Below the pieces are notes generated by a model. It did no database searches, was not told the origin of the DNA, and was given only the letters and a program-made list of their open reading frames with translations. Positions 1 to 64,000 of a stretch of 64,000 nt of DNA are shown piece after piece. Each line of letters opens with the position of its first letter. The first letter of the stretch is position 1. This DNA comes from Rhododendron vialii (lineage: Eukaryota > Streptophyta > Magnoliopsida > Ericales > Ericaceae), in NCBI RefSeq assembly GCF_030253575.1, contig NC_080564.1:26516561-26580560 (forward strand), given 5' to 3'. Position numbers and translations under genes: made by a program.

Positions 1-440
1 CTATATATTTGATTATAATGTCTAATCAATTGAAAAATCAATTATAAAGTCTAATCGATTATGGAATTGAACATTCACATAATAGATTACATATTTGATT
101 AACTACCGTTCAAAAAAAAAATTGATTAAGTAATCGATTGCACAATTGATTATAGAAAAGTTATGAAATGGACTAAAATGTTACGATTCCGTAGTAAAAA
201 TGTTACAAACTAAAAATGTTACGATTTTTTTTATAAAGTTATCAAATACACCAAAATGTTATAATTCTAAAAATGTTATGAATCTGTTGCTAAAAAGTTA
301 CGATTCATTCGTAAAAGTTACGATATGCACTAAAATGTTATGATTTGTAAGAAAAATGTTATGAATCAAAAGTTACGAATTTTTTGTATAAAAATTACGA
401 TAGACATAAAATGTTATGAATGACCTGTTCAACAGGTAAT
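1..440. repeat. AT-rich degenerate short-motif repeat field
   Basis: The first 150 bases carry many variants of an AATCGATTA/AATCAATTA motif. Positions about 175-420 carry roughly a dozen spaced variants of AAAATGTTACGATT or AAAAGTTACGAAT, all in the same orientation. No reading frame or inverted ends were recognised. The field ends near 422-436 with a 7-bp palindrome (ACCTGTT/AACAGGT). It could be a decayed satellite or the body of an unrecognised transposon. Confidence 0.5.
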
Positions 441-1267
441 TTTTTATGAGGTGGCACCTTAAAGGGGTGTGTATTGAAGATTTCTCCATTAACGTAACTT
501 ACAATAAGCGATACTTATCCACATATATAAGATTATAAAATGAAAAGAAACGATACGTGATACTTGTCGTGATTTGACAACACTGCATATATATAATTAT
601 ACTGAATTGTTTTAGACCTAGTTCAATTTGGGTTTTGAGAGAAGTTTTTGTGAGTAATAAGTGGAGAGAGAGAGAGATTATTGTGGACTATGCGCAGGGG
701 TTTTCTTTCCCATTACACGTATTTGTTGATTCCCTTGTATTGCTAATTTTTTCCCTTAGTTGAATTGTTGATCTTTTTCCTCCCCAATATGAGAATTACA
801 TTGAAAGAGCAACAATAATAGGATACTATATCAATCATGTAAGGCCCGCAGTAACTAAATGAAGCCCAATGGGCCAATTCTCAACAACTCAAAAATACCC
901 GGGAAAGAAATGAACTTTTTTTTCCAAAATGTGAAAAGAAATAAACTAAACGGAAGACTATTATACACGAGAACCAATAATCAATTTTCTTCCCTTTCGG
1001 CAAGAGTGGACTCCTTGACTTCTTAATGGAGAGTGTAGAGAAGATATTCAATGCTCTCGAGGCAAGGTTGAACACGAATCTGGACTATACATTGGTGTGG
1101 GATCTATCTTGAATTGAATAATTTATCATACAACGGTGGCCAGGTGGCCAACTGGACTAGTCGTAGGTTGTTTGTATTCGTCGTTGAATTGCTTTCCCTG
1201 CATGATAACTCATAACAAACTTATCTTCCAACTACATTCACAAGCCTCTATTCATTTACAAGAATCG

Positions 1268-1270
<3 letters not shown>
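441..1270. other. Non-coding sequence upstream of the MYB exon; nothing recognised
   Basis: No coding segment was found here on either strand. I looked specifically for the R2 repeat and the first part of R3 that should precede the MYB exon at 1344, and saw neither. A short GA run lies near 663-676. Confidence 0.5.

Positions 1271-1328
<58 letters not shown>
1271..1328 (+). repeat. (CT)29 microsatellite
   Basis: An uninterrupted CT dinucleotide run lies directly upstream of the splice acceptor of the MYB exon. It would sit in the polypyrimidine tract region of that intron. Confidence 0.95.
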
Positions 1329-1333
<5 letters not shown>

Positions 1334-1343
1334 TGTTATCCAG

Positions 1344-1905
1344 GTGGTCGATAATCGCCCAACAACTACCCGGGAGAACGGACAACGATGTGAAAAATTG
1401 CTGGAACACTCAACTGAGAAAGAAGCTTTCCGACATGGGTATTGATCATGTTACTCACAAGCCCTTCTCCAAAGTCCTTGCGGATTATGCAAACATCGGC
1501 AGCCTCCCGGAGGCTGGAAGTGCTCGAATCGGCTCTCTCAATCGAGACTCAAAGAACTCATTCATCTTTGATTCAATGCAATTTCCAAACCCGCAGGAAG
1601 CATCATTCTCAAACGCCAACCCCCATTTGCCTACTTTAACAGAACAAACTCAAGAAAATTCCACTCTAAGCTGGCGCGATTACATCGTTGATGATCCGTT
1701 TCCACAGGCTGATGATGAGCAACGAAAAGAAAACAAGATAGTAATTGAGAATGATATAAAGCAAGAAGAGAAACACGAGCTCTCCATCAATGACTTTGAA
1801 GCTTCATCATCTTCCAGCAGTTCATTTGTTGAAGCCATGCTAGATCGACAAAACGACATGCTCTTGGAATTTCCTGGACTTTTGGAAGAATCATTCCTCG
1901 ATTGA
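1344..1905 (+). CDS. R2R3-MYB transcription factor (MYB35/TDF1-like), last exon only
   Basis: This exon encodes the end of the MYB R3 repeat ([18 protein letters not shown], then WNTQLRKKL) followed by the MGID-VTHKPFS-LADY block of tapetal R2R3-MYBs. A Ser/Thr- and acid-rich activation-type tail with a SWRDY motif follows, and the protein ends at a TGA at 1903-1905. The exon opens after TTATCCAG at 1343, splitting the Arg codon just before the R3 Trp, which is the standard position of intron 2 in R2R3-MYB genes. The R2 repeat and first half of R3 are absent from the 1,343 bases upstream. Either the intron is long and the first exons lie outside the window, or this is an orphaned 3' fragment. 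The usual aromatic or His residue in the N-x-WNT motif is Cys here. Assignment to MYB35/TDF1 rather than MYB80 rests on recalled family sequences. Confidence 0.7.
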
Positions 1906-3025
1906 GGCGCCAACAAGTTAATTTTTTCGTGGTATAACGAAAAACTATGTGAGCGCTTCAAATAGATCACTTGAAATAACGAAAACGGCAACCTTTCGGT
2001 TATAATTGATATGCTAAATGGACGTTTTTAGGTGAGTTGCATATTTTTCTTTCAGAAACTTGCAGGAATCAACTTGCTTAATAGAAGAGAAATAAAAGAG
2101 TGGTGTACTGTAACGACCCGTTCCCACCTTATACACTACTGTCCACTTTGGCTGCCAAACCCCCTTGACTTCCCAATACGTCACCTACAGGATAGACATG
2201 CTTAATTATGAAATTCTAAAGGGTTTTGGCGCCTTCACAGCTTTAAAATGCCTTATTCAAGGTTATGTCATAATATATTATTACAAATAGCACTGAACTT
2301 TACATTTACCAAGCAATGTGGGACTTGTGACCACCTATCCAGACTTCCACCGGGGCTCTCTACCATAGCCGGCCCCAGCCTGGCTTCCTCTCCCGATCTG
2401 ATCCCAAAAGGTGTCGTTTATATTTTACCATTCCTGTTTGTAATGTACTTGCCCAATGTCTTAAGACACTACCCTAACTTGTTTTTATCATGCCATGTCT
2501 AACATCTGAGTAAATTAGGAGGTCGCGTCTCTCCCCTCAAATCCTCTACACCCAAATTTTTCTATACCTCTCAGACAGTGTAAATTTGACCGTAGAATCA
2601 TGTGATCCAACGGCAAGAAATGCACTGATATAAAGGTACAACGGATTTGAATCTCACCTCTCTGTTGCAATTTGCATGTGCTCTCTCTCCTCTCAATTCG
2701 GAGCATGCCAATTGCCGAAAGAAAAGTTGGTTTGATGTTTGCATAACAAATTAAGAAGTCAGAAACCCATCAAAATGTGCACAAAAAATGAAGGATTTTT
2801 GGTCCAGAACAGATCTGAGCAAAACATTAGTGTTGATGGCATCGTCCTTTCCTTCCATAACCTTGCAAATGCGTCTGTTTGATCTCATGTTTTGTACAAA
2901 CAAAGTGCTCAACAAACTCTACAAATTGTGTCATTTAAGTCATAATGGTAATGTTTCCAAGATTGTCACAATAAACGCACAACAATCCCATACGATGCAC
3001 CATTCAGATCTTGACGACTATTAGT
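1906..3025. other. Intergenic; possible decayed LTR starting near 2109
   Basis: No gene was recognised. At 2109 the sequence TGTAACGACCCG resembles the start of many plant Ty3-type LTRs and also the inverted start of the solo LTR at 7000-7161. A GTGGGACTTGTGA stretch near 2318 also looks LTR-like. I could not find a matching 3' terminus or target duplication, so limits are unknown. Confidence 0.3.
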
Positions 3026-3145
3026 CTTGTTCGTTTTGAGGTCTCAAAGCCCCTGGGCACGGTCTCCAATAAATTTTTTCTATCTCTTTCTCTCTCTCCA
3101 CTCATTACTCTCAAAATCTCCCTCAAAACATAAACCGAACAGGTC
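3026..3145. mobile_element. Short MITE-like repeat, copy 1 of a three-copy family
   Basis: The segment starts TGTTCGTTTTGAG and ends CTCAAAACATAAACCGAACA, an imperfect inverted pair. It encloses a pyrimidine-rich core with TCTCTCTCCACTCATTAC. Related sequence recurs near 38740-38850 and 40313-40433. Short length, inverted ends and repeated occurrence suggest a non-autonomous DNA transposon family. Confidence 0.45.
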
Positions 3146-3254
3146 GACTCATGTTAAAAATGATGGCATTATGAGATTATAGAAATTTTTTATATATGTC
3201 AATTGCCTCTTACATATTTTAATCCATTTATTCAACTCTTATTCACAGACTAGT

Positions 3255-3395
3255 GGGTGTGTTCCACATTCTTTTCTTAAAAAATAAGTACGTATTCCCA
3301 CTTCCTAAGACAGGTCACTCTATCACAATACATTACCTTTAATTTGAAAAATAAGCTAGTTTTCAAAAAATAAGTACTTATTTCTAAAACCGAAA
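3255..3395. mobile_element. Dispersed AT-rich repeat, copy 1 (second copy near 15040-15155)
   Basis: The segment includes AAAAAATAAGTACGTATT, a central run with TCACAATACATTACCTTTAA, and a repeated AAAAAATAAGTACTTATT at the far end. The same order of blocks is found in the window near 15040-15155. The AAGTACTT cores are palindromic, so the copies may be MITEs with subterminal palindromes. Confidence 0.45.
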
Positions 3396-3812
3396 CAGGC
3401 GTGAATTATTTTTAACATTTACCCATTAACAGAGTCTATAAACATGGACCCGATGACCTACGAAATTGAAGGAGTGTAAGAGCCATTTTCGGAATTATGG
3501 ATTGTGGGTTGTGGACTATAAGTTTGGATTAATCACAATAGATTATGAATGTCTGAAAGTATTGAAGCGATACGTGCGAAATAGATTTGTGCACCTTAGT
3601 AGTGTTTGGAGGGTACGTTTCCAGTAAACTAAATAGACTACATGCTAATGACAATAGTCAAGTTGTTTTTGCTAAATGTTATTTTAGTCGATGTAATGAC
3701 CTGCCTCCCTAAAAACATGGGTTTCATTTACTAATATTATCCATTTAGTTTAGCGAAAAGGAGTCAAATTAATCCAACCATCGGAACACACCTACAATTA
3801 ATCAAACGAGAT

Positions 3813-4152
3813 TGGGTTGGTCCAAACCCGGAGCATATCACGTCCAGTTCACTATGGTCCTGGTCCAGTTTTGGGCCATTTGTGGGTCATTTTCGATCCC
3901 ACAACAATAATAAGAACCGTTCACTCTTTAAAGCTCGCCGAAAATATTAACCACGTTGAAAATTACGTCGATCCGATACCATTTGATATTTTGATATGAT
4001 TTCGAAATGCATTAAGTTTGTAAAAAAAAATTGTGTTCAATATTGGATTACAACCCATGTAACACTGGACTGGACCGGACTGGACTGGACCATAGTAAAC
4101 CGGACCCATAGTAAACTGGACGTGATCTACCCCTGGGCTTGGTTGGTACGTA
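3813..4152. mobile_element. Inverted-repeat element, about 340 bp (MITE-like)
   Basis: The left arm at about 3813-3875 contains ATCACGTCCAGTT-ACTATGG and TCCTGGTCCAGT. The right arm at about 4070-4152, read in reverse complement, contains the same ATCACGTCCAGTTTACTATG followed by GGTCCAGTCCAGT. The arms are about 50-60 bp and diverged. The right arm has internal GGACT and CATAGTAAAC reiterations. Open frames in the region are by-products of the arms. No clear target duplication was found. Confidence 0.6.
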
Positions 4153-4678
4153 CAAGTGTACGACACTTGAATAGTACAATGGATAACAATTGTATTCTGG
4201 GCTTGCCGAAAAATTGGTAAAACATCAGTTCTTGTTGGGAAGTTATGGGCCCTAATGAATGGGCTTACTTAGGCCTTGGGAAAAAACCTTCAAAAAATGT
4301 TGATGTGGAGACTAATGCTAGCAAGCGCGCGAGGTTATAATTGCACGTCGCTGTTGGGGAGGCTACCCTCAATGAAAATCGCACGTTTTTTTCCGGCAAG
4401 CTTATGGAGGATTCTCCTGCAAACTCGACCTTAACTTCGATCGAGTTTACTCAATTCGGGATAAACTATTTGCATTCTTTTCCTAATTACGTGACATGCG
4501 TTCATTTCCAAAAAAAATATTTGCGAGGGTTTATAAAAAAAAAGGTCCTAAGAGTAGGTCATGTTAGGTTGGTCCAAAACCAATTACTACGAATTACCAA
4601 GGCTCCAGCTCTGACCTATGCCAACTTGGTCTTATTGGTGTATAGCTTTTGGTACTTGATAGACTATTACTACTGCTA

Positions 4679-4681
<3 letters not shown>

Positions 4682-4714
<33 letters not shown>
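4682..4714 (+). repeat. (CT)n microsatellite
   Basis: A continuous CT run of 33 bases in a non-coding region. Confidence 0.95.
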
Positions 4715-4717
<3 letters not shown>

Positions 4718-5124
4718 TGATATTTCAGCCCAGGTCACATTAGGCCAGAGACGTGGCTCTAATAACCAACACAAGAAACCCCAACTCAAAGGGATGGTGT
4801 GCCTTAGGGGAAATACTACGGTACACATGATACCCATGCTATATGCACCCATATAACCAAACTATGAAGAGACGTAACCAAATCATCGAGAAGCATAACC
4901 AAATCATTGAGAGGTGTAACTAAACACTTTCTTCAATTGTTATGCCTCTCAATGGTTTTGTAACAAAAAGCCAAAACCTGGAAGTGCAAATAGTTTGAAC
5001 AGCAAAAAGCCTTCACTATTTATCAAAAACATTACTGATAGAGAGATATAATACAAGGTGGCCAGGGGGAAAGGAGAGACAAGTGAAAGTGGAGAAAACC
5101 CTAACACATACAATGAACAAACTG

Positions 5125-5150
5125 ACACACACACACACACACACACACAC
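5125..5150 (+). repeat. (AC)13 microsatellite
   Basis: Thirteen uninterrupted AC units, directly abutting the first copy of the tandem duplication at 5150-5250. Confidence 0.95.
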
Positions 5151-5250
5151 TCCTGCTTCATTAACGAATCTGCACTTCTCCATATGATATGAAATATATA
5201 TACACTCCTGCTTCATTAACGAATCTGCACTTCTCCATATGATATGAAAG
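5150..5250 (+). repeat. Two-copy tandem duplication, 55-bp period
   Basis: The segment from CTCCTGCTTCATTAACGAAT to CCATATGATATGAAA occurs twice without mismatch, separated by a short TA-rich linker. It abuts the (AC)13 tract, which suggests slippage or template switching at the microsatellite. Confidence 0.85.
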
Positions 5251-6093
5251 GGGACCTTTTTAATGTCAAGAAAAGAAGAAAGAGGACACCACACGGAAAT
5301 TAATGTGTTTAGTGATTGTAGTTCTTTTTTAATAACTCGGTGTGTTCAGATTAATTTACGAGCATTGGACTAATTTTTTAGAGATCAATCTCGTCGTCCA
5401 AAAACGGAAGATCCGAATAATTTCGGACAAGTCATAAACCGATAAAGTCTTGTGTAAGCAACAATCATTGAAAAGCCTCAAAATCAAACCTTTATACATT
5501 TCATCATCTAAATCATGTCAATCATGGATCTATCCTTTGATGACATTGTCTTGATTTAACAGTGAAATTATTATCCATGATGATTAATTTGGCCTTTGAA
5601 GCATGTGCATTGTAGCAGGGGGTGGACCAATATATAGTTATGGATGGGTGATAGCTAAAATTTTGAAGGGAATTGACTCCAACATGTATCCATTAATTTC
5701 ATGAATGAACTTGTTTTTCTGTCTTTTAATTTAGTTCAAAAATTACGTGAAAAAGAGAGTAAAAATTACTACTATCTCATAAAAGTAAGAAAATATCCAA
5801 ATCCATTGTTTTAGACACATGCCGAAAACTCTTGGTTCTCTTTGGTTTGTTCCTTTTCTGTTACGATTCAAAATACCCAATTTGGAACCAAATTTTCAGT
5901 ACTTTCACAAGTGTATGTTTTCTCATACTTATTTATTTAATTAATTATGGGATCACAACGTGGTTCATGTGTCATAGATGAATAATATAAAAATATATAT
6001 TTAAAGATTCCTCAATAAAATTTTGATACATATTTCATAGCTCTCTGTACATTTTGCTAAACTGTACTATACCAAAATCATTCAACACGCTTA

Positions 6094-6477
6094 GAGCATC
6101 TACGGTACTTCCTAACCATTTTGGCAAGGAAAATATCATTTTTTACTTTAGCTAGTCATTAACCAAAAATCTCGATTAGAATGCTGGTCAGAACAACTCG
6201 GTTAGAACGCCGAGGACAACTCGGTTAGAATGCCAAGGACTATTTACCTGATGTGGAGTTCTTGGGGTGCGCAAGAGGGAGAGAGAGAGTGAGGGAACGA
6301 GAAGGGGAGAGGAAGTCTACCGACTGCTACAGTAGCTCACAAGACCCGTGAGTTATTGTAGCAATACTTCAAAATGGCGAGTTTGCTGGGCCTGCAATAT
6401 GGTGGTTTGGGTAGCCATTTCAACCCATTTCTTTTTTCTATTTTTTTAACAAAATTTGCTTAGGCTTTGGAGATGCC
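6094..6477. mobile_element. Tourist/PIF-Harbinger-like MITE, 384 bp, TTA target duplication
   Basis: The left end is TTA|GAGCATCTACGG. The right end, read as reverse complement, is TAA|GGCATCTCC. TTA therefore flanks the element on both sides (6091-6093 and 6478-6480), as in PIF/Harbinger insertions. The GGCATCTCC-type terminus is common in plant Tourist MITEs. The interior carries three units of a roughly 24-bp repeat with CTCGGTTAGAATGCC and a GA-rich stretch. No coding capacity is present. Confidence 0.7.
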
Positions 6478-6480
6478 TTA

Positions 6481-6999
6481 CTATCATACAACGCAGATAC
6501 CGAAACGATTCACCACGTGTTAATTAGCATTTCTCTTTCAATTAGCACGCATCTCTTCACTGTCAGTGTCTCGTCCTTAAAGAAAATACCAATTAAAATT
6601 AAGGAAAAGTTGGTTTTAGACCACCCAAAAAATCATGGATGTTAGGTGTTAGGCACATCACATAAGCATCATCTTAGTGTAAGTCTAATTTCAGTGAAAG
6701 CATTGATCAGATCAGCCACATGGTGTAAGTACCAAATTGGGTATGGTCCAAAGGAGACTTTCTGGGGATTCTGGTTGTTCAATCCAAACTCAAGTCTGTG
6801 TATGGCAAGTTAGGCATATGGTGGGCTTTGTCACAAACGAACATCAAAAGAGGTTAGGCCTAGCTTTGCTGTGCGCTGAAAACCTTGACAAAAAGGTGCA
6901 TGAGAGAAGATCAGATTTTGTTCCGCGGATTTAATGGGCACTGCTATGGCGATCGGTCTTTTGTCGATTAGTCGAGATGTGCCTGAGCTAAGTTCGAAT
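6481..6999. other. Intergenic; nothing recognised
   Basis: No gene, repeat or RNA was recognised between the Tourist-like MITE and the solo LTR. A 65-codon open frame at 6737-6934 has no visible domain. Confidence 0.4.
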
Positions 7000-7161
7000 T
7001 GTGAGATCCCAACTAATTAAGTCTCACACCAGGGGGAAAAAAAGGAAGTTAAGATAATATATAATGAAAGGCGACAAGCTACTATATAATCTGAAGTTAA
7101 CCTTTTGAGCCAAGTGTGATTAGGCAAAGGGTTAACATGTCAGCTGGCGCAGGTCGTTACA
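7000..7161 (-). mobile_element. Solo LTR, 162 bp, with perfect 5-bp target duplication
   Basis: The element begins TGTGAGATCCC and ends GGTCGTTACA, so it has TG...CA termini. It is flanked on both sides by CGAAT (6995-6999 and 7162-7166), the 5-bp duplication of an LTR retrotransposon. Read on the minus strand it starts TGTAACGACC, contains TATA-like stretches, and ends with an inverted pair built on GTGTGAGACTTA/GATCTCACA. No internal region remains, so it is a recombined solo LTR or a very short TRIM-type LTR. The orientation is inferred from the TGTAACGACC start and is tentative. Confidence 0.75.
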
Positions 7162-7166
7162 CGAAT

Positions 7167-8050
7167 GCCCTGTGTTATCGAGAAAGAATCCCATAATTTT
7201 CACTTTACATTAGTCCATCTCGCCACAATTAACACTGTGTCACGAAACATGACAACTATACATTCATTACTCTCTCTTGATGCCATGCATCTAGCTAGGA
7301 TGAGTCAAGAGACACAAATGTATTCAAAATATTATTCATTCTCTAACACCAAAAATCAAAAGAGATATAATGGATCTGGATTAAGTTTGAATTTGTATCC
7401 AAAATCCATCATCTTAGTTGTTTTTTTAGTGTGAAAAAGATCTTAATTTATTCAAGTTTGAATTTGTGTCCAAATCCATCTCCAGTTGTTTTTTTTAGTT
7501 ATTAACTCGCTAATTTTCCGCTAACAACCCGTTGATATATATAATATTGACAAAAACAGAGAAGTATGGCACAGTGGCACTTTAAGTTCAGATATGAATG
7601 AACACAAAACTTTCCCGATATACCATTATTGAGTTATAATTTCTTGTTGTCGTTTCAAAAAAAAAAAACCGCAACTTTTAAACAGTGGAGTTAAAATATT
7701 CACGATGTGTACTTATCCTTTGATGTGATTTTTTGCTTTATAAACCAAACATATCGGTTTTCATAATTTTTTGGAAGTTGCGAAATTGTGAAAGTTGACA
7801 AACAACTTGGAAGGGAACGACTAACAATTTCTCTGGATGGTGAGAAATGATGAAATAAGAAAGGATAGAATGGGAAACAGTCCCTTTGGACGGTAAGAAA
7901 TGATAGAATGAGAAAGAATAAGGGTCAATCAAAAAAATTCTCTTATTGTAGTTTTCTTTCCATTTTTAACCAAAATATTCAATCCAAATGAGTGACTACG
8001 CAAGAAACTACAATCTATTTTTTTTTCTTTTCTCATGAAAACCCTCCGTC
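7167..8050. other. Intergenic; nothing gene-like recognised
   Basis: AT-rich sequence without recognisable coding potential. A segment near 7795-7990 contains TGGATGGTGAGAAATGA-type phrases that echo the GGATGG and AGAGAAA content of the MITE at 8333-8535, so it may be a decayed relative. Confidence 0.4.
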
Positions 8051-8303
8051 TAGGGATGCAAACAAGCGCGTTGAGCCGAATTTTGTCGAGTTCGAGCTCG
8101 ACTTATTTACTAAACGAGTTAAAAACTTGAAATCGAGCACGGCTCGAGCCTTAACGAGTGGAGTTTAGTCATTTATTAAACGAGCTTCTAATCAAACCAA
8201 GCTTCTTGCAACAAATTGAGCTTTTGTCCAACGAGCCTAGCTCCACTTGACAAACGAGTCGAAAACTCGAGCTCACAAGTTGCTCGATTCATTTGCAGCC
8301 CTC
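8051..8303. mobile_element. hAT-type MITE, about 253 bp
   Basis: The left end TAGGGATGCAAAC pairs with a right end that reads GAGGGCTGCAAAT in reverse complement. The interior is full of CGAGCTCG, AAACGAG and GCTCGAG phrases arranged as inverted segments. This resembles a widespread plant hAT MITE type with AGGG-TGCAAA ends. No unambiguous 8-bp duplication was found, so exact limits may be off by a few bases. Confidence 0.55.
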
Positions 8304-8332
8304 CTCTCCAAAGAGGATATAAGATTCTTTTA

Positions 8333-8535
8333 CAGCCCCTTTGGATGGAGTGATTTCAAGAGAAAAGAAAAGAAAATGATTTAAGTTTCTAGCCAAATCA
8401 TTCATTTGGATTGGCTATTTTGGTGAGAAATGAAGAGAAAAATACAAAATAAAATGTTTTAATTGACTAAAAATAGTGATATTTTGTTAGAAAATGGCTC
8501 TCTTTTTTTATCTCTCTCACCATCCAAAGGGGCTG
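8333..8535. mobile_element. MITE, 203 bp, perfect 16-bp terminal inverted repeats
   Basis: The ends are CAGCCCCTTTGGATGG and its exact reverse complement. The interior is rich in AGAGAAAAGAAAA-type runs and has no coding capacity. The CAG start is hAT-like, but no target duplication is visible. It lies about 650 bp upstream of the bHLH79-like start codon, inside the likely promoter. Confidence 0.75.
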
Positions 8536-8692
8536 CTAGCGTATCACTTTCTCTATATCCTCCCTTCTCCCGAGCCGAGAAATTTTTGGTGCTGGTTGAG
8601 TGTATCTCACATGATACTCGCTCGGCACATTCGAACATTCAATACACTTTTTGACGGTTCGAATTGAAATTCTTTCTCTCCTCTCACCCCAA

Positions 8693-8714
8693 CTCTCTCT
8701 CTCTCTCTCTCTCT
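8693..8714 (+). repeat. (CT)n microsatellite
   Basis: A CT run of 22 bases upstream of the bHLH79-like gene. Confidence 0.9.
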
Positions 8715-8925
8715 TTAAATCCTAGCCGTCCAAAAAAGCAATGAACGGCTCAGATGCATCCAGCGGGTACCACGTGGTACCCACCCGGCACTGAAAATTT
8801 TTCCGAGCGAGCCTCTCCCGATACCATGCGCAGCGAGTGCAGTGCGCACTCCCACTCGGCTCTTCCCCATCTCTGAAGCTTCACTTTCAGATCACTGTTT
8901 CTCTCTCCCTAACTTCGCTTTCACA

Positions 8926-8927
<2 letters not shown>

Positions 8928-8960
<33 letters not shown>
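8928..8960 (+). repeat. (CT)16 microsatellite in the bHLH 5' region
   Basis: This CT tract lies about 225 bases upstream of the start codon, just before a TTAAATAGC sequence at 8971 that could act as a weak TATA-type element. CT tracts in plant 5' leaders or core promoters are common. Confidence 0.85.
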
Positions 8961-8963
<3 letters not shown>

Positions 8964-9185
8964 CAGCTCCTTAAATAGCACAGTAACCTCCTCACTCACT
9001 CCTTAACACTCCCCCTGATAACTAACCAAAAACCTAGGGTTCCAATTCCTCCCAAGTCTTATCTCCTTCAGCTACAATACATACATACATTCACACAGAC
9101 CCTACATAAATATACATATACATAATACTCACATGTGTGATTGTGTAAGCGAGAATTTCGAGTGAATTGTGAAGAATTCATTGAA

Positions 9186-12100
9186 ATGGATCCTCCGATA
9201 ATCCACGAGGCATCCTTCTCCGCGGCCAACCCGTCGTCGTACAGCCTGGCCGAGATTTGGCCGTTTCCGATTAACAACGGAAGCGGTGGGTTGGGGTTGA
9301 GAATGAACAATTTGAGCGGATTCGGAGAGGCGACGTTGAATCGGGACGCTTCGGTGGACGAATCCACGGTTACGGAGCAGAGCGGCGGCGGTGGGAGGAG
9401 GAAGCAGCAGCGGAGGGAGGCGAATTCGGAGGATGAGTCGTCGAAGCTCGTTTCCACTAGCAGTGGCAATGATATGGTAGAGTTCACTTTGTTCTTTCAG
9501 TTGTTCTTTCATTTGTACGTTTGTTCATTCCCTAGCTTTGTTCAATATTTAGGTATACTTTCGCCTGAATTTTTTGTTCCGTATTTCTATTCCTCTTTTC
9601 TGAATTTTTGTTGAATTTGCATTTTAAGTATTTTTTAAAATTAATCGTTCATCCTTAACGAGATTAATCTAAAAAATAAGAAATTACTTGCTTGCCATTT
9701 TTGAAACGTTCTAAATGCACGCAAAAAAATAATGTATAAACATTAGTTTTTTAATAAAATTTACACGAATTTAAAGATCTCATTGAGATGAAAAAATTGG
9801 TGTGAATTTTTTCAGAAAGATTCTCATAAATAAGTTAATTTTTGCATGCAAAATGCATGCTTCTTAAAAGGGCAAGCAAATCCGGACGGAGGGAGTACAA
9901 CAAAAGAAATAGATGAAAAAATTTAGAACATCCATCTTAATTTAATTTTAATTTTCTTTAGTGTCATCTCATTCGAAGTTTTTTCAACTCCGAGGCATAT
10001 ATTTTTCTGATACCTCTGGTCAATATATAATAGTACTAAATAAAGGTCACTATGAGTGAAAGATACTGGCTATGGTTAACAAAACTTAATTTGTGTCAAA
10101 CTCACCCTTAGTTGTACCTTTACCACACATATAACGGTCATCCATTCTGCTGCTCATCTGAAGGTTCGGTTGGGAAAACTAAGGATTTTAAATGGAGGGA
10201 TTCTGTTGTTTTGTCATAGTTCTTAATAAAACTTAGGGGGATAAATATTTTGGACATACATGTTAAATTTAGCTCTTTTTTGGTTACTAAGATTTTAAAC
10301 CAGAAAACAAATCCATTTCCATGAGGACTACAGGGGCATACGGTGTACCCTGGATTACAATCACAAAGAGACCAAAACACAAAGCAAAATGTCAGCAAGG
10401 GCTATAAAAACAAGCAAAGCATCAAACAACAAAGAGACTACCCACTACTCATAGGACAAACAAGGATTATATGGGAGATGTCCAGAGAGTTAGTTGCGAA
10501 GGGCTGCATTTTCTGCAGAATTCACCACTGGATCCCACGTACAGCCGTAGGTTCTTCATGCAGATAAGATTGTTTTTAGCGCTATGTCCCTAATTATAGT
10601 TCTGAAATACAGCCATAGGTGCCAACTTCCAAGGCTTTGATCTAAATTTAGCTCTTTTTCAAGTCTTACTTCGTACAGTTTATTTTTTGTTTGTTAGTCT
10701 ATACTTCTCCCTTTACTTGTGGTAAAAATTGCATGCGCCAACATTTTTTCTGTCTTTAAACCGCGACGAATGTTAAGCAATTTTGATCCCCCTTCTTTTT
10801 GGGTTGTGTCAATATTTGGTATTGCCTGTCCAATGGTTTTTGGCACATCGGAGTTCAATTTCATTGTTGGCCATGACATTTGAAGGGGCATAAAGAACCC
10901 GTGTGGTTGGGGGAATCGAACCCTGACCTTCTAATGATGGGTAACTGGGTTACCTTGTTGCTTGGGGTTACAGTTTAGGCTTTAGCAGAATAGGGGAGTC
11001 AACTCTGAATTTCTTTTCTTTTATTTTCTTTGCTTTCTTGGTAGAACAATTCAAATGGTAAACGGATGAAAACATCCAGATCCAGAGATGAAAACGGCGT
11101 CTCAAAATCTGAAGATGAAGAAAATTCAGGGCTGGGGAAAAATCCTGCTGAGCAAAGAACAAAATCTTCTGAGCCTCCCAAGCAAGATTACATCCATGTC
11201 AGAGCTAGAAGGGGTCAAGCTACCGATAGCCACAGTCTAGCAGAGCGAGTAAACTCTTTGAACCTCTTACGCTTGCGACTTGCAGGGGCTCATTTGTCCA
11301 TTGAATTTGGTGATTGTTCAAAGACTGAAACCTTTCCTTTGTCAGGCCAGGAGAGAAAAGATCAGTGAGAGGATGAAGATTCTGCAAGACTTGGTCCCAG
11401 GATGTAACAAGGTATGTGTTCTCCTGTTGTTGATTTTATGGTTGCTCTAATAATCTGCTGGAGAGAAAAGATCCTGTTGTTGTTTCTATGGTCATATAGT
11501 TGGAGAAATCCCTATAAACCCTTTATAGAAAATAGAAAACAAGTAGTCAAAAAGTCCCCAAGTGTTCATCTCAGTCTTAACTTGGTCGTTGCATTGTCCT
11601 CTTCCTGTGTATCATTGTCCTCTTCCTGTGTATCCTCATAATTCTCATTTGATCAGGTTATTGGGAAAGCACTTGTCCTTGATGAGATAATTAATTACAT
11701 CCAGTCACTGCAGCGTCAAGTTGAGGTAATTGTAATAATCCTGTCATGTTTAATGCGTTTATGTGAAATTACTGATGAATTTATTGGACCTTGTAGTTCT
11801 TGTCGATGAAACTTGAAGTAGTCAATTCAAGGGTGAGCTCCCCCATTGAGGGATTTCCTCCTAAAGAGGTAAGTCTTGTAGTGCACTGCTTACTGTAAAA
11901 TATTCTTTTGGTGTAGGAAATTTTCATATAGATGGTACTGTAGTAATTCTTAATATTTCGTTGAAATATCTTTTTTAGTTCCTCACAAGAGTAGAAACTG
12001 CTACTAGTCATTGGGAAAATTGACAGATAAGTGTTTCAAAAGGGTGGTGATTCTCTCAGTAATTAGGAGGGTTCTGTAAAATTGAAGGAGCAGTTCTAAC

Positions 12101-13614
12101 AGGGCTATTGTTAGCGTTCTATATAATTCATCTCCATTTTGGTAAAGTCAGAAGTTTGATAGGTCAATTTGTAATATGTAACACCAATATTTTTTTGGTA
12201 ACTAGGTTTTTTTTTTTTTTTTAACACCAACTTCGAATCCAACGCTTGATTTAGTCTCTATTTGTGGCGACATAAATCTGTCCCTACAACTCATGCATTA
12301 AGAATTCTCACAACAAGAAGGTAGACTTGACATGGATTATCACTGAATCACATTGATTTGTATTTGCAGTATAGACTCTAAAGCAAGCTAGATTCTTGTA
12401 GTTTTCAACATCTTTTAGGATATGTTGCCACCGGACATCTCATAAAAAATTGCTTTGTATGCTTTTTTTCTTGAATCCTATTTCACCCTTGATTTCCTGT
12501 AACGCTGATCTTCGCATCAATGTTGAGTCCATGCTTGCTCATCAAATGATTCCCACTTGATCATAGTGTCGTTTAACTCCTTTTTCTCCCAACTCCCTGG
12601 CTCCAGATCTCATGTCCTGTTTTAACTGTCAATCCTCCATACCACACGTCAAATGCTGCCACGTTACCCAAGTTGAAACCATCTCTAACTCTGTTAACTT
12701 ATGGGAATTGAAGGTTTTATAATCTGCCAAAAGAACCCAGCAACCGTAGTATTCTAGCCTGTATTTTCATTCTTTCACTGCCAATATGGAGAAACACACT
12801 ATGGCTAATACCTTCTTGACTATTTGAAACGAATTGGCAACAAATGTTTGGTCAGGCACTATCTATCATTAGCCCGACTGAGAGAACAGTTGAAGACATG
12901 GTTTCTCTCCAGTGTAGGAATTGGTTGATTTTATAAGACGAACCATGGATCTGGATCTTGCTGTGTCTGTCCAACAATGGTTAGGCAAGGTAGGGTGCCA
13001 GTTTTGATTTCTCTAGCCAGTTCTTTGACAATGACGATGAGAATAAAAAAAGTAAAAAACAACGTATCTCTATCGTCAATTAGAGGTCATTCATATCCTT
13101 TCTCCCTAATCATGTCTTCTCTCGCTGTTTTTTCTGAGTTCCCACAAAAACCAAGGTCCTGCTATGGCCCATAACTGGTTTCTCGGACTCGTTGGTTTTT
13201 CTTCATAGTTAGCAAGCAAAAGAGCATTGACATGGTTTTCTCAGCTCCCCTGTAATAGATGTTATACACATGCTTTTGTCCCCCATTACTAGTTCTGTTT
13301 TACCCTACCTGTTCTCATTAACGGTTACTAATTTTGCAATTCTACTGAGTATGAAATACCATGAAAGCTTTCTTTTAAACTGAATTTCTGTACAATTATC
13401 ATGTTTAGTCCCTAGGGTACTTTCTTCTCTTCTCCCCTATTTAGTTCTTTATATGCTTCTCATGCACAATGATATATGGTTGTTTCAGCTGGCGCCGACA
13501 TTTGATGCAACTGGGATGATTTTTGGGACACAAGGAACAAGGGAATATGTGCAAGTATCCCAACCCGAATGGCTTCATATGCAGATCGGCAATTGCTTTG
13601 ACCGAGCTCCATGA
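9186..13614 (+). CDS. bHLH79: bHLH transcription factor, bHLH79-like (275 aa, 6 exons)
   Basis: The exons are 9186-9476, 11045-11248, 11346-11411, 11657-11725, 11797-11868 and 13489-13614. All introns are GT-AG, phases join, and the stop is TGA. The protein starts [20 protein letters not shown] and holds an acidic/Ser linker, then a [14 protein letters not shown] segment leading into the basic region. His160, Glu164 and Arg168 give the H-E-R triad of G-box binders. The helix-loop-helix runs to about residue 210, and the conserved tail QPEWLHMQI lies near the C-terminus. Length and N-terminus match the bHLH79 group of the BEE/CIB-related subfamily, which binds E-box/G-box DNA as a dimer in the nucleus. 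An upstream in-frame ATG at 9141 was not chosen, because the homologous N-terminus begins at 9186. Introns 1 and 5 exceed 1.5 kb, and intron 1 carries MITE and SINE remnants. The symbol is by recalled similarity. Confidence 0.92.
9682..9899. mobile_element. Fold-back MITE in bHLH intron 1 with Stowaway-type right end
   Basis: The right end ATCCGGACGGAGGGAGTA matches the classic Stowaway terminus followed by TA. Just inside, GCATGCTTCTTAAAAGGGCAAGCAA is inverted against CTTGCTTGCCATTTTTG...ATGCACGC near 9687-9725, giving a hairpin-like structure. The matching CTCCCTCCG left tip is missing, so the copy is truncated or decayed on the left. It lies within intron 1 (9477-11044). Confidence 0.6.
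10885..10980 (-). mobile_element. tRNA-derived SINE-like head (minus) in bHLH intron 1
   Basis: On the minus strand a perfect Pol III B box, GGTTCGATTCC, lies at 10911-10921. It is preceded about 45 bases upstream by a degenerate A-box-like AGCAACAAGGTAAC. The segment does not fold as a complete tRNA, so a SINE head is more likely than a functional tRNA. No 3' tail or target duplication was identified. Confidence 0.4.
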
Positions 13615-14007
13615 TTTAACCATCACCCCCTATTAATTTGCAACTAGGGTTTCAGCTGCATATTAGACTCCTTCATCATCTTTAATCGGAGGAGAATTTG
13701 ATCATTGCTTTCCACCATCTATGGCAGTCTTCTATCCTGACAACCATTCGTAAAACCATAGTTGTGTAGAAATGTGGTGTCTTCTTTCTGTTTCGGCTAA
13801 TTTAGTTTACTGTAATTTGTTGTATTGGTGTTAAAAAAGCCTTATAGGGTGATTGTAATCAGAAAGAACTGTTCCCTATTCCTCGTCATCAATTCAATCT
13901 GCTGATACAAATTATATAGAAATTTATAGCAGGACCCACCTTTTGTAAGAGAGGATGCTCCCAGATTATTGGTTATATATCAACTTGTGCAAGTATCGCA
14001 TAGTCGT

Positions 14008-14068
<61 letters not shown>

Positions 14069-14105
14069 CCTACTTAACAGGTTCAGAGCAACTTACAAAA
14101 TAAAC
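13615..14105. other. bHLH 3' flank and germin 3' flank (convergent genes)
   Basis: A 491-bp interval between two convergent stop codons. It probably holds both 3' untranslated regions, and it includes the compound GT/GA microsatellite. No other feature was recognised. Confidence 0.5.
14006..14063 (+). repeat. Compound (GT)n(GA)n microsatellite
   Basis: A GT run at 14006-14032 passes directly into a GA run ending at 14063. It starts 43 bases past the germin-like stop codon, in that gene's probable 3' untranslated region. Confidence 0.95.
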
Positions 14106-14783
14106 CTAGAAACCAAACTTGGATTTTATCCCATTGACAACATCTTCATCTACCTGGAATGCCTTGGTCAAAACATCAATAGGCACTGCTGGTTTTGAAC
14201 CAAAAAGAGTCAAGGGAAGTACCACAGCACCCGGCAGTTCACTATTGAACGCTGTAAAAATCAAAGCCTTCCCCTCTCCAACGTTCATCTGGAAGTGCAC
14301 GAGCCCTTTGGGTACCACAAACATCTCCCCACCCCCAAGAACCCTAGAGTAGAACACATTCCCCGTCGACACGAACCCCACAAGCACCTTCCCTTCGATC
14401 ACTATCCCAGACTCTGTCGACCGCGGGTGCAGGTGGGGCGGGTTAAGCCCGCCAGGCACCAAGTCGACCCGGTTCATAGAAATTCCGAGGGTGTTTACAC
14501 CCGGAAACGAGAGAACGTTCCCCGGAGTGACACTCCCTCCAAAGGGGTTTGATGTATTCCCTTCTTTGACCAGACCGTCGAAGAAGAAGTCGTCCGAAGT
14601 CACTTCTGAGGATAATTTACAGGGGAAGCCATTAGCAGAAGTAGAGGATTTTAAATCTGCGACACAAAAGTCCTGTAATGGATCAGGGTCAGCTGAAGAG
14701 TAGGGAAAAGGTGAAAGAAGCAAGACAATCAAGTAGAAGATCAGTTGTGTTCTTGAGCTTGAGAGAGTGATCATGGCACCCAT
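14106..14783 (-). CDS. Germin-like protein (cupin), 225 aa, single exon
   Basis: This is a secreted cupin of the germin-like family, which act as apoplastic glycoproteins with superoxide dismutase or oxalate oxidase activity in some members. Residues 1-30 form a signal peptide ending before [13 protein letters not shown], the usual mature start. Cys40 and Cys55 are placed for the conserved disulfide. The metal site is intact: His117 and His119, Glu124 and His163, within [11 protein letters not shown] and PKGLVHFQ. An N-glycosylation sequon lies at Asn76. Length is normal and there is no intron. The second Met (residue 4) is an alternative start. The enzymatic activity cannot be read from sequence. 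The gene is convergent with the bHLH gene and about 1.9 kb downstream of the folate gene on the same strand. Confidence 0.93.
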
Positions 14784-15039
14784 GGGCTATGAACCAGGTT
14801 TTTCAATGTGCTGAAGTTCCAAGTGCCAAAAAAAGTCACACATAGACAAATTGTCTAGATAAGGATAGTGGAGATTAGCTGGGTTTATGACACAGAATGG
14901 CTTGAAAATCACATCTCAGTAGTTGGACTAAAATAACAAACAAGAAAGAAAGTGGGGGCAGGGGACTTTATCAAGATTATGACCTCAGAAAGGTAATCTT
15001 GTAATTTGATTAGGGAGATGAATCGGGGCCCGTTCCGAC

Positions 15040-15155
15040 AAGATTCTTATTTTTTAAGTACTTATTTTTCGCTTTACAAGACGGATCATTCTCTCACAAT
15101 ACATCACCTTTAATTCAAAAAATATGTACTTATTTGAAAAATATCATCTCAATAG
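15040..15155. mobile_element. Dispersed AT-rich repeat, copy 2
   Basis: The order of blocks matches 3255-3395: a TTTTTTAAGTACTTATTTTT palindromic block, then TCTCACAATACATCACCTTTAA, then AAAAAATATGTACTTATTT. Divergence between copies is visible but moderate. Confidence 0.45.
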
Positions 15156-15172
15156 CTAAGTCTATAATTGCC

Positions 15173-15240
15173 AATCAGTCTTTCTGGACAATGATGTGCA
15201 AGTTGTAAATCAGTCTTTCTGGACAATGATGTGCAAGTTG
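15173..15240 (+). repeat. Two-copy 33-bp direct repeat, 35-bp period
   Basis: AATCAGTCTTTCTGGACAAT through GCAAGTTG occurs twice in perfect match with a two-base spacer. Confidence 0.9.
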
Positions 15241-15419
15241 GTAGGGCAAGAGTTTCAACAGAAAATTAAGACCTAAGATATTATTATTCAAATGCCAGTT
15301 GGTAATTTTGAAGTGGTAGTGATCTGTTTCCTTAAGCCATAGAAAGCCTCTCCTGTTGTGGATTGTTTGAACTGATTGTTGGAGCAGTTACCTGAGGAAG
15401 ACAAACAGAAGACAGTATC

Positions 15420-15535
15420 CAATGAGACAGTACCTAAGAGTGGTTTCACACCGTAACAATGAGACTCAAACCCGAACATCCCGCATAGCTTGACCCGCTA
15501 CGGCACCCTATCTTCGTACCTAGCCTTTGGCCTTA
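15420..15535 (-). mobile_element. tRNA-derived SINE-like head (minus)
   Basis: On the minus strand GTGCCGTAGCGGGTCAAGC resembles a Pol III A box region. It is followed about 25 bases later by GGGTTTGAGTCTCATTG, which resembles a B box. The spacing suits a tRNA-related SINE head. No complete tRNA cloverleaf or element end was found. Confidence 0.4.
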
Positions 15536-16669
15536 AAAAGTGTCCAATCCTGGGAATGCCATGTGTGATGAAGCAAGAGTTCACAGGTATGATAGAGTGC
15601 CCTCTCCCTCTGTCTCTCCGAGTTTCTACTACTAAATAGCACTAAAATATTGCAAGTGGTACGGATGTGATACAAGGATTGTTGAGATTATGCAATGGAA
15701 TGTCAACCTAACCAAACCAAACCAAACCGAGCCTTAATTCCTAATAACCCACAGTCAGCTACATGAAGATAGAGCTTTAGAGAATAAAGATCAATATATA
15801 TTAGATAATGAAGGAGTATCAAATAAAAAATGAAAACGAAATAAGAATGGCTCCTCTATGCGCATGATTGACTTCCATCCATAGTTCACGGATGCATCTA
15901 TTGTTTCTTTGACCTCCTAGATTTTGCTTAGAGCCAAAATGGAGGAGAAGTTTTGATGCAAGATTAAAACAAATTTGTCGAATAACTGAATTTAGAACTA
16001 GCACAAATTTAAGTCAGTGTTTCAGTCTCAAAGGATGCTTGCCCAATCAACCACAGTTCCCCATAGTTAAAAGGTCAAAACCCACTTGGCTGTTGTATAT
16101 CTCGCTTCTGGTAAATCCATGTTTTCTTAACTTGCACCCAGATCAGCTTGAAGTGAATGCCAACATATTGCAGAAGCACATAAACCCTTAACTTCCATTT
16201 AGAAGGAAATCTCACCTATGAGGATCTTAATTGAAATTAAAGAATGCAATTGCAAGTTTCTCTGGAATGTCACAAATCACAATGTCACATAAGTGCAATA
16301 CAAGGATGCAAGGTGCAGGTTCATTTCATAAACTGTTATGGTACGCGCTCAACTGATGATCAAACATCTAATGCACCAGAAAACTTCAAACTAAAATCAC
16401 ATTGTGAATGGTTAACGGATAGCTAATCCTTCGAAAGAATATATCAATATCATAGTTTTCAATGACACAACACCCATCACAGATTCCAACGGCAAGGTAC
16501 ACTTCAGCATTTCATGCAAAAAAACGAATCTTCCGACTTGTGGAAACAACATGAGCTGAAATTTTTGGGGCGTGACGTCACTATATTTGGATCCTGAGTT
16601 CCACCTCACACATGCGTGTGGCCTGAAGGAGAAAGAGAAAAATGTGTACGAGTAGAAAAAAGAAAAAAA

Positions 16670-19600
16670 TCAGTGACACCTCTCCATGGCTGCTGGGCTA
16701 ATGGGGATCAAACCAGATGGGGTTACAAGCGCATCCACAGGAACATCAGTTGGAGTGACAGGTATAACTCCATCATCCATTATCTGTGCTGAATAAGACA
16801 GCGCCACTGGAAAACAAAGCCAATCAAGGTGTTATAAAGCAAACCAGATGTCATTTAATATTATAATGCATAAAACAATTACTTTACAAATAAGGAGAAA
16901 GGTGACATATACCAAGGAGAGGTTGCTTCCATTTTCGCTCCTTTGCAAGCTCTTGGTAATTCATCAAGAAGGTGTCGTAGTAACTTTTTGAGTTATTAAT
17001 ATATCAACACATACAATGCAAATCAAATTGTTAGGGAGGAACTCAGAAAAGTATTTTTAAAAACATTAGGCGTTAAATGAGAAAAGTCAACTGATTTTAA
17101 GAAACTTGTAGGCTGGAGCTACTGAGAGACTACTCATTTGACAAGACTGAGGTCAACAAACCTACCCTCCACCACGGCCCAAGCGCCTTCCTGATTTGTC
17201 AAATGCGAGTCCTACAGTCAACATAAGGACAAATTGCACTGATCAAGTTTAGGTTCCAAGCATGTGCGAGTGCTAAATCAAGGAAACAGGAGAAGAGCAT
17301 GTACCAGGTAACAGAAGCAAGTCAACTGGGTCATTTGCTTGCATAACTGCAACAATAGAGATGTTTTAGGTTCATAGTAGTGACATCTGCCAGTTCCACG
17401 GCAAATTAATGAACGATGAGGCAAAAAATGAAACATATCATGTGTATAAAACTAAGCAAGTAAAAACCTGTAGCCCATTTCTAAGCATAATGTCGCTCAC
17501 ATCTCTAGTCAAACATACGAATCGCATCTTACTGTGTACCTGCCCCTGCCACAACTGAACTGTCATAGCCCCAGAACCACTATCTTCAGACTTCAACAAA
17601 TAAAAGCTTGCCCTACACAGCTGCCTCAACACCACTGAATTGCCTACTTACCCCGGCCATCAAAACTATACTTTCCCCTCTAACTGCTTATATGCATACG
17701 ATATGCATGTAAGCCTTAAATCACAGACAAAGGTCTAGAAGGTAGTGATGAGCCTCTAGGGTGGTGATGAGGTCATGGGCCTAGAGGGTTGTTATGGGTT
17801 GGGTAGTATAGTGGCTATTAGGTAGTGTTGGTGTTGATGGTGGCGGTAATAGTTTAATGATAGTGTTGGACGTTTTGTCCAGCAGAAATGGTCATCCCTT
17901 GCAGTGTTAAATGTAGAAAGAGATTGAGAAAAGAGAGACGGAAGAAAAGAGAAAGAAGAGAAGAGAAGAGAGTTTGATTGATGTCTGAGCAACACACCCT
18001 CGTATCAAATAATATTTCCTTCTTTAATTTAGTTATCAAATTTGGATTAGTCTGCTAAGTGTAAAATGGTAATGCAAAATGTGTCAGCAGATACATGATG
18101 TGTCACTAACAGCAAGGGGGAGTCTGTAGCAAACCTTTCAAAAAGGAAAGGTCACTGAAATGTTCTAATCCCAGTGGATTACTAAGTTCATCACAGCAAA
18201 ACCTCATGGGCAGTCAGTGTAAATGTTTCCCATCCCTAATAGTAATTGTAATTTACCACCCAAAAAAGGAATGAATAGAAAGAAATAATGATTCCACATG
18301 TCTAGCTGATAGTTTAATGTATTAACTTACCATCTTCCCGCTCATTACCATCAGCATCTACTGGAGCAGGTTCCAAAATGTTCATTGAATTTGCAATCAT
18401 ATCATGAATACTTGATATGTTAACCATCCGCATGTTTCTATTTCTGTCCTCCACTCGTGGAACATAAAGCTTCTTTCCCATCAGTGAATGACCATCTTTA
18501 GTAGAAAATCAGTGAAAGAATGTCAGTCTGAAAACATATGCTTTGATTACTTAAATGCAGAACAACAATGCAAATAAAACTGTCTTCCAAACATCTCAAT
18601 TCGAAGGACAAACTGCATTCGTATTACATGAAGAAAGAAAGAGGCATTGAATTATTTACAAATATAAAGATGGATAAACTGTGAACCATCTGTTGATCTC
18701 ATAAACATAAATACAACTTCACCAAAAGTGTTCAGAAAGTCTCCAAGACAGAAGAGGAGCGGATGGAAAAAGAAAAAATAACACCCGTAATTTTACCATC
18801 ACACGGCAGCTCAAAAGTTGAAAGCACTGAAAGTGAGGCGGCAGACAAACCTGTAGCTGGATTTTGTAGAACTTCTGACAAAATATTAGACGTATCAACT
18901 TCTCGTAAAGCACTACAGCTTATATAAGCACATAATCGCTTGCAAGTCTTGAACCACGGAGCTTCAAGAATAACATTCTGAATTGCATTGTCTGACATAG
19001 ACAGAACATGGAAAAGACATTCTTCTTAACAAAAGCTGAGCTGGAAAATATATTTCCAATCAAGAATGCAGAAAGAACAGAGAACATCATGAACACATTG
19101 AGTTTTGAACATGTGAATTGGAACAGTAAAAACATGAACAAATGCAAGGGCATTGAATTGGTGAAAAGCACGAGACTCCAAAATGCTTCAACGAGGGGTG
19201 ATTTCAACTCAAACAATTACAGTGATCTACAAGTTATCTATTAGAACAACATAATGGAATACAAAATCTCTGATCTTCCAGAAATACAATGGAACTGTGG
19301 AGGAAAGAAAACCTATAGAGTTCACTCCATGCGCCTTCTTTGGAACCTTTACAGTACCCTATGTGTTCAACAAGGTGGTTATGTTCTTCTTTCTAATGCT
19401 TTATGACAGAAAATAAAAACATCCTTGAGCAAGTTCAAGGAAGCGGAGACCGGAGATATTAGTATGGCATCAAAGGGATTCTTACCATGTGAGTAAAAGA
19501 AAGAACATTGGCCTGTGGCTACTTTTCTAAGTGCACAACACATACTTCACCAAAAACCATAATACATTTGCAAAGCAATATGCACCCACCAAACAAACAT

Positions 19601-20906
19601 GACACAAAACCATGAATCAAAGGTGCACCATTTGAACAGGTTCCGTCCATGGGCCATTTGTAGGCTCTGTTTAATATCAACTCATTTGAGGTACCAAAAA
19701 CAAATTAAAAAATGAGTATGGAAGTCTAATGTATACCTGTTTTTAAGTCTAAAGTAACTTTTGTCACAAGAACCTAAGAAGTTGACTAACCCTTTGGGCA
19801 GATATTGCCAGGGGAAAGGAAAAGGAAACAAAAATGAGAGTGTCAATCAGGCACCGAGTAAAAGTTAAAGCAGCAAGTCATATATTGGCCGTATTGCATG
19901 CGTAGATACGTATCTCTGCAAATTGGTGTTATTTACTCGTGTATTCAAAACCTCTATCATCATAAAACATATGCTTCCAGATCAGCCCAATTCTAAATTA
20001 AAAGGCCTCAAATTTGGAGAAACTATAACAAATTAAATGCATCAAATTTGAAATATTAAGTTTCGTGAAATTATGATAAAGTCCCAGAGAACATGCAGAT
20101 GCGTAGGACTAAAAATTCCTCTTGTACACATTGATTACAATTTCTTTTCATCTTTGTTTTCCATTTTAACAAAAACGGAAAACTGATTTCACTGGCACTG
20201 TCTGTGGCACTGTCATATCAGATTCCAACACAATACTTTACAATTTGTAAAATATGTTTCAAGTTCAACACTGTGTGTGAGGAACAAGCTCACCAGTTAC
20301 CCCATAGTGAAGAATATTGAAATTGGTAAATCAACCCATTACAAATATAACTAAATAATAGGGGCTCTCTAAGGTTGGATTGCAGAGAGCAGTCCGTCAA
20401 TCGAGGTCGTCCAAAAGTGTTTTTAATGATTCAGATGCGTTGGGCACTTACCTTGAAGAATCGTTAAAAAAACGGGACCATATATTGCCAAGATAGACGA
20501 CCAAGATGCAACGGGTCCATAACCAAACACGTAGACGAAGTCATTTGTCATTCATAGTAGATTTTAAGCATATAAATGTACCTTGAACGGTAAAATCATA
20601 TCTTGCACAATTAGCTGCGTATATGTATGCGTATAAGAATATGTAGATATGGTTACCTTCATAGGATCTGAGGGTGGGGTCCATGTTCTTGAGCTCCTTT
20701 TTAACTCTGGATCGTAGGGCTCGTTTCTGCTTGAATATGGCGTCGATATCTGTAACAGCGGCGGCGGTGGTGTGGCTTTGACGGTTGTTCATGATCGTGA
20801 TGGAACGAAATGCGACGGAGGACGGTGGCGGGCGCAGGATAAGGGAGCGATAGAGGGAGAGTGCTTTGGGTGCTGCAGCGAATGCTATCTTGCACGGTAT
20901 GGCCAT
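16670..20906 (-). CDS. 5FCL: 5-formyltetrahydrofolate cyclo-ligase (283 aa, 7 exons)
   Basis: This enzyme (EC 6.3.3.2) converts 5-formyl-THF to 5,10-methenyl-THF with ATP and is mitochondrial in Arabidopsis. Exons on the minus strand are 20906-20657, 18991-18851, 18495-18331, 17346-17305, 17211-17166, 16983-16913 and 16806-16670. All introns are GT-AG and phases close to 852 nt ending in TGA. An Arg/Ser/Ala-rich N-terminus of about 45 residues fits a transit peptide. Recognised blocks are RSRVKKELKNMDP, APWFKTCKRLCAYISC, KKLYVPRVED, the GRGGGYYD motif at residues 211-218, VALSYSAQIMDDG and TPTDVPVDALVTP near the C-terminus. Nothing looks broken. Exons 4 and 5 are only 42 and 46 bp. Intron 1 is 1.7 kb. 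A MITE lies 41 bp upstream of the ATG. Activity is inferred from family. Confidence 0.93.
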
Positions 20907-20946
20907 CAGCGAAGATCCAATGGTTCACAACAGGTCATCCTTCCCT

Positions 20947-21153
20947 TAGGCTCTGTTTGGAATATGGGAAAATGAAAGGAAAACAAAGGAAAATAAAAAA
21001 GAAGAAAAATGAAAGTAAAATAGGATAAAAAATTTACTATTTATCACATTTGAAATTTTTATTTTCTTCGCTCTTTCTTAAATAGCGAGAGAAAGAAAAA
21101 ATTCTTAATTTTTTTTTCTTTTCCTTTTCTTTCTATAGGTTCCAAACAGAACT
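20947..21153. mobile_element. MITE, about 207 bp, 41 bp upstream of the 5-FCL start codon
   Basis: The ends TAGGCTCTGTTTGGAA and (reverse complement) TAGTTCTGTTTGGAA form imperfect 16-bp inverted repeats. The interior is made of AAAATGAAAGGAAAA-type runs and their pyrimidine counterpart, similar in style to the 203-bp MITE at 8333. Its position means it would contribute the 5' leader or core promoter of the folate gene. Confidence 0.6.
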
Positions 21154-24100
21154 AAACAAAAAGACGCCGTTTTGGGAATAAAATTCTAAAGGAGAAAAAA
21201 CCAATCGTTTTCTTCTCTTTCTTCTCCGTTCCATTCCACAGCATATATATATAAAATAAGAAAAGGAATCCTTCTCATCAGAAGTTACCCAACTCTTGCA
21301 ACGCTAATCATCATCGCCCAATCCTCGTTTCACCGATCACCAGTTGCTTTTCTTCGACATCACCGACCACCAATTTTCCTAATTCTAATTCTAGGTTTAA
21401 ATCAATATAAACCTTCAAATCTCTGCAATAAGAAAATAGAACCACTAACCACCAATTTTCCCAAATTGAAAACTTTTCACCCAATCGATTCGAAATTTTT
21501 AATGAACTTCTCTCTTTCACATACCTGGATGTACATATATCTATTGAGAGGTCGAATTCTTCTGGCTTACGGAAAATCGACGAGGTTAACGAGAAGTCGA
21601 AGTCCGGCCACCGGATGGGTTAATGTCGACTGCCGTGGAATGCAAACTGTGGAACGGAGGAAAGGGTAAAGTCTGGCGTTGGAAGAATGGGTGAGAACCG
21701 GAGAAGAAGATTATCACCGGATAAGAAGGAAGAAAGCGTTTGGAATGTAGTAACGGAGAAGAAAAAGAAAACGTCTGGGATTTTCCTCCGTTAGAATTTA
21801 TTCCCTAAAAACGGCGTCATTTTGTTTAGAGACAGGAAGGGCTGTTGTGGACGTCATTTTGTTTAGAAACAGGAAGTGCTGTTGTGGAACATTGGATCTC
21901 TCATAAAAGTGTTGTTAACTTCTAAGTGAAACCCTCGTATGATCCACATTATCATTACTGGTAAATCCTCGCAAAAGATCCGGATCCCATTTGTTGGGCT
22001 AAATTTTGCTTTTATTCCCTCAAGTATTCAATTTACATCTGATTAGTCCTTAACCTCTATATCAACTAAACTACTAATTGAGTCCAAAAACTTTTCAAAT
22101 CAATACACGTAATCTCATTTTGAATTCTCCATCTATTTGGTCAACCCTAAGTTACATAATTCACGTGCGCGTGCCTGAGCAGGAGTATAAGCGTGAAAGA
22201 GTCTTTGAAACACATCTCAACCTACGGAAATTCATGAGAACGAGGATTGAGAATGCGAGTATAGTGCGAGGATTGATAGACCACAAACACCCAACACATT
22301 TGTATTGTGTGTCAACAGATTTTATCTATCACCGTTTTAATGTCATCGCTTAGTTAGATGATCGCAATAGATTCCTCTTGAGGAAAGTTGTGTGAATAGA
22401 CCATTTACTGAATCATATAGACCATGTTTGTGTTGGGGATTTTAGATTTTGGATTTTCTCACGATTTTTCATAAATTTTCTCTTTACTACAGTTGGAAAA
22501 TCTAGTTTTTTTTTGGGTAAATAAAGAAAGCTAGTTTAAGATAGAAGAGGCAGGTTTATTGATTAATCACGGTTTTCTCGACATTGCCACACAAATCCCG
22601 AAATACAATTTATACATTTCGACTGCATACTCCGATCTCCCACCACATTCTGTTAAAAAAAAAAAAAAAAATCAATACCCAAATTGATCTTTTTTCTCTA
22701 AATATGTAGTATGGGAAGGTCCATTCAGAATGCTATCTTGTGCCAGTTCAAAAAAATATAAGAATGCTATGTTGTGAGCTATGTACCGTGGGGATTATCC
22801 CTCTTCCTTGTTTCTATTCTTGATTGGGTTAGTGTGTGGAGTAGAGATGAGACATTCTATTTCGGGTTTTTTGGAGCTTGTTGTGTTATGTTTGAAAAAA
22901 AATACGTAAAAAATTAGTGGTTGTAACTTGGGACCGAAAGCATTATTATTGAATCACCAATTATATAGTCCTTGACGTTTTTCTGAAAACCTGGGCATCA
23001 CCCACGTAGAACTCACTCTATTTTTTGGTTATCTCCGCAATATCCACCCCCTGGAAGTTCTTCCTTCCGTTGTGCTTTTAGAGTTTCTCTGAAGAAAAGA
23101 AGAAGGTTTTGGGCGGTTTGGTTACATATTTGAATATACAAGAATTCGAAATGGGATGTGGTTTGCTATTTGTCTTTGTTAGTTAAGTATTAGTTTTGCA
23201 CCCATTTAACCGATCGCTTCTTGTTGATTTCTAGTTATTGGATTTGAGAGCGGTTTGTGATTTTACAGTTTTGGTGCTTCTGCTTTCTTTGTAATTTGCT
23301 GTCGCTGCATTGTTCTCCTACTCTCTGCTCTTTTTCTCTCTTTCTTAACGAAAAGAAACCATTGTCATCTTTTGTTTCCCATCAACAACAGTTCAATAAA
23401 TAGAAACAAATCATATGGATTTACCATTTTTTTGGTTTGGAGCTGTTACGTTGTAGTGAAGTATTTTTTAATACTCGGTGGCAGATTTGTCTTTAGTTCC
23501 TTTTTTGTGTTGGATTTTGGACGTGAATGAAAGGGCCTTAAGCAGTCTCTCTTAAAATTTTCATGTGAATCAAATGCTAAACTAGAGAAAGTTGTTTATG
23601 GCTCTTCCCATTTCCTTCTGTCGTGCCTGCAAAAGTTTTGCGAGGTTTATCAAGCTCTCTTACATATGGAGAAATTTGTCTTCAGTGGGATCAAGGGTTG
23701 TGAGAAATCTATTCTTTTGAAGCTGCTTGGCTGCTTATACACCCCATTACACAGGAAATTCAACTCTCAAGCAGAGGCACTAGATAAAGTGAACTAGAAC
23801 GCAATATGAAAATCTAGATTCTTCGATTTCTATGAGATTGGTGTGGATGGTACAACAAATTAGAATGAAAGACAATGTGTGTATGTGTGTTGACAAAAAC
23901 AAAGCACCATCCAAGAAAAATCAACTGAATTACCAGAAAGATCAGATCTGTGGAGCAGTGTGGATGGTACAACAAATTTGAATGAAAAGACAAAACTTTG
24001 AGGCTATTTTACTGCTAAATGCAACTTAACATGTTCACTGCTGTTAGTCATGATCAGCCACCAAGTTTAAAAGGCTCTCTTTTCTCTCTTTTCTTTCAAC

Positions 24101-25361
24101 CCCGGTAATGAAGGGATTGTCACCCAAACAGAAAACCAGTCTGCTGATGTTTGAAGTTTATCACTGACAGAAATCAGGCATGTGCTTCCATCCTAGTCTT
24201 CACCAAAGTAGACAAAGCTTTTCTAACACGTGTCGTACTGGTTACTTTGCAGGCGAAAAACTTGTCAGAGATATTGTAGGTAAAAAGCCTGCTGGTGATG
24301 TTAAGAGTTGCGCGATTTGGATGCAGTTGCCTGCATAACATTTGTAAGTCATGAAGTTAATACTTGATTTTACTGTGAAGTACAACTTATGAAGAGAAGC
24401 TCTTCCGTTTCGAAAGGCACTATTTCTTGAATTTCTTGTATGTACTTTACCTTCCAGAAGTATGCGCATTAGGAATCTTGGTAAGGTTGAAAAGTCGTGG
24501 TAAAGTTCTAACAATGTCAATATATCTAAGGCCTTAGCGATTCCGTATTTTGTATTTGAAAAACATAGTCCCCTGTAGTGTCAAAACTCAATTAACTAGT
24601 ATAGAACATGGTAACGCTCCATCTACTAGTCTGCGCCTTATGGAGGCATATATTAGACGTGAATAATTGCACGAAAACTGTGCAGTTTGACCAGTGGCAA
24701 GATATTAACATGCCTTGAACTCTCAGTCCGGAGTTGAGGGCTCATTTCAATGAAAGGTCAAATTTCTGTGAAGTTAACTCTTCCGAATACTTCCATGACC
24801 TAATATATGTGTGTTACATGTTCTGCCCCTCAAATCGCATAACATCAGCTTCACAATGTTTAGTGCCAAAAGCAAGATTATGTTCTTACTTTTCCATGGT
24901 TAACCACTTAACCCTAGTGCCACAGATACTATAAGAATGAAAATAAGCATCTCAATGTATATTACCGAAGAGGTCAAGGAAACGAGAACCAAAAGCTCCT
25001 TGAAGCTTCACAGTTGGGACAGAATGCTCTTTTTTCCAACATGGGCAACACGTATATACATCCTAATGTTTAAGAGAGTGGAACACTCAAACGGAAAAAG
25101 GATAACTGAAGTGATGATAAAAAATAAAAAATAAATTAACTGAAGTGGATAAATGTACACTGACACTTCCATGTTCACCTATAGAATACTGAGACAAACC
25201 TCCTAACTACAAAGTTGAAACTTCTCACTTTTGTGATATTGCCTGAGTTTATGTTCCTGCATACATTTCCAGTTTTGCCTGATAAGGATTATGGAGCAGT
25301 TGCCAAGATATAGAATTATAAGTGATAGTTCAAGTACCTTAAAAAATAATTAGGAAACAAT
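21154..25361. other. 4.2-kb intergenic region, no recognised gene
   Basis: No reading frame longer than about 90 codons, and none with a recognisable domain, was found. A CATATATATATAAAAT TATA-rich stretch lies near 21240-21260. The region has the 37-bp tandem duplication at 21816 and poly-A runs near 22653. The stretch 23000-24530 has mRNA-like base composition without long frames. It could include untranslated or non-coding RNA sequence, but nothing supports a specific call. Confidence 0.45.
21816..21889 (+). repeat. Two-copy tandem duplication, 37-bp unit
   Basis: GTCATTTTGTTTAGAGACAG with its following 17 bases is repeated head to tail with two or three substitutions, for example AGAGACAG against AGAAACAG. 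Confidence 0.88.
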
Positions 25362-28059
25362 TCATGCATCTATATCCTGCGACGGAACTTTCAATGACCG
25401 CCTAAGCTTCCGTAGATGAAGAGCTATCTCTGTCAAAAGTTTTGTTCCTTCACCACCCTTTTGAAGTGTCATAGCAGCATGCTTTAAGAATCCACTGTCT
25501 GCTTCAATTGCTTTCAGTCTCTCCCTTATAAATGACACTTCTTTGGTAAGAATGGCCTTGTTCTCATTGCCTGCGCAACCAACAAAATTCATTTGGTTGT
25601 TGCAAGAGTATCTAATGGATGGAAAAATACACAAACATTTAAACAAACCAAACCAAATAGAGCCTTAAGCCCCAATCAATTGGGGTTAGCTACATGAATC
25701 CATTTTTTCCATTGAGATCTGTCGAGGGCATTGTGTCCTCATTTAAGAAGGAAGTTACCTGTATATTCATCTACATGATCTACCATGCCAGAGTCTACGT
25801 TGAGTTTCTTCTCCAAATTTGACAACATGCCCAAAAGGAAAGTTCTATCGCCTTCAAAATCTAACGATGACTCCTCAATGGTCCTCTCTCCTCTTTCTTC
25901 CTGCAAAGGGCCAGATCGTTCACGATTATGCCCATTTTCTGCAATTTGATTTCCTTCGTTAGGACTTCCACAATCCGATTTCTCGCTCATGGACGATAAA
26001 GATTGAGATTTAAACTCTTGGTAATCTTCATCGGCATCAACTTCACATTCGTCACTCCCTACTCTATTTATCTGTCCGTATCTTTCTCTATAGGTATCAA
26101 GTTCGGCCTCTAAACCCTTGATCTCCTCCTCTCTCTTGGTAAGCAAATCCTTCATCACTTGTACTGCTTCTTGATCGTACTCTGCCTGCTCCTCCATCAT
26201 TCTCTGATACTGTAACGCTTCCATTTGAACAGCTGCCTTCTCTGCTTGAAGCCTTGTGATCATGGCCATTGCGTTGTTTGCTGCAACTGCGGAAGCGCTT
26301 CTTTCTTCATCCAATTCCATGTACATTGCTATCAACGACTTGCGATCCAAGCGAACTTGTCTCTTCAAACTATGCAAGATGGAGTCACCTTCTGTTTCGT
26401 TTGTGTCATTGGACTCAGAAAAGAAGTCTGACTTTTCGAATAGAAACTTCTTTTGAAACCTGGAAGCCCACCTGGGACTTGCTGCTGCTGAATCCGTAAG
26501 TGGGATTCCAAAAAATCTGTTGCCTTTCGTGAAGTTTGGGGTCTTAGCTTCTTCTATAATATCTTCAGTGTCCGGTAGTAATGGCACAGAAGCGGCTTTG
26601 TTCTCTTCTTTGCCTGCTTAAGAAAGATAAGAAGGATACTCATTTTGTTATCAAGTACATAGACAAAAAACATGGTTTGAGTCCCCGTGCGTCTTGAACT
26701 TATTTTGCATGCACTTCAATAATATTTTCAACATTTTTCTTGTTCTTTTATAATCGGCATTTAAAAACGAGCTACTCCATTTTCGTTATAATTATTGCAG
26801 CCGCTGAAGTGGCTATTGCTTTCCTGAGAGTGTCGACTTCCATTTAGATCCAGCGCACGCACCTTTTTCTTTTCCCTCGACAAAGCACTCCGCTAATTCA
26901 TTCAAGTTACCGAACACAGCCTTACGGTTCACATTTAGTCATTGCGATGGTAGTGAAAAAGCTCTCACTTTCAGCACTCATGTAGTAAACAATGGTAATA
27001 GCCACTAAATAAATGATGAGAAGTTCCGGTTAACGCAGGCATGGAAACGCTAAAATATCTCGGCCTTAGTCATAGATTGATGAGGGAAAACAAGTAGTAT
27101 AATTTGATGACGAAATCCCGATACGTACAGAATCTACAGATAGTTTTGCTTTCATTCTTTCTTTTAACATTGTGTTTCTTTTGTTATAAGGATACTTATT
27201 AACGTCACCTATGCTTTGATGCTGATATTTTCTTCTACTATAAAATGGATGAAACCTACATGCACAAACAGTGCAACTATTCTAACAGGTGAGAGACATG
27301 AAAATCAATGAATGAAAACAACATGGACCATAACTCACAATGGCTATCTTCATCATCTGGAATCTCCGATTCGTTATCGGACATAAACTTCAGCTCCGTG
27401 TAACGAATATGAGGCAATTCTAAATTCCTCGACTCCTCGTTTTTCCAGGTCAACACCGGAGCTCTAGGGGATGGAGCAGGCGCTTGCGAAAGAAAACTTG
27501 CGTTCATCGACGAGGAGGGCTTCATCTTCAACGCCTCCCCACAACAAGAACACCTGTGGACCCCGCTTTTCTCAACCTTCATCGCATCATCCCTCTTTCC
27601 AAGATATGGTTGTCTGTGACTAATCCTATGATCATCCTCCATAAAGGTGTCAATATCCTTGTGAAGGATCCCAGCTAGGGATTTGTAAGCATCCGTGTCG
27701 GACTCTCTCTCAGTTGCAAACGAGAGGAGGCATCCCTCGCACATGCTCCGGATGTCGGAGAGTTTTCGGTGCATGTGGCAGTAAGCAAGGGAGGAAATGT
27801 CCCTCTTGTGAGATTCACAAATGGAGCCATTGTAGTAGAAGTTGGAGTTCCTGTGGACGAGGACGTGGTCGATTCTGGTGCAGAGCAGGCAGGGGATTTT
27901 CAGGTCGAAGAATTTGGCGAATTCGTTGGAGACGAACGCTAGGAATCCGTCGATGAAGAGCAAGAAAATCAGCGTCCATTCGAGAAGGGCGTATACTATA
28001 AAGTGTGGGAATCTGCCCAGCTTCCGTTCTGCAAGATGCTTGAAGGATGGCGATGCCAT
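25362..28059 (-). CDS. GTD-binding (DUF593) myosin-binding protein, 594 aa, 3 exons
   Basis: This is a membrane-anchored receptor of the plant MyoB family, which ties class XI myosin tail domains to motile vesicles. Exons on the minus strand are 28059-27339, 26613-25759 and 25570-25362, all GT-AG, totalling 1785 nt. Residues about 20-44 form a strong hydrophobic membrane segment, followed by the family motif IPCLLCTRIDH with Cys57 and Cys60. A further Cys/His-rich stretch includes MCEGCLLSFATE. The GTD-binding coiled coil lies at about 322-420, from SLKRQVRLDRKSL through EELKGLE-type heptads to DTYRERYGQ. A second short coiled coil is encoded in exon 3. An in-frame ATG at 28140 would add 27 residues; 28059 was chosen because family members start close to the SFK segment. 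The family member resembles the At1g18990/At1g74830 type by recall. The minus-strand leader is GA-rich (28204-28257 on plus is CT-rich). Confidence 0.88.
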
Positions 28060-28868
28060 GTTAAATCTAGGTAGGAGAAAACCCAAATGGAAAAAACTGA
28101 AAGATCGGTTGGTTGTGGAAATTTGAAACAGAGGGTTCAAAATGAAGGGAAGATGGTGATGATGAGACAGATCATGACCTTGGTTTGGATGAACCAGGCC
28201 TCGACCATGACCTCTCTCTCACTTTCTCTCTCTGTAATGTGTGTCTCTCTCTCTTTGTGCATGTTTGACGTAGAGGAAAGATAAATTAAACCATACAAAG
28301 CTTGGGATTTGGGTGGTGGTGTTGTTATGGCTAAATATAGAAAAGTTGATTGAGTGCGTTTGAGAGAATACTGTGGGTTGCTTTTAAAAAAAAAAAAAAA
28401 AAAACCCACGATAGACCGTTAATTCAGGTAATACCTCTTAAAATGCAGTGTTGATTGAACCCTGTGGAATTTCCATTTTGGGTTTATAGCAATATAAATT
28501 GATGGCTGTACATAGTTCGTTTGATATATATTATACATGAAAACTTTAGTCGGACAGAATTTTGATAATAAAAAAAATTGCTCGTGAAGTTAGAGAAGAA
28601 AAATTAGAAAATCCTACATAACACTCGGTGAAATGAATAGTGCCAAAAAATAGGTCAAAAAATAAATAGTTATTTTAGTTAGCTGTTTACAATTTTAGGG
28701 AATGTGACATAAAATATAATAGAACCCAAAAGTAGTCAATAAAATGCAAGCCAGACAAGCATGCATTTGGCATCTGTCCCAAAGCGTGTTTCTCGAACCC
28801 AAGTTGTTCAGCAAGTGTTTCTCTATTCCAAAGCGTGGCTTCCTGCTCAAACTTGGTTACGAAAAGAC

Positions 28869-28911
<43 letters not shown>

Positions 28912-29301
28912 AAACCATCTACAATGTGGTAGTATGGTTCCATTCACTTCTGGAACCCTTCTTCCAGTAAATAAATATCCTCGTGCAAACTATCCTGTGA
29001 TTCCAAACATTTCACAACGCCTGCTTAAGACACTGCCGCTAGTATGACAGGCATTTCTAACAGATTGTAAAGCCTCTAGTGCAGGGAATTTCTGGCTACT
29101 GCTGCAACCTTACTACAAGCATTTTTTGGAGACGTGTATTTAGGACCAACAAATAACAGAGAAACTAAATTATATATGGCTGGAGACAAAACAATGTCCA
29201 TCCCTTAAAAGGTTGGGAAACATCTTCACCGGTTACCAGTTGTGTAAGGAAGTCATATTGACACATCTCAAACCATCAGCAAGACAGCAACTGCAGTTCT
29301 G
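28060..29301. other. Myosin-binding gene promoter/5' leader and kinase 3' flank
   Basis: Both flanking genes are on the minus strand. A CT-rich segment at about 28210-28257 and a TCTATATTTAG sequence (minus strand, about 28334-28344) are plausible 5' leader and TATA elements of the myosin-binding gene. A poly-A run lies at 28384-28404 and a (GA)18 tract at 28873-28908. No other gene was recognised. Confidence 0.45.
28873..28908 (+). repeat. (GA)18 microsatellite
   Basis: An uninterrupted GA run about 390 bases beyond the NOL9-like stop codon. Confidence 0.95.
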
Positions 29302-32300
29302 CTAGCTCGTTGGCAAAACATTTGCAGCCATGTAAGGTGAGATGCATCCCTGTACCTGAAGCAAAACAGGCATGTAGAACAATATCCGAAGCTTACGTTT
29401 TGAAAGGAAAAATGGAGATGTGGTCAGGGAAGGATCAAGCACGAATATAATCGTGAAAACCTCATGGCTATCTAATGCACAACAATATTAGGTACATGAC
29501 GTGTACGCCCTTATATGCATTTCCGCCATATCGATCACTACCAGTGGTAGAATTTGGAAGCATTTCCAGTATCCGGCATTCTACCACGCAAAACAGCATA
29601 GAGTATATTCAAGAGTACCCATAAATCAGTTTGTTCTTTTAGGCTACATAGCATGAACATCTTTTTGTTTCACGTCTTCATCCAAAGTTCCAATACTCCA
29701 AAATCTTCTTATCTCGATAATAAAAGTGCATCTCATAGCACTTACAACCATGGATTTTATCCAACAAGAAGATTAGCTTCATAAATGGAAAAAGAAGAAC
29801 AATGATGATATTGACAAGAGCCAATAGAAATACAAATTTAAAAAAAAAAAGATGACACAAAAAGAATTAGTGCATCCTGAAAATAACAAGCCATTTATAT
29901 GTCGTGTAATCCTCTAGGATTCCAGTATGATCAGAGGAGGGACAGAATTGTTCCCTCGAGGATACACAACTTTCCTCATTCCATAAGCAATGCATAGAAG
30001 TGGATATCAAACGTGACATAATAGGGATATATGGGATGACTAGGGGTTCAGACTTCAGAAATACAAATGTGCCCTGCAGATGTTTATGTTACCTGCAACA
30101 AAGTAGTTGGAATCTGGATAAGCCCCTGCAGTAAAAGATCTACTTTCTCCAGTGTGTTCTGCAGAACAGGGGTAATTACATAGAGTACACGTTTGAAAAT
30201 GTCGATGCCTCTCACCAAACCTGGTTCATAAAGAATGAGAAATCAATTCTAGATAGATCACTGTGATGCAGTATATCAGCATTAATTGAAGAAAATACGA
30301 ATTAAGATAGTCAGGTTAACCATATCATACAATAGGAAAATCCTGCAGAAAAAGAAGTATTCAATGTCGACCCAAGAAACCAAACTCGCTTTGCTTTCCG
30401 AGCAACACAAGATACCGCTCAATATATATCAACCACAAGATCATTCCTTAAAAAAGGAAGAAGACTTTAGCTCCCAGGACCTTCAGTTGTGATAGTTCCG
30501 TTGGTAAATACCTGTTCTTGAATTGTCGGAGCCATCACTTAATATTCTCAAAACACATCAAGATGTCAATTTTACGAATAAATACCACCAATATATCCTG
30601 AAAGCTATAGTAGATAACATAATCTATCTACTGACTTTGCAAACAAGCTAAACTCAAAATAGTACTTCTTTATCAGCAACAAAAACAGATTTCATCCCAA
30701 TACCAATAGAAGGTACAAAAGCAGGGGGGATGAAAATCATGACTGAAACAAAAATTGGCGTGAATTACAAAATAAGGAGAAGTAAGCTAATCATAAAGGT
30801 GGAGATAGTGAACCCTACCCAGACCGACACACTGAGGCAAATGTTCAGAATCTTCAGAACTAACAGCCAAGCCAACAATGGTCGCATTCAAGCTGTAGAA
30901 GACTTCAGTACTTGGTACCTAGTGCAGAATTATTAAACCATGAGAAACTGTCTTATTCCCCATATGAATTCAAAAGAAACGATGTTGTAAAACTTAAGTT
31001 TCACCAGTGACTTTGCCTTAGTGATTGTACAAGCTATTTTGAACTGAAATCAAATGAACCAAACTGAGCCCGATAGGAGTTCGAAGTGGAACTGGCACCA
31101 CAAAGCACCCATGAATTTTTACAGCGAAAACAACTTTTGAAGCACGCTCTTAACTCATTGAACAAACCTGGCAATGGAGGTGCTTAATCTTGATAATTGA
31201 CATAGGAATTTCATAAGGAGGATGCGCAGCCAATGCATAAGCAAGTTCCTTGATTGTTGTGATACTTGAGTCACTGGGGAAACACTGTCTGAAATAAGCC
31301 ATGACACGCAAATCCCGTAGAAGACGAGCATCTTTATGTACTAGCACCCTGAGAAGCACAATGGAGAGGTAGTGTAAGAAAGAAGAACATAATCTATAAA
31401 CTTCCTAATTCATGGAAAACCAAAATTTGGCCAATTTGAATCATAAACTCATTAAAAGCCAGACACTGAACAATAAATAGAAGGACCGATAACATTTTCT
31501 GGTTATTTTTCTGAGGCTTTGGGGCACAGTAAGCTAGAATTTAGCACCAACACCTTATGAATTTAAACTCTTGATTTCAAAGAACATCTGACATGAACCA
31601 GAATAAAAGTCCAGGAAAAGGGAATTGAACCAATGAAGCTATTCTAAATACCAAATGTGAATAATCTTAACAGTTATTCATATATTTTTAGGACGAAAAC
31701 GGAATTAAAGCATGGTTTGCAAAATAAGACCACAACATACAAAATAGAGTCTGGAACATTTGAGGAGATAGTGAAGAACATACGATCTCTTTAAAGAGTC
31801 CTGTCGAGCTGAATTGATTTCAATTAGCGTCCCTGTTACATCATGTCCCTCGTCTAACCAGAATGCTCCAGCTGGTAGGTTCTTGCTCTCAGCAGAGATA
31901 CAAATCTTAACTATATGGGTAGGAGAAATATGTTTCAGCATATCCACCAGTAAATCATAACCAATACCTGGAGCACAAGGAATGGCATAACACAATCAGT
32001 AGATTACAAGAAACATATAAACATAAGTTATGTGCAGAAGTAAAAAGAACCAAAACAGATTAGTTCATGAGTACAATTTACAACGCAAAAGAAATGGTAA
32101 ATAAGCATACCTTTCACCCAGCCAGGTGTATTAACAACAAGGGGCACTCCAGTATTACCAGGGCTTTCACTATGGTTAGACATGCAATACACTTTCCGAT
32201 AGCAATCATATAGAGCAAAGATAAATTTCAAGTAAGCTGATGGATCTCTTTTTGAGGAAATATCGCCGTAGAAAAAACATCTGAAACACGGCAAAACAAA

Positions 32301-35290
32301 AATAACTTTTACTCATCGTCAGTAAAACTTTTCAACAAAGATAATACCAAAGTTAAACCAGGTGGAACCATGATGATTAGGTTTTCTCCCCAAATTGAGC
32401 TAACGCAAAAATTTCTCTCCAGGCGTGGAAACATGAGAGGTACATTCCTTGCACGTAGTCTGTATACTACTACTGTAGATTTACTTCAATCTATATGAGC
32501 CGAAATAAGAACATTCACGCCTAAACTGATAATCTATCCATAGATTCCATACCAAACAATTTATATCAATTGATAAGTGGGCAAGAGTTTAATCATAAGT
32601 AATACTCCTACCTCAATTCTTAGTCATCCCAATGGCCGGGTACATTCTAAGATTACTGCTCAAACTTTATGTGGCAACATGTCATCTCAGGTTTTACATC
32701 CAGGATAGTTTTCCTAAGTAATTTACTTCCAAAAACTTACCTTCCACTAAGATTTTCACCTCCTAGACAGCTAAAGTTCAAATTAAGAACTGCATCACCT
32801 TCTATCAAATGTTCAACTTCATAGGCAATCTCTGTTCCATTCATCTTGCAGTTTTATGTTCTTCTATTTTCAGTTGTTCCAACTTAATCTAACAACTAGC
32901 ATTACGGGGGGACCAAGTTTTCCAGCAGTTCAGCAAAGACAAAGTGTCCTGTCCAGGCTGGAGCCCAGCAAGCCAAGTCAACATGAACCCCAACAGCGCC
33001 AAGTTAATGTCAAATGTTACATACTTGACAGCATGAGTCAAGTTACATGGGTCAATCTTAAAAAGTCCTTTCAAATGCTCTTGGGATAACTGGCTCGCTC
33101 CTAGAAGCCAATTAAATAAAAGGGACCGCTTTACTCAAACCACGTGGCTCCATGATATGAAGATGACTAGTGAGGAGAAAAAGAACAGATATGTACAAAG
33201 ATAGCTTCACACCACTTTTTTATCCTCTTTTTCTCTTCTCACCAAGGACAGGGTTTCATCAAGTATACGCAAAGTAAATAATTGAGCAACAAAGTTGCAT
33301 AAAAATAATGACTATCACAATGAAAAACCCAAGACACGTGCAGAGCACAAATTGTCCAAATCACTGCATAATGCCCACGAGATGCAGACATCAAAATAAA
33401 ATGTTCCACCTTTGTAAGAATATGACCTCAATGCCTCTGTAATTGCATAGTAGAGTAACTGCAACAACTTGAATAATCTAGCCCCTCAGTACAGTATGAT
33501 GTTCCTCAAAGTTAATGGGAATTATCCTTTCCCACTAATGCACGCTGTTTGGACATCCAAGGGACATAATAACACACTCCAAACATCACGATTTCTAGGA
33601 TATCACAAGATCCAGGCAAACAAAAATATATTCCAGAGTACATACCTCTCTGGTGTTTTCAGGCATGGAATTGTCAAATCTGACCAATGGAGATAGACAG
33701 AAAAGGATCAATCAAATTAGTAAAAGGTGCAAGTAAAACCATCATAACGTAGAAGTGACATTAGATTGAAAAATACTAAAGTCAGACATATAGACCACAT
33801 TGTTGGCAAATGAATACTGGGCAGTACCTGGCGTTATCTTGTCAACCACGGTAAGTGATAGACATCCGGGAGCAGTGAACTCAGTCTGCCCAACATCTGT
33901 ATCCAAATAAGCTACTCTTTTGTACCTGCATCAGTAGGATAAAATTGATATACTTGTAATGTGGCCAGTATTAGCAAATGATCAAGTATATTTGCAGATA
34001 AATCAAAGTATTCACCTTCTATAAAACACACAAAAAAAAAATCAAAAAGAAAACACAAAACAAAGAGAGAAGTAAAATCACTGAGAAAAGCACAGGCCTA
34101 ATTGAGCAAAACAATCCATAAACATGCTCAATAGAAATGAAGAAAATATCACTTATGGTAATCGGATCAAATTCTAAAATTAAATTTTAAAAATAAGCAC
34201 GTAAAAATGATCCTTTCCTCGCCCAGAATATCATGAGCCACCGCATGATCTCAAATGAAAAGGACATCCCAAACCTTAATATTACCGTCTCAACTCAATA
34301 CTCTCTTTTTACCATTTGGCCAAAGTATCTGGTTCGAACCACTCTATGGCTTTTCATCGCATCTTTCCTAAAAAAAACTAACTTATCCCAAAAGCATATT
34401 TTAACCATTTTTTCATGACAAAATTGGATGCTCCAATCCTACTCTTCTAGGTTTAAGCATGTATCACCTCTATTTCGAAAATCCCAAGCTTATCCCCAAA
34501 AGCTTCATCCACAAATTTCGGCAAAAAAACTCGGTTCTCACTCCATTTCGGTACCAAACCTATGCAATAGTTGGAGCAATTTTTAGTCATTTTATCAAAA
34601 GGCATACATTACTTAATCAAATATACCACAGTACGCAGAGCACAATACAGTGAACCATGGATGCTAGAGCAATTTTCACTTCAAAAACTGGTTAGAGACA
34701 CAGGCATTCCGGTAATACAGTACAAAAACACAAAAGTTAAACAACAGAATTAGACCATTGGGCCTAGCTCAAGCGGTCACGTAGCCCCCTTCGGGAGTGA
34801 GAGGTTGTGGGTTCAACCATAGGAGGTCACACCCTGTGGTGATCACTAACAACTAACTACTAACTTTACTGATATATACAGTATGACAAAAAAAAAACAA
34901 CAAAATTTCCAAATTTCTTAAAAACTCCAGAGTCCAGACAGTAAATGGAAGCCGGAACAAGTTTCAGATAACTACACTGGAATAAGGTATTTCAACAGAG
35001 TCCAATTCTCGACGAGTAAAACATTACGTTGACAGATGCATTTCTTCAGACAGTACGCGATACATAATGTAGGGAGGGGAAAGAGAGAGAGAGTTTCCCA
35101 TCACCTTTGAAGGAGAATGTTTAGCAGGTGGCGAGAGAAGGTGGTCTTGCCGCTGTTTTTGGCGCCGCAGATGAGGGCGACGGGAGGCGGCGATGTGATT
35201 GAGTCGTATGCTATGGATTCCGCGGCTTCAGACCACTCCTCCGGTATAAATATCTTTGGCGACGGGCTTTCTTCACTCTCTGTTAACGAA

Positions 35291-35295
<5 letters not shown>
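29302..35295 (-). CDS. NOL9: NOL9/CLP1-type polynucleotide 5'-hydroxyl kinase (379 aa, 9 exons)
   Basis: Members phosphorylate RNA 5'-OH ends and act in nucleolar pre-rRNA processing (Grc3/NOL9). Exons on the minus strand are 35295-35105, 33925-33828, 33679-33646, 32280-32111, 31967-31784, 31348-31168, 30918-30819, 30220-30093 and 29355-29302. All are GT-AG and phases close to 1140 nt ending TAG. The Walker A P-loop GAKNSGKT is at residues 44-51. YLDTDVGQTEF at 70-80 is the conserved Walker B-region block. CFFYGDISSKRDP, VVNTPGWVKG and KNLPAGAFWLD are family signatures, and SPYMAANVL is near the C-terminus. Length fits plant orthologs, which are shorter than animal NOL9. Exon 3 is a 34-bp microexon. 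Intron 1 (1.2 kb) holds a SINE. A CT tract directly precedes the ATG on the plus strand, so the leader is GA-rich. Activity is inferred from family. Confidence 0.92.
34752..34894 (+). mobile_element. tRNA-derived SINE in kinase intron 1, with target duplication
   Basis: An A box TAGCTCAAGCGG at 34765-34776 and a B box GGTTCAACC at 34810-34818 have Pol III spacing. The element ends in an A-rich tail near 34888. It is flanked by AAACAACAGAATT (34739-34751) and AAACAACAAAATT (34895-34907), a 13-bp target duplication with one mismatch. It lies in the antisense orientation to the kinase gene. Confidence 0.8.

Positions 35296-35321
<26 letters not shown>
35296..35321 (+). repeat. (TC)13 microsatellite abutting the kinase start codon
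   Basis: The tract begins one base upstream of the minus-strand ATG, so the mRNA leader would read GAGAGA directly before the start codon. Confidence 0.9.
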
Positions 35322-36149
35322 GTGGGTGTTATGTATATAGACACACCGCCCGCGTGCTGCGTCGAGTTGAGCCCGCGCTGATTGTGCGTCTCTCTCCCCA
35401 CTCCTAAGCCGCCGAGGCTTGCAAAAGCCTACTGTTTCTACTTTCTCTACGAATTGTGTCTGCTGTTAGCAGAGCTCTTTCTAGATGAAGCAGTTCATCG
35501 AATCATTATGTTGTTTTGCAATTTCGGCTTGAGAAACCCTCCGAAGTTTTCACGGGGTGAACAATTTCATCCCTCTCAAAGTGTTTTGTGCGGTTGGAAT
35601 TTTAAATAAATTGTTCGTGAAATTTTTTTTAATTTAATAATTTATTTAAAATTTAAATCGTCAATTATTGAGATAAACAATGAGATAGGACGGCGCAGAA
35701 ACTTCTTTTATGAAGTCTCCGTTAAAAAAGCAACCTCGGCTTTTCACTATATTAAAAGTTGTAGTTTGCCTTTTCGTTTTATTTTTATTTTAAAAAAGCA
35801 AATTGATATTCAAACTCCAATTATTTTTTGGTATCCATACATTTTTTTTTAGTGTTAAAAATTTATTTATTTTTTGCAAAAGAACAGAAAAGAGAGTGTA
35901 GAGAATAAAAAATAGAGTGTGAATATCGGTTCCCTTAAAAAAATTATGTTTATTAATTTTGTGTCAAACTTGTATAGGTTATTGTTTCGTTTCAATGAAA
36001 AGAATTAAAAAATTAAAAAAATTATGACTTTTATGCGTTTATTGTTATAATTTGAACCGTTTATTTTTATAGGACCTGCAAAATAGTATTTCTTTACGAA
36101 AAATTCAGTGTGATCGAACATCGACAAGTATATCAAAAATTAATTCGTT

Positions 36150-36459
36150 GGCTCATTTCGAGCTCACAGTAATAATCAGCACCGTACATTTTGTAGTGCT
36201 CATCAAGTTCTTCAAATATGAGAAAAATCATGTTCATTGGATATCGATCAATGCTTATCGTTAGACATTGATCTTGAAACTAATGCATTGTGCAAACTGA
36301 ATCAGACCCATTTGTTTCAAGATAAATGCTTTTTGATCAATCATTGATCGGAATTCAGTAAAATATGATTTTCCACATACCTCAAGAACTTGATAAGTTC
36401 CAAGATAAGTTCCATTAATGAACGATTTCGATTATTATTATGAGCCCGAAATAGGCTCA
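36150..36459. mobile_element. Long fold-back element, about 310 bp
   Basis: Three successive segments of the left half pair with the right half in inverted order. GCTCATTTCGAGCTCACAGT pairs with the arm ending GAGCCCGAAATAGGCTCA. TCATCAAGTTCTTCAAATAT pairs with the arm containing CAAGAACTTGATAAGTTCC. The GATCAATG...ATCTTGAAAC segment pairs with GTTTCAAGAT...CATTGATC. Arms are diverged but span nearly the whole element, leaving a short central loop. It is probably a hairpin MITE, with the potential to form a long imperfect RNA hairpin if transcribed. Confidence 0.7.
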
Positions 36460-38739
36460 CAAAAATCGAAACTCGACCAAACTAATGGAAACTAACCTCG
36501 TTAGCTCTCGTTCAACTCTATAATAGCAAAACAGGAAAAACTCTCTTGCATCTCCCTCTCTACTTTGCAGTTGCTCTAACATTGCTACATTGCCTCTTTA
36601 TTTCCACAATGCACTGTTCATCCAATTATCTATATTTCCCACAATGCACTGTTCAACCAATTATCTATATTATATTATTTAACCTGCACCCCGCTTATAA
36701 GTTGTGAGTCAGTTGTTATTCTACAGTATTTTCTTATAATCAAATGTCCGGGTCAATGTGCACGCACCTCGATAATGTCACGCCCTCGATTTTCAACATA
36801 AATATCAATGATATTCGTAACAAGAATTCTCATATTAATCCGTACGATACCCAAAAAAGTTCAACATTTTCATTGCTGTAATTGCATTTCAAAGTCTAAT
36901 AGTTCTCAAAATATTATATTATTGGCTCAACGGCTCCAAATTGACATAAGTATCAAGTGTCAAGAGAGTTAAGAGTTTGCAAATGTTCCTTAGTCAAAAG
37001 AATTACAATTTTAGTTATAAATATATCTTTCAAAAGAAATTTGCAAAGATGAATAAATAACTCCTTTGGTTAGCTTTCAAAAAGGTATGTTCACACTCCA
37101 AGCATGCAAGCTATGGATCCGGGTTAGCACCTGAAAATGATGTAAAGTTTGAGCTACACTAGTCCAATAGAAAAGTCTACACAAACTCTATATGTATATG
37201 AGCAATACGGATGAACAAATGATAGAAATCAAACGACAACGGATACAAGCACAACTTATGTGTACGAGCCCTAAGATAGTCATAGAATCAAATGAAGAGC
37301 AAATAGTTAATTATGAGAGAAATGTGGGAATAAATAAAGGAAATACAAAGGTATGAATATTTAATTGAGTAGAGAGTGAGAGTAAAAAGTCTGATGCAAT
37401 AAACATTTTAAAAGCGAGTAACTCAAAAAATAAAGTGGGTTTTTAAAATGTAATTTGGTCCAAAATTTAAAGAGGTTGATGTGGATGCTCTAAAATTGAA
37501 TTGAACATGAGCCCGTCTCTTTCTTTATGTCTCCCATCTCTTCACTCCCCTATCTAGGGGAGAATATTGACACTGTCACTTGGTGTCACGTACACCAGGC
37601 AATATGTGGTGCTTAGAGCACCACATGACGGGGGCTTATCAAGGGGACTGTCAGGACGGGGAGGTTCAGTCCCCTCTCTCTCGGGTTGTTATAGGCTTTC
37701 CCACAGCTAGAAGCCTGCTAGCGAAGGGGTTTTGTTTTGTTCTGTTAGCAACACTTTAACATTTGCGCTGGAGAGAAATTCATGGATTTAATTTGATAAC
37801 TGATTGAATTTCTAGACAAAAACTCTCTTTTAACTCTAGCACTAGAGATTGATGTCTTTAAGCTAGTTCTGATTTGTATGAATATTTTGGTAGAGATGAT
37901 ACTTGCTTCATCAAGACTCGAGAAGGAGGGATGGAGGAAAAAAAATGATAGAACTGCTCGAACTCCGCCCTGAATCTGTGAGATGGCATATAAGCATCAC
38001 TTGCTATGGACATGTTAGGCTATGGTCCAAATGAGGCTCAGGGCTTGCCTCTATCGCGAAATGTTGTTCCAAACCTGCTTCATTTGTTCCCGGTTGCTGC
38101 ATTTCCCTCTGGTTCGACCCCCTAGTAACCCATTGCGCCGTAACATCATAGCTGACTCATAACCCGACTTAAACTGTATAATTTCCATCTACCGAATGGT
38201 CAAATGATTTTGTCGTTCATAGAATGTCTCGGTAGCGGCAAAGACAGGATGATCGCTGCCTCCTCTTCATTGAACCCAGTTCTTTACAATACCCTCTTTC
38301 CACGCATGTGAGCAAGAATCAATAAGAACACTTCTTGCCTTTTGCCTCTTGCCTCTTCCTTCACAGGCCTAGGCACCCCTGGGCCTTGCTTGGGGAGCCA
38401 AGTATCGACATCAATTTATGAGAAAGATTAAAAAAGGCCTAGCTAAAAACACTAAACAATACCAGATAGATTTGGATGATGTGTAAATACATCAATTTAT
38501 TTCCTTATCTCTTCAAAAAAAATTATTTCCTTATTTTTAAAGTACAAATACCGGAGGGAGGAGGATGAAACTTGAACATAGTTCTTTCTTAGGTTTAGAA
38601 AAAATGGAAATCATGTTTGCTTGCAGAAAGCAAAGTTTGAAATGTCCACACACCCGCTCACAAAAAACAAGAACTTATTATCTCCTCTATCCCTCCCAAA
38701 CCGCACTTTGCCAGCCACTGATCGCTGTGTTTGATTGCC

Positions 38740-38855
38740 CTTTTTGAGAGTAACTTTCAACTCTCGGCACAATTTTCAATAAATCTTTCTCTCTATCTCT
38801 CTCCACTCATTACCACTCCAACTCTCAAAAATAACTTTCTAAAAGCTCAATCAAA
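38740..38855. mobile_element. Short MITE-like repeat, copy 2
   Basis: This segment shares the AATAAATCTTTCTCTCTATC and TCTCTCCACTCATTAC core and the ACTCTCAAAA flank with 3026-3145. Confidence 0.4.
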
Positions 38856-39769
38856 CAAAGTGACAGCAGCCTCTCTGGCCATGGTCCTGAGCTAACGCTC
38901 AAGAAAACGTCATATTAACCACTCTAAGAGAGTATGCAAATTAGGGCCCAACTACTGTTGGTAACTACACATAAGCCCAATTTTTTTTAGCAGCCAGCAT
39001 ATTAGTGAAAAAAAAAAAAAGGTTACTAAAAGACACTTCTTTATAATTCACTTTAGACCGCCAAAATATGAGGACCAACCCCGCTCCTAGCAGAGGCCCA
39101 GTAGCAAATTGCCAAACCATCATCCTGTGACAATGCCAGCGAGTACCTTCCACTGGCAACCACCCCTTCCCCAATTGTCATGCACCCTTCATGAAAAAGT
39201 ACTTATTGGATTTTTTTTTTTTCAAATTTATTATAAGTGGTGGCTTGTCATTGATTCAAATGTAAAGTTGTCCACTGAACGTGCACACAATGCAACACAT
39301 ATTGCTATGCTGCTTCCAACCTCTTTGAAAAGATTTTGACAGCAAAATCTTACACTAAATTTGCAACATGTTAAGAATAGACAAGTGGGCTCTACTGCAA
39401 TGCACTTTTCTCAAGTTACAAAGAGGATATATGAGCCGCATGCCTATTAATCATAAGGGACTAAAGGGAGGGCATAGTATTATTTATTTTATTATAATTT
39501 TCTAATCAGGTGTTCGGATCAGTTTGTGAGCACCTCTATTAGTTTCAAAGTTATGAAATTAAAAGTCAAACAAACCTTCCAATGTCCCAAGGTTCAGAAT
39601 GTTTAGTATCTATGGATGTGGGATGCCAACATGCATGCGACTTTCATAGGAGAAATAAACATTCACTCACTTGGTGAGAGACTGAGAGGAATCCTATTTA
39701 GGTTGAGTTCCGCTTTAACTTTTAGGAATTTTGGAAGTTTGGTACTTATGCAAAAAAGATTCGTGTCCG

Positions 39770-40010
39770 TGCATTTTGCGCGAAACTTTTTGTGAATTAT
39801 TAACTTGCCTTGACGAGAGAAATTGAAAAAATAAATTTTTTTCTTTTATCCAAATATTTTTAAAAATATCCACCTTTAACACTTTTTTAGTTAAAAGTGG
39901 ATATTTTCAAAAATATTTGGGTAAAAGTAAATTTTTTGGGTTTTCAGATTTCTCTCATTAAGATGAATCAATAATCTGAAATGTTTGACGCAAAACTAAA
40001 AAATGCAAAA
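39770..40010. mobile_element. Long fold-back element, about 240 bp
   Basis: The arms flank a loop of about 10 bases at 39881-39890. The inner arm TTTATCCAAATATTTTTAAA through ATATCCACCTTTAAC is almost perfectly complementary to the right arm at 39891-39929. Pairing continues outward, more diverged, through CGAGAGAAAT against ATTTCTCTCA and TGCATTTTGCG against CGCAAAACT...ATGCA. It has no coding capacity and is probably a hairpin MITE. Confidence 0.72.
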
Positions 40011-40312
40011 AAAATGAAATAAGGACAAAACTCACTTTTTGCGTAGTGGAATTCCACCGTAGTCCTTACAGAAATTGATGCATCTTATCCAAGGTTTTTT
40101 TAGGTTTTTTTTTATTTTTTATTTTTATAGAATTTGTCAAGAATATCAATTATGCCTAGAATCACGTTCATCAAATATCGATTAGCATGTTTTTAAAATA
40201 CATTTATATAACACAAAAAAAATATAGTTTCGATTCCGTATTTGCAAATTTCATTTTTTCTTATAAATTTTGCAAATTTCATTTTTTCTTATAATTTTTT
40301 TTGCAACGATAG

Positions 40313-40433
40313 GACAGAGAGGCGTTGAGAGCTTTAAAACCCCTACGCATGATTTTTAATACATTTTCTCTATCTAACTATTCTCATTCAAACCCCCATT
40401 CAAAACCTAATTCAAAATACAAAACGAACAAGT
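40313..40433. mobile_element. Short MITE-like repeat, copy 3
   Basis: The ends GAGCTTTAAAACCCC and CAAAATACAAAACGAACAAG resemble the ends of the 3026-3145 copy. The core keeps an AATACATTTTCTCTATCT stretch. It lies about 330 bp upstream of the importin start codon. Confidence 0.35.
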
Positions 40434-40565
40434 CTCTCACCAATTAATCTTGACCAAAGGTCAAAGACACGGCAATCGGACGGCTCATATTAGCTGTTGC
40501 TTCAGCGGGGCGCCAAAACCCTGCCGAGTTAAAAATATAGACATAAATAAAATAGTAAAAAAGTA

Positions 40566-40589
40566 AGAGAGAGAGAGAGAGAGAGAGAG
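40566..40589 (+). repeat. (GA)n microsatellite in the importin 5' region
   Basis: A GA run about 180 bases upstream of the importin ATG, followed by further imperfect GA-rich sequence to 40608. Confidence 0.9.
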
Positions 40590-40766
40590 GAGAGGGAGAG
40601 AGAGAGAACAAAACCCAAACTAGGAGAACAGAAATCAGTCCAGAGAATTCACTGCTACAACTATTCAAAATCCCATCGTATACAAATACACGCGAACACA
40701 TACATATATAGAGTATCATTGTATCTATAGGATTGGATTCTCGATTTCGATTTTCTTGGTTGGCCG

Positions 40767-43700
40767 ATGGAGCTCCAGAACACAGTGAAAGAAGCCCTAA
40801 ACGCGCTGTACCACCATCCAGACGACGCCGTTCGCATGCAGGCCGATCGATGGCTTCAGGAGTTCCAGCGAACCATCGATGCTTGGCAGGTGATCCTCTT
40901 TTTTCTCTCTCGGATTTATCCGTGTTGATTCGTATGCATCGATATACAACTAGATATTCAATTTATATACTTGCAAATTTGACTAGCGATGAGAACATTT
41001 GGTCTATCTTTTGTAAATAATCGGAGTGGAAGAAAGTCTTAAGCGACGTTTTATCGTGATTTAGGCTTAATGAGTTGAATTGAATTCTGTTTCTGGGGTT
41101 TATCAGCCACTTGTTCCTAGAAGTATTGCCCAAGATTAGGGTTCGCTTGCGCCCGTCTATCTTTTGTCAGCAGCGCGCATTGGTCGAACAAGCACTGTGC
41201 AATTGTTATTTTCTTCTGGTGGCTTAGAAACGTTGAAAAAAATAAAGAAAAACACTTTTTTCGCTGTTAGATTTTCCCTTATATGTTGTGTGGAAATCAC
41301 CATTTTGACACAGCATAATAAAAATGTTTATTTGTTTTTTAGATCTTTGTTTCTACCTCAATTAAACAGCTCATATTAATTTATTTATTTTCTGCCGTTT
41401 GGTTTGAAATGACCTTGTAGAGAGCTGGCATTTATTGGATTGCCTTGGCATCATATGGAGACCATTTGAATGATTTTGGATGGCAATTGTGCATTAATAA
41501 GTCAGTTAACCACAAGAACTGAAGTTTTAGCCTTTATGTTTTAAAGGCACAGCCTTTTAGGTATTCTAAATGACAAAAGGCTTTTGTCGGATTTGTGCTA
41601 AACGACTAATATTGTTTGAGGATGGTGGTTTAAATGTCTCGTACTCTCGTTAGGCTTTTGAATAGATCCTATTGGACACTAACCAGATATGGAGACTTGG
41701 CGGATTTTTTTGTTTTGTTTTGGAGTTATTCAGCATTTTTATATTTTTAAGTGTGAATTGCGAAGTGTAGTCTAGAGAAAATGGTAAGGACTAATTGGGT
41801 TGTTGTCTAATAATTGGGTTGTTGTCTTGTGTGTTAGCCCGAAAGAGCAACCTTATTTCATTAGATTTCCTTTAAAGTTCCATTGAGCTCCTCTTATATG
41901 TCAATTTTTTTTTGGCTCAGAACATTCTTCTCGACAAGTAATTGGAAAAGTAAAATTATAGGGACTGAAGTTGAAAAAAGCTCAAATAAGACGACCCTGA
42001 AATATTTTTTTCTTTGGCGAACTTTTTGAGGCTTGTGGTCATAATTTTACCGATTAGATTCTATTTGTCAATACAAAAAAACAAGGACAATAATGTGGAA
42101 TGATTTTGCCCAGACATGAGTCTCTCTCTAGATGACTCCGATATTCAATGGAACATGTGCTCCCTAATATGTCATTGGTTGGACATTATACTTCAATTTA
42201 GTATTGTCCATGATTCTGTTCTTTTCAAATTATTTTTGACTGTTTCTTTATTAATTCTAATTTCCCCCTTTTGCCATGCAACGAGGCTCACATACGTTAT
42301 TGGTTGTTTAGGTCTCTGATAATCTACTTCATGATGCTAGTAGCAATCAAGAAACCTTAATCTTTTGTTCTCAAACGCTTAGAAGCAAGGTAATTTTGCT
42401 TATCCTACTCTTCATTAATCTCTACCAGTTGCTATTGTTGTATATTGCGGTTGACAGTTAAATACGTGTTTCTATTAGTATATCTGAAATTAGTTTAGGC
42501 CTTGAATTAGGTTTTGGTACATCAAAACAGCTGTTTATTGGGTACCCCACTCTCCCGCACACACAAGCGGAGAACCTTTCTTTTCTTTCCACATAATGAT
42601 GCAATTTGTAAAGTTTGGAGACAGACTTAGTTTGTGCCTAGAGTGGGGTGAACTGGTCAGATCCTAAGAACTGTAAGAGATTGAAATACAGTTGCAACCA
42701 CATTAAACAAACAATTAATTCAGTTACTGCAAGTTAACCATTCAAATTACAATTACAAGACTAAGATTCTAACTCCAAGATTTATGTGGAAAACCTTTAA
42801 AGCTATCCTCAAGTAAAAAGCATGAATTTCAAGCCTTGGAGTCCTATGCAAGACTCAAGTTAGTTGCTTACAACCAATCTGAATGCCTGAGATATTTGAT
42901 GTGTTGAACAACGAACATGTCCATTCAATCTCCATACTCTGTTGGCTCCGGCTGCCTTGTCCTCTCTTGGTTTTGAATTTCAAGCCTTGGAGTCCTCCAA
43001 TCTCCACAGCCTAGAGCCCCAATTGCGATCACCAATCCGCAAGAGGCATGCATGCTTAATGCACCATGATTGGATCAAGTGCAGTAGGATCTGTTCTTCA
43101 AAATCAGAATTAGAGAAGATTTTCTGCAGCACTTCTTGGCAAATATCTGCTCTTTGCTGTGCTGTTATAGACAAATTTTAAGTAGTCTTTGCCTCTTTGG
43201 ATTCTTGAAAGCCTAGGGCACCAGAGTAATTATATTCTGTGGAGAAGAAAATGAGCTGCCTTTCTCTGGATCTACATTTTGTGACTTCTGCAGACTCTGT
43301 TTTGGATCGTCGGCCTTAACCCTAAAACCCTAAACCCTAAAGTATACAAAACTGGAGAACTTATATCTTTTGTGCTTTGAAAACCCGTGTCTTCGACTAA
43401 TTAGCTTACACAACCTAGCCCAATTTTGGATACGGGATTCACTGAAAACAACCATGTAATTTTTTTCCATCTGATTGACAGGTACAGCGTGATTTTGAAG
43501 AGCTGCCTTCTGAAGCTTTTCGCCCATTACGTGATTCACTAAATGTAAGTGAGTACGATTTGTTGGGGCTATGGGGCAAATGCTATCTCATATTTAATGG
43601 GAAATCAAAAGCTTATGCTTACTTTTATCCTTTGACACTAAATATGTTCTTCCATAATTTTTCTTTCTTGATAAATAGCAGTGTTTCTTAACAAGTTAAC

Positions 43701-46700
43701 ATGCATTAAGATAAATGAGGGCTTAAGGTGTTAATGAGGCATGGGCAGTTTGTCTTTTCAATTGAGACACTATAGTTGGGTCTCGTCTATGGAAATCATT
43801 TTATTATTTCATGGTTCTGCTGCTGCTGCTGCACCTCTTTCCGGAGAGAATGTAAATGGGATCTGGTCCAAGTGACACTATCCCCTCCCTGGTTCTTGTT
43901 TTAAGTTTCCACTGTTCTTGGTGACAAATGAGTTTTTGTTTATGTGCTAATGTCTTCAGTCTAGCATATTGAACCTTGTTTTCTTTGTTGCCTTGCGTGC
44001 ATTTGTTGATATATGACAGTAAAGCAGAATTGTTTCTTTTACTGATTGCCAGCTCTCTTTGTTGTTGTTTTGAATGCAGAGCTTATTGACAGCATTTCAT
44101 AAAGGCCCCCCTAAAGTTAGAACCCAGGTATCGTAGTTTTCTGGCTACAAGTTCACTCTTGTGCACACATGTATGGCATGGAATGCGCATTTCGAAGATA
44201 TTTTGCTTAAAATTTTCATTTTGTAGATTAGTCTTGCTGTGGCTGCATTGGCTGTTCATGTTCCTGCTAAAGATTGGGGTGATGGTGGAATTGTAAATTG
44301 GCTCAGAGATGAGATGAATTCTCATCCAGAATGCATACCAAGTTTCCTTGAGCTACTCAGAGTTTTGCCTGAGGTATATGCATGCTTTTTACAACAGATA
44401 CTTAATGCAGTTGATTTATGTCTTTATGTGACATCATGAGAGCAATGTCTTGGGGATTTGACTGCGGATTAAAAAAAATGTCCTTTCGGCACGCTATCAC
44501 TAACATCAAGTTAAAAACCAGGCATAGAAGAGATCGTGTAAAAGTTGTGCGGGACGCAATTTAGGATATGCTGAAGCATGTATGCACTTTCGACCAACCT
44601 TCAAATGAAATCTGCTAATAAACAGAGACAAATGCTGTTTTAACAGTCTAATGCTTGCACAAGTAATATAGAAGGGGAAAGAAGAAGAAAGAGAAAGCAC
44701 ACTAAAGGCAGCAACCATAGTCACAGTACAACTCTTAATTATTATTGATAAATCTCCCTAATATGATGCAAAACCCTCTTATCAATATGCTGACAACCCT
44801 GACAAAGAAACGGGAAACTTTAAGATGACCTATTTAAATATTTACCGAAATGCGTATTCAATTAGACTCCTAAGTACGAGTGAATTAGTGACTCCTGAGC
44901 TTACAACTATGCTGTAAACTCTTAAGGGTTGCACCGTCAATGCTTCTCTGCTGAAATGAACCAAGGCTCCAATGTGTTTGGAGCACTTCCAAGAATAATG
45001 TCTGAAGGAGGAGGAGCACACCCGATCATCAAAATGTTTCTTGAATTTGAAGGTGTGAATTGAATTTGATGGCTTATGAAAGGGTGTGTTTTGTTCAGTG
45101 GTCTATGAAAGTGCAAGTATTGGCACGTCCAGCATTTACAACATGAGAGTCCTTTGTCCATCATCATTTTGTGAGCTCACCAATAAAGAATGTCTTGGGG
45201 TGCTGGTCGTCAAGCTTGGTTATCCGTGCTACATGATAAGGATTGGGATAAAGCTTAACCTTCAAACTAAATTTTGTCATTGCTTCTTTAGACATGGTGT
45301 TAATTACTAAAGAGAGCACTTGTTTGCCGCACTTCACGCTTGAATGAAATCTCTTCTCTCTGTTGCTTAGCAACGAGCAAAGGATGAATGATGTCAATCA
45401 CATCATCGAAAAGGTTTCCATCGGATCTTGGATCAATTGGTATGAAAACTTGCACGTCAAGCTTTGACGCAATCTTTTGTTCTATGGTGTCTTCTTTTGA
45501 AACCTTGCAAGTCTGCTATGGTTTATTGTTTGTGGTCTTCATTGTGTATCCTATAGCTAATGCAGGGGATTGGAAAATGGAATTGTTTTATGAAAATTGT
45601 TAGGAATGATATATTTGAGCCAGTGTTTTAAATGGCGAAAGGCGCACTGAGGCGCAACAGTCCCTTGGGTCTTTAGCACAAGGCGCAAGGCGCGGCGCGC
45701 GCTTTATTGTCGCAAAGCGCAAAAAAAAAAAATTCCTTCGTAACGAGGCAAATTTTATTAGAACAAATTTTCAACACAAACACACTTGTAAAACTTTCAA
45801 ATGTCATAAAACATAACATGTCAATGGTTAAACGAAAGTACCAAACACGAAACATAACATATCATCCATGAAAAGCTAACATAATAATGTTTGGCCTTAG
45901 AGACATAACAAAAGGATTAAAGGCAATAAAATCTAGAGTCATGCATAGACATTAATCATCATTCTCAGAACCAAGAACTTCATCTTCAATTTCATCGTCA
46001 TTATCTGATGATTCTGATTTATATCCTTCCACATCTTCCTCCTCCTCATCATCCGTCTCCTATTCTCCCTCTTCGATCACCTCATCTATAAGAGATGTCT
46101 TTCCTCTTGAAGCCTTAGCCTTTAGAGTTGGTTTTGCCATTTTCGCGATAGGTGTTGAGTCTGTTGACTTTGAACTTGATGCTCTGGTTGTTTTCCTTGG
46201 TTCTTCGGCTCTAGAAGCTAAAGCAACATCATTCCAATTCAAATCATCACCCTCAAACACAGCTTCTTCCTCCATCTTCCGAGCCAACCATTCATTGCTC
46301 TCATCAATATCTTTCAAGGATATAGGATCAATGCGATCACGTTTGAGGTATCGACGTTTCAATGCTCTATTGTACTTAACAAATACCAAATCATTGAGAC
46401 GCTTTTGAGCTAGTCTATTCCTTTTTTTTGTGTGAATCTGCATTAACAATTAATTATACAAGGGATTTAAATTCATGATCATACATAACTAAAGGAAGTC
46501 AATGAATGAACTTGATTATCATATACTCACATGCTCAAAGACACTCCAATTACGCTCACATCCCGAGGAACTACAAGTAAGGCTAAGAACTTTGACGGCA
46601 AATTTTTGCAAGTCAGGAGTGTCATGACCAAATGAGGCCCACCAGTCAGTTGCACACCATAGAATATTGATATTGGAAAACATTCTTAAAGTGCAACTCT

Positions 46701-49700
46701 TAGGACTTAAATTAGTTACTAGATTAAGGTTAACATGGTGATACCTGGTGCCCTTGTATTTCTTTGCCTTATTGCCATTGGGTTACCGAAGAGTCCTTCA
46801 GCTCTCTCATAGTTCATCAAGTCGGCACAAATAAGGTCTTGTGTATCATTATTGGGAATCAACTTTGTGAAACATCTGTATAGGCCTCCAATGACTTCTG
46901 GAACTTTGCAAGCCTCTGGATTTTTGTAAAAAAATTCAGGATTTAAGTAAAAACCAGCTGCATGCAAAGGCCGATGCAATTGGGATTCCCACCTCTTGTC
47001 GATTATCTTATAGACCTCATCATACGTCTCCTTATTTTGATTGAAGGAATTTGCAATAGTTTCTTTAGCCCGATCCATAGCCTCATAAATGTATCCCATT
47101 GGAGGCTTGACTTCTCCATCAACCAATCTAAGTACCTTAACAAGTGGGGAAGCGAACTTGAGGGCAAGGAGCACATTCCTCCAAAATGAGGCCATCAACA
47201 TGACTTTTTCTACATATTTTCCTCCTTGCTCTTTTGCCCATTTGCTATTGGTCCACTTCTCTGAAGTAAACATCTTCCTTAAGTTTCTCTTTTGTTCATA
47301 AACCCTTTGCAAAGTCAAAAAAGCGATTGCAAACCGAGTTTTTGCCGGCTTAACGAGCTCCTTCCTCTGGGTGAATTGCCTCATCATATTTAACAAAGAA
47401 GATCGATTATAAATATAACCATGAATCATTATTGCCCTTTCCCAAGTTGTCTTCAAATTTGGTAACTTAAAAATGTCTTCTAACATCAAGTCCAAGCAAT
47501 GGGCAGCACATGGAGATCAAAACAAGTGAGGTCGTTTTGCCTCCAACAACTTCCCTGGTAATTGTTATAAATAAGTGGTGTTAGAAGTTAGAACTAGAAG
47601 CCTAGAATAATAAGTGATTTTTAATTGTTCATAACTTCAAGTAACACAACCAAATAGCAAATTGAAATTCTCACCTGCCGCCACATTTGCCGCAGCACTA
47701 TCCGTAACAATTTGAACCACGTTTGTTTCTCCAATATGCTCCACCCACCCATCAAGCAATTCATATATCATTTCTGCATCCTTTACAATTCCAGACGCAT
47801 CCATAGATTTCAGAAACATGGTCCCCCTCAGAGAATTCACCAAAAGATTCATTAATGTTCTATTTTTCCTATCAGTCCACCCATCGCTCATTAGCGTACA
47901 CCCATATTGTTCTTGGTCTTTTTTGTGCTCCTCCATCAACTTGTTAACATGTTCTACCTCTTTTTTTAGAAGAGGGACTCGCACTTGATGATAAGTTGGT
48001 GGGGGCAAACCCGGACCGTATTGCCCAATAGCCTCTATCATTGGCGCAAAACTATCATTGTTCACAACATTTAGAGGTATCCGACAATCATATATCCACC
48101 TTGCAATAGCCTGATGAGCCCGGTCTTTCAATATTTTCTTATATGGTTCATTCTCATCAATTTTTGGCTGTTTGCCCTTGGCTTTTCTATTTTCCACCAC
48201 CACCTCTGGTTCAGGAGTGTAGTAAGTGTCGAGAGGCTCTATGTTTCTTGGTTTCTTAGGCTTAGAATGAATAGATGCGGAGGTTGTGCTTCCGTGAGTA
48301 GAAGATTTCTTAGAACGGGGATTGGATTCAATAATATCATCATCCAGGTCCAAGTCATAATCATCATCATTCATTGCATCATCAATATCTGGTATAGACT
48401 TAATTTGACTCTTTGCTTCATCCCTTTTACGTATAAACTCCCTCATCTCCTCTCTAACCTCAGGTGGGCATCGGCGACATGCCGCCGTATTCCTTTTAGC
48501 TCCTCCAGCAAGGTGTTGCTTGATTCTTGACACACCCCCATTTTTCACTTCGTTACAAAATATACATTTCAACTTGGTATTATTGTGTGGCTCAACCTTT
48601 TCGCAATACTTCCAACCAGGGTCCTTTTTACTAGAATTTTCAGATGTCATCTACAATTAACAAGTACAAATAATACCATAAACACATATAGCTGCTGGAA
48701 AAAAAACAAAAACAAAAAATCTAAAATAGCAGAACAGCCCAGGAGGTAATTAATGAGAAAACAGAAGGACTCAAATGGGGAGAGACTGAGAGAGAGAGGG
48801 GTAATGAACGTGAACAATGTATTGATGGGCATAGTACTGTGTGTGCACACAAATGGACCAGTACTGCTCTTATTAAATTTTCTAATATGTTATACTCCGT
48901 CTTTCAATTTTCCGAAAGTAATTAAACAGAAAAAAATGTATGGTAAGAGAAATAAATGCGACTGAATTAATTTATTTCATGGTACAAGTAAAAGAAGTAT
49001 GGACGGAATGAAGGGGATGAAGACAGTTTACTAGAGAGAGAGAGAGAGGGAGAAAATTGGGAATGCGGCTCTTTTTTTTGCATGCCAAACACGTCTCTAT
49101 CCTTTTGTGAGTTTGGAACTCACTTGGTCCTCCTCCAAGGAAAAAAATTGCCCAGGAGGTAAAAAAAAATTAAAAAAGAAAAAAAAAGAAAAGAAACAGG
49201 CGTTTAAAGAGAAAGAAAAAAGAAGAAGAAAAAAGAAGAAAAAATTGCCCAGGAAGGAATAAGAAGAAAGAAGAAGAAAAAGAAGAAAGAAGAAGAAAGA
49301 AGAACAGCAAAGAAGAAGAACCAGTAACACTGTAACAGTACCGGAGGAGGAGGAGGAGGAGGAGGAGGTTACCTCGTCGCTGAAGAGTGAAACTGATGCC
49401 TGAAGTTGCTGTCTCGATCGATCGTTGATCGCCGTCACTGAAGCTGCTCGGCTGCTGCTGGGTATGGATCGTGTATGATCGTCAGCCGATTAGGGTTGAA
49501 ATTAGACTTAAAAGCAAATATTATTCAGTGCATCGCGTGTCTTTTCTGCTGAATCTGCACCATTGGATCAATTTTTGGATCACAGACAAAAAGCATGCGC
49601 CTTGCGCTATAGCGTGCGCCTTGGTGCCTTTTCTGCGCCTTCGTGTTTTCCGCTATAGCGCCATTTTTTGAAGCGCAGAACGTGCGCTGCGCTGCGCCTC

Positions 49701-52700
49701 GCGCTTTAGCGCACTTTTCAAATCACTGATTTGAGCATTTGTATGTGTGTGTTAGGGTTAATCTAAACACTTCTTCTTTTCTCTTCTCTCCAACATGGTA
49801 TTAGGGAGGTGATACTATCCCATCCTCCGCCAACCACCACCCTCCGCCGCCAATTGCCCCTTGGATGCCACACTTCGTTGACCACATGTTTGCCAGCAAC
49901 CCTTAGATCTATCATGATGTGTGTTCGCTATGAAATACTTTCATGAATCATGATGTGTCTGCTGAAAGCTATAAAGCTTGCCTTGTTGCTAATATACAGA
50001 TGTACAATGTTGGTTATGTAGAGACCTTCTCTCCTGTTGCCAAGATTGGTTCTGTTCGGCTTCTTATCTCCCCTTCTCCAATCTTGCTTGGCTCTTTTTC
50101 AGTTGGATGTCAAGAAGATCTCCACGAGGAAATCTTCATGGAGCAACTACCTAGGTTTGTTGCTCAAGGGGAGAGTAATTGGGTGTGTCGCCTTCGCAAA
50201 GCTCTGTATGGTTTTAAGCAGTCTCCTAGAGCTTGGTTCGGCAAGTTGAGTCATGCAGTTTTACTATTGGGCATGCGTCGTCGTCATATTGACTATTCTG
50301 TCTTCTATCTCATATCTCTGATCGAGGTAAAATATTGTTGATGGTTTATGTCGTTGATATTGTCATTATGGGTGGTGATCAGAAACGCATTGATGAGTTG
50401 AAAGACTCTCTACAACGTCAGTTTTATACCAAGAACTTGGGCAAGTTACCTTATTCTTCGGTATTGAGGTTGCTAAATCTAAGGATGGAATTGGTTTATC
50501 TCAGAAGAAGTATGTTTTGGATATTTTGGAGGATATTGGTTTGCTGGGATCGGGACCCATAGATACACCTATGGATCCCAATGCCAAACTTTTTGTTGAT
50601 GAGGGGGTGTTGGTCTCTAATCTTGACTAGTATCATTGCGTGGTTGGTAAGTTTAACTATCTCACCATTCCACGTTGTTATATCTAGAATCCTTGATTGC
50701 AGTTAGTATGGCGAGTCAATTTATGTCTGCTCTAAGTATTCCACATTTGAAAGCTATTCTTAAAATTGTGAAGTACCTCAAGGCCCTTCTAGAATGTGCA
50801 CTATTTTAATGAGCGGGCACTTCCTTGGTGAGGCTTTTACCGATTCAGGGTAGGCAAGAGGGCCATATGACAAGAGATCCAGGATGTTCTACCTTTCTTG
50901 GCTGAAATATGGTTTACACATGTGAGAAATATAGGTGTGCTCTTTTCTTGACGAGATAGTGGTCAAAGTGCAGCTGAGAGGACTAAGCATACTGAAGTCG
51001 ATTGTCATCTTGTTCGAGAAAAATTGGATGGCGGTGTCATAGCAACTCCCTTTGTGTCTACAGGCGCCCTGTTGGTTGACATGTGTGCTAAACTGTTGTT
51101 TAAGGCACGGTTGCTGTTATTGTGTAACAAGTAGGGAATTTGTGATATTTATTCTCTAGTTTACATGGTAGTGTTAGTAGTTATATATTTTAGTGTTAGC
51201 CACACTATACATCAATAACTTATGTGTGTCAGGGTTAATCCAAACCTAAGCACTTCTTTTCTTCTCTTGAACAAAAACCATTATTCGAATAAGTTGCCCA
51301 AGGCATAATTTTCATACTCCGTGAATTGTCAGTGTCATAAATAGTACTAGCTACTACACAAAGCGGTATTTATTGAGGGATGCCAATGTCTTCAATTGCT
51401 AGTTGTGCTTCTTGGAAATATGTTACTCGTTACTGGGCTGATGGTGGTGTTTGTGTCTCCCAGTATTAGTGAGATTGTTGGTAATATGTTAGTTACTGAG
51501 CTGATGGTGGTGTTTGTATCTTCAATTTTCAGTTGTGCTTCTTGGAAATATGTTAGTTACTGAGTTAATGTAGCTGTGGTTTCTTTCATGGTTTTCAACG
51601 GGGGATTTTTCTCTTGTTTTAATTCTTCTTGTAGAAAATGGTATCCTGTTATGCAATTTTATCTGGTAACTATTTTATTCCTGATGTGTTGACTCAAAAT
51701 TCATGAATTTCTGTGTATTGATTTCCTCGTTGAGTTTAATTCTTTTGATGGAAACATAGTGAGGTAAGATGACAGTGGTTTATGAATTTGGTACAAAGAT
51801 TATTTAAGCATGTGGGGAAAGTGATGGGGAATGGCTGGCCAGTTAAATCGTGGATGAGGTGTGGTGTGTAGAACGTGATACATGAGTTTAAATGCATGTG
51901 TTCTATTGCAGTGGATAAAATGGATGTGGTGGGAGGGAATAGTTAGCCATGTAACTTGATTATAAATATGTGCCTACTATACCTCATGGCAAGTTTCTCA
52001 GGACTATTTCATGAAATTTTTGAAAAAAGGTGTGGTGTGTACAATTTTTTTTTCATCATCCAAGGTGTGTTCAAGTTTATGTTCTATTGTAGTGGATGAA
52101 ATGGGGTATGGGAGGAGGGAATGGTTGGCCATGTACCTTGCTTAACATTGTCTGTATACTTACCTCATGGGAAGTTTCTCATGACTATTTCGTTTCGCTG
52201 CCAGGAAGCTTTTAACTACAAGATAGCAGCTCGTCCTGATAGACGCCGCCAATTTGAGAAAGAACTTGCCTCTCTTATGGAGGTTGCTCTTGATATCTTG
52301 AGAGCATGTTTGAATATTAGTGAACTTACGGAGCAGGTGGGAGCTCTTCTTTGTTGCTTGCTTAAGAGATTCTTCTGTTTAATATTAGAGTATACACTTG
52401 CAGATAAGATCTAGTTCCATCTTTTGAGTTTTGGTGAGATGCATATTGGTTCTAGAACTGAGAGTGAGTAGCTGTCTCCGACTTTTGGTTTCATTGAAAA
52501 ATAGTTACTTTAAAAATTTCTGTGGATTGTGGTTAGTTTTCGCGATCCTTCCGTTTCTTTGACTTCTTGCACTTGTTGATGACTGATCAATTTGAAACTA
52601 ATGATGTAAAGTGGAGGCTGGAGAAAGTAGAGCTCGGAGTCTGGTGACTTGACTAGGCTCTAAAGTGTTTGGCTGAAGGAATTGTCCAGTAGAATTTAAT

Positions 52701-55700
52701 CTTTGTCTAGCTGGCATCACTTCTCCTCCTACTAGTTGCACTAGTTTTCCATGCTTGTATACAGTCTACAAGTCTTTGTTTATTTACTAGAGTTTCTTGC
52801 GGTCCTTTCACCAAAAGAATGTATTTTAAGGAACTTGTGTAATCAGATTATGTTTTGCCTCTGAAGTACTACCCCTGGGTTTTGCGTAACAATTTTGTGA
52901 ATGTCTCATCATTTATTTCTGGCAGGTTCTCGAGGCATTTGCTTCCTGGCTTCGTCTAAGGCATAGGTGTGTATGTCTGTTCTTTTTTATTCCATATTCG
53001 TTTCTCTTAGAAAAGAAAGTATTTGGTAACGGTTGTGTATGCATTTCAGTTTTTGCTCCATGACTTTGCTTTGGTTGTCAAGGAATTCCTGAATAATAGT
53101 AACCTTATCACACATGTTATCTCATTTGATTCTATTTTTGGTTGGCTTTTCCTGTTGCTCATACAATGAAGGATGCCTCATGGCAAAAATCATTTGCTAT
53201 TTGAAGCATAGTTTATCTAAGGTACTGTATGGGTGAGATGTGAATGTCACAAGCTCTTCCAAAGAGTCCAGCAGTCGGTATTTGGTGATGCTTGAACATA
53301 AGTTTGTGATCTCTGACCATAGTATCAACTTTTTGCTACGATAGGGATCTGCTAGAGTGGGCATCTCTTGTTTGAACAAGTATTCTAGCGGAGAATTTTG
53401 GTTATATTTATTTGTTTTATCTGGATCCAGCTATTCGGGATGCAAAACTCATGGAATTGATAAGCCTAAGTAGACTGTACATTAAAGATCTCTCCTTCCC
53501 TTGATCAGTTCTTATCAGTCTTCTAAATGAGATGTTTTAGAAGCAGCCTCAAAGCATTTGCACAATTGGTCTGCTGTGATCCATTAGAGTATTTGTGATT
53601 TGTGAGCCTCACCTGATAGAACAATCACGATACCCCACCACCAACCCACTAACATCCTTTCACAACCAACATTGATCAATAGCCTTTCAACAAAACCATA
53701 TCAATCCTCTTTCAAACATTAGAAAATCACATCAATCTGGTTTTGAACAGAACCAGGACAAGCATCAAGACGACAAAATGAAGAAGAAACTAGCTTACAG
53801 AATTTGCCAAACTAGGACCAAACTAGAACAACCCCCTTTTGATACCTGATAGGCTGGTACGGTTATACGTACTTGATTCTACTCTTGGACAATCTGGCAC
53901 ACGGTGGTCGCAATGTACAAAACTAGTTGACGAAGTTGATGAGGCTGGCGTGAGATGGTTGCAAGTTGGTCCCAGTCAATGCTTTCTGTCCTTTTCTCCA
54001 CTCTTTCTTCTATTGGATAAGTAAGAGATGATATTGCCAATGATGGTTCTTACCACTCTTCCCAACCTTCTACCTTGTTCATAGACCTGTATTGGTGGCC
54101 TTCCTTCGTTGCACGGCTACTTGTTTGCAGTATCAAGCACATTGTGGTTTTTAATGTCAGTTTTTGTAGGAAAATATTGGATCACATTTCCAACAGTTGC
54201 AGACTTGCTTCATTGCAATCCCAAAGAGAGCAATGTTTTGGTAATAGTCATTTTTAGGTGAATTGAACCCAAGATCTAGCCAGAAGAGTTTTCTTCTTCT
54301 TCTTCTTCTTTTTTATTATCTTCATATGCAATAAGAGAAGTTGGTTTCTCAATTTAGCATCTGTTCCTTATTCTTTGAGCCAGTAAAACAAAACAGAAAA
54401 GTATAGGAGGGAGAGATAATTTAGAAAAAAGGAAACATGTATGTACACTGATACTGGACTCTTGTCAACAAAAAAGCATGTACACTTAAAGTAAAAGCAC
54501 TAATGGATTTCCTGAATTTTGGAACCATGCAACAAAGTGAATAGATTGTATACTATATGGAAGGATATAGATTTATGGGTGCGTTTATTTGGATAGTATC
54601 TATTATATTTAATTTATGTCATTTTCAATGTGAATAATTACATGTTACGAAAATTCATAGCAGTGCTTTCGAGGCACAAGGGACTTTTCTTCCAAGGTTG
54701 TGAATTTTGCTAAATATGTGTATAAGGTTTCCCATTTCCTTAATGAACTAGAACTTTATACAACTCTAAATCTGATAGTATCAATAGGTTTGTTCTACGC
54801 AAGTTAGCATATAGTGAACATAGTTCTTTTTCTCTCTCCATGTACACTCTTGTGGCTTTCATGGAAACTGATAGCTTCCTGCTTTTGATAATTTTGGCAT
54901 GTGGTTGTTCCGGGGATTCTCTAATAATGGTATTCTCTTGAATAACTTCCCATCCTATTCTACAAGATAGAACTCATGAATATCTCTTCGTTTCAGGATT
55001 CCTTCTTCTACGCTTGCTTCTCATCCATTGGTGCTGACAGCTCTTTCTAGCTTGAGTTCTGATGTCCTACTCGAGGCATCTGTCAATGGTATTATAGTTT
55101 GCGTAATTAAACTTTTTTATTTGGTTACACTTCCACTATGATTTGGACTCTTTGCGTTTAAAATGATACATAGTCTTTATCAGGTCTGAGAGCCTCACTT
55201 TTGTGATTTGTTTGGTAATTACTAATTGCTTCTAAGGCATAAACAGTATCTCAATGTTTTGAATGCAATTAGTTAACATCTGGAATGCGGTACTTTTCTG
55301 ACAACAACTGCTATCACCTTTAGTTTAGAGATGGTATTAATGGCCTTCCATGTGCTAACATATATCTGTGTCATGGGAAATGGGTGGTATGAGTAAAGTC
55401 GATTTATTACCTTAAGGATAAATGAGAATTACTTTGTCATTATGGTAAGAGACACGTGAGAAGAATAAAAAATATATACATTATGGTTGAGAGAGCGAGC
55501 AATTGAGAGAAATTTTGGTGCAAACATTATGTATTGATAATCTAAAAACCTATAGTTTCCCAATTGTAAAAGAATTCCTGCCAAGAGGATTGATCCTGAT
55601 GCAGGTTCATCTTAGACAGAATCTTCCCTTCCATATCAGCCCTTCTGACCTTGATGCGTAATCAGTTCCTTTGTCCTTGAAGATTCTTTCTGTGCACGTT

Positions 55701-58700
55701 ATTCATGGGCAGTTTATATCTATTGTTGCACGAGCTTTTAGGTTACTCATGTGATAGGTTAGGTTGTTGCTTTCTATCGAGAACATGCATTAGATCAAAA
55801 TTTTAATGTTACTATGCTACTAATTGTGACATAGTATTGTGATATGAAACTTAATACAAGTTACTGGGTTTGAGTTTCCTTCCATTTGAAGTTATACAAC
55901 TTTGTGCCACATACTTGTGTATGTGCTTGATATATGAAACTCATGCAGTTGATGTGAGGGACCCACATATTGCGTCAGTCAGCTTTGTGACTCAAATTCG
56001 GAAGGTTATCATAAAAGGGAATTAGAAAATGTGCTCCCAAGGCCTGGAAGATATTAGGATTCTATTGGTGATGTCCATTGACCGAAAGCAACTGTAGGAA
56101 GGATTTTGATTGCATTAGTATAATTTTTTGTACTCTTGGTAAAGATAAACAAAAGTTGTAGCAAAACATGGACAGATGACCCTGTCACAGTAGTGATATC
56201 TAGAAGGATTGTTATCAAAATGCATCATATATTTGGCGGAGATTAGGTGCTGCAACTGGATATTAGTCAACAAACAACCTTTATATTTTGATGACTAACA
56301 AATAACTATGTTGATATGCATTGGTGACCCGCTGAAAAGGAAGAAAAGCTATGTTACGTGGACTTGGGTACATGTGTCAGGTGCGGGTCTGCGTCGAGTG
56401 TTGGATTCATCTAACTTCTATTTCAAGGACATGGGGGCACGCCATATTATTTATACTCCTTAGTGCGGGTATTTCTTTTATTTTCTAAAAGGTATTTACA
56501 AGGTGCCTTGGGACATTTCATGCATGATATTGAGTTCTATGCATAGTTCTTGCCATTTGAATTACAAAATATAATTTCAAGGTGAATGACCTACTAAACA
56601 TATCGGACATGATCCAAGCCCTGTTTTGAGTGTCGAGTTTTGGAGATTATACGAAGGAAAAAGGAAAGAGAAACATGAGATTGTGGTCATAAAATCTTGC
56701 ATGCCAATATCTAAAAAGGAGAAGAAAAAAATATCTTGCTAGTGGTTGAAAGAATAAACTGTTCTTCAGAACGTGATGAAGACGAGACTAATTCAGAAGC
56801 TAGATTACAAAAACCGTGCCACGTAAAGGGTATGTGAGATATGCGGTCATAAAATCTTATTCTTCTCTTTAACACCTTAAGCTCTTAACTAGTGTAGGAA
56901 ATCTGTGGGTTTTTCTTTTTCTTTCATTTATTTGCTTAGTTATTGTTACTAGAAGTTGGGCCACGCACAATGCGTGTGCAACTCAGATTATGATCACCAA
57001 TAAAACAAAAAGCAATTGGGAGTTTTCAAATTATATGTGGGTAGATATTTGTAGCTTATTCGAAAACAATTTCTTAGTAACATTACTGGTAAATATAAAA
57101 TTATAACCCCATTACATACACCAAAAAGAAAATCACGTTGTGCGTAATGGAAGAGGGGAAAATGGAGAACACAAACATGGGTCTCTATTCCGCTCCATGT
57201 CTTTTTCAATACTGCTGGCAACCATGATTTTACTCCCTGTTGGAGTTTCCAAGGAATTCAAAGTCGGCACTGGCTAGAGAGAGCCCAGAGCAATTGAGAC
57301 TGCGTTGTATACCCAGTGGGCTAACTGCTTCAGAGAGAGGATGTTAATTTACTGCTGCAGTAAGATCGTGGGGGTTAACATGGTGGGCAGTTATGTGTGG
57401 GCAATTTACTGTATTGCCCAAATGATTATGTGCCAATGAAAGATAAATTATAATGGACATTAGTGAATTGGTTGAGGGCAATATTGGGTTAAAGAAAAGT
57501 CCATACAGCTTCAGCTTTGGGGTGAGCCCAAGTTGTGCTCCCCCTTTATAGAATAGAATAGATAGATGCAGAGTGAGTTTTTACATGTTATGATGGTGCA
57601 GTTTGTTATGGAGTTTGTCCCATGACACACACTTAAACTTACACTGGTTTTTTTCTAAATGCCAAGATTTTTGCGTGCCAATTATTCTGTTTCTACTTAA
57701 CAAACTTTTATTTCTTTCTGATTCATATTTTATCCTTTTGTTGGTTTTGCAGTAATTTCTGAATTAATACATTACACAGCAGCAAGAAACTCTGGTGGAG
57801 TTGTGGCACATATGCCCTTAATTCAAGTGATTGTGCCTCAAGTTATGAGCCTTAAGTCACAGCTTAGAGATTCTTCAAAGGTATTGCTTCGTCAAATTTT
57901 CCTTTCTCTGGTTTTCTGATGGCCAACAAATACAATAAGTTGATGGCCAACAAATACAATAAGTAGACTTTCTGCTTATAATGGTGAAGACATCCCCCTC
58001 CCATGCTGCCCCAAACTATATGGGGTGGTACAGGCTAAAGTTACTCATATTGTTGTTCTTGGATGGTGTGTTAGACTGCAAATGGTGAAACATGGTACCA
58101 TTTCAAGTAACCTGAAGCTAGTCATCACATTCTATTGGCGAATGTGAAGATTTTCCAAAGCCTATCATCTTCTTCTCTGGTTCTTTTCTATTTGATGTTT
58201 GTAGAGGAAATAAACATAGTTTTTTGGTATTGATTCTGTGATAAGGGCGATATAGCTAGAACTGGAATTGTCATGGTAAGCTGAAGCTAGTCATCACATG
58301 ATTGACTTCTATTGGTGAACTATTTTCCCATGGCCTACCATCTTTTATTATGGTATTTGATAGCTGGAGAGGAATAAACATGGCTTTCGGATATTGATTC
58401 TGTACTGCTAGAACTGGTCCTCCCTATCTGACTACCTTTGGCATTTTAATTCTCTTGTTTTTCTTTCAATTTTTTTGTTTTGTTTTTGGTTAAAGTGGCC
58501 AGAGCGCACTTTTGTTATGAGTGGACTCAGTGGCGACTCCAAGATTTTGGACACTTGGGTCATTCATTAGCATATACTCTTACCAATTATTTAAAAAAAA
58601 AAATCAATAGTAATGACAATTAATAATGTAGTTTGACAAAAAACATATCTAAAGCTCAACAAGCATTTCAACTTAGAAATAAAAGATATCGAAAGGTATG

Positions 58701-61700
58701 CACTAATAATCTTCTTTTCAGTTTCACCACACAAAAAAAACACTCTAAAACTTCTACAATTGCATTTGATGGGGTTTCGCCTAGTGGTGCCCCATCACCT
58801 CTCAACGCCGCACACTTTTGTGGGTCCATACACTTAGAGGTGTGGTGCCCCAAGACCACCAAATAAGTTTTCTGCAAAGAGTGAGGTGGTTTCAAGTGGG
58901 GAAATAATGTAATGGGGTGATGTTTTAAGTTTTAATTTCTACGGAGGAGAAGGTGAATTTCAAGTGGAGAAATAATCTAGTGTGGTGTCATCATCAAATT
59001 ATAATGGTGTCATCTACTAATTTGGAAAAGAAAATTCAGTATATTAAGCGTAGCTTTTTTTTCTTCCGTGGGGTCGCCCGACCCCACTACTACCACTGTG
59101 GGGTCGCCATTGAGTGGACTTCCCTTCACTGACTCCCGTCTACTCATATAAAACCTTCTCAAACCTTTTTTCAGCTGTTCTTGTTTTAACTCCACATGTA
59201 GCTGATGGTTTCAACCAAATTACGGTTGGCTTATAAGTAACCTTGTTATTTCAAGTTGAATCTTATTTTTTGGCTTCAGAAAAACAATGTCGTATATTGG
59301 CGTTTCTGTCTGTCTTTGTCGTATATTGGTGTTTCTGTCTCTGTCTTTTTCTTTCTTTTTTTGCCTGTCCTAATGTGTTCTCCATGACGGTAGGTTTCGA
59401 TAGTTGGTTGATCTCTGCTTGAATTTTTAAACACTGTTCTTTAGAAGTACAGCTCAAAAGCATTAGAAGGTCACGACGACAATAATCTACCTGTATGTTC
59501 AACACTGATGTGTTGCGACCTTTTTGCGCTCCAGAAAAATCTTGTTTGTCTTGTTTCACAGTTGCCTGATTGGTTCATGTAATACTACATTTTTTATTTT
59601 TCTGCATTTAGAAGACCCCATATGAATATAGACATCTATCTATATAGATGGCGTGCCTTTTGAGATTCTGGGATCCAATGTAAAAACTCGTCAGTGGATT
59701 TCCATAACATTGGGTTTGTGTCTTCTTGTTATAGTTTTGTGATTTGATTCTACAAATGTCTTCATGATTCTAAGTTAATTCATTGATATTGATATGTACG
59801 GTAAGTTGGTAACTACCGGATCATAAGTTTTTCTATTTGTCCAGATTTCTTAGGTTTTTTGCATTGTAACTATAATTTTCTTGTGTTCGACTTTTGATCA
59901 TAAATTACCTTTGAAATACCCAGTATGTTGAGTTATGCTTCTGAGTTATTTGGCTTTGCATGACTATAATTTTCTTGTGTTCGACCTTTGATCATAATTA
60001 CCTTTGAAATACCCAGTATGTTGAGTTATGCTTCTGAGTTATTTGGCTTTGCATGAATTCCAAGGTTATGATTTGTGTATGAGAGTACAAATAGCATAAA
60101 TCTATCCTTTCATAATCTAATTCCAGGAGAGGAACAGATTGTGGAAGTGTTTTATGGTTGCTCTTTTCTGAAGGAGTCTAGGATTTTTAATGGGGTTGGT
60201 CCATAATTAAGATATATTCTTTTGTTTCTTGGGCCTTGCTTGCTCTTCCTAAAAAAGTGAAGTTTTCTGTTACCTTTTTGAAGAATTCTTTGTTGCAAGA
60301 GCTGTTTAATTGGAACATGGTGAACCTCATTCAACATATAAATTACCTATGATAGAAAGTACGCTGCTGTTTCAGTGTCTGCTGTTTTTGACTTACAAAT
60401 ATGTAAAGATGTCCACCCTTTAGTGTTAGCCAAGGGCACCACTGTTTCTGATGTGATTTATATTCGGGTTTAAAAGCTTGTCAAATTAAGTATTGGAAGA
60501 CAAGGTTCTTGTGTTGGTGTTGGAAGAAAATCTCGTTCTGCTATGTTTGCTGACATTATTTTACTTTTTGTTGGCTTTTGTTAGACTTAATTCCATTTAA
60601 TTGTTTGAGGTAGAAATGAAACATTAAGGTTACTGCACGGCAATTTATAGTCATCTATACTGCTTTACTTGTGAGGTTGTGACTTTTCCTGTTTGATTTA
60701 CTTTTGTCTTATTCATGAAGCTGGTTTTTGACTCGAAACATAATGGCAGAAATCGAAATATTTCCTCTTCACGTTATTTTCAGGATGAGGAGGATGTCAA
60801 GGCCATTGCTCGTTTGTTTGCTGACATGGGTGATTCATATCTTGAATTAATTGCAAATGGTATCGTCTCCTTTTATTTTGGTTCTTTCCATCATTTGTCG
60901 CTAGTCTTTGTATTCCAGATTACTAGGAGGTGTTTTTAATGGCGATTTTCTCTTCAGTATGGCTTTTCCTGTAGCTCTGAATCTTTATCATTAGTTTACT
61001 CTCTTTGCTGAAAACATATTTGTTGCAGGTTCTGATGAGTCGATGGTGATCGTGCATGCGTTGTTGGAAGTTGCTTCACACCCTGAATATGATATTGCTT
61101 CTATGACATTCAACTTCTGGCACAATCTTCAGATATACTTGATTGAGAGGTAAATCTATCTGGAATTGTCAATTCAGAGAGAAAGAAGGAAAAGTGTATA
61201 GGGTGTTAACTAACCCTAACACAGGTGAGCTTTATTTATATTATGTGGCGACTAGTTACATAACATAAGCAACCAATGTGGGACTAAGTCCAACTCTATT
61301 CTAACACTCCCCCTCAAGCTGGAGAATAAATATCACAATATCCCAGCTTGTTACGTAACAACTCTAAACGTGGTTTAACTAGAGGTTTGGTGAAGATATC
61401 TACCAACTGAGCTCCTGTAGACACGAAAGGGGTAGCCAACAGGTCACTATCTATCTTCTCCCGAACAGTATGACAATCTACCTCGATGTGTTTGGTTCTC
61501 TCATGAAATACCGGATTCGAAGCGATATGTATTGCTGCCTGATTATCACAATACATAGGAATAGGTAACTGTACACCAAGCCCCAACTCCTCGAGCAAAG
61601 CTCTCAACCATACAATCTCGCATGTAGTATGAGCCATGGCACGATACTCTGCTTCAGCACTGGAACGAGCAACCACAGTTTGTTTCTTGCTCTTCCAGGT

Positions 61701-64000
61701 AACTAAATTTCCACCAACAAAAGTACAGTACCCGGTTGTGGACCGTCTATCAGATGGTGATCCTGCCCAATCAGCATCGGTAAAGGCTTCAACACACAAA
61801 TGACCATTTGAACGATAAAACAAGCCACGTCCAGGATGAGCCTTGAGATACTTTACAATACGAAGACAAGCTTCCCAATGTGGAAAACGAGGAGCTGACA
61901 TGAATTGACTTACCATACTGACAGCAAATGAGATATCAGGCCGTGTATTGGTGAGATAATTCAGCTTGCCTACCAAGCGACGATAACGATCTGGATGAGG
62001 AAATATCTCCCCCTGATCAACACACAATTTGACGTTTGGATCCATAGGAGTCTCCGCAGGCTTTGCTCCCAATAAACCAGTCTCCTCTAGAATATCTAGC
62101 GTATACTTTCTTTGAGATAGACTGATCCCTTCCTTGGATCTTGCTACCTCAATACCCAAGAAATATCGTAACTTACCCAAATCTTTGGTGTGAAACTGAC
62201 GCTGTAAGAACTGTTTCAGCTCATCAATACCTTTCTGATCATCCCCAGTAATAATGATATCATCCACATACACAATCAACACTACTCTTCCCCGATCTGA
62301 TTGAATAGAGAAGATAGAATGATCAGAATGAGAGCGACGCCTATCAAACTGCAACACAGCATCGCTAAACCTACCAAACCAAGCTCGAGGGGACTGCTTA
62401 AGACCATAGAGGGCTTTGCGAATGCGACACACCTGAGAACGCTCCCCCTGAGCAACAAACCCTGGAGGTTGCTCCATATAAACCTCCTCGAGCAGGTCAC
62501 CGTGTAGAAATGCATTCTTGACATCCAACTAAAACAAGGGCCAACCAAGATTGGCAGCCAGAGAAATAAGAATGCGAACAGAGTTAATCTTGGCAACCGG
62601 AGAGAGAGTCTCTGCATAATCAACGCCATACGTCTGGGTATAGCCTTTGGCCACAAGACGGGCTTTGTACCGTTCTACTATGCCATCCGGATTATACTTG
62701 ACTGTAAATACCCACCGACATCCAACAGTAGACTTTCCTGGTGGAAGAGAAACCAACTCCCAAGTGCCATTGTCATGAAGAGCAGACATCTCAGTCTCCA
62801 TAGCTGTCCGCCACTCAGAAACAGATAAGGCCTCCTGAACAGTGTTAGGAACAAAAATGGACGAAACAGAAGTAGTAAAAGCACGAAGGGACGGAGACAG
62901 ATGATTATAGGAAACAAACCGAGCAATAGGATGAGATGTGCAAGACCGAATACCTTTGCGAAGAGCTATAGGAAGACCAGGTGATGGCGGAGGTGGAGGT
63001 GGGGGTGGGGGTGGAGGTGAAGGTGCAACCGGATCTTGGGACGGAGGAGGCGTGGAGGCTGGTACTTGTGGGGCTGTTAATACTTGTTGCCGACGAACAT
63101 ACACCTGCAAGGGAGGACCAGATGGTACACAAATAGGAAACACAGACTCAGACTCAGACTCAGGAAGGTCAACTGGAGTACTGTGACCCGAGTAAAAGGG
63201 CAATGACTCATTAAATGTGACATCAGCACAAACAAAATGACGACGAAGAGATGATGAGTAACACTTATACCCTTTTTGAGTGCACGAGTACCCCAGAAAA
63301 ATACAACGAATTGACCGTGGATCAAGTTTGTCCTGGTCAGGATCCAGAGCATGAACATAACAAGTGCACCCGAACACTCATAAGGGTAATGAGTGGAGAG
63401 GGCGACCAGGAAATAAAACTGTATGGGGTATTTGACCACCTAGAACGCTAGATGGCATACGATTGATCAAGTAACATGCTGTAAGAACAGCATAACTCCA
63501 GTAAGACTTAGGAACTTGCATTTGAAATAATAGAGCACGCATAACCTCTGATAAATGCCTAATTTTGCGTTCAGCAACTCCATTTTGTTGTGGAGTTCGA
63601 GCGCAAGAAGATTGGTGAATTATACCATGGTCATCAAAAAACTTAGAAAGAGAATTATGAAAATATTCACCTGCATTGTCAGAACGAAATATACGAATGC
63701 AAGTATCAAACTGAGTTTTGATTTTCATATAAAATGACTTAAAGATAGAAGACAACTCTGACCGCTCTTTCATGAGATAAAGATACGTAACACGAGAATA
63801 ATCATCGACAAAAATAACATAATACTGAAAGCCAAAAACATTAAGAACACGCATTGGACCCCAAATATCAGAATGAACTAAGTGAAAAGGACCGGGTTAC
63901 GCGACTCTCAACCCTAGGATAAAAAGACACTCTATGATGTTTACTAAACTCACAGACTTCACAGGGCAAAGCATCAACACGGCTACATGAAGGTTCCAGC
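40767..64000 (+). CDS. MOS14: Importin-beta MOS14/transportin-SR, first 11 exons (partial at right edge)
   Basis: This is the nuclear import receptor for SR splicing factors, in the transportin-3 group. Exons are 40767-40889, 42312-42389, 43482-43544, 44080-44127, 44227-44373, 52205-52336, 52926-52966, 54997-55088, 57753-57880, 60784-60859 and 61029-61149. All are GT-AG and phase-consistent, giving 349 codons plus 2 nt, roughly a third of a family protein of about 960 residues. Recognised blocks include [20 protein letters not shown] at the start, [12 protein letters not shown], the [15 protein letters not shown] helix, [32 protein letters not shown] and [12 protein letters not shown]. The fold should be HEAT repeats. 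Intron 5 is 7.8 kb through nested transposon insertion, and intron 11 is entered by a second copia element. The coding exons read here have no stop or frameshift. The end lies outside the window. Confidence 0.92.
42540..43315. other. Repeat-like sequence in importin intron 2
   Basis: The phrase GAATTTCAAGCCTTGGAGTC occurs twice (near 42824 and 42975), and the text has transposon-like composition, but no family could be assigned. A 79-codon open frame here shows no domain. Confidence 0.3.
43316..43340 (+). repeat. Short interstitial telomere-type repeat
   Basis: The run holds three consecutive CCCTAAA-type units, with one extra A in the first. It is too short to be a telomere remnant of note and could arise by repair. 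It lies in importin intron 2. Confidence 0.6.
44930..45590 (-). pseudogene. Possible decayed Ty3-type retroelement fragment in importin intron 5
   Basis: A minus-strand frame near 45164-45397 includes [11 protein letters not shown] and [20 protein letters not shown]. This faintly resembles the aspartic-protease region of plant Ty3-type polyproteins (Cys-x-x-Ile-Asp ... LGLK-x-PHP-x-PY). The canonical active-site Asp-Ser/Thr-Gly is not visible, and stops flank the segment. The identification is weak; it may be unrelated intronic DNA. Confidence 0.25.
45598..45620 (+). repeat. Copia-1 5' LTR, left part (interrupted by hAT)
   Basis: The LTR starts TGTTAGGAATGATATATTTG, as expected for a copia LTR, and aligns with the 3' LTR at 51172. 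It is cut at 45620 by the hAT element, whose 8-bp duplication ATTTGAGC (45613-45620) belongs to the LTR. Confidence 0.7.
45952..48650 (-). pseudogene. hAT transposase (BED finger, DUF659, dimerisation domain), inactivated
   Basis: Exons on the minus strand are 48650-47675, 47554-46745, about 46649-46531 and 46437-46060, with an acidic tail encoded to 45952. An N-terminal BED zinc finger ([19 protein letters not shown]) is followed by the DUF659 block ([29 protein letters not shown]). The hAT C-terminal dimerisation domain ([32 protein letters not shown]) closes the protein. Three lesions are visible. A TGA at 47517-47519 falls where the family has Trp, before SPCAAHCLD. The expected exon 3 acceptor has AA instead of AG at 46650-46651, while phase and homology still fit. 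A TAG at 46060-46062 is followed by 35 in-frame, Asp/Glu-rich codons and a TAA. The otherwise open frame suggests recent inactivation. Splice sites are inferred by hand. Confidence 0.88.
48893..49012. mobile_element. Possible Stowaway-like MITE inside the hAT element
   Basis: The left end TACTCCGTCTTTC and the right end, read as reverse complement, CATTCCGTCCATAC resemble decayed Stowaway termini about 120 bp apart, with AT-rich content between. The similarity is modest, and the TA duplication is not decisive. Confidence 0.35.
49140..49372 (+). repeat. Purine-rich low-complexity tract (AAGAAG, GGAGGA)
   Basis: A long run of AAAAAGAAGAAG-type units ends in GGAGGAGGAGG. It lies in the 5' region of the hAT element, upstream of the transposase, and the antisense open frame through it is a low-complexity artefact. 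Confidence 0.8.
49737..49795 (+). repeat. Copia-1 5' LTR, right part
   Basis: After the second ATTTGAGC copy the LTR continues with GTGTGTTAGGGTTAATCTAA and ends CTCTCCAACA. It aligns with TGTGTCAGGGTTAATCCAAA...CTTGAACA at the 3' LTR. Without the hAT insertion and its extra duplication the LTR would be about 82 bp. Confidence 0.7.
49796..49808 (+). other. Copia-1 primer-binding site (tRNA-Met type)
   Basis: TGGTATTAGGGAG follows the LTR end directly and differs only slightly from the TGGTATCAGAGC used by most plant copia elements to anneal initiator tRNA-Met. Confidence 0.7.
49943..51150 (+). pseudogene. Copia-1 reverse transcriptase/RNase H remnant
   Basis: Frames broken by stops and shifts still show the copia RT blocks [27 protein letters not shown] and a catalytic motif read as YVVD where YVDD is required. 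Decayed RNase H text ends with a degenerate VDCH-type and LVDM-type sequence near 51000-51090. Gag, protease and integrase are absent between the primer-binding site and RT, so the element is a deleted, dead copy. It is related to the copia element at the right edge. Confidence 0.85.
51172..51273 (+). repeat. Copia-1 3' LTR (102 bp)
   Basis: The LTR starts TGTTAGTAG and ends CTCTTGAACA. AAAAC follows it, while AAAAT precedes the 5' LTR, a near-match 5-bp target duplication. The expected polypurine tract just before it is decayed. Confidence 0.65.
51395..51570 (+). repeat. Diverged direct repeats in importin intron 5
   Basis: AGTTGTGCTTCTTGGAAATA with TGTTA-TTACTG occurs at about 51401 and 51531. 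GAGCTGATGGTGGTGTTTGT-like text occurs at about 51437 and 51498. The arrangement is a decayed tandem duplication. Confidence 0.6.
51858..52191 (+). repeat. Diverged tandem duplication of the 3' end of importin intron 5
   Basis: Segments 51858-52013 and 52028-52191 share GGTGTGGTGTGTA, GTTCTATTG-AGTGGAT, TGGGAGGAGGGAAT-GTT and CTCATGG-AAGTTTCTCA in the same order. The second copy runs straight into the real acceptor at 52204. Confidence 0.7.
57917..57964 (+). repeat. Perfect 24-bp tandem duplication in importin intron 9
   Basis: TGATGGCCAACAAATACAAT plus AAGT occurs twice head to tail, shortly after the exon 9 donor. Confidence 0.92.
58106..58412 (+). repeat. Diverged tandem duplication in importin intron 9, about 170-bp period
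   Basis: CTGAAGCTAGTCATCACAT begins each copy (near 58110 and 58281). It is followed by TTCTATTGG-GAA, CC-ATGGCCTA/AAGCCTA-CATCTT, GAGGA-ATAAACAT and TATTGATTCTGT in the same order. Confidence 0.75.
59870..60056 (+). repeat. Nearly perfect 94-bp tandem duplication in importin intron 9
   Basis: Copy 1 is 59870-59963 and copy 2 is 59964-60056. They differ by one substitution (GACTTTTG/GACCTTTG) and one missing A, so the event is recent. Confidence 0.93.
61167..61306 (-). repeat. Copia-2 3' LTR (about 140 bp)
   Basis: On the minus strand the LTR starts TGTTAGAATAGAGTTGG and contains an AATATAAATAAAGC TATA-type core. It ends CTCTGAATTGACA with GGAAT immediately outside on plus. An alternative terminus at 61161 is possible. 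The other LTR and target duplication are not in the window, so the limit is provisional. Confidence 0.75.
61307..61318 (-). other. Copia-2 polypurine tract
   Basis: TTGAGGGGGAG on the minus strand directly precedes the LTR start TGTTAG, as needed for plus-strand priming. The pol stop codon at 61314-61316 overlaps it. Confidence 0.8.
61314..64000 (-). pseudogene. Copia-2 pol: integrase, reverse transcriptase, RNase H; disrupted
   Basis: Minus-strand order is as follows. The GAG-pre-integrase Cys/His text with VHSDIWGPM lies at about 63850-63990. The integrase core ([33 protein letters not shown]) follows from 63854. A proline-rich linker near 62970-63040 precedes RT blocks ([22 protein letters not shown], the YVDD catalytic motif). 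RNase H ([18 protein letters not shown]) and the [17 protein letters not shown] region end the protein. Lesions seen are an in-frame TGA at 63378-63380, an in-frame TAG at 62529-62531 inside RT, and an apparent one-base frameshift near 63890-63900. Catalytic residues are otherwise preserved, so decay is mild compared with copia-1. Gag is outside the window. Confidence 0.9.

What the first reader, a model, noticed from the sequence alone, without database searches (positions are those of the whole stretch)
45598..51273. hAT transposon nested in the 5' LTR of a copia element inside importin intron 5
Two insertions can be ordered from sequence alone. A short-LTR copia element (LTRs at 45598-45620 plus 49737-49795, and at 51172-51273) inserted first. 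A 4108-bp hAT then split its 5' LTR and left a perfect 8-bp duplication, ATTTGAGC. Together they make intron 5 about 7.8 kb within a gene needed for SR-protein import, yet splice sites and flanking coding exons look intact.
Basis: partly seen in the sequence, partly recalled or inferred. Interest (0 to 1): 0.75.

Follow-up and report, generated by a model that had tools for sequence, protein, structure and literature searches.

The report
Jumping gene nested inside older one
A fairly recent DNA transposon sits inside the end of an older, decayed retrotransposon within one intron of a plant nuclear-import gene; the reading is correct, but this kind of nesting is ordinary in plants.

Summary
A 4108-bp hAT element (45621-49728) is flanked by a perfect 8-bp duplication, ATTTGAGC. 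At least 21 other places in the same genome share its 5' end (lower bound), and 12 other copies have their own, different, perfect 8-bp duplications. Its two flanks join into an 82-bp copia 5' LTR that matches the 3' LTR at 51172-51273 (102 bp) and the LTRs of seven related copies. The order copia first, hAT second follows from the nesting; two clocks agree: LTR divergence 0.19-0.25 against a hAT terminal branch of 0.010. Both elements look dead: the copia lacks about 2.7 kb, and the hAT transposase has an in-frame stop and probably a lost splice acceptor. Intron 5 is 44374-52204 (7831 bp) of a Transportin-3/MOS14-like gene, the only match found in the genome, whose 11 exons in the window keep GT-AG sites and frame. 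Assembly statistics point to Rhododendron vialii (inference). Nested transposons and intronic transposons are well known in plants; no effect on the gene is shown. A new instance of a known kind; low interest.

The parts
44374..52204 (+). intron 5 of the Transportin-3/MOS14-like gene (7831 bp; about 2.15 kb without the two elements)
   Evidence: GT-AG, phase 0, frame kept between exons 5 (44227-44373) and 6 (52205-52336)
45593..45597 (+). left 5-bp flank of the copia, AAAAT (imperfect target duplication; right flank AAAAC at 51274-51278)
   Evidence: read from sequence; 4 of 5 positions agree
45598..45620 (+). left piece of the copia 5' LTR
   Evidence: 18 of 23 positions match the start of the 3' LTR; no other + strand place in the window does as well
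45613..45620 (+). ATTTGAGC, left copy of the hAT target duplication
   Evidence: identical to 49729-49736
45621..49728 (-). hAT element, 4108 bp, transposase on the minus strand
   Evidence: 21 other places share the 5' end, four other copies near full length; 12 other copies with perfect 8-bp duplications of their own
47640..48650 (-). hAT transposase, first open stretch with zf-BED and DUF659
   Evidence: Pfam: DUF659 E 3.6e-38; zf-BED E 5.2e-4, 20.4 bits against a cut-off of 20.6
47517..47519 (-). in-frame stop in the transposase, just before the SPCAAHCLDL block
   Evidence: of 24 distinct copies shown (window included), 22 have no stop in this codon and one other (L027) has a different stop codon there
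46522..46782 (-). hAT C-terminal dimerisation region (partial)
   Evidence: Pfam Dimer_Tnp_hAT E 2.6e-7, over the cut-off
49729..49736 (+). ATTTGAGC, right copy of the hAT target duplication
49737..49795 (+). right piece of the copia 5' LTR, ending in CA
   Evidence: matches related LTRs
49796..49815 (+). primer-binding-site-like stretch beginning TGGTATTAGGGAGG
   Evidence: directly after the 5' LTR; the young copia in intron 11 has TGGTATCAGAGCGG at the same place (reverse complement of the stretch printed)
49943..50562 (+). copia reverse transcriptase remnant in two frames
   Evidence: Pfam RVT_2 E 9.4e-17 and 2.0e-4 (the second is under the curated cut-off)
51172..51273 (+). copia 3' LTR (102 bp), preceded by a decayed polypurine tract
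   Evidence: 79-81 of 98-100 aligned positions (gaps left out) identical to the LTRs of 7 of 7 relatives, each score above all of its 200 shuffles
40767..61149 (+). exons 1-11 of the host gene, with the introns between them
   Evidence: 349 aa, PDB Transportin-3 E 1.7e-38; all 9 matches found in the genome lie in this locus

Best explanation
A short-LTR copia retrotransposon inserted in the sense direction into intron 5 of a Transportin-3/MOS14-like gene long ago, probably seven to nineteen million years ago at the rates used, and then decayed and lost most of its interior. Much later, about one to two million years ago at most, a member of a recently active hAT family inserted into its 5' LTR by ordinary cut-and-paste integration, making the 8-bp duplication. 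The hAT copy carries point mutations that break its transposase. Both are passengers removed with the intron. The anatomy and order are shown; the dates depend on recalled mutation rates; that the intron is spliced normally is inferred from intact splice sites and frame.
For: Perfect 8-bp duplication and hAT ends. Family copies with boundaries at the same base and different perfect 8-bp duplications at 12 other loci, with 4 more that have one mismatch in the duplication, of 30 loci examined. Transposase domains. Joined flanks align to the copia 3' LTR and to the LTRs of 7 of 7 relatives, each above all of its 200 shuffles. LTR-LTR K80 0.19-0.25 on 79-80 sites against a hAT terminal branch of 0.0103 and nearest-copy distance of 0.0157. 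No other match found for the rest of the intron. Exons in frame with GT-AG.
Against: The copia target duplication is 4 of 5, not perfect. The left 23-nt LTR piece does not by itself beat shuffles against related LTRs. The LTRs differ in length (82 and 102 bp) and align with 24-26 gap columns, so the divergence date is rough. In 8 of 30 loci no duplication was found, in 2 of these (L029, L038) although the alignment reaches the 3' end. No empty site in a relative or another haplotype was available, and no RNA data.
Confidence: 0.94

Rival explanations
1. The insertions have a functional effect: methylated intronic elements cause some premature ending or mis-splicing of the import-receptor gene, so that full-length transcript depends on an IBM2/EDM2-type pathway.
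For: In Arabidopsis the heterochromatic state of intronic elements is reported to be critical for proper transcription of the associated genes (abstract of PMC4417168). The intron is 7.8 kb and the copia lies in sense.
Against: Nothing in the sequence shows it; splice sites and frame are intact; no RNA or methylation data here.
Confidence: 0.08
2. The supposed 5' LTR halves are chance matches and the hAT simply inserted into plain intron next to a copia fragment.
For: The left piece is only 23 nt and fails shuffles against related LTRs on its own.
Against: It begins TGTTAG, matches its own 3' LTR at 18 of 23 positions with no equal elsewhere on the + strand of the window, and the joined LTR scores above all 500 shuffles.
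Confidence: 0.03
3. The nesting is an assembly artefact.
For: None found.
Against: Perfect target duplication, 16 private differences of this hAT copy in 3043 columns, flanks with no other match found. If the assembly is the one of PMC10338486, it was built from HiFi reads (passages seen).
Confidence: 0.01

Closest known systems
Plant hAT superfamily DNA transposons (zf-BED, DUF659, Dimer_Tnp_hAT type)
   Same: 8-bp target duplications, short terminal inverted repeats beginning CAGTG, transposase with these Pfam domains, shorter internally deleted relatives
   Different: Nothing found that sets the family apart; this copy carries a stop and probably a lost splice acceptor
Ty1/copia LTR retrotransposons with short LTRs (Ale/Retrofit-like by LTR size; the lineage name is recalled, not tested)
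   Same: LTR pair TG...CA, methionine-tRNA-like primer site (identity of the tRNA recalled), RVT_2 domain, polypurine tract position
   Different: Truncated interior (1376 bp), LTRs of 82 and 102 bp against 145-147 bp in 7 relatives
Nested transposons in plant genomes
   Same: Younger element inside an older one, order readable from the sequence
   Different: PMC6911290 (abstract) reports that LTRs are not commonly targeted by nested LTR retrotransposons; here the inserted element is a hAT, to which that survey does not speak
MOS14 / Transportin-SR of Arabidopsis (PMC3128105, abstract)
   Same: Best match by sequence in the PDB is Transportin-3, well ahead of Importin-13
   Different: No cargo or expression data for this plant's gene; no direct comparison with the MOS14 sequence was made

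Membership tests
hAT superfamily | 8-bp target site duplication | tested here: met
   Of 30 loci: perfect at 13 (window and 12 others), one mismatch in the duplication at 4, not found at 8, 5' end not held at 5
hAT superfamily | short terminal inverted repeats | tested here: met
   CAGTGTTTTAAA and CAGTGATTTGAAA, then GC-rich subterminal stretches
hAT superfamily | transposase with hAT dimerisation region | tested here: met
   Dimer_Tnp_hAT E 2.6e-7, over cut-off; DUF659 E 3.6e-38
Ty1/copia | two LTRs bounded by TG...CA | tested here: met
Ty1/copia | RVT_2 reverse transcriptase | tested here: met
   E 9.4e-17
Ty1/copia | 5-bp target duplication | tested here: inconclusive
   AAAAT and AAAAC, 4 of 5
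Ty1/copia | integrase upstream of reverse transcriptase | tested here: inconclusive
   That part seems deleted: about 168 bp where the copia of intron 11 has about 2.87 kb (derived). No integrase search was run on the relatives
Transportin-3/MOS14 | closer to Transportin-3 than to Importin-13 by sequence | tested here: met
   136.3 bits against 70.6 bits, residues 7-347 and 6-345 of the 349-residue part
Transportin-3/MOS14 | imports SR proteins | not testable with these tools
   Reported for Arabidopsis MOS14 (abstract of PMC3128105)

The most novel reading that the evidence does not exclude
The element-laden introns of this SR-protein import gene (hAT in copia in intron 5, a young antisense copia in intron 11) throttle its full-length transcript through intronic heterochromatin, so that the splicing machinery's own supply line depends on silencing of transposons.
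Probability: 0.05. Interest if true: 0.6.

Novelty: new member of a known kind. Interest (0 to 1): 0.15.

Why it matters
It is a clean worked example of reading insertion order from sequence, with two clocks that agree, in a gene found only once in its genome. If the elements changed the output of an SR-protein import receptor it would link transposon silencing to splicing, but no such effect is shown.

Tried and rejected
Looked for further copies of the rest of intron 5: 44380-45597 and 51274-52204 gave no match but themselves (the search skips simple repeats and very common words, so this does not prove that they are unique). Looked for a second copy of the gene that could serve as an empty site: all 9 protein matches lie in this locus, and so does the single match to the Transportin-3/Importin-13 second TPR domain. 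Checked whether the other hAT copies held carry pieces of this copia LTR in their flanks: outside the window's own loci only weak hits, E 0.012 or worse. Pfam TPR_TNPO3_IPO13_3rd gave nothing in the genome or in its 14 controls, so it says nothing. A paper search for hAT, LTR retrotransposon, inserted into, nested insertion, intron and Rhododendron, 5 of 6 terms required, found none; it does not show that none is in print. Two broader paper searches were seen as listings only. I left out a protein homology search for the species as not decisive.

Full report
Setting. The window lies in a genome of 532,647,506 bases in 13 contigs, at C8:26516561-26580560. PMC10338486 (passages seen) gives haplotype A of Rhododendron vialii as 532,733,691 bases in 13 scaffolds, longest 49,061,468, shortest 34,773,050; here C1 has 49,052,500 and C13 34,767,500 bases. 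The figures are close, not equal, so the species is an inference.

The hAT. The element runs from 45621 to 49728, 4108 bp, with CAGTG at the left end and CACTG at the right, and ATTTGAGC on both sides. A search with 45598-46200 gave 42 rows; 22 of them, the window included, begin within the first 26 bases of the query and run to its end, at 86-100% identity. Of the 21 others, 17 begin at base 23-26 of the query, that is at the predicted end of the element (base 24); the other four begin at 16-21 (counts are lower bounds, 40 of 122 candidates scored). Of those four, the local alignments of L002 and L004 begin at element base 1 and that of L034 at base 2, and the fourth is listed from base 1. 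Four further copies match over nearly the whole length at 92-96%. Of 30 loci examined (L017-L046; L017 is the window copy), 13 have a perfect 8-bp duplication, the 12 others all different from this one and from each other; 4 have one with a mismatch (one of these, L027, also has a mismatch in the terminal motif); 8 gave none, in 6 of which the alignment stops before the 3' end; in 5 the 5' end is not held. Some of the 30 loci are pieces of one element (L045 with L036, L046 with L023, L042 with L040, L043 with L039, L044 with L035), so the number of elements is smaller. The minus strand encodes DUF659, a zf-BED match just under its cut-off, and part of the hAT dimerisation region.

The hAT copy is broken. 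At 47517-47519 the transposase frame has a stop. Among 26 rows shown (24 distinct copies, since L042 and L043 repeat L040 and L039), 22 have no stop in that codon and one other copy, L027, has a different stop codon. The presumed acceptor of the second intron reads AA here and in two other copies (L030, L034) of 22 distinct copies shown; the intron itself is inferred from the reading frames.

The copia. The flanks of the hAT join into an 82-bp LTR (one copy of the duplication kept) that aligns with 51172-51273 at 66 of 79 aligned positions with 26 gap columns; the score of 82 exceeds all 500 dinucleotide shuffles (mean 17.8, maximum 40). The seven related copies for which loci were returned have 3' LTRs of 145-147 bp, by ends that I set, and the polypurine tract CTTGAGGGGGAG; the window has a decayed version in the same place. 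The window's LTRs match theirs at 66-68 of 75-80 aligned positions (joined 5' LTR) and 79-81 of 98-100 (3' LTR), gaps left out; each of the 14 scores is above all of its 200 shuffles (single-base shuffles). The left 23 nt alone does not beat shuffles against those relatives (7 of 7), but it matches its own 3' LTR at 18 of 23 positions, unmatched elsewhere on the + strand of the window. The interior is 1376 bp and holds RVT_2 pieces in two frames. Compared with the copia in intron 11, about 168 bp stand where that element has about 2.87 kb, so about 2.7 kb are missing. The best-scoring related copies are 74% identical over the reverse transcriptase part (40 of 347 candidates scored). The target duplication is 4 of 5 (AAAAT, AAAAC).

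Order and age. The hAT lies between two halves of an LTR and carries a duplication of LTR sequence, so it came second. LTR-LTR distance (K80) is 0.19, 0.22 or 0.25 with three gap penalties on 79-80 sites; at recalled rates of 6.5e-9 and 1.3e-8 per site and year this gives about 7 to 19 million years. The hAT's terminal branch is 0.0103 in a tree of 20 copies and its nearest copy lies at 0.0157 over 3041 sites; at the same rates the branch gives about 0.8 to 1.6 million years, an upper bound for this insertion. Two other copies, L022 and L023, are separated by about 0.0015 in the tree, so the family moved more recently still.

The host gene. Eleven exons at 40767-61149, whose borders I set by eye, read in one frame through GT-AG introns; the 349 residues match Transportin-3 (E 1.7e-38) ahead of Importin-13 (E 1.7e-18) in the PDB and Pfam Xpo1, IBN_N and the Transportin-3/Importin-13 second TPR domain. 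All nine matches found in the genome lie in this locus. I read some stretches of L053, beyond the window, as further coding sequence of this gene by eye and from memory of MOS14, untested. Arabidopsis MOS14 imports SR proteins (PMC3128105, abstract); the same role here is inference. Intron 5 is 7831 bp; without the copia, the hAT and one 5-bp duplication it would be about 2150 bp.

Verdict. The observation and its interpretation are right. Nested insertion in plants is well documented (PMC6911290, abstract), and intronic elements inside transcribed genes are as well (PMC4417168, abstract). No effect on the gene is shown. I score it low.

Noticed in passing
window from about 61177 to 64000, continuing in L053 to base 1843: A second, young copia lies antisense in intron 11 of the same gene; its two LTRs share 130 aligned positions with one mismatch. 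The LTR end next to exon 11 differs from the end of the other LTR, and by eye no clear target duplication was seen.
   Followed up: partly
C8:16021452-16022512, C8:15902256-15903315, C13:24847452-24848511, C3:11105230-11106290, C1:48443269-48444328, C1:29036160-29037200, C10:19062475-19063475: At least seven places of about 1.00-1.06 kb match the first about 349 bases, a short stretch near base 3008-3099 and bases from about 3977 to 4087-4092 of the hAT: a set of short, probably non-autonomous relatives.
   Followed up: no
L022 (C7:33541680-33544832) and L023 (C4:4088524-4091670): Two hAT copies on different contigs are nearly identical (branches 0.0004 and 0.0011) with different perfect 8-bp duplications, a sign of very recent movement.
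   Followed up: no
window 51404-51577 and 51899-52191: Short degenerate direct repeats in the last kilobase of intron 5 (for example 62 nt at 73% and 31 nt at 94%); no other match to the stretch was found in the genome.
   Followed up: no
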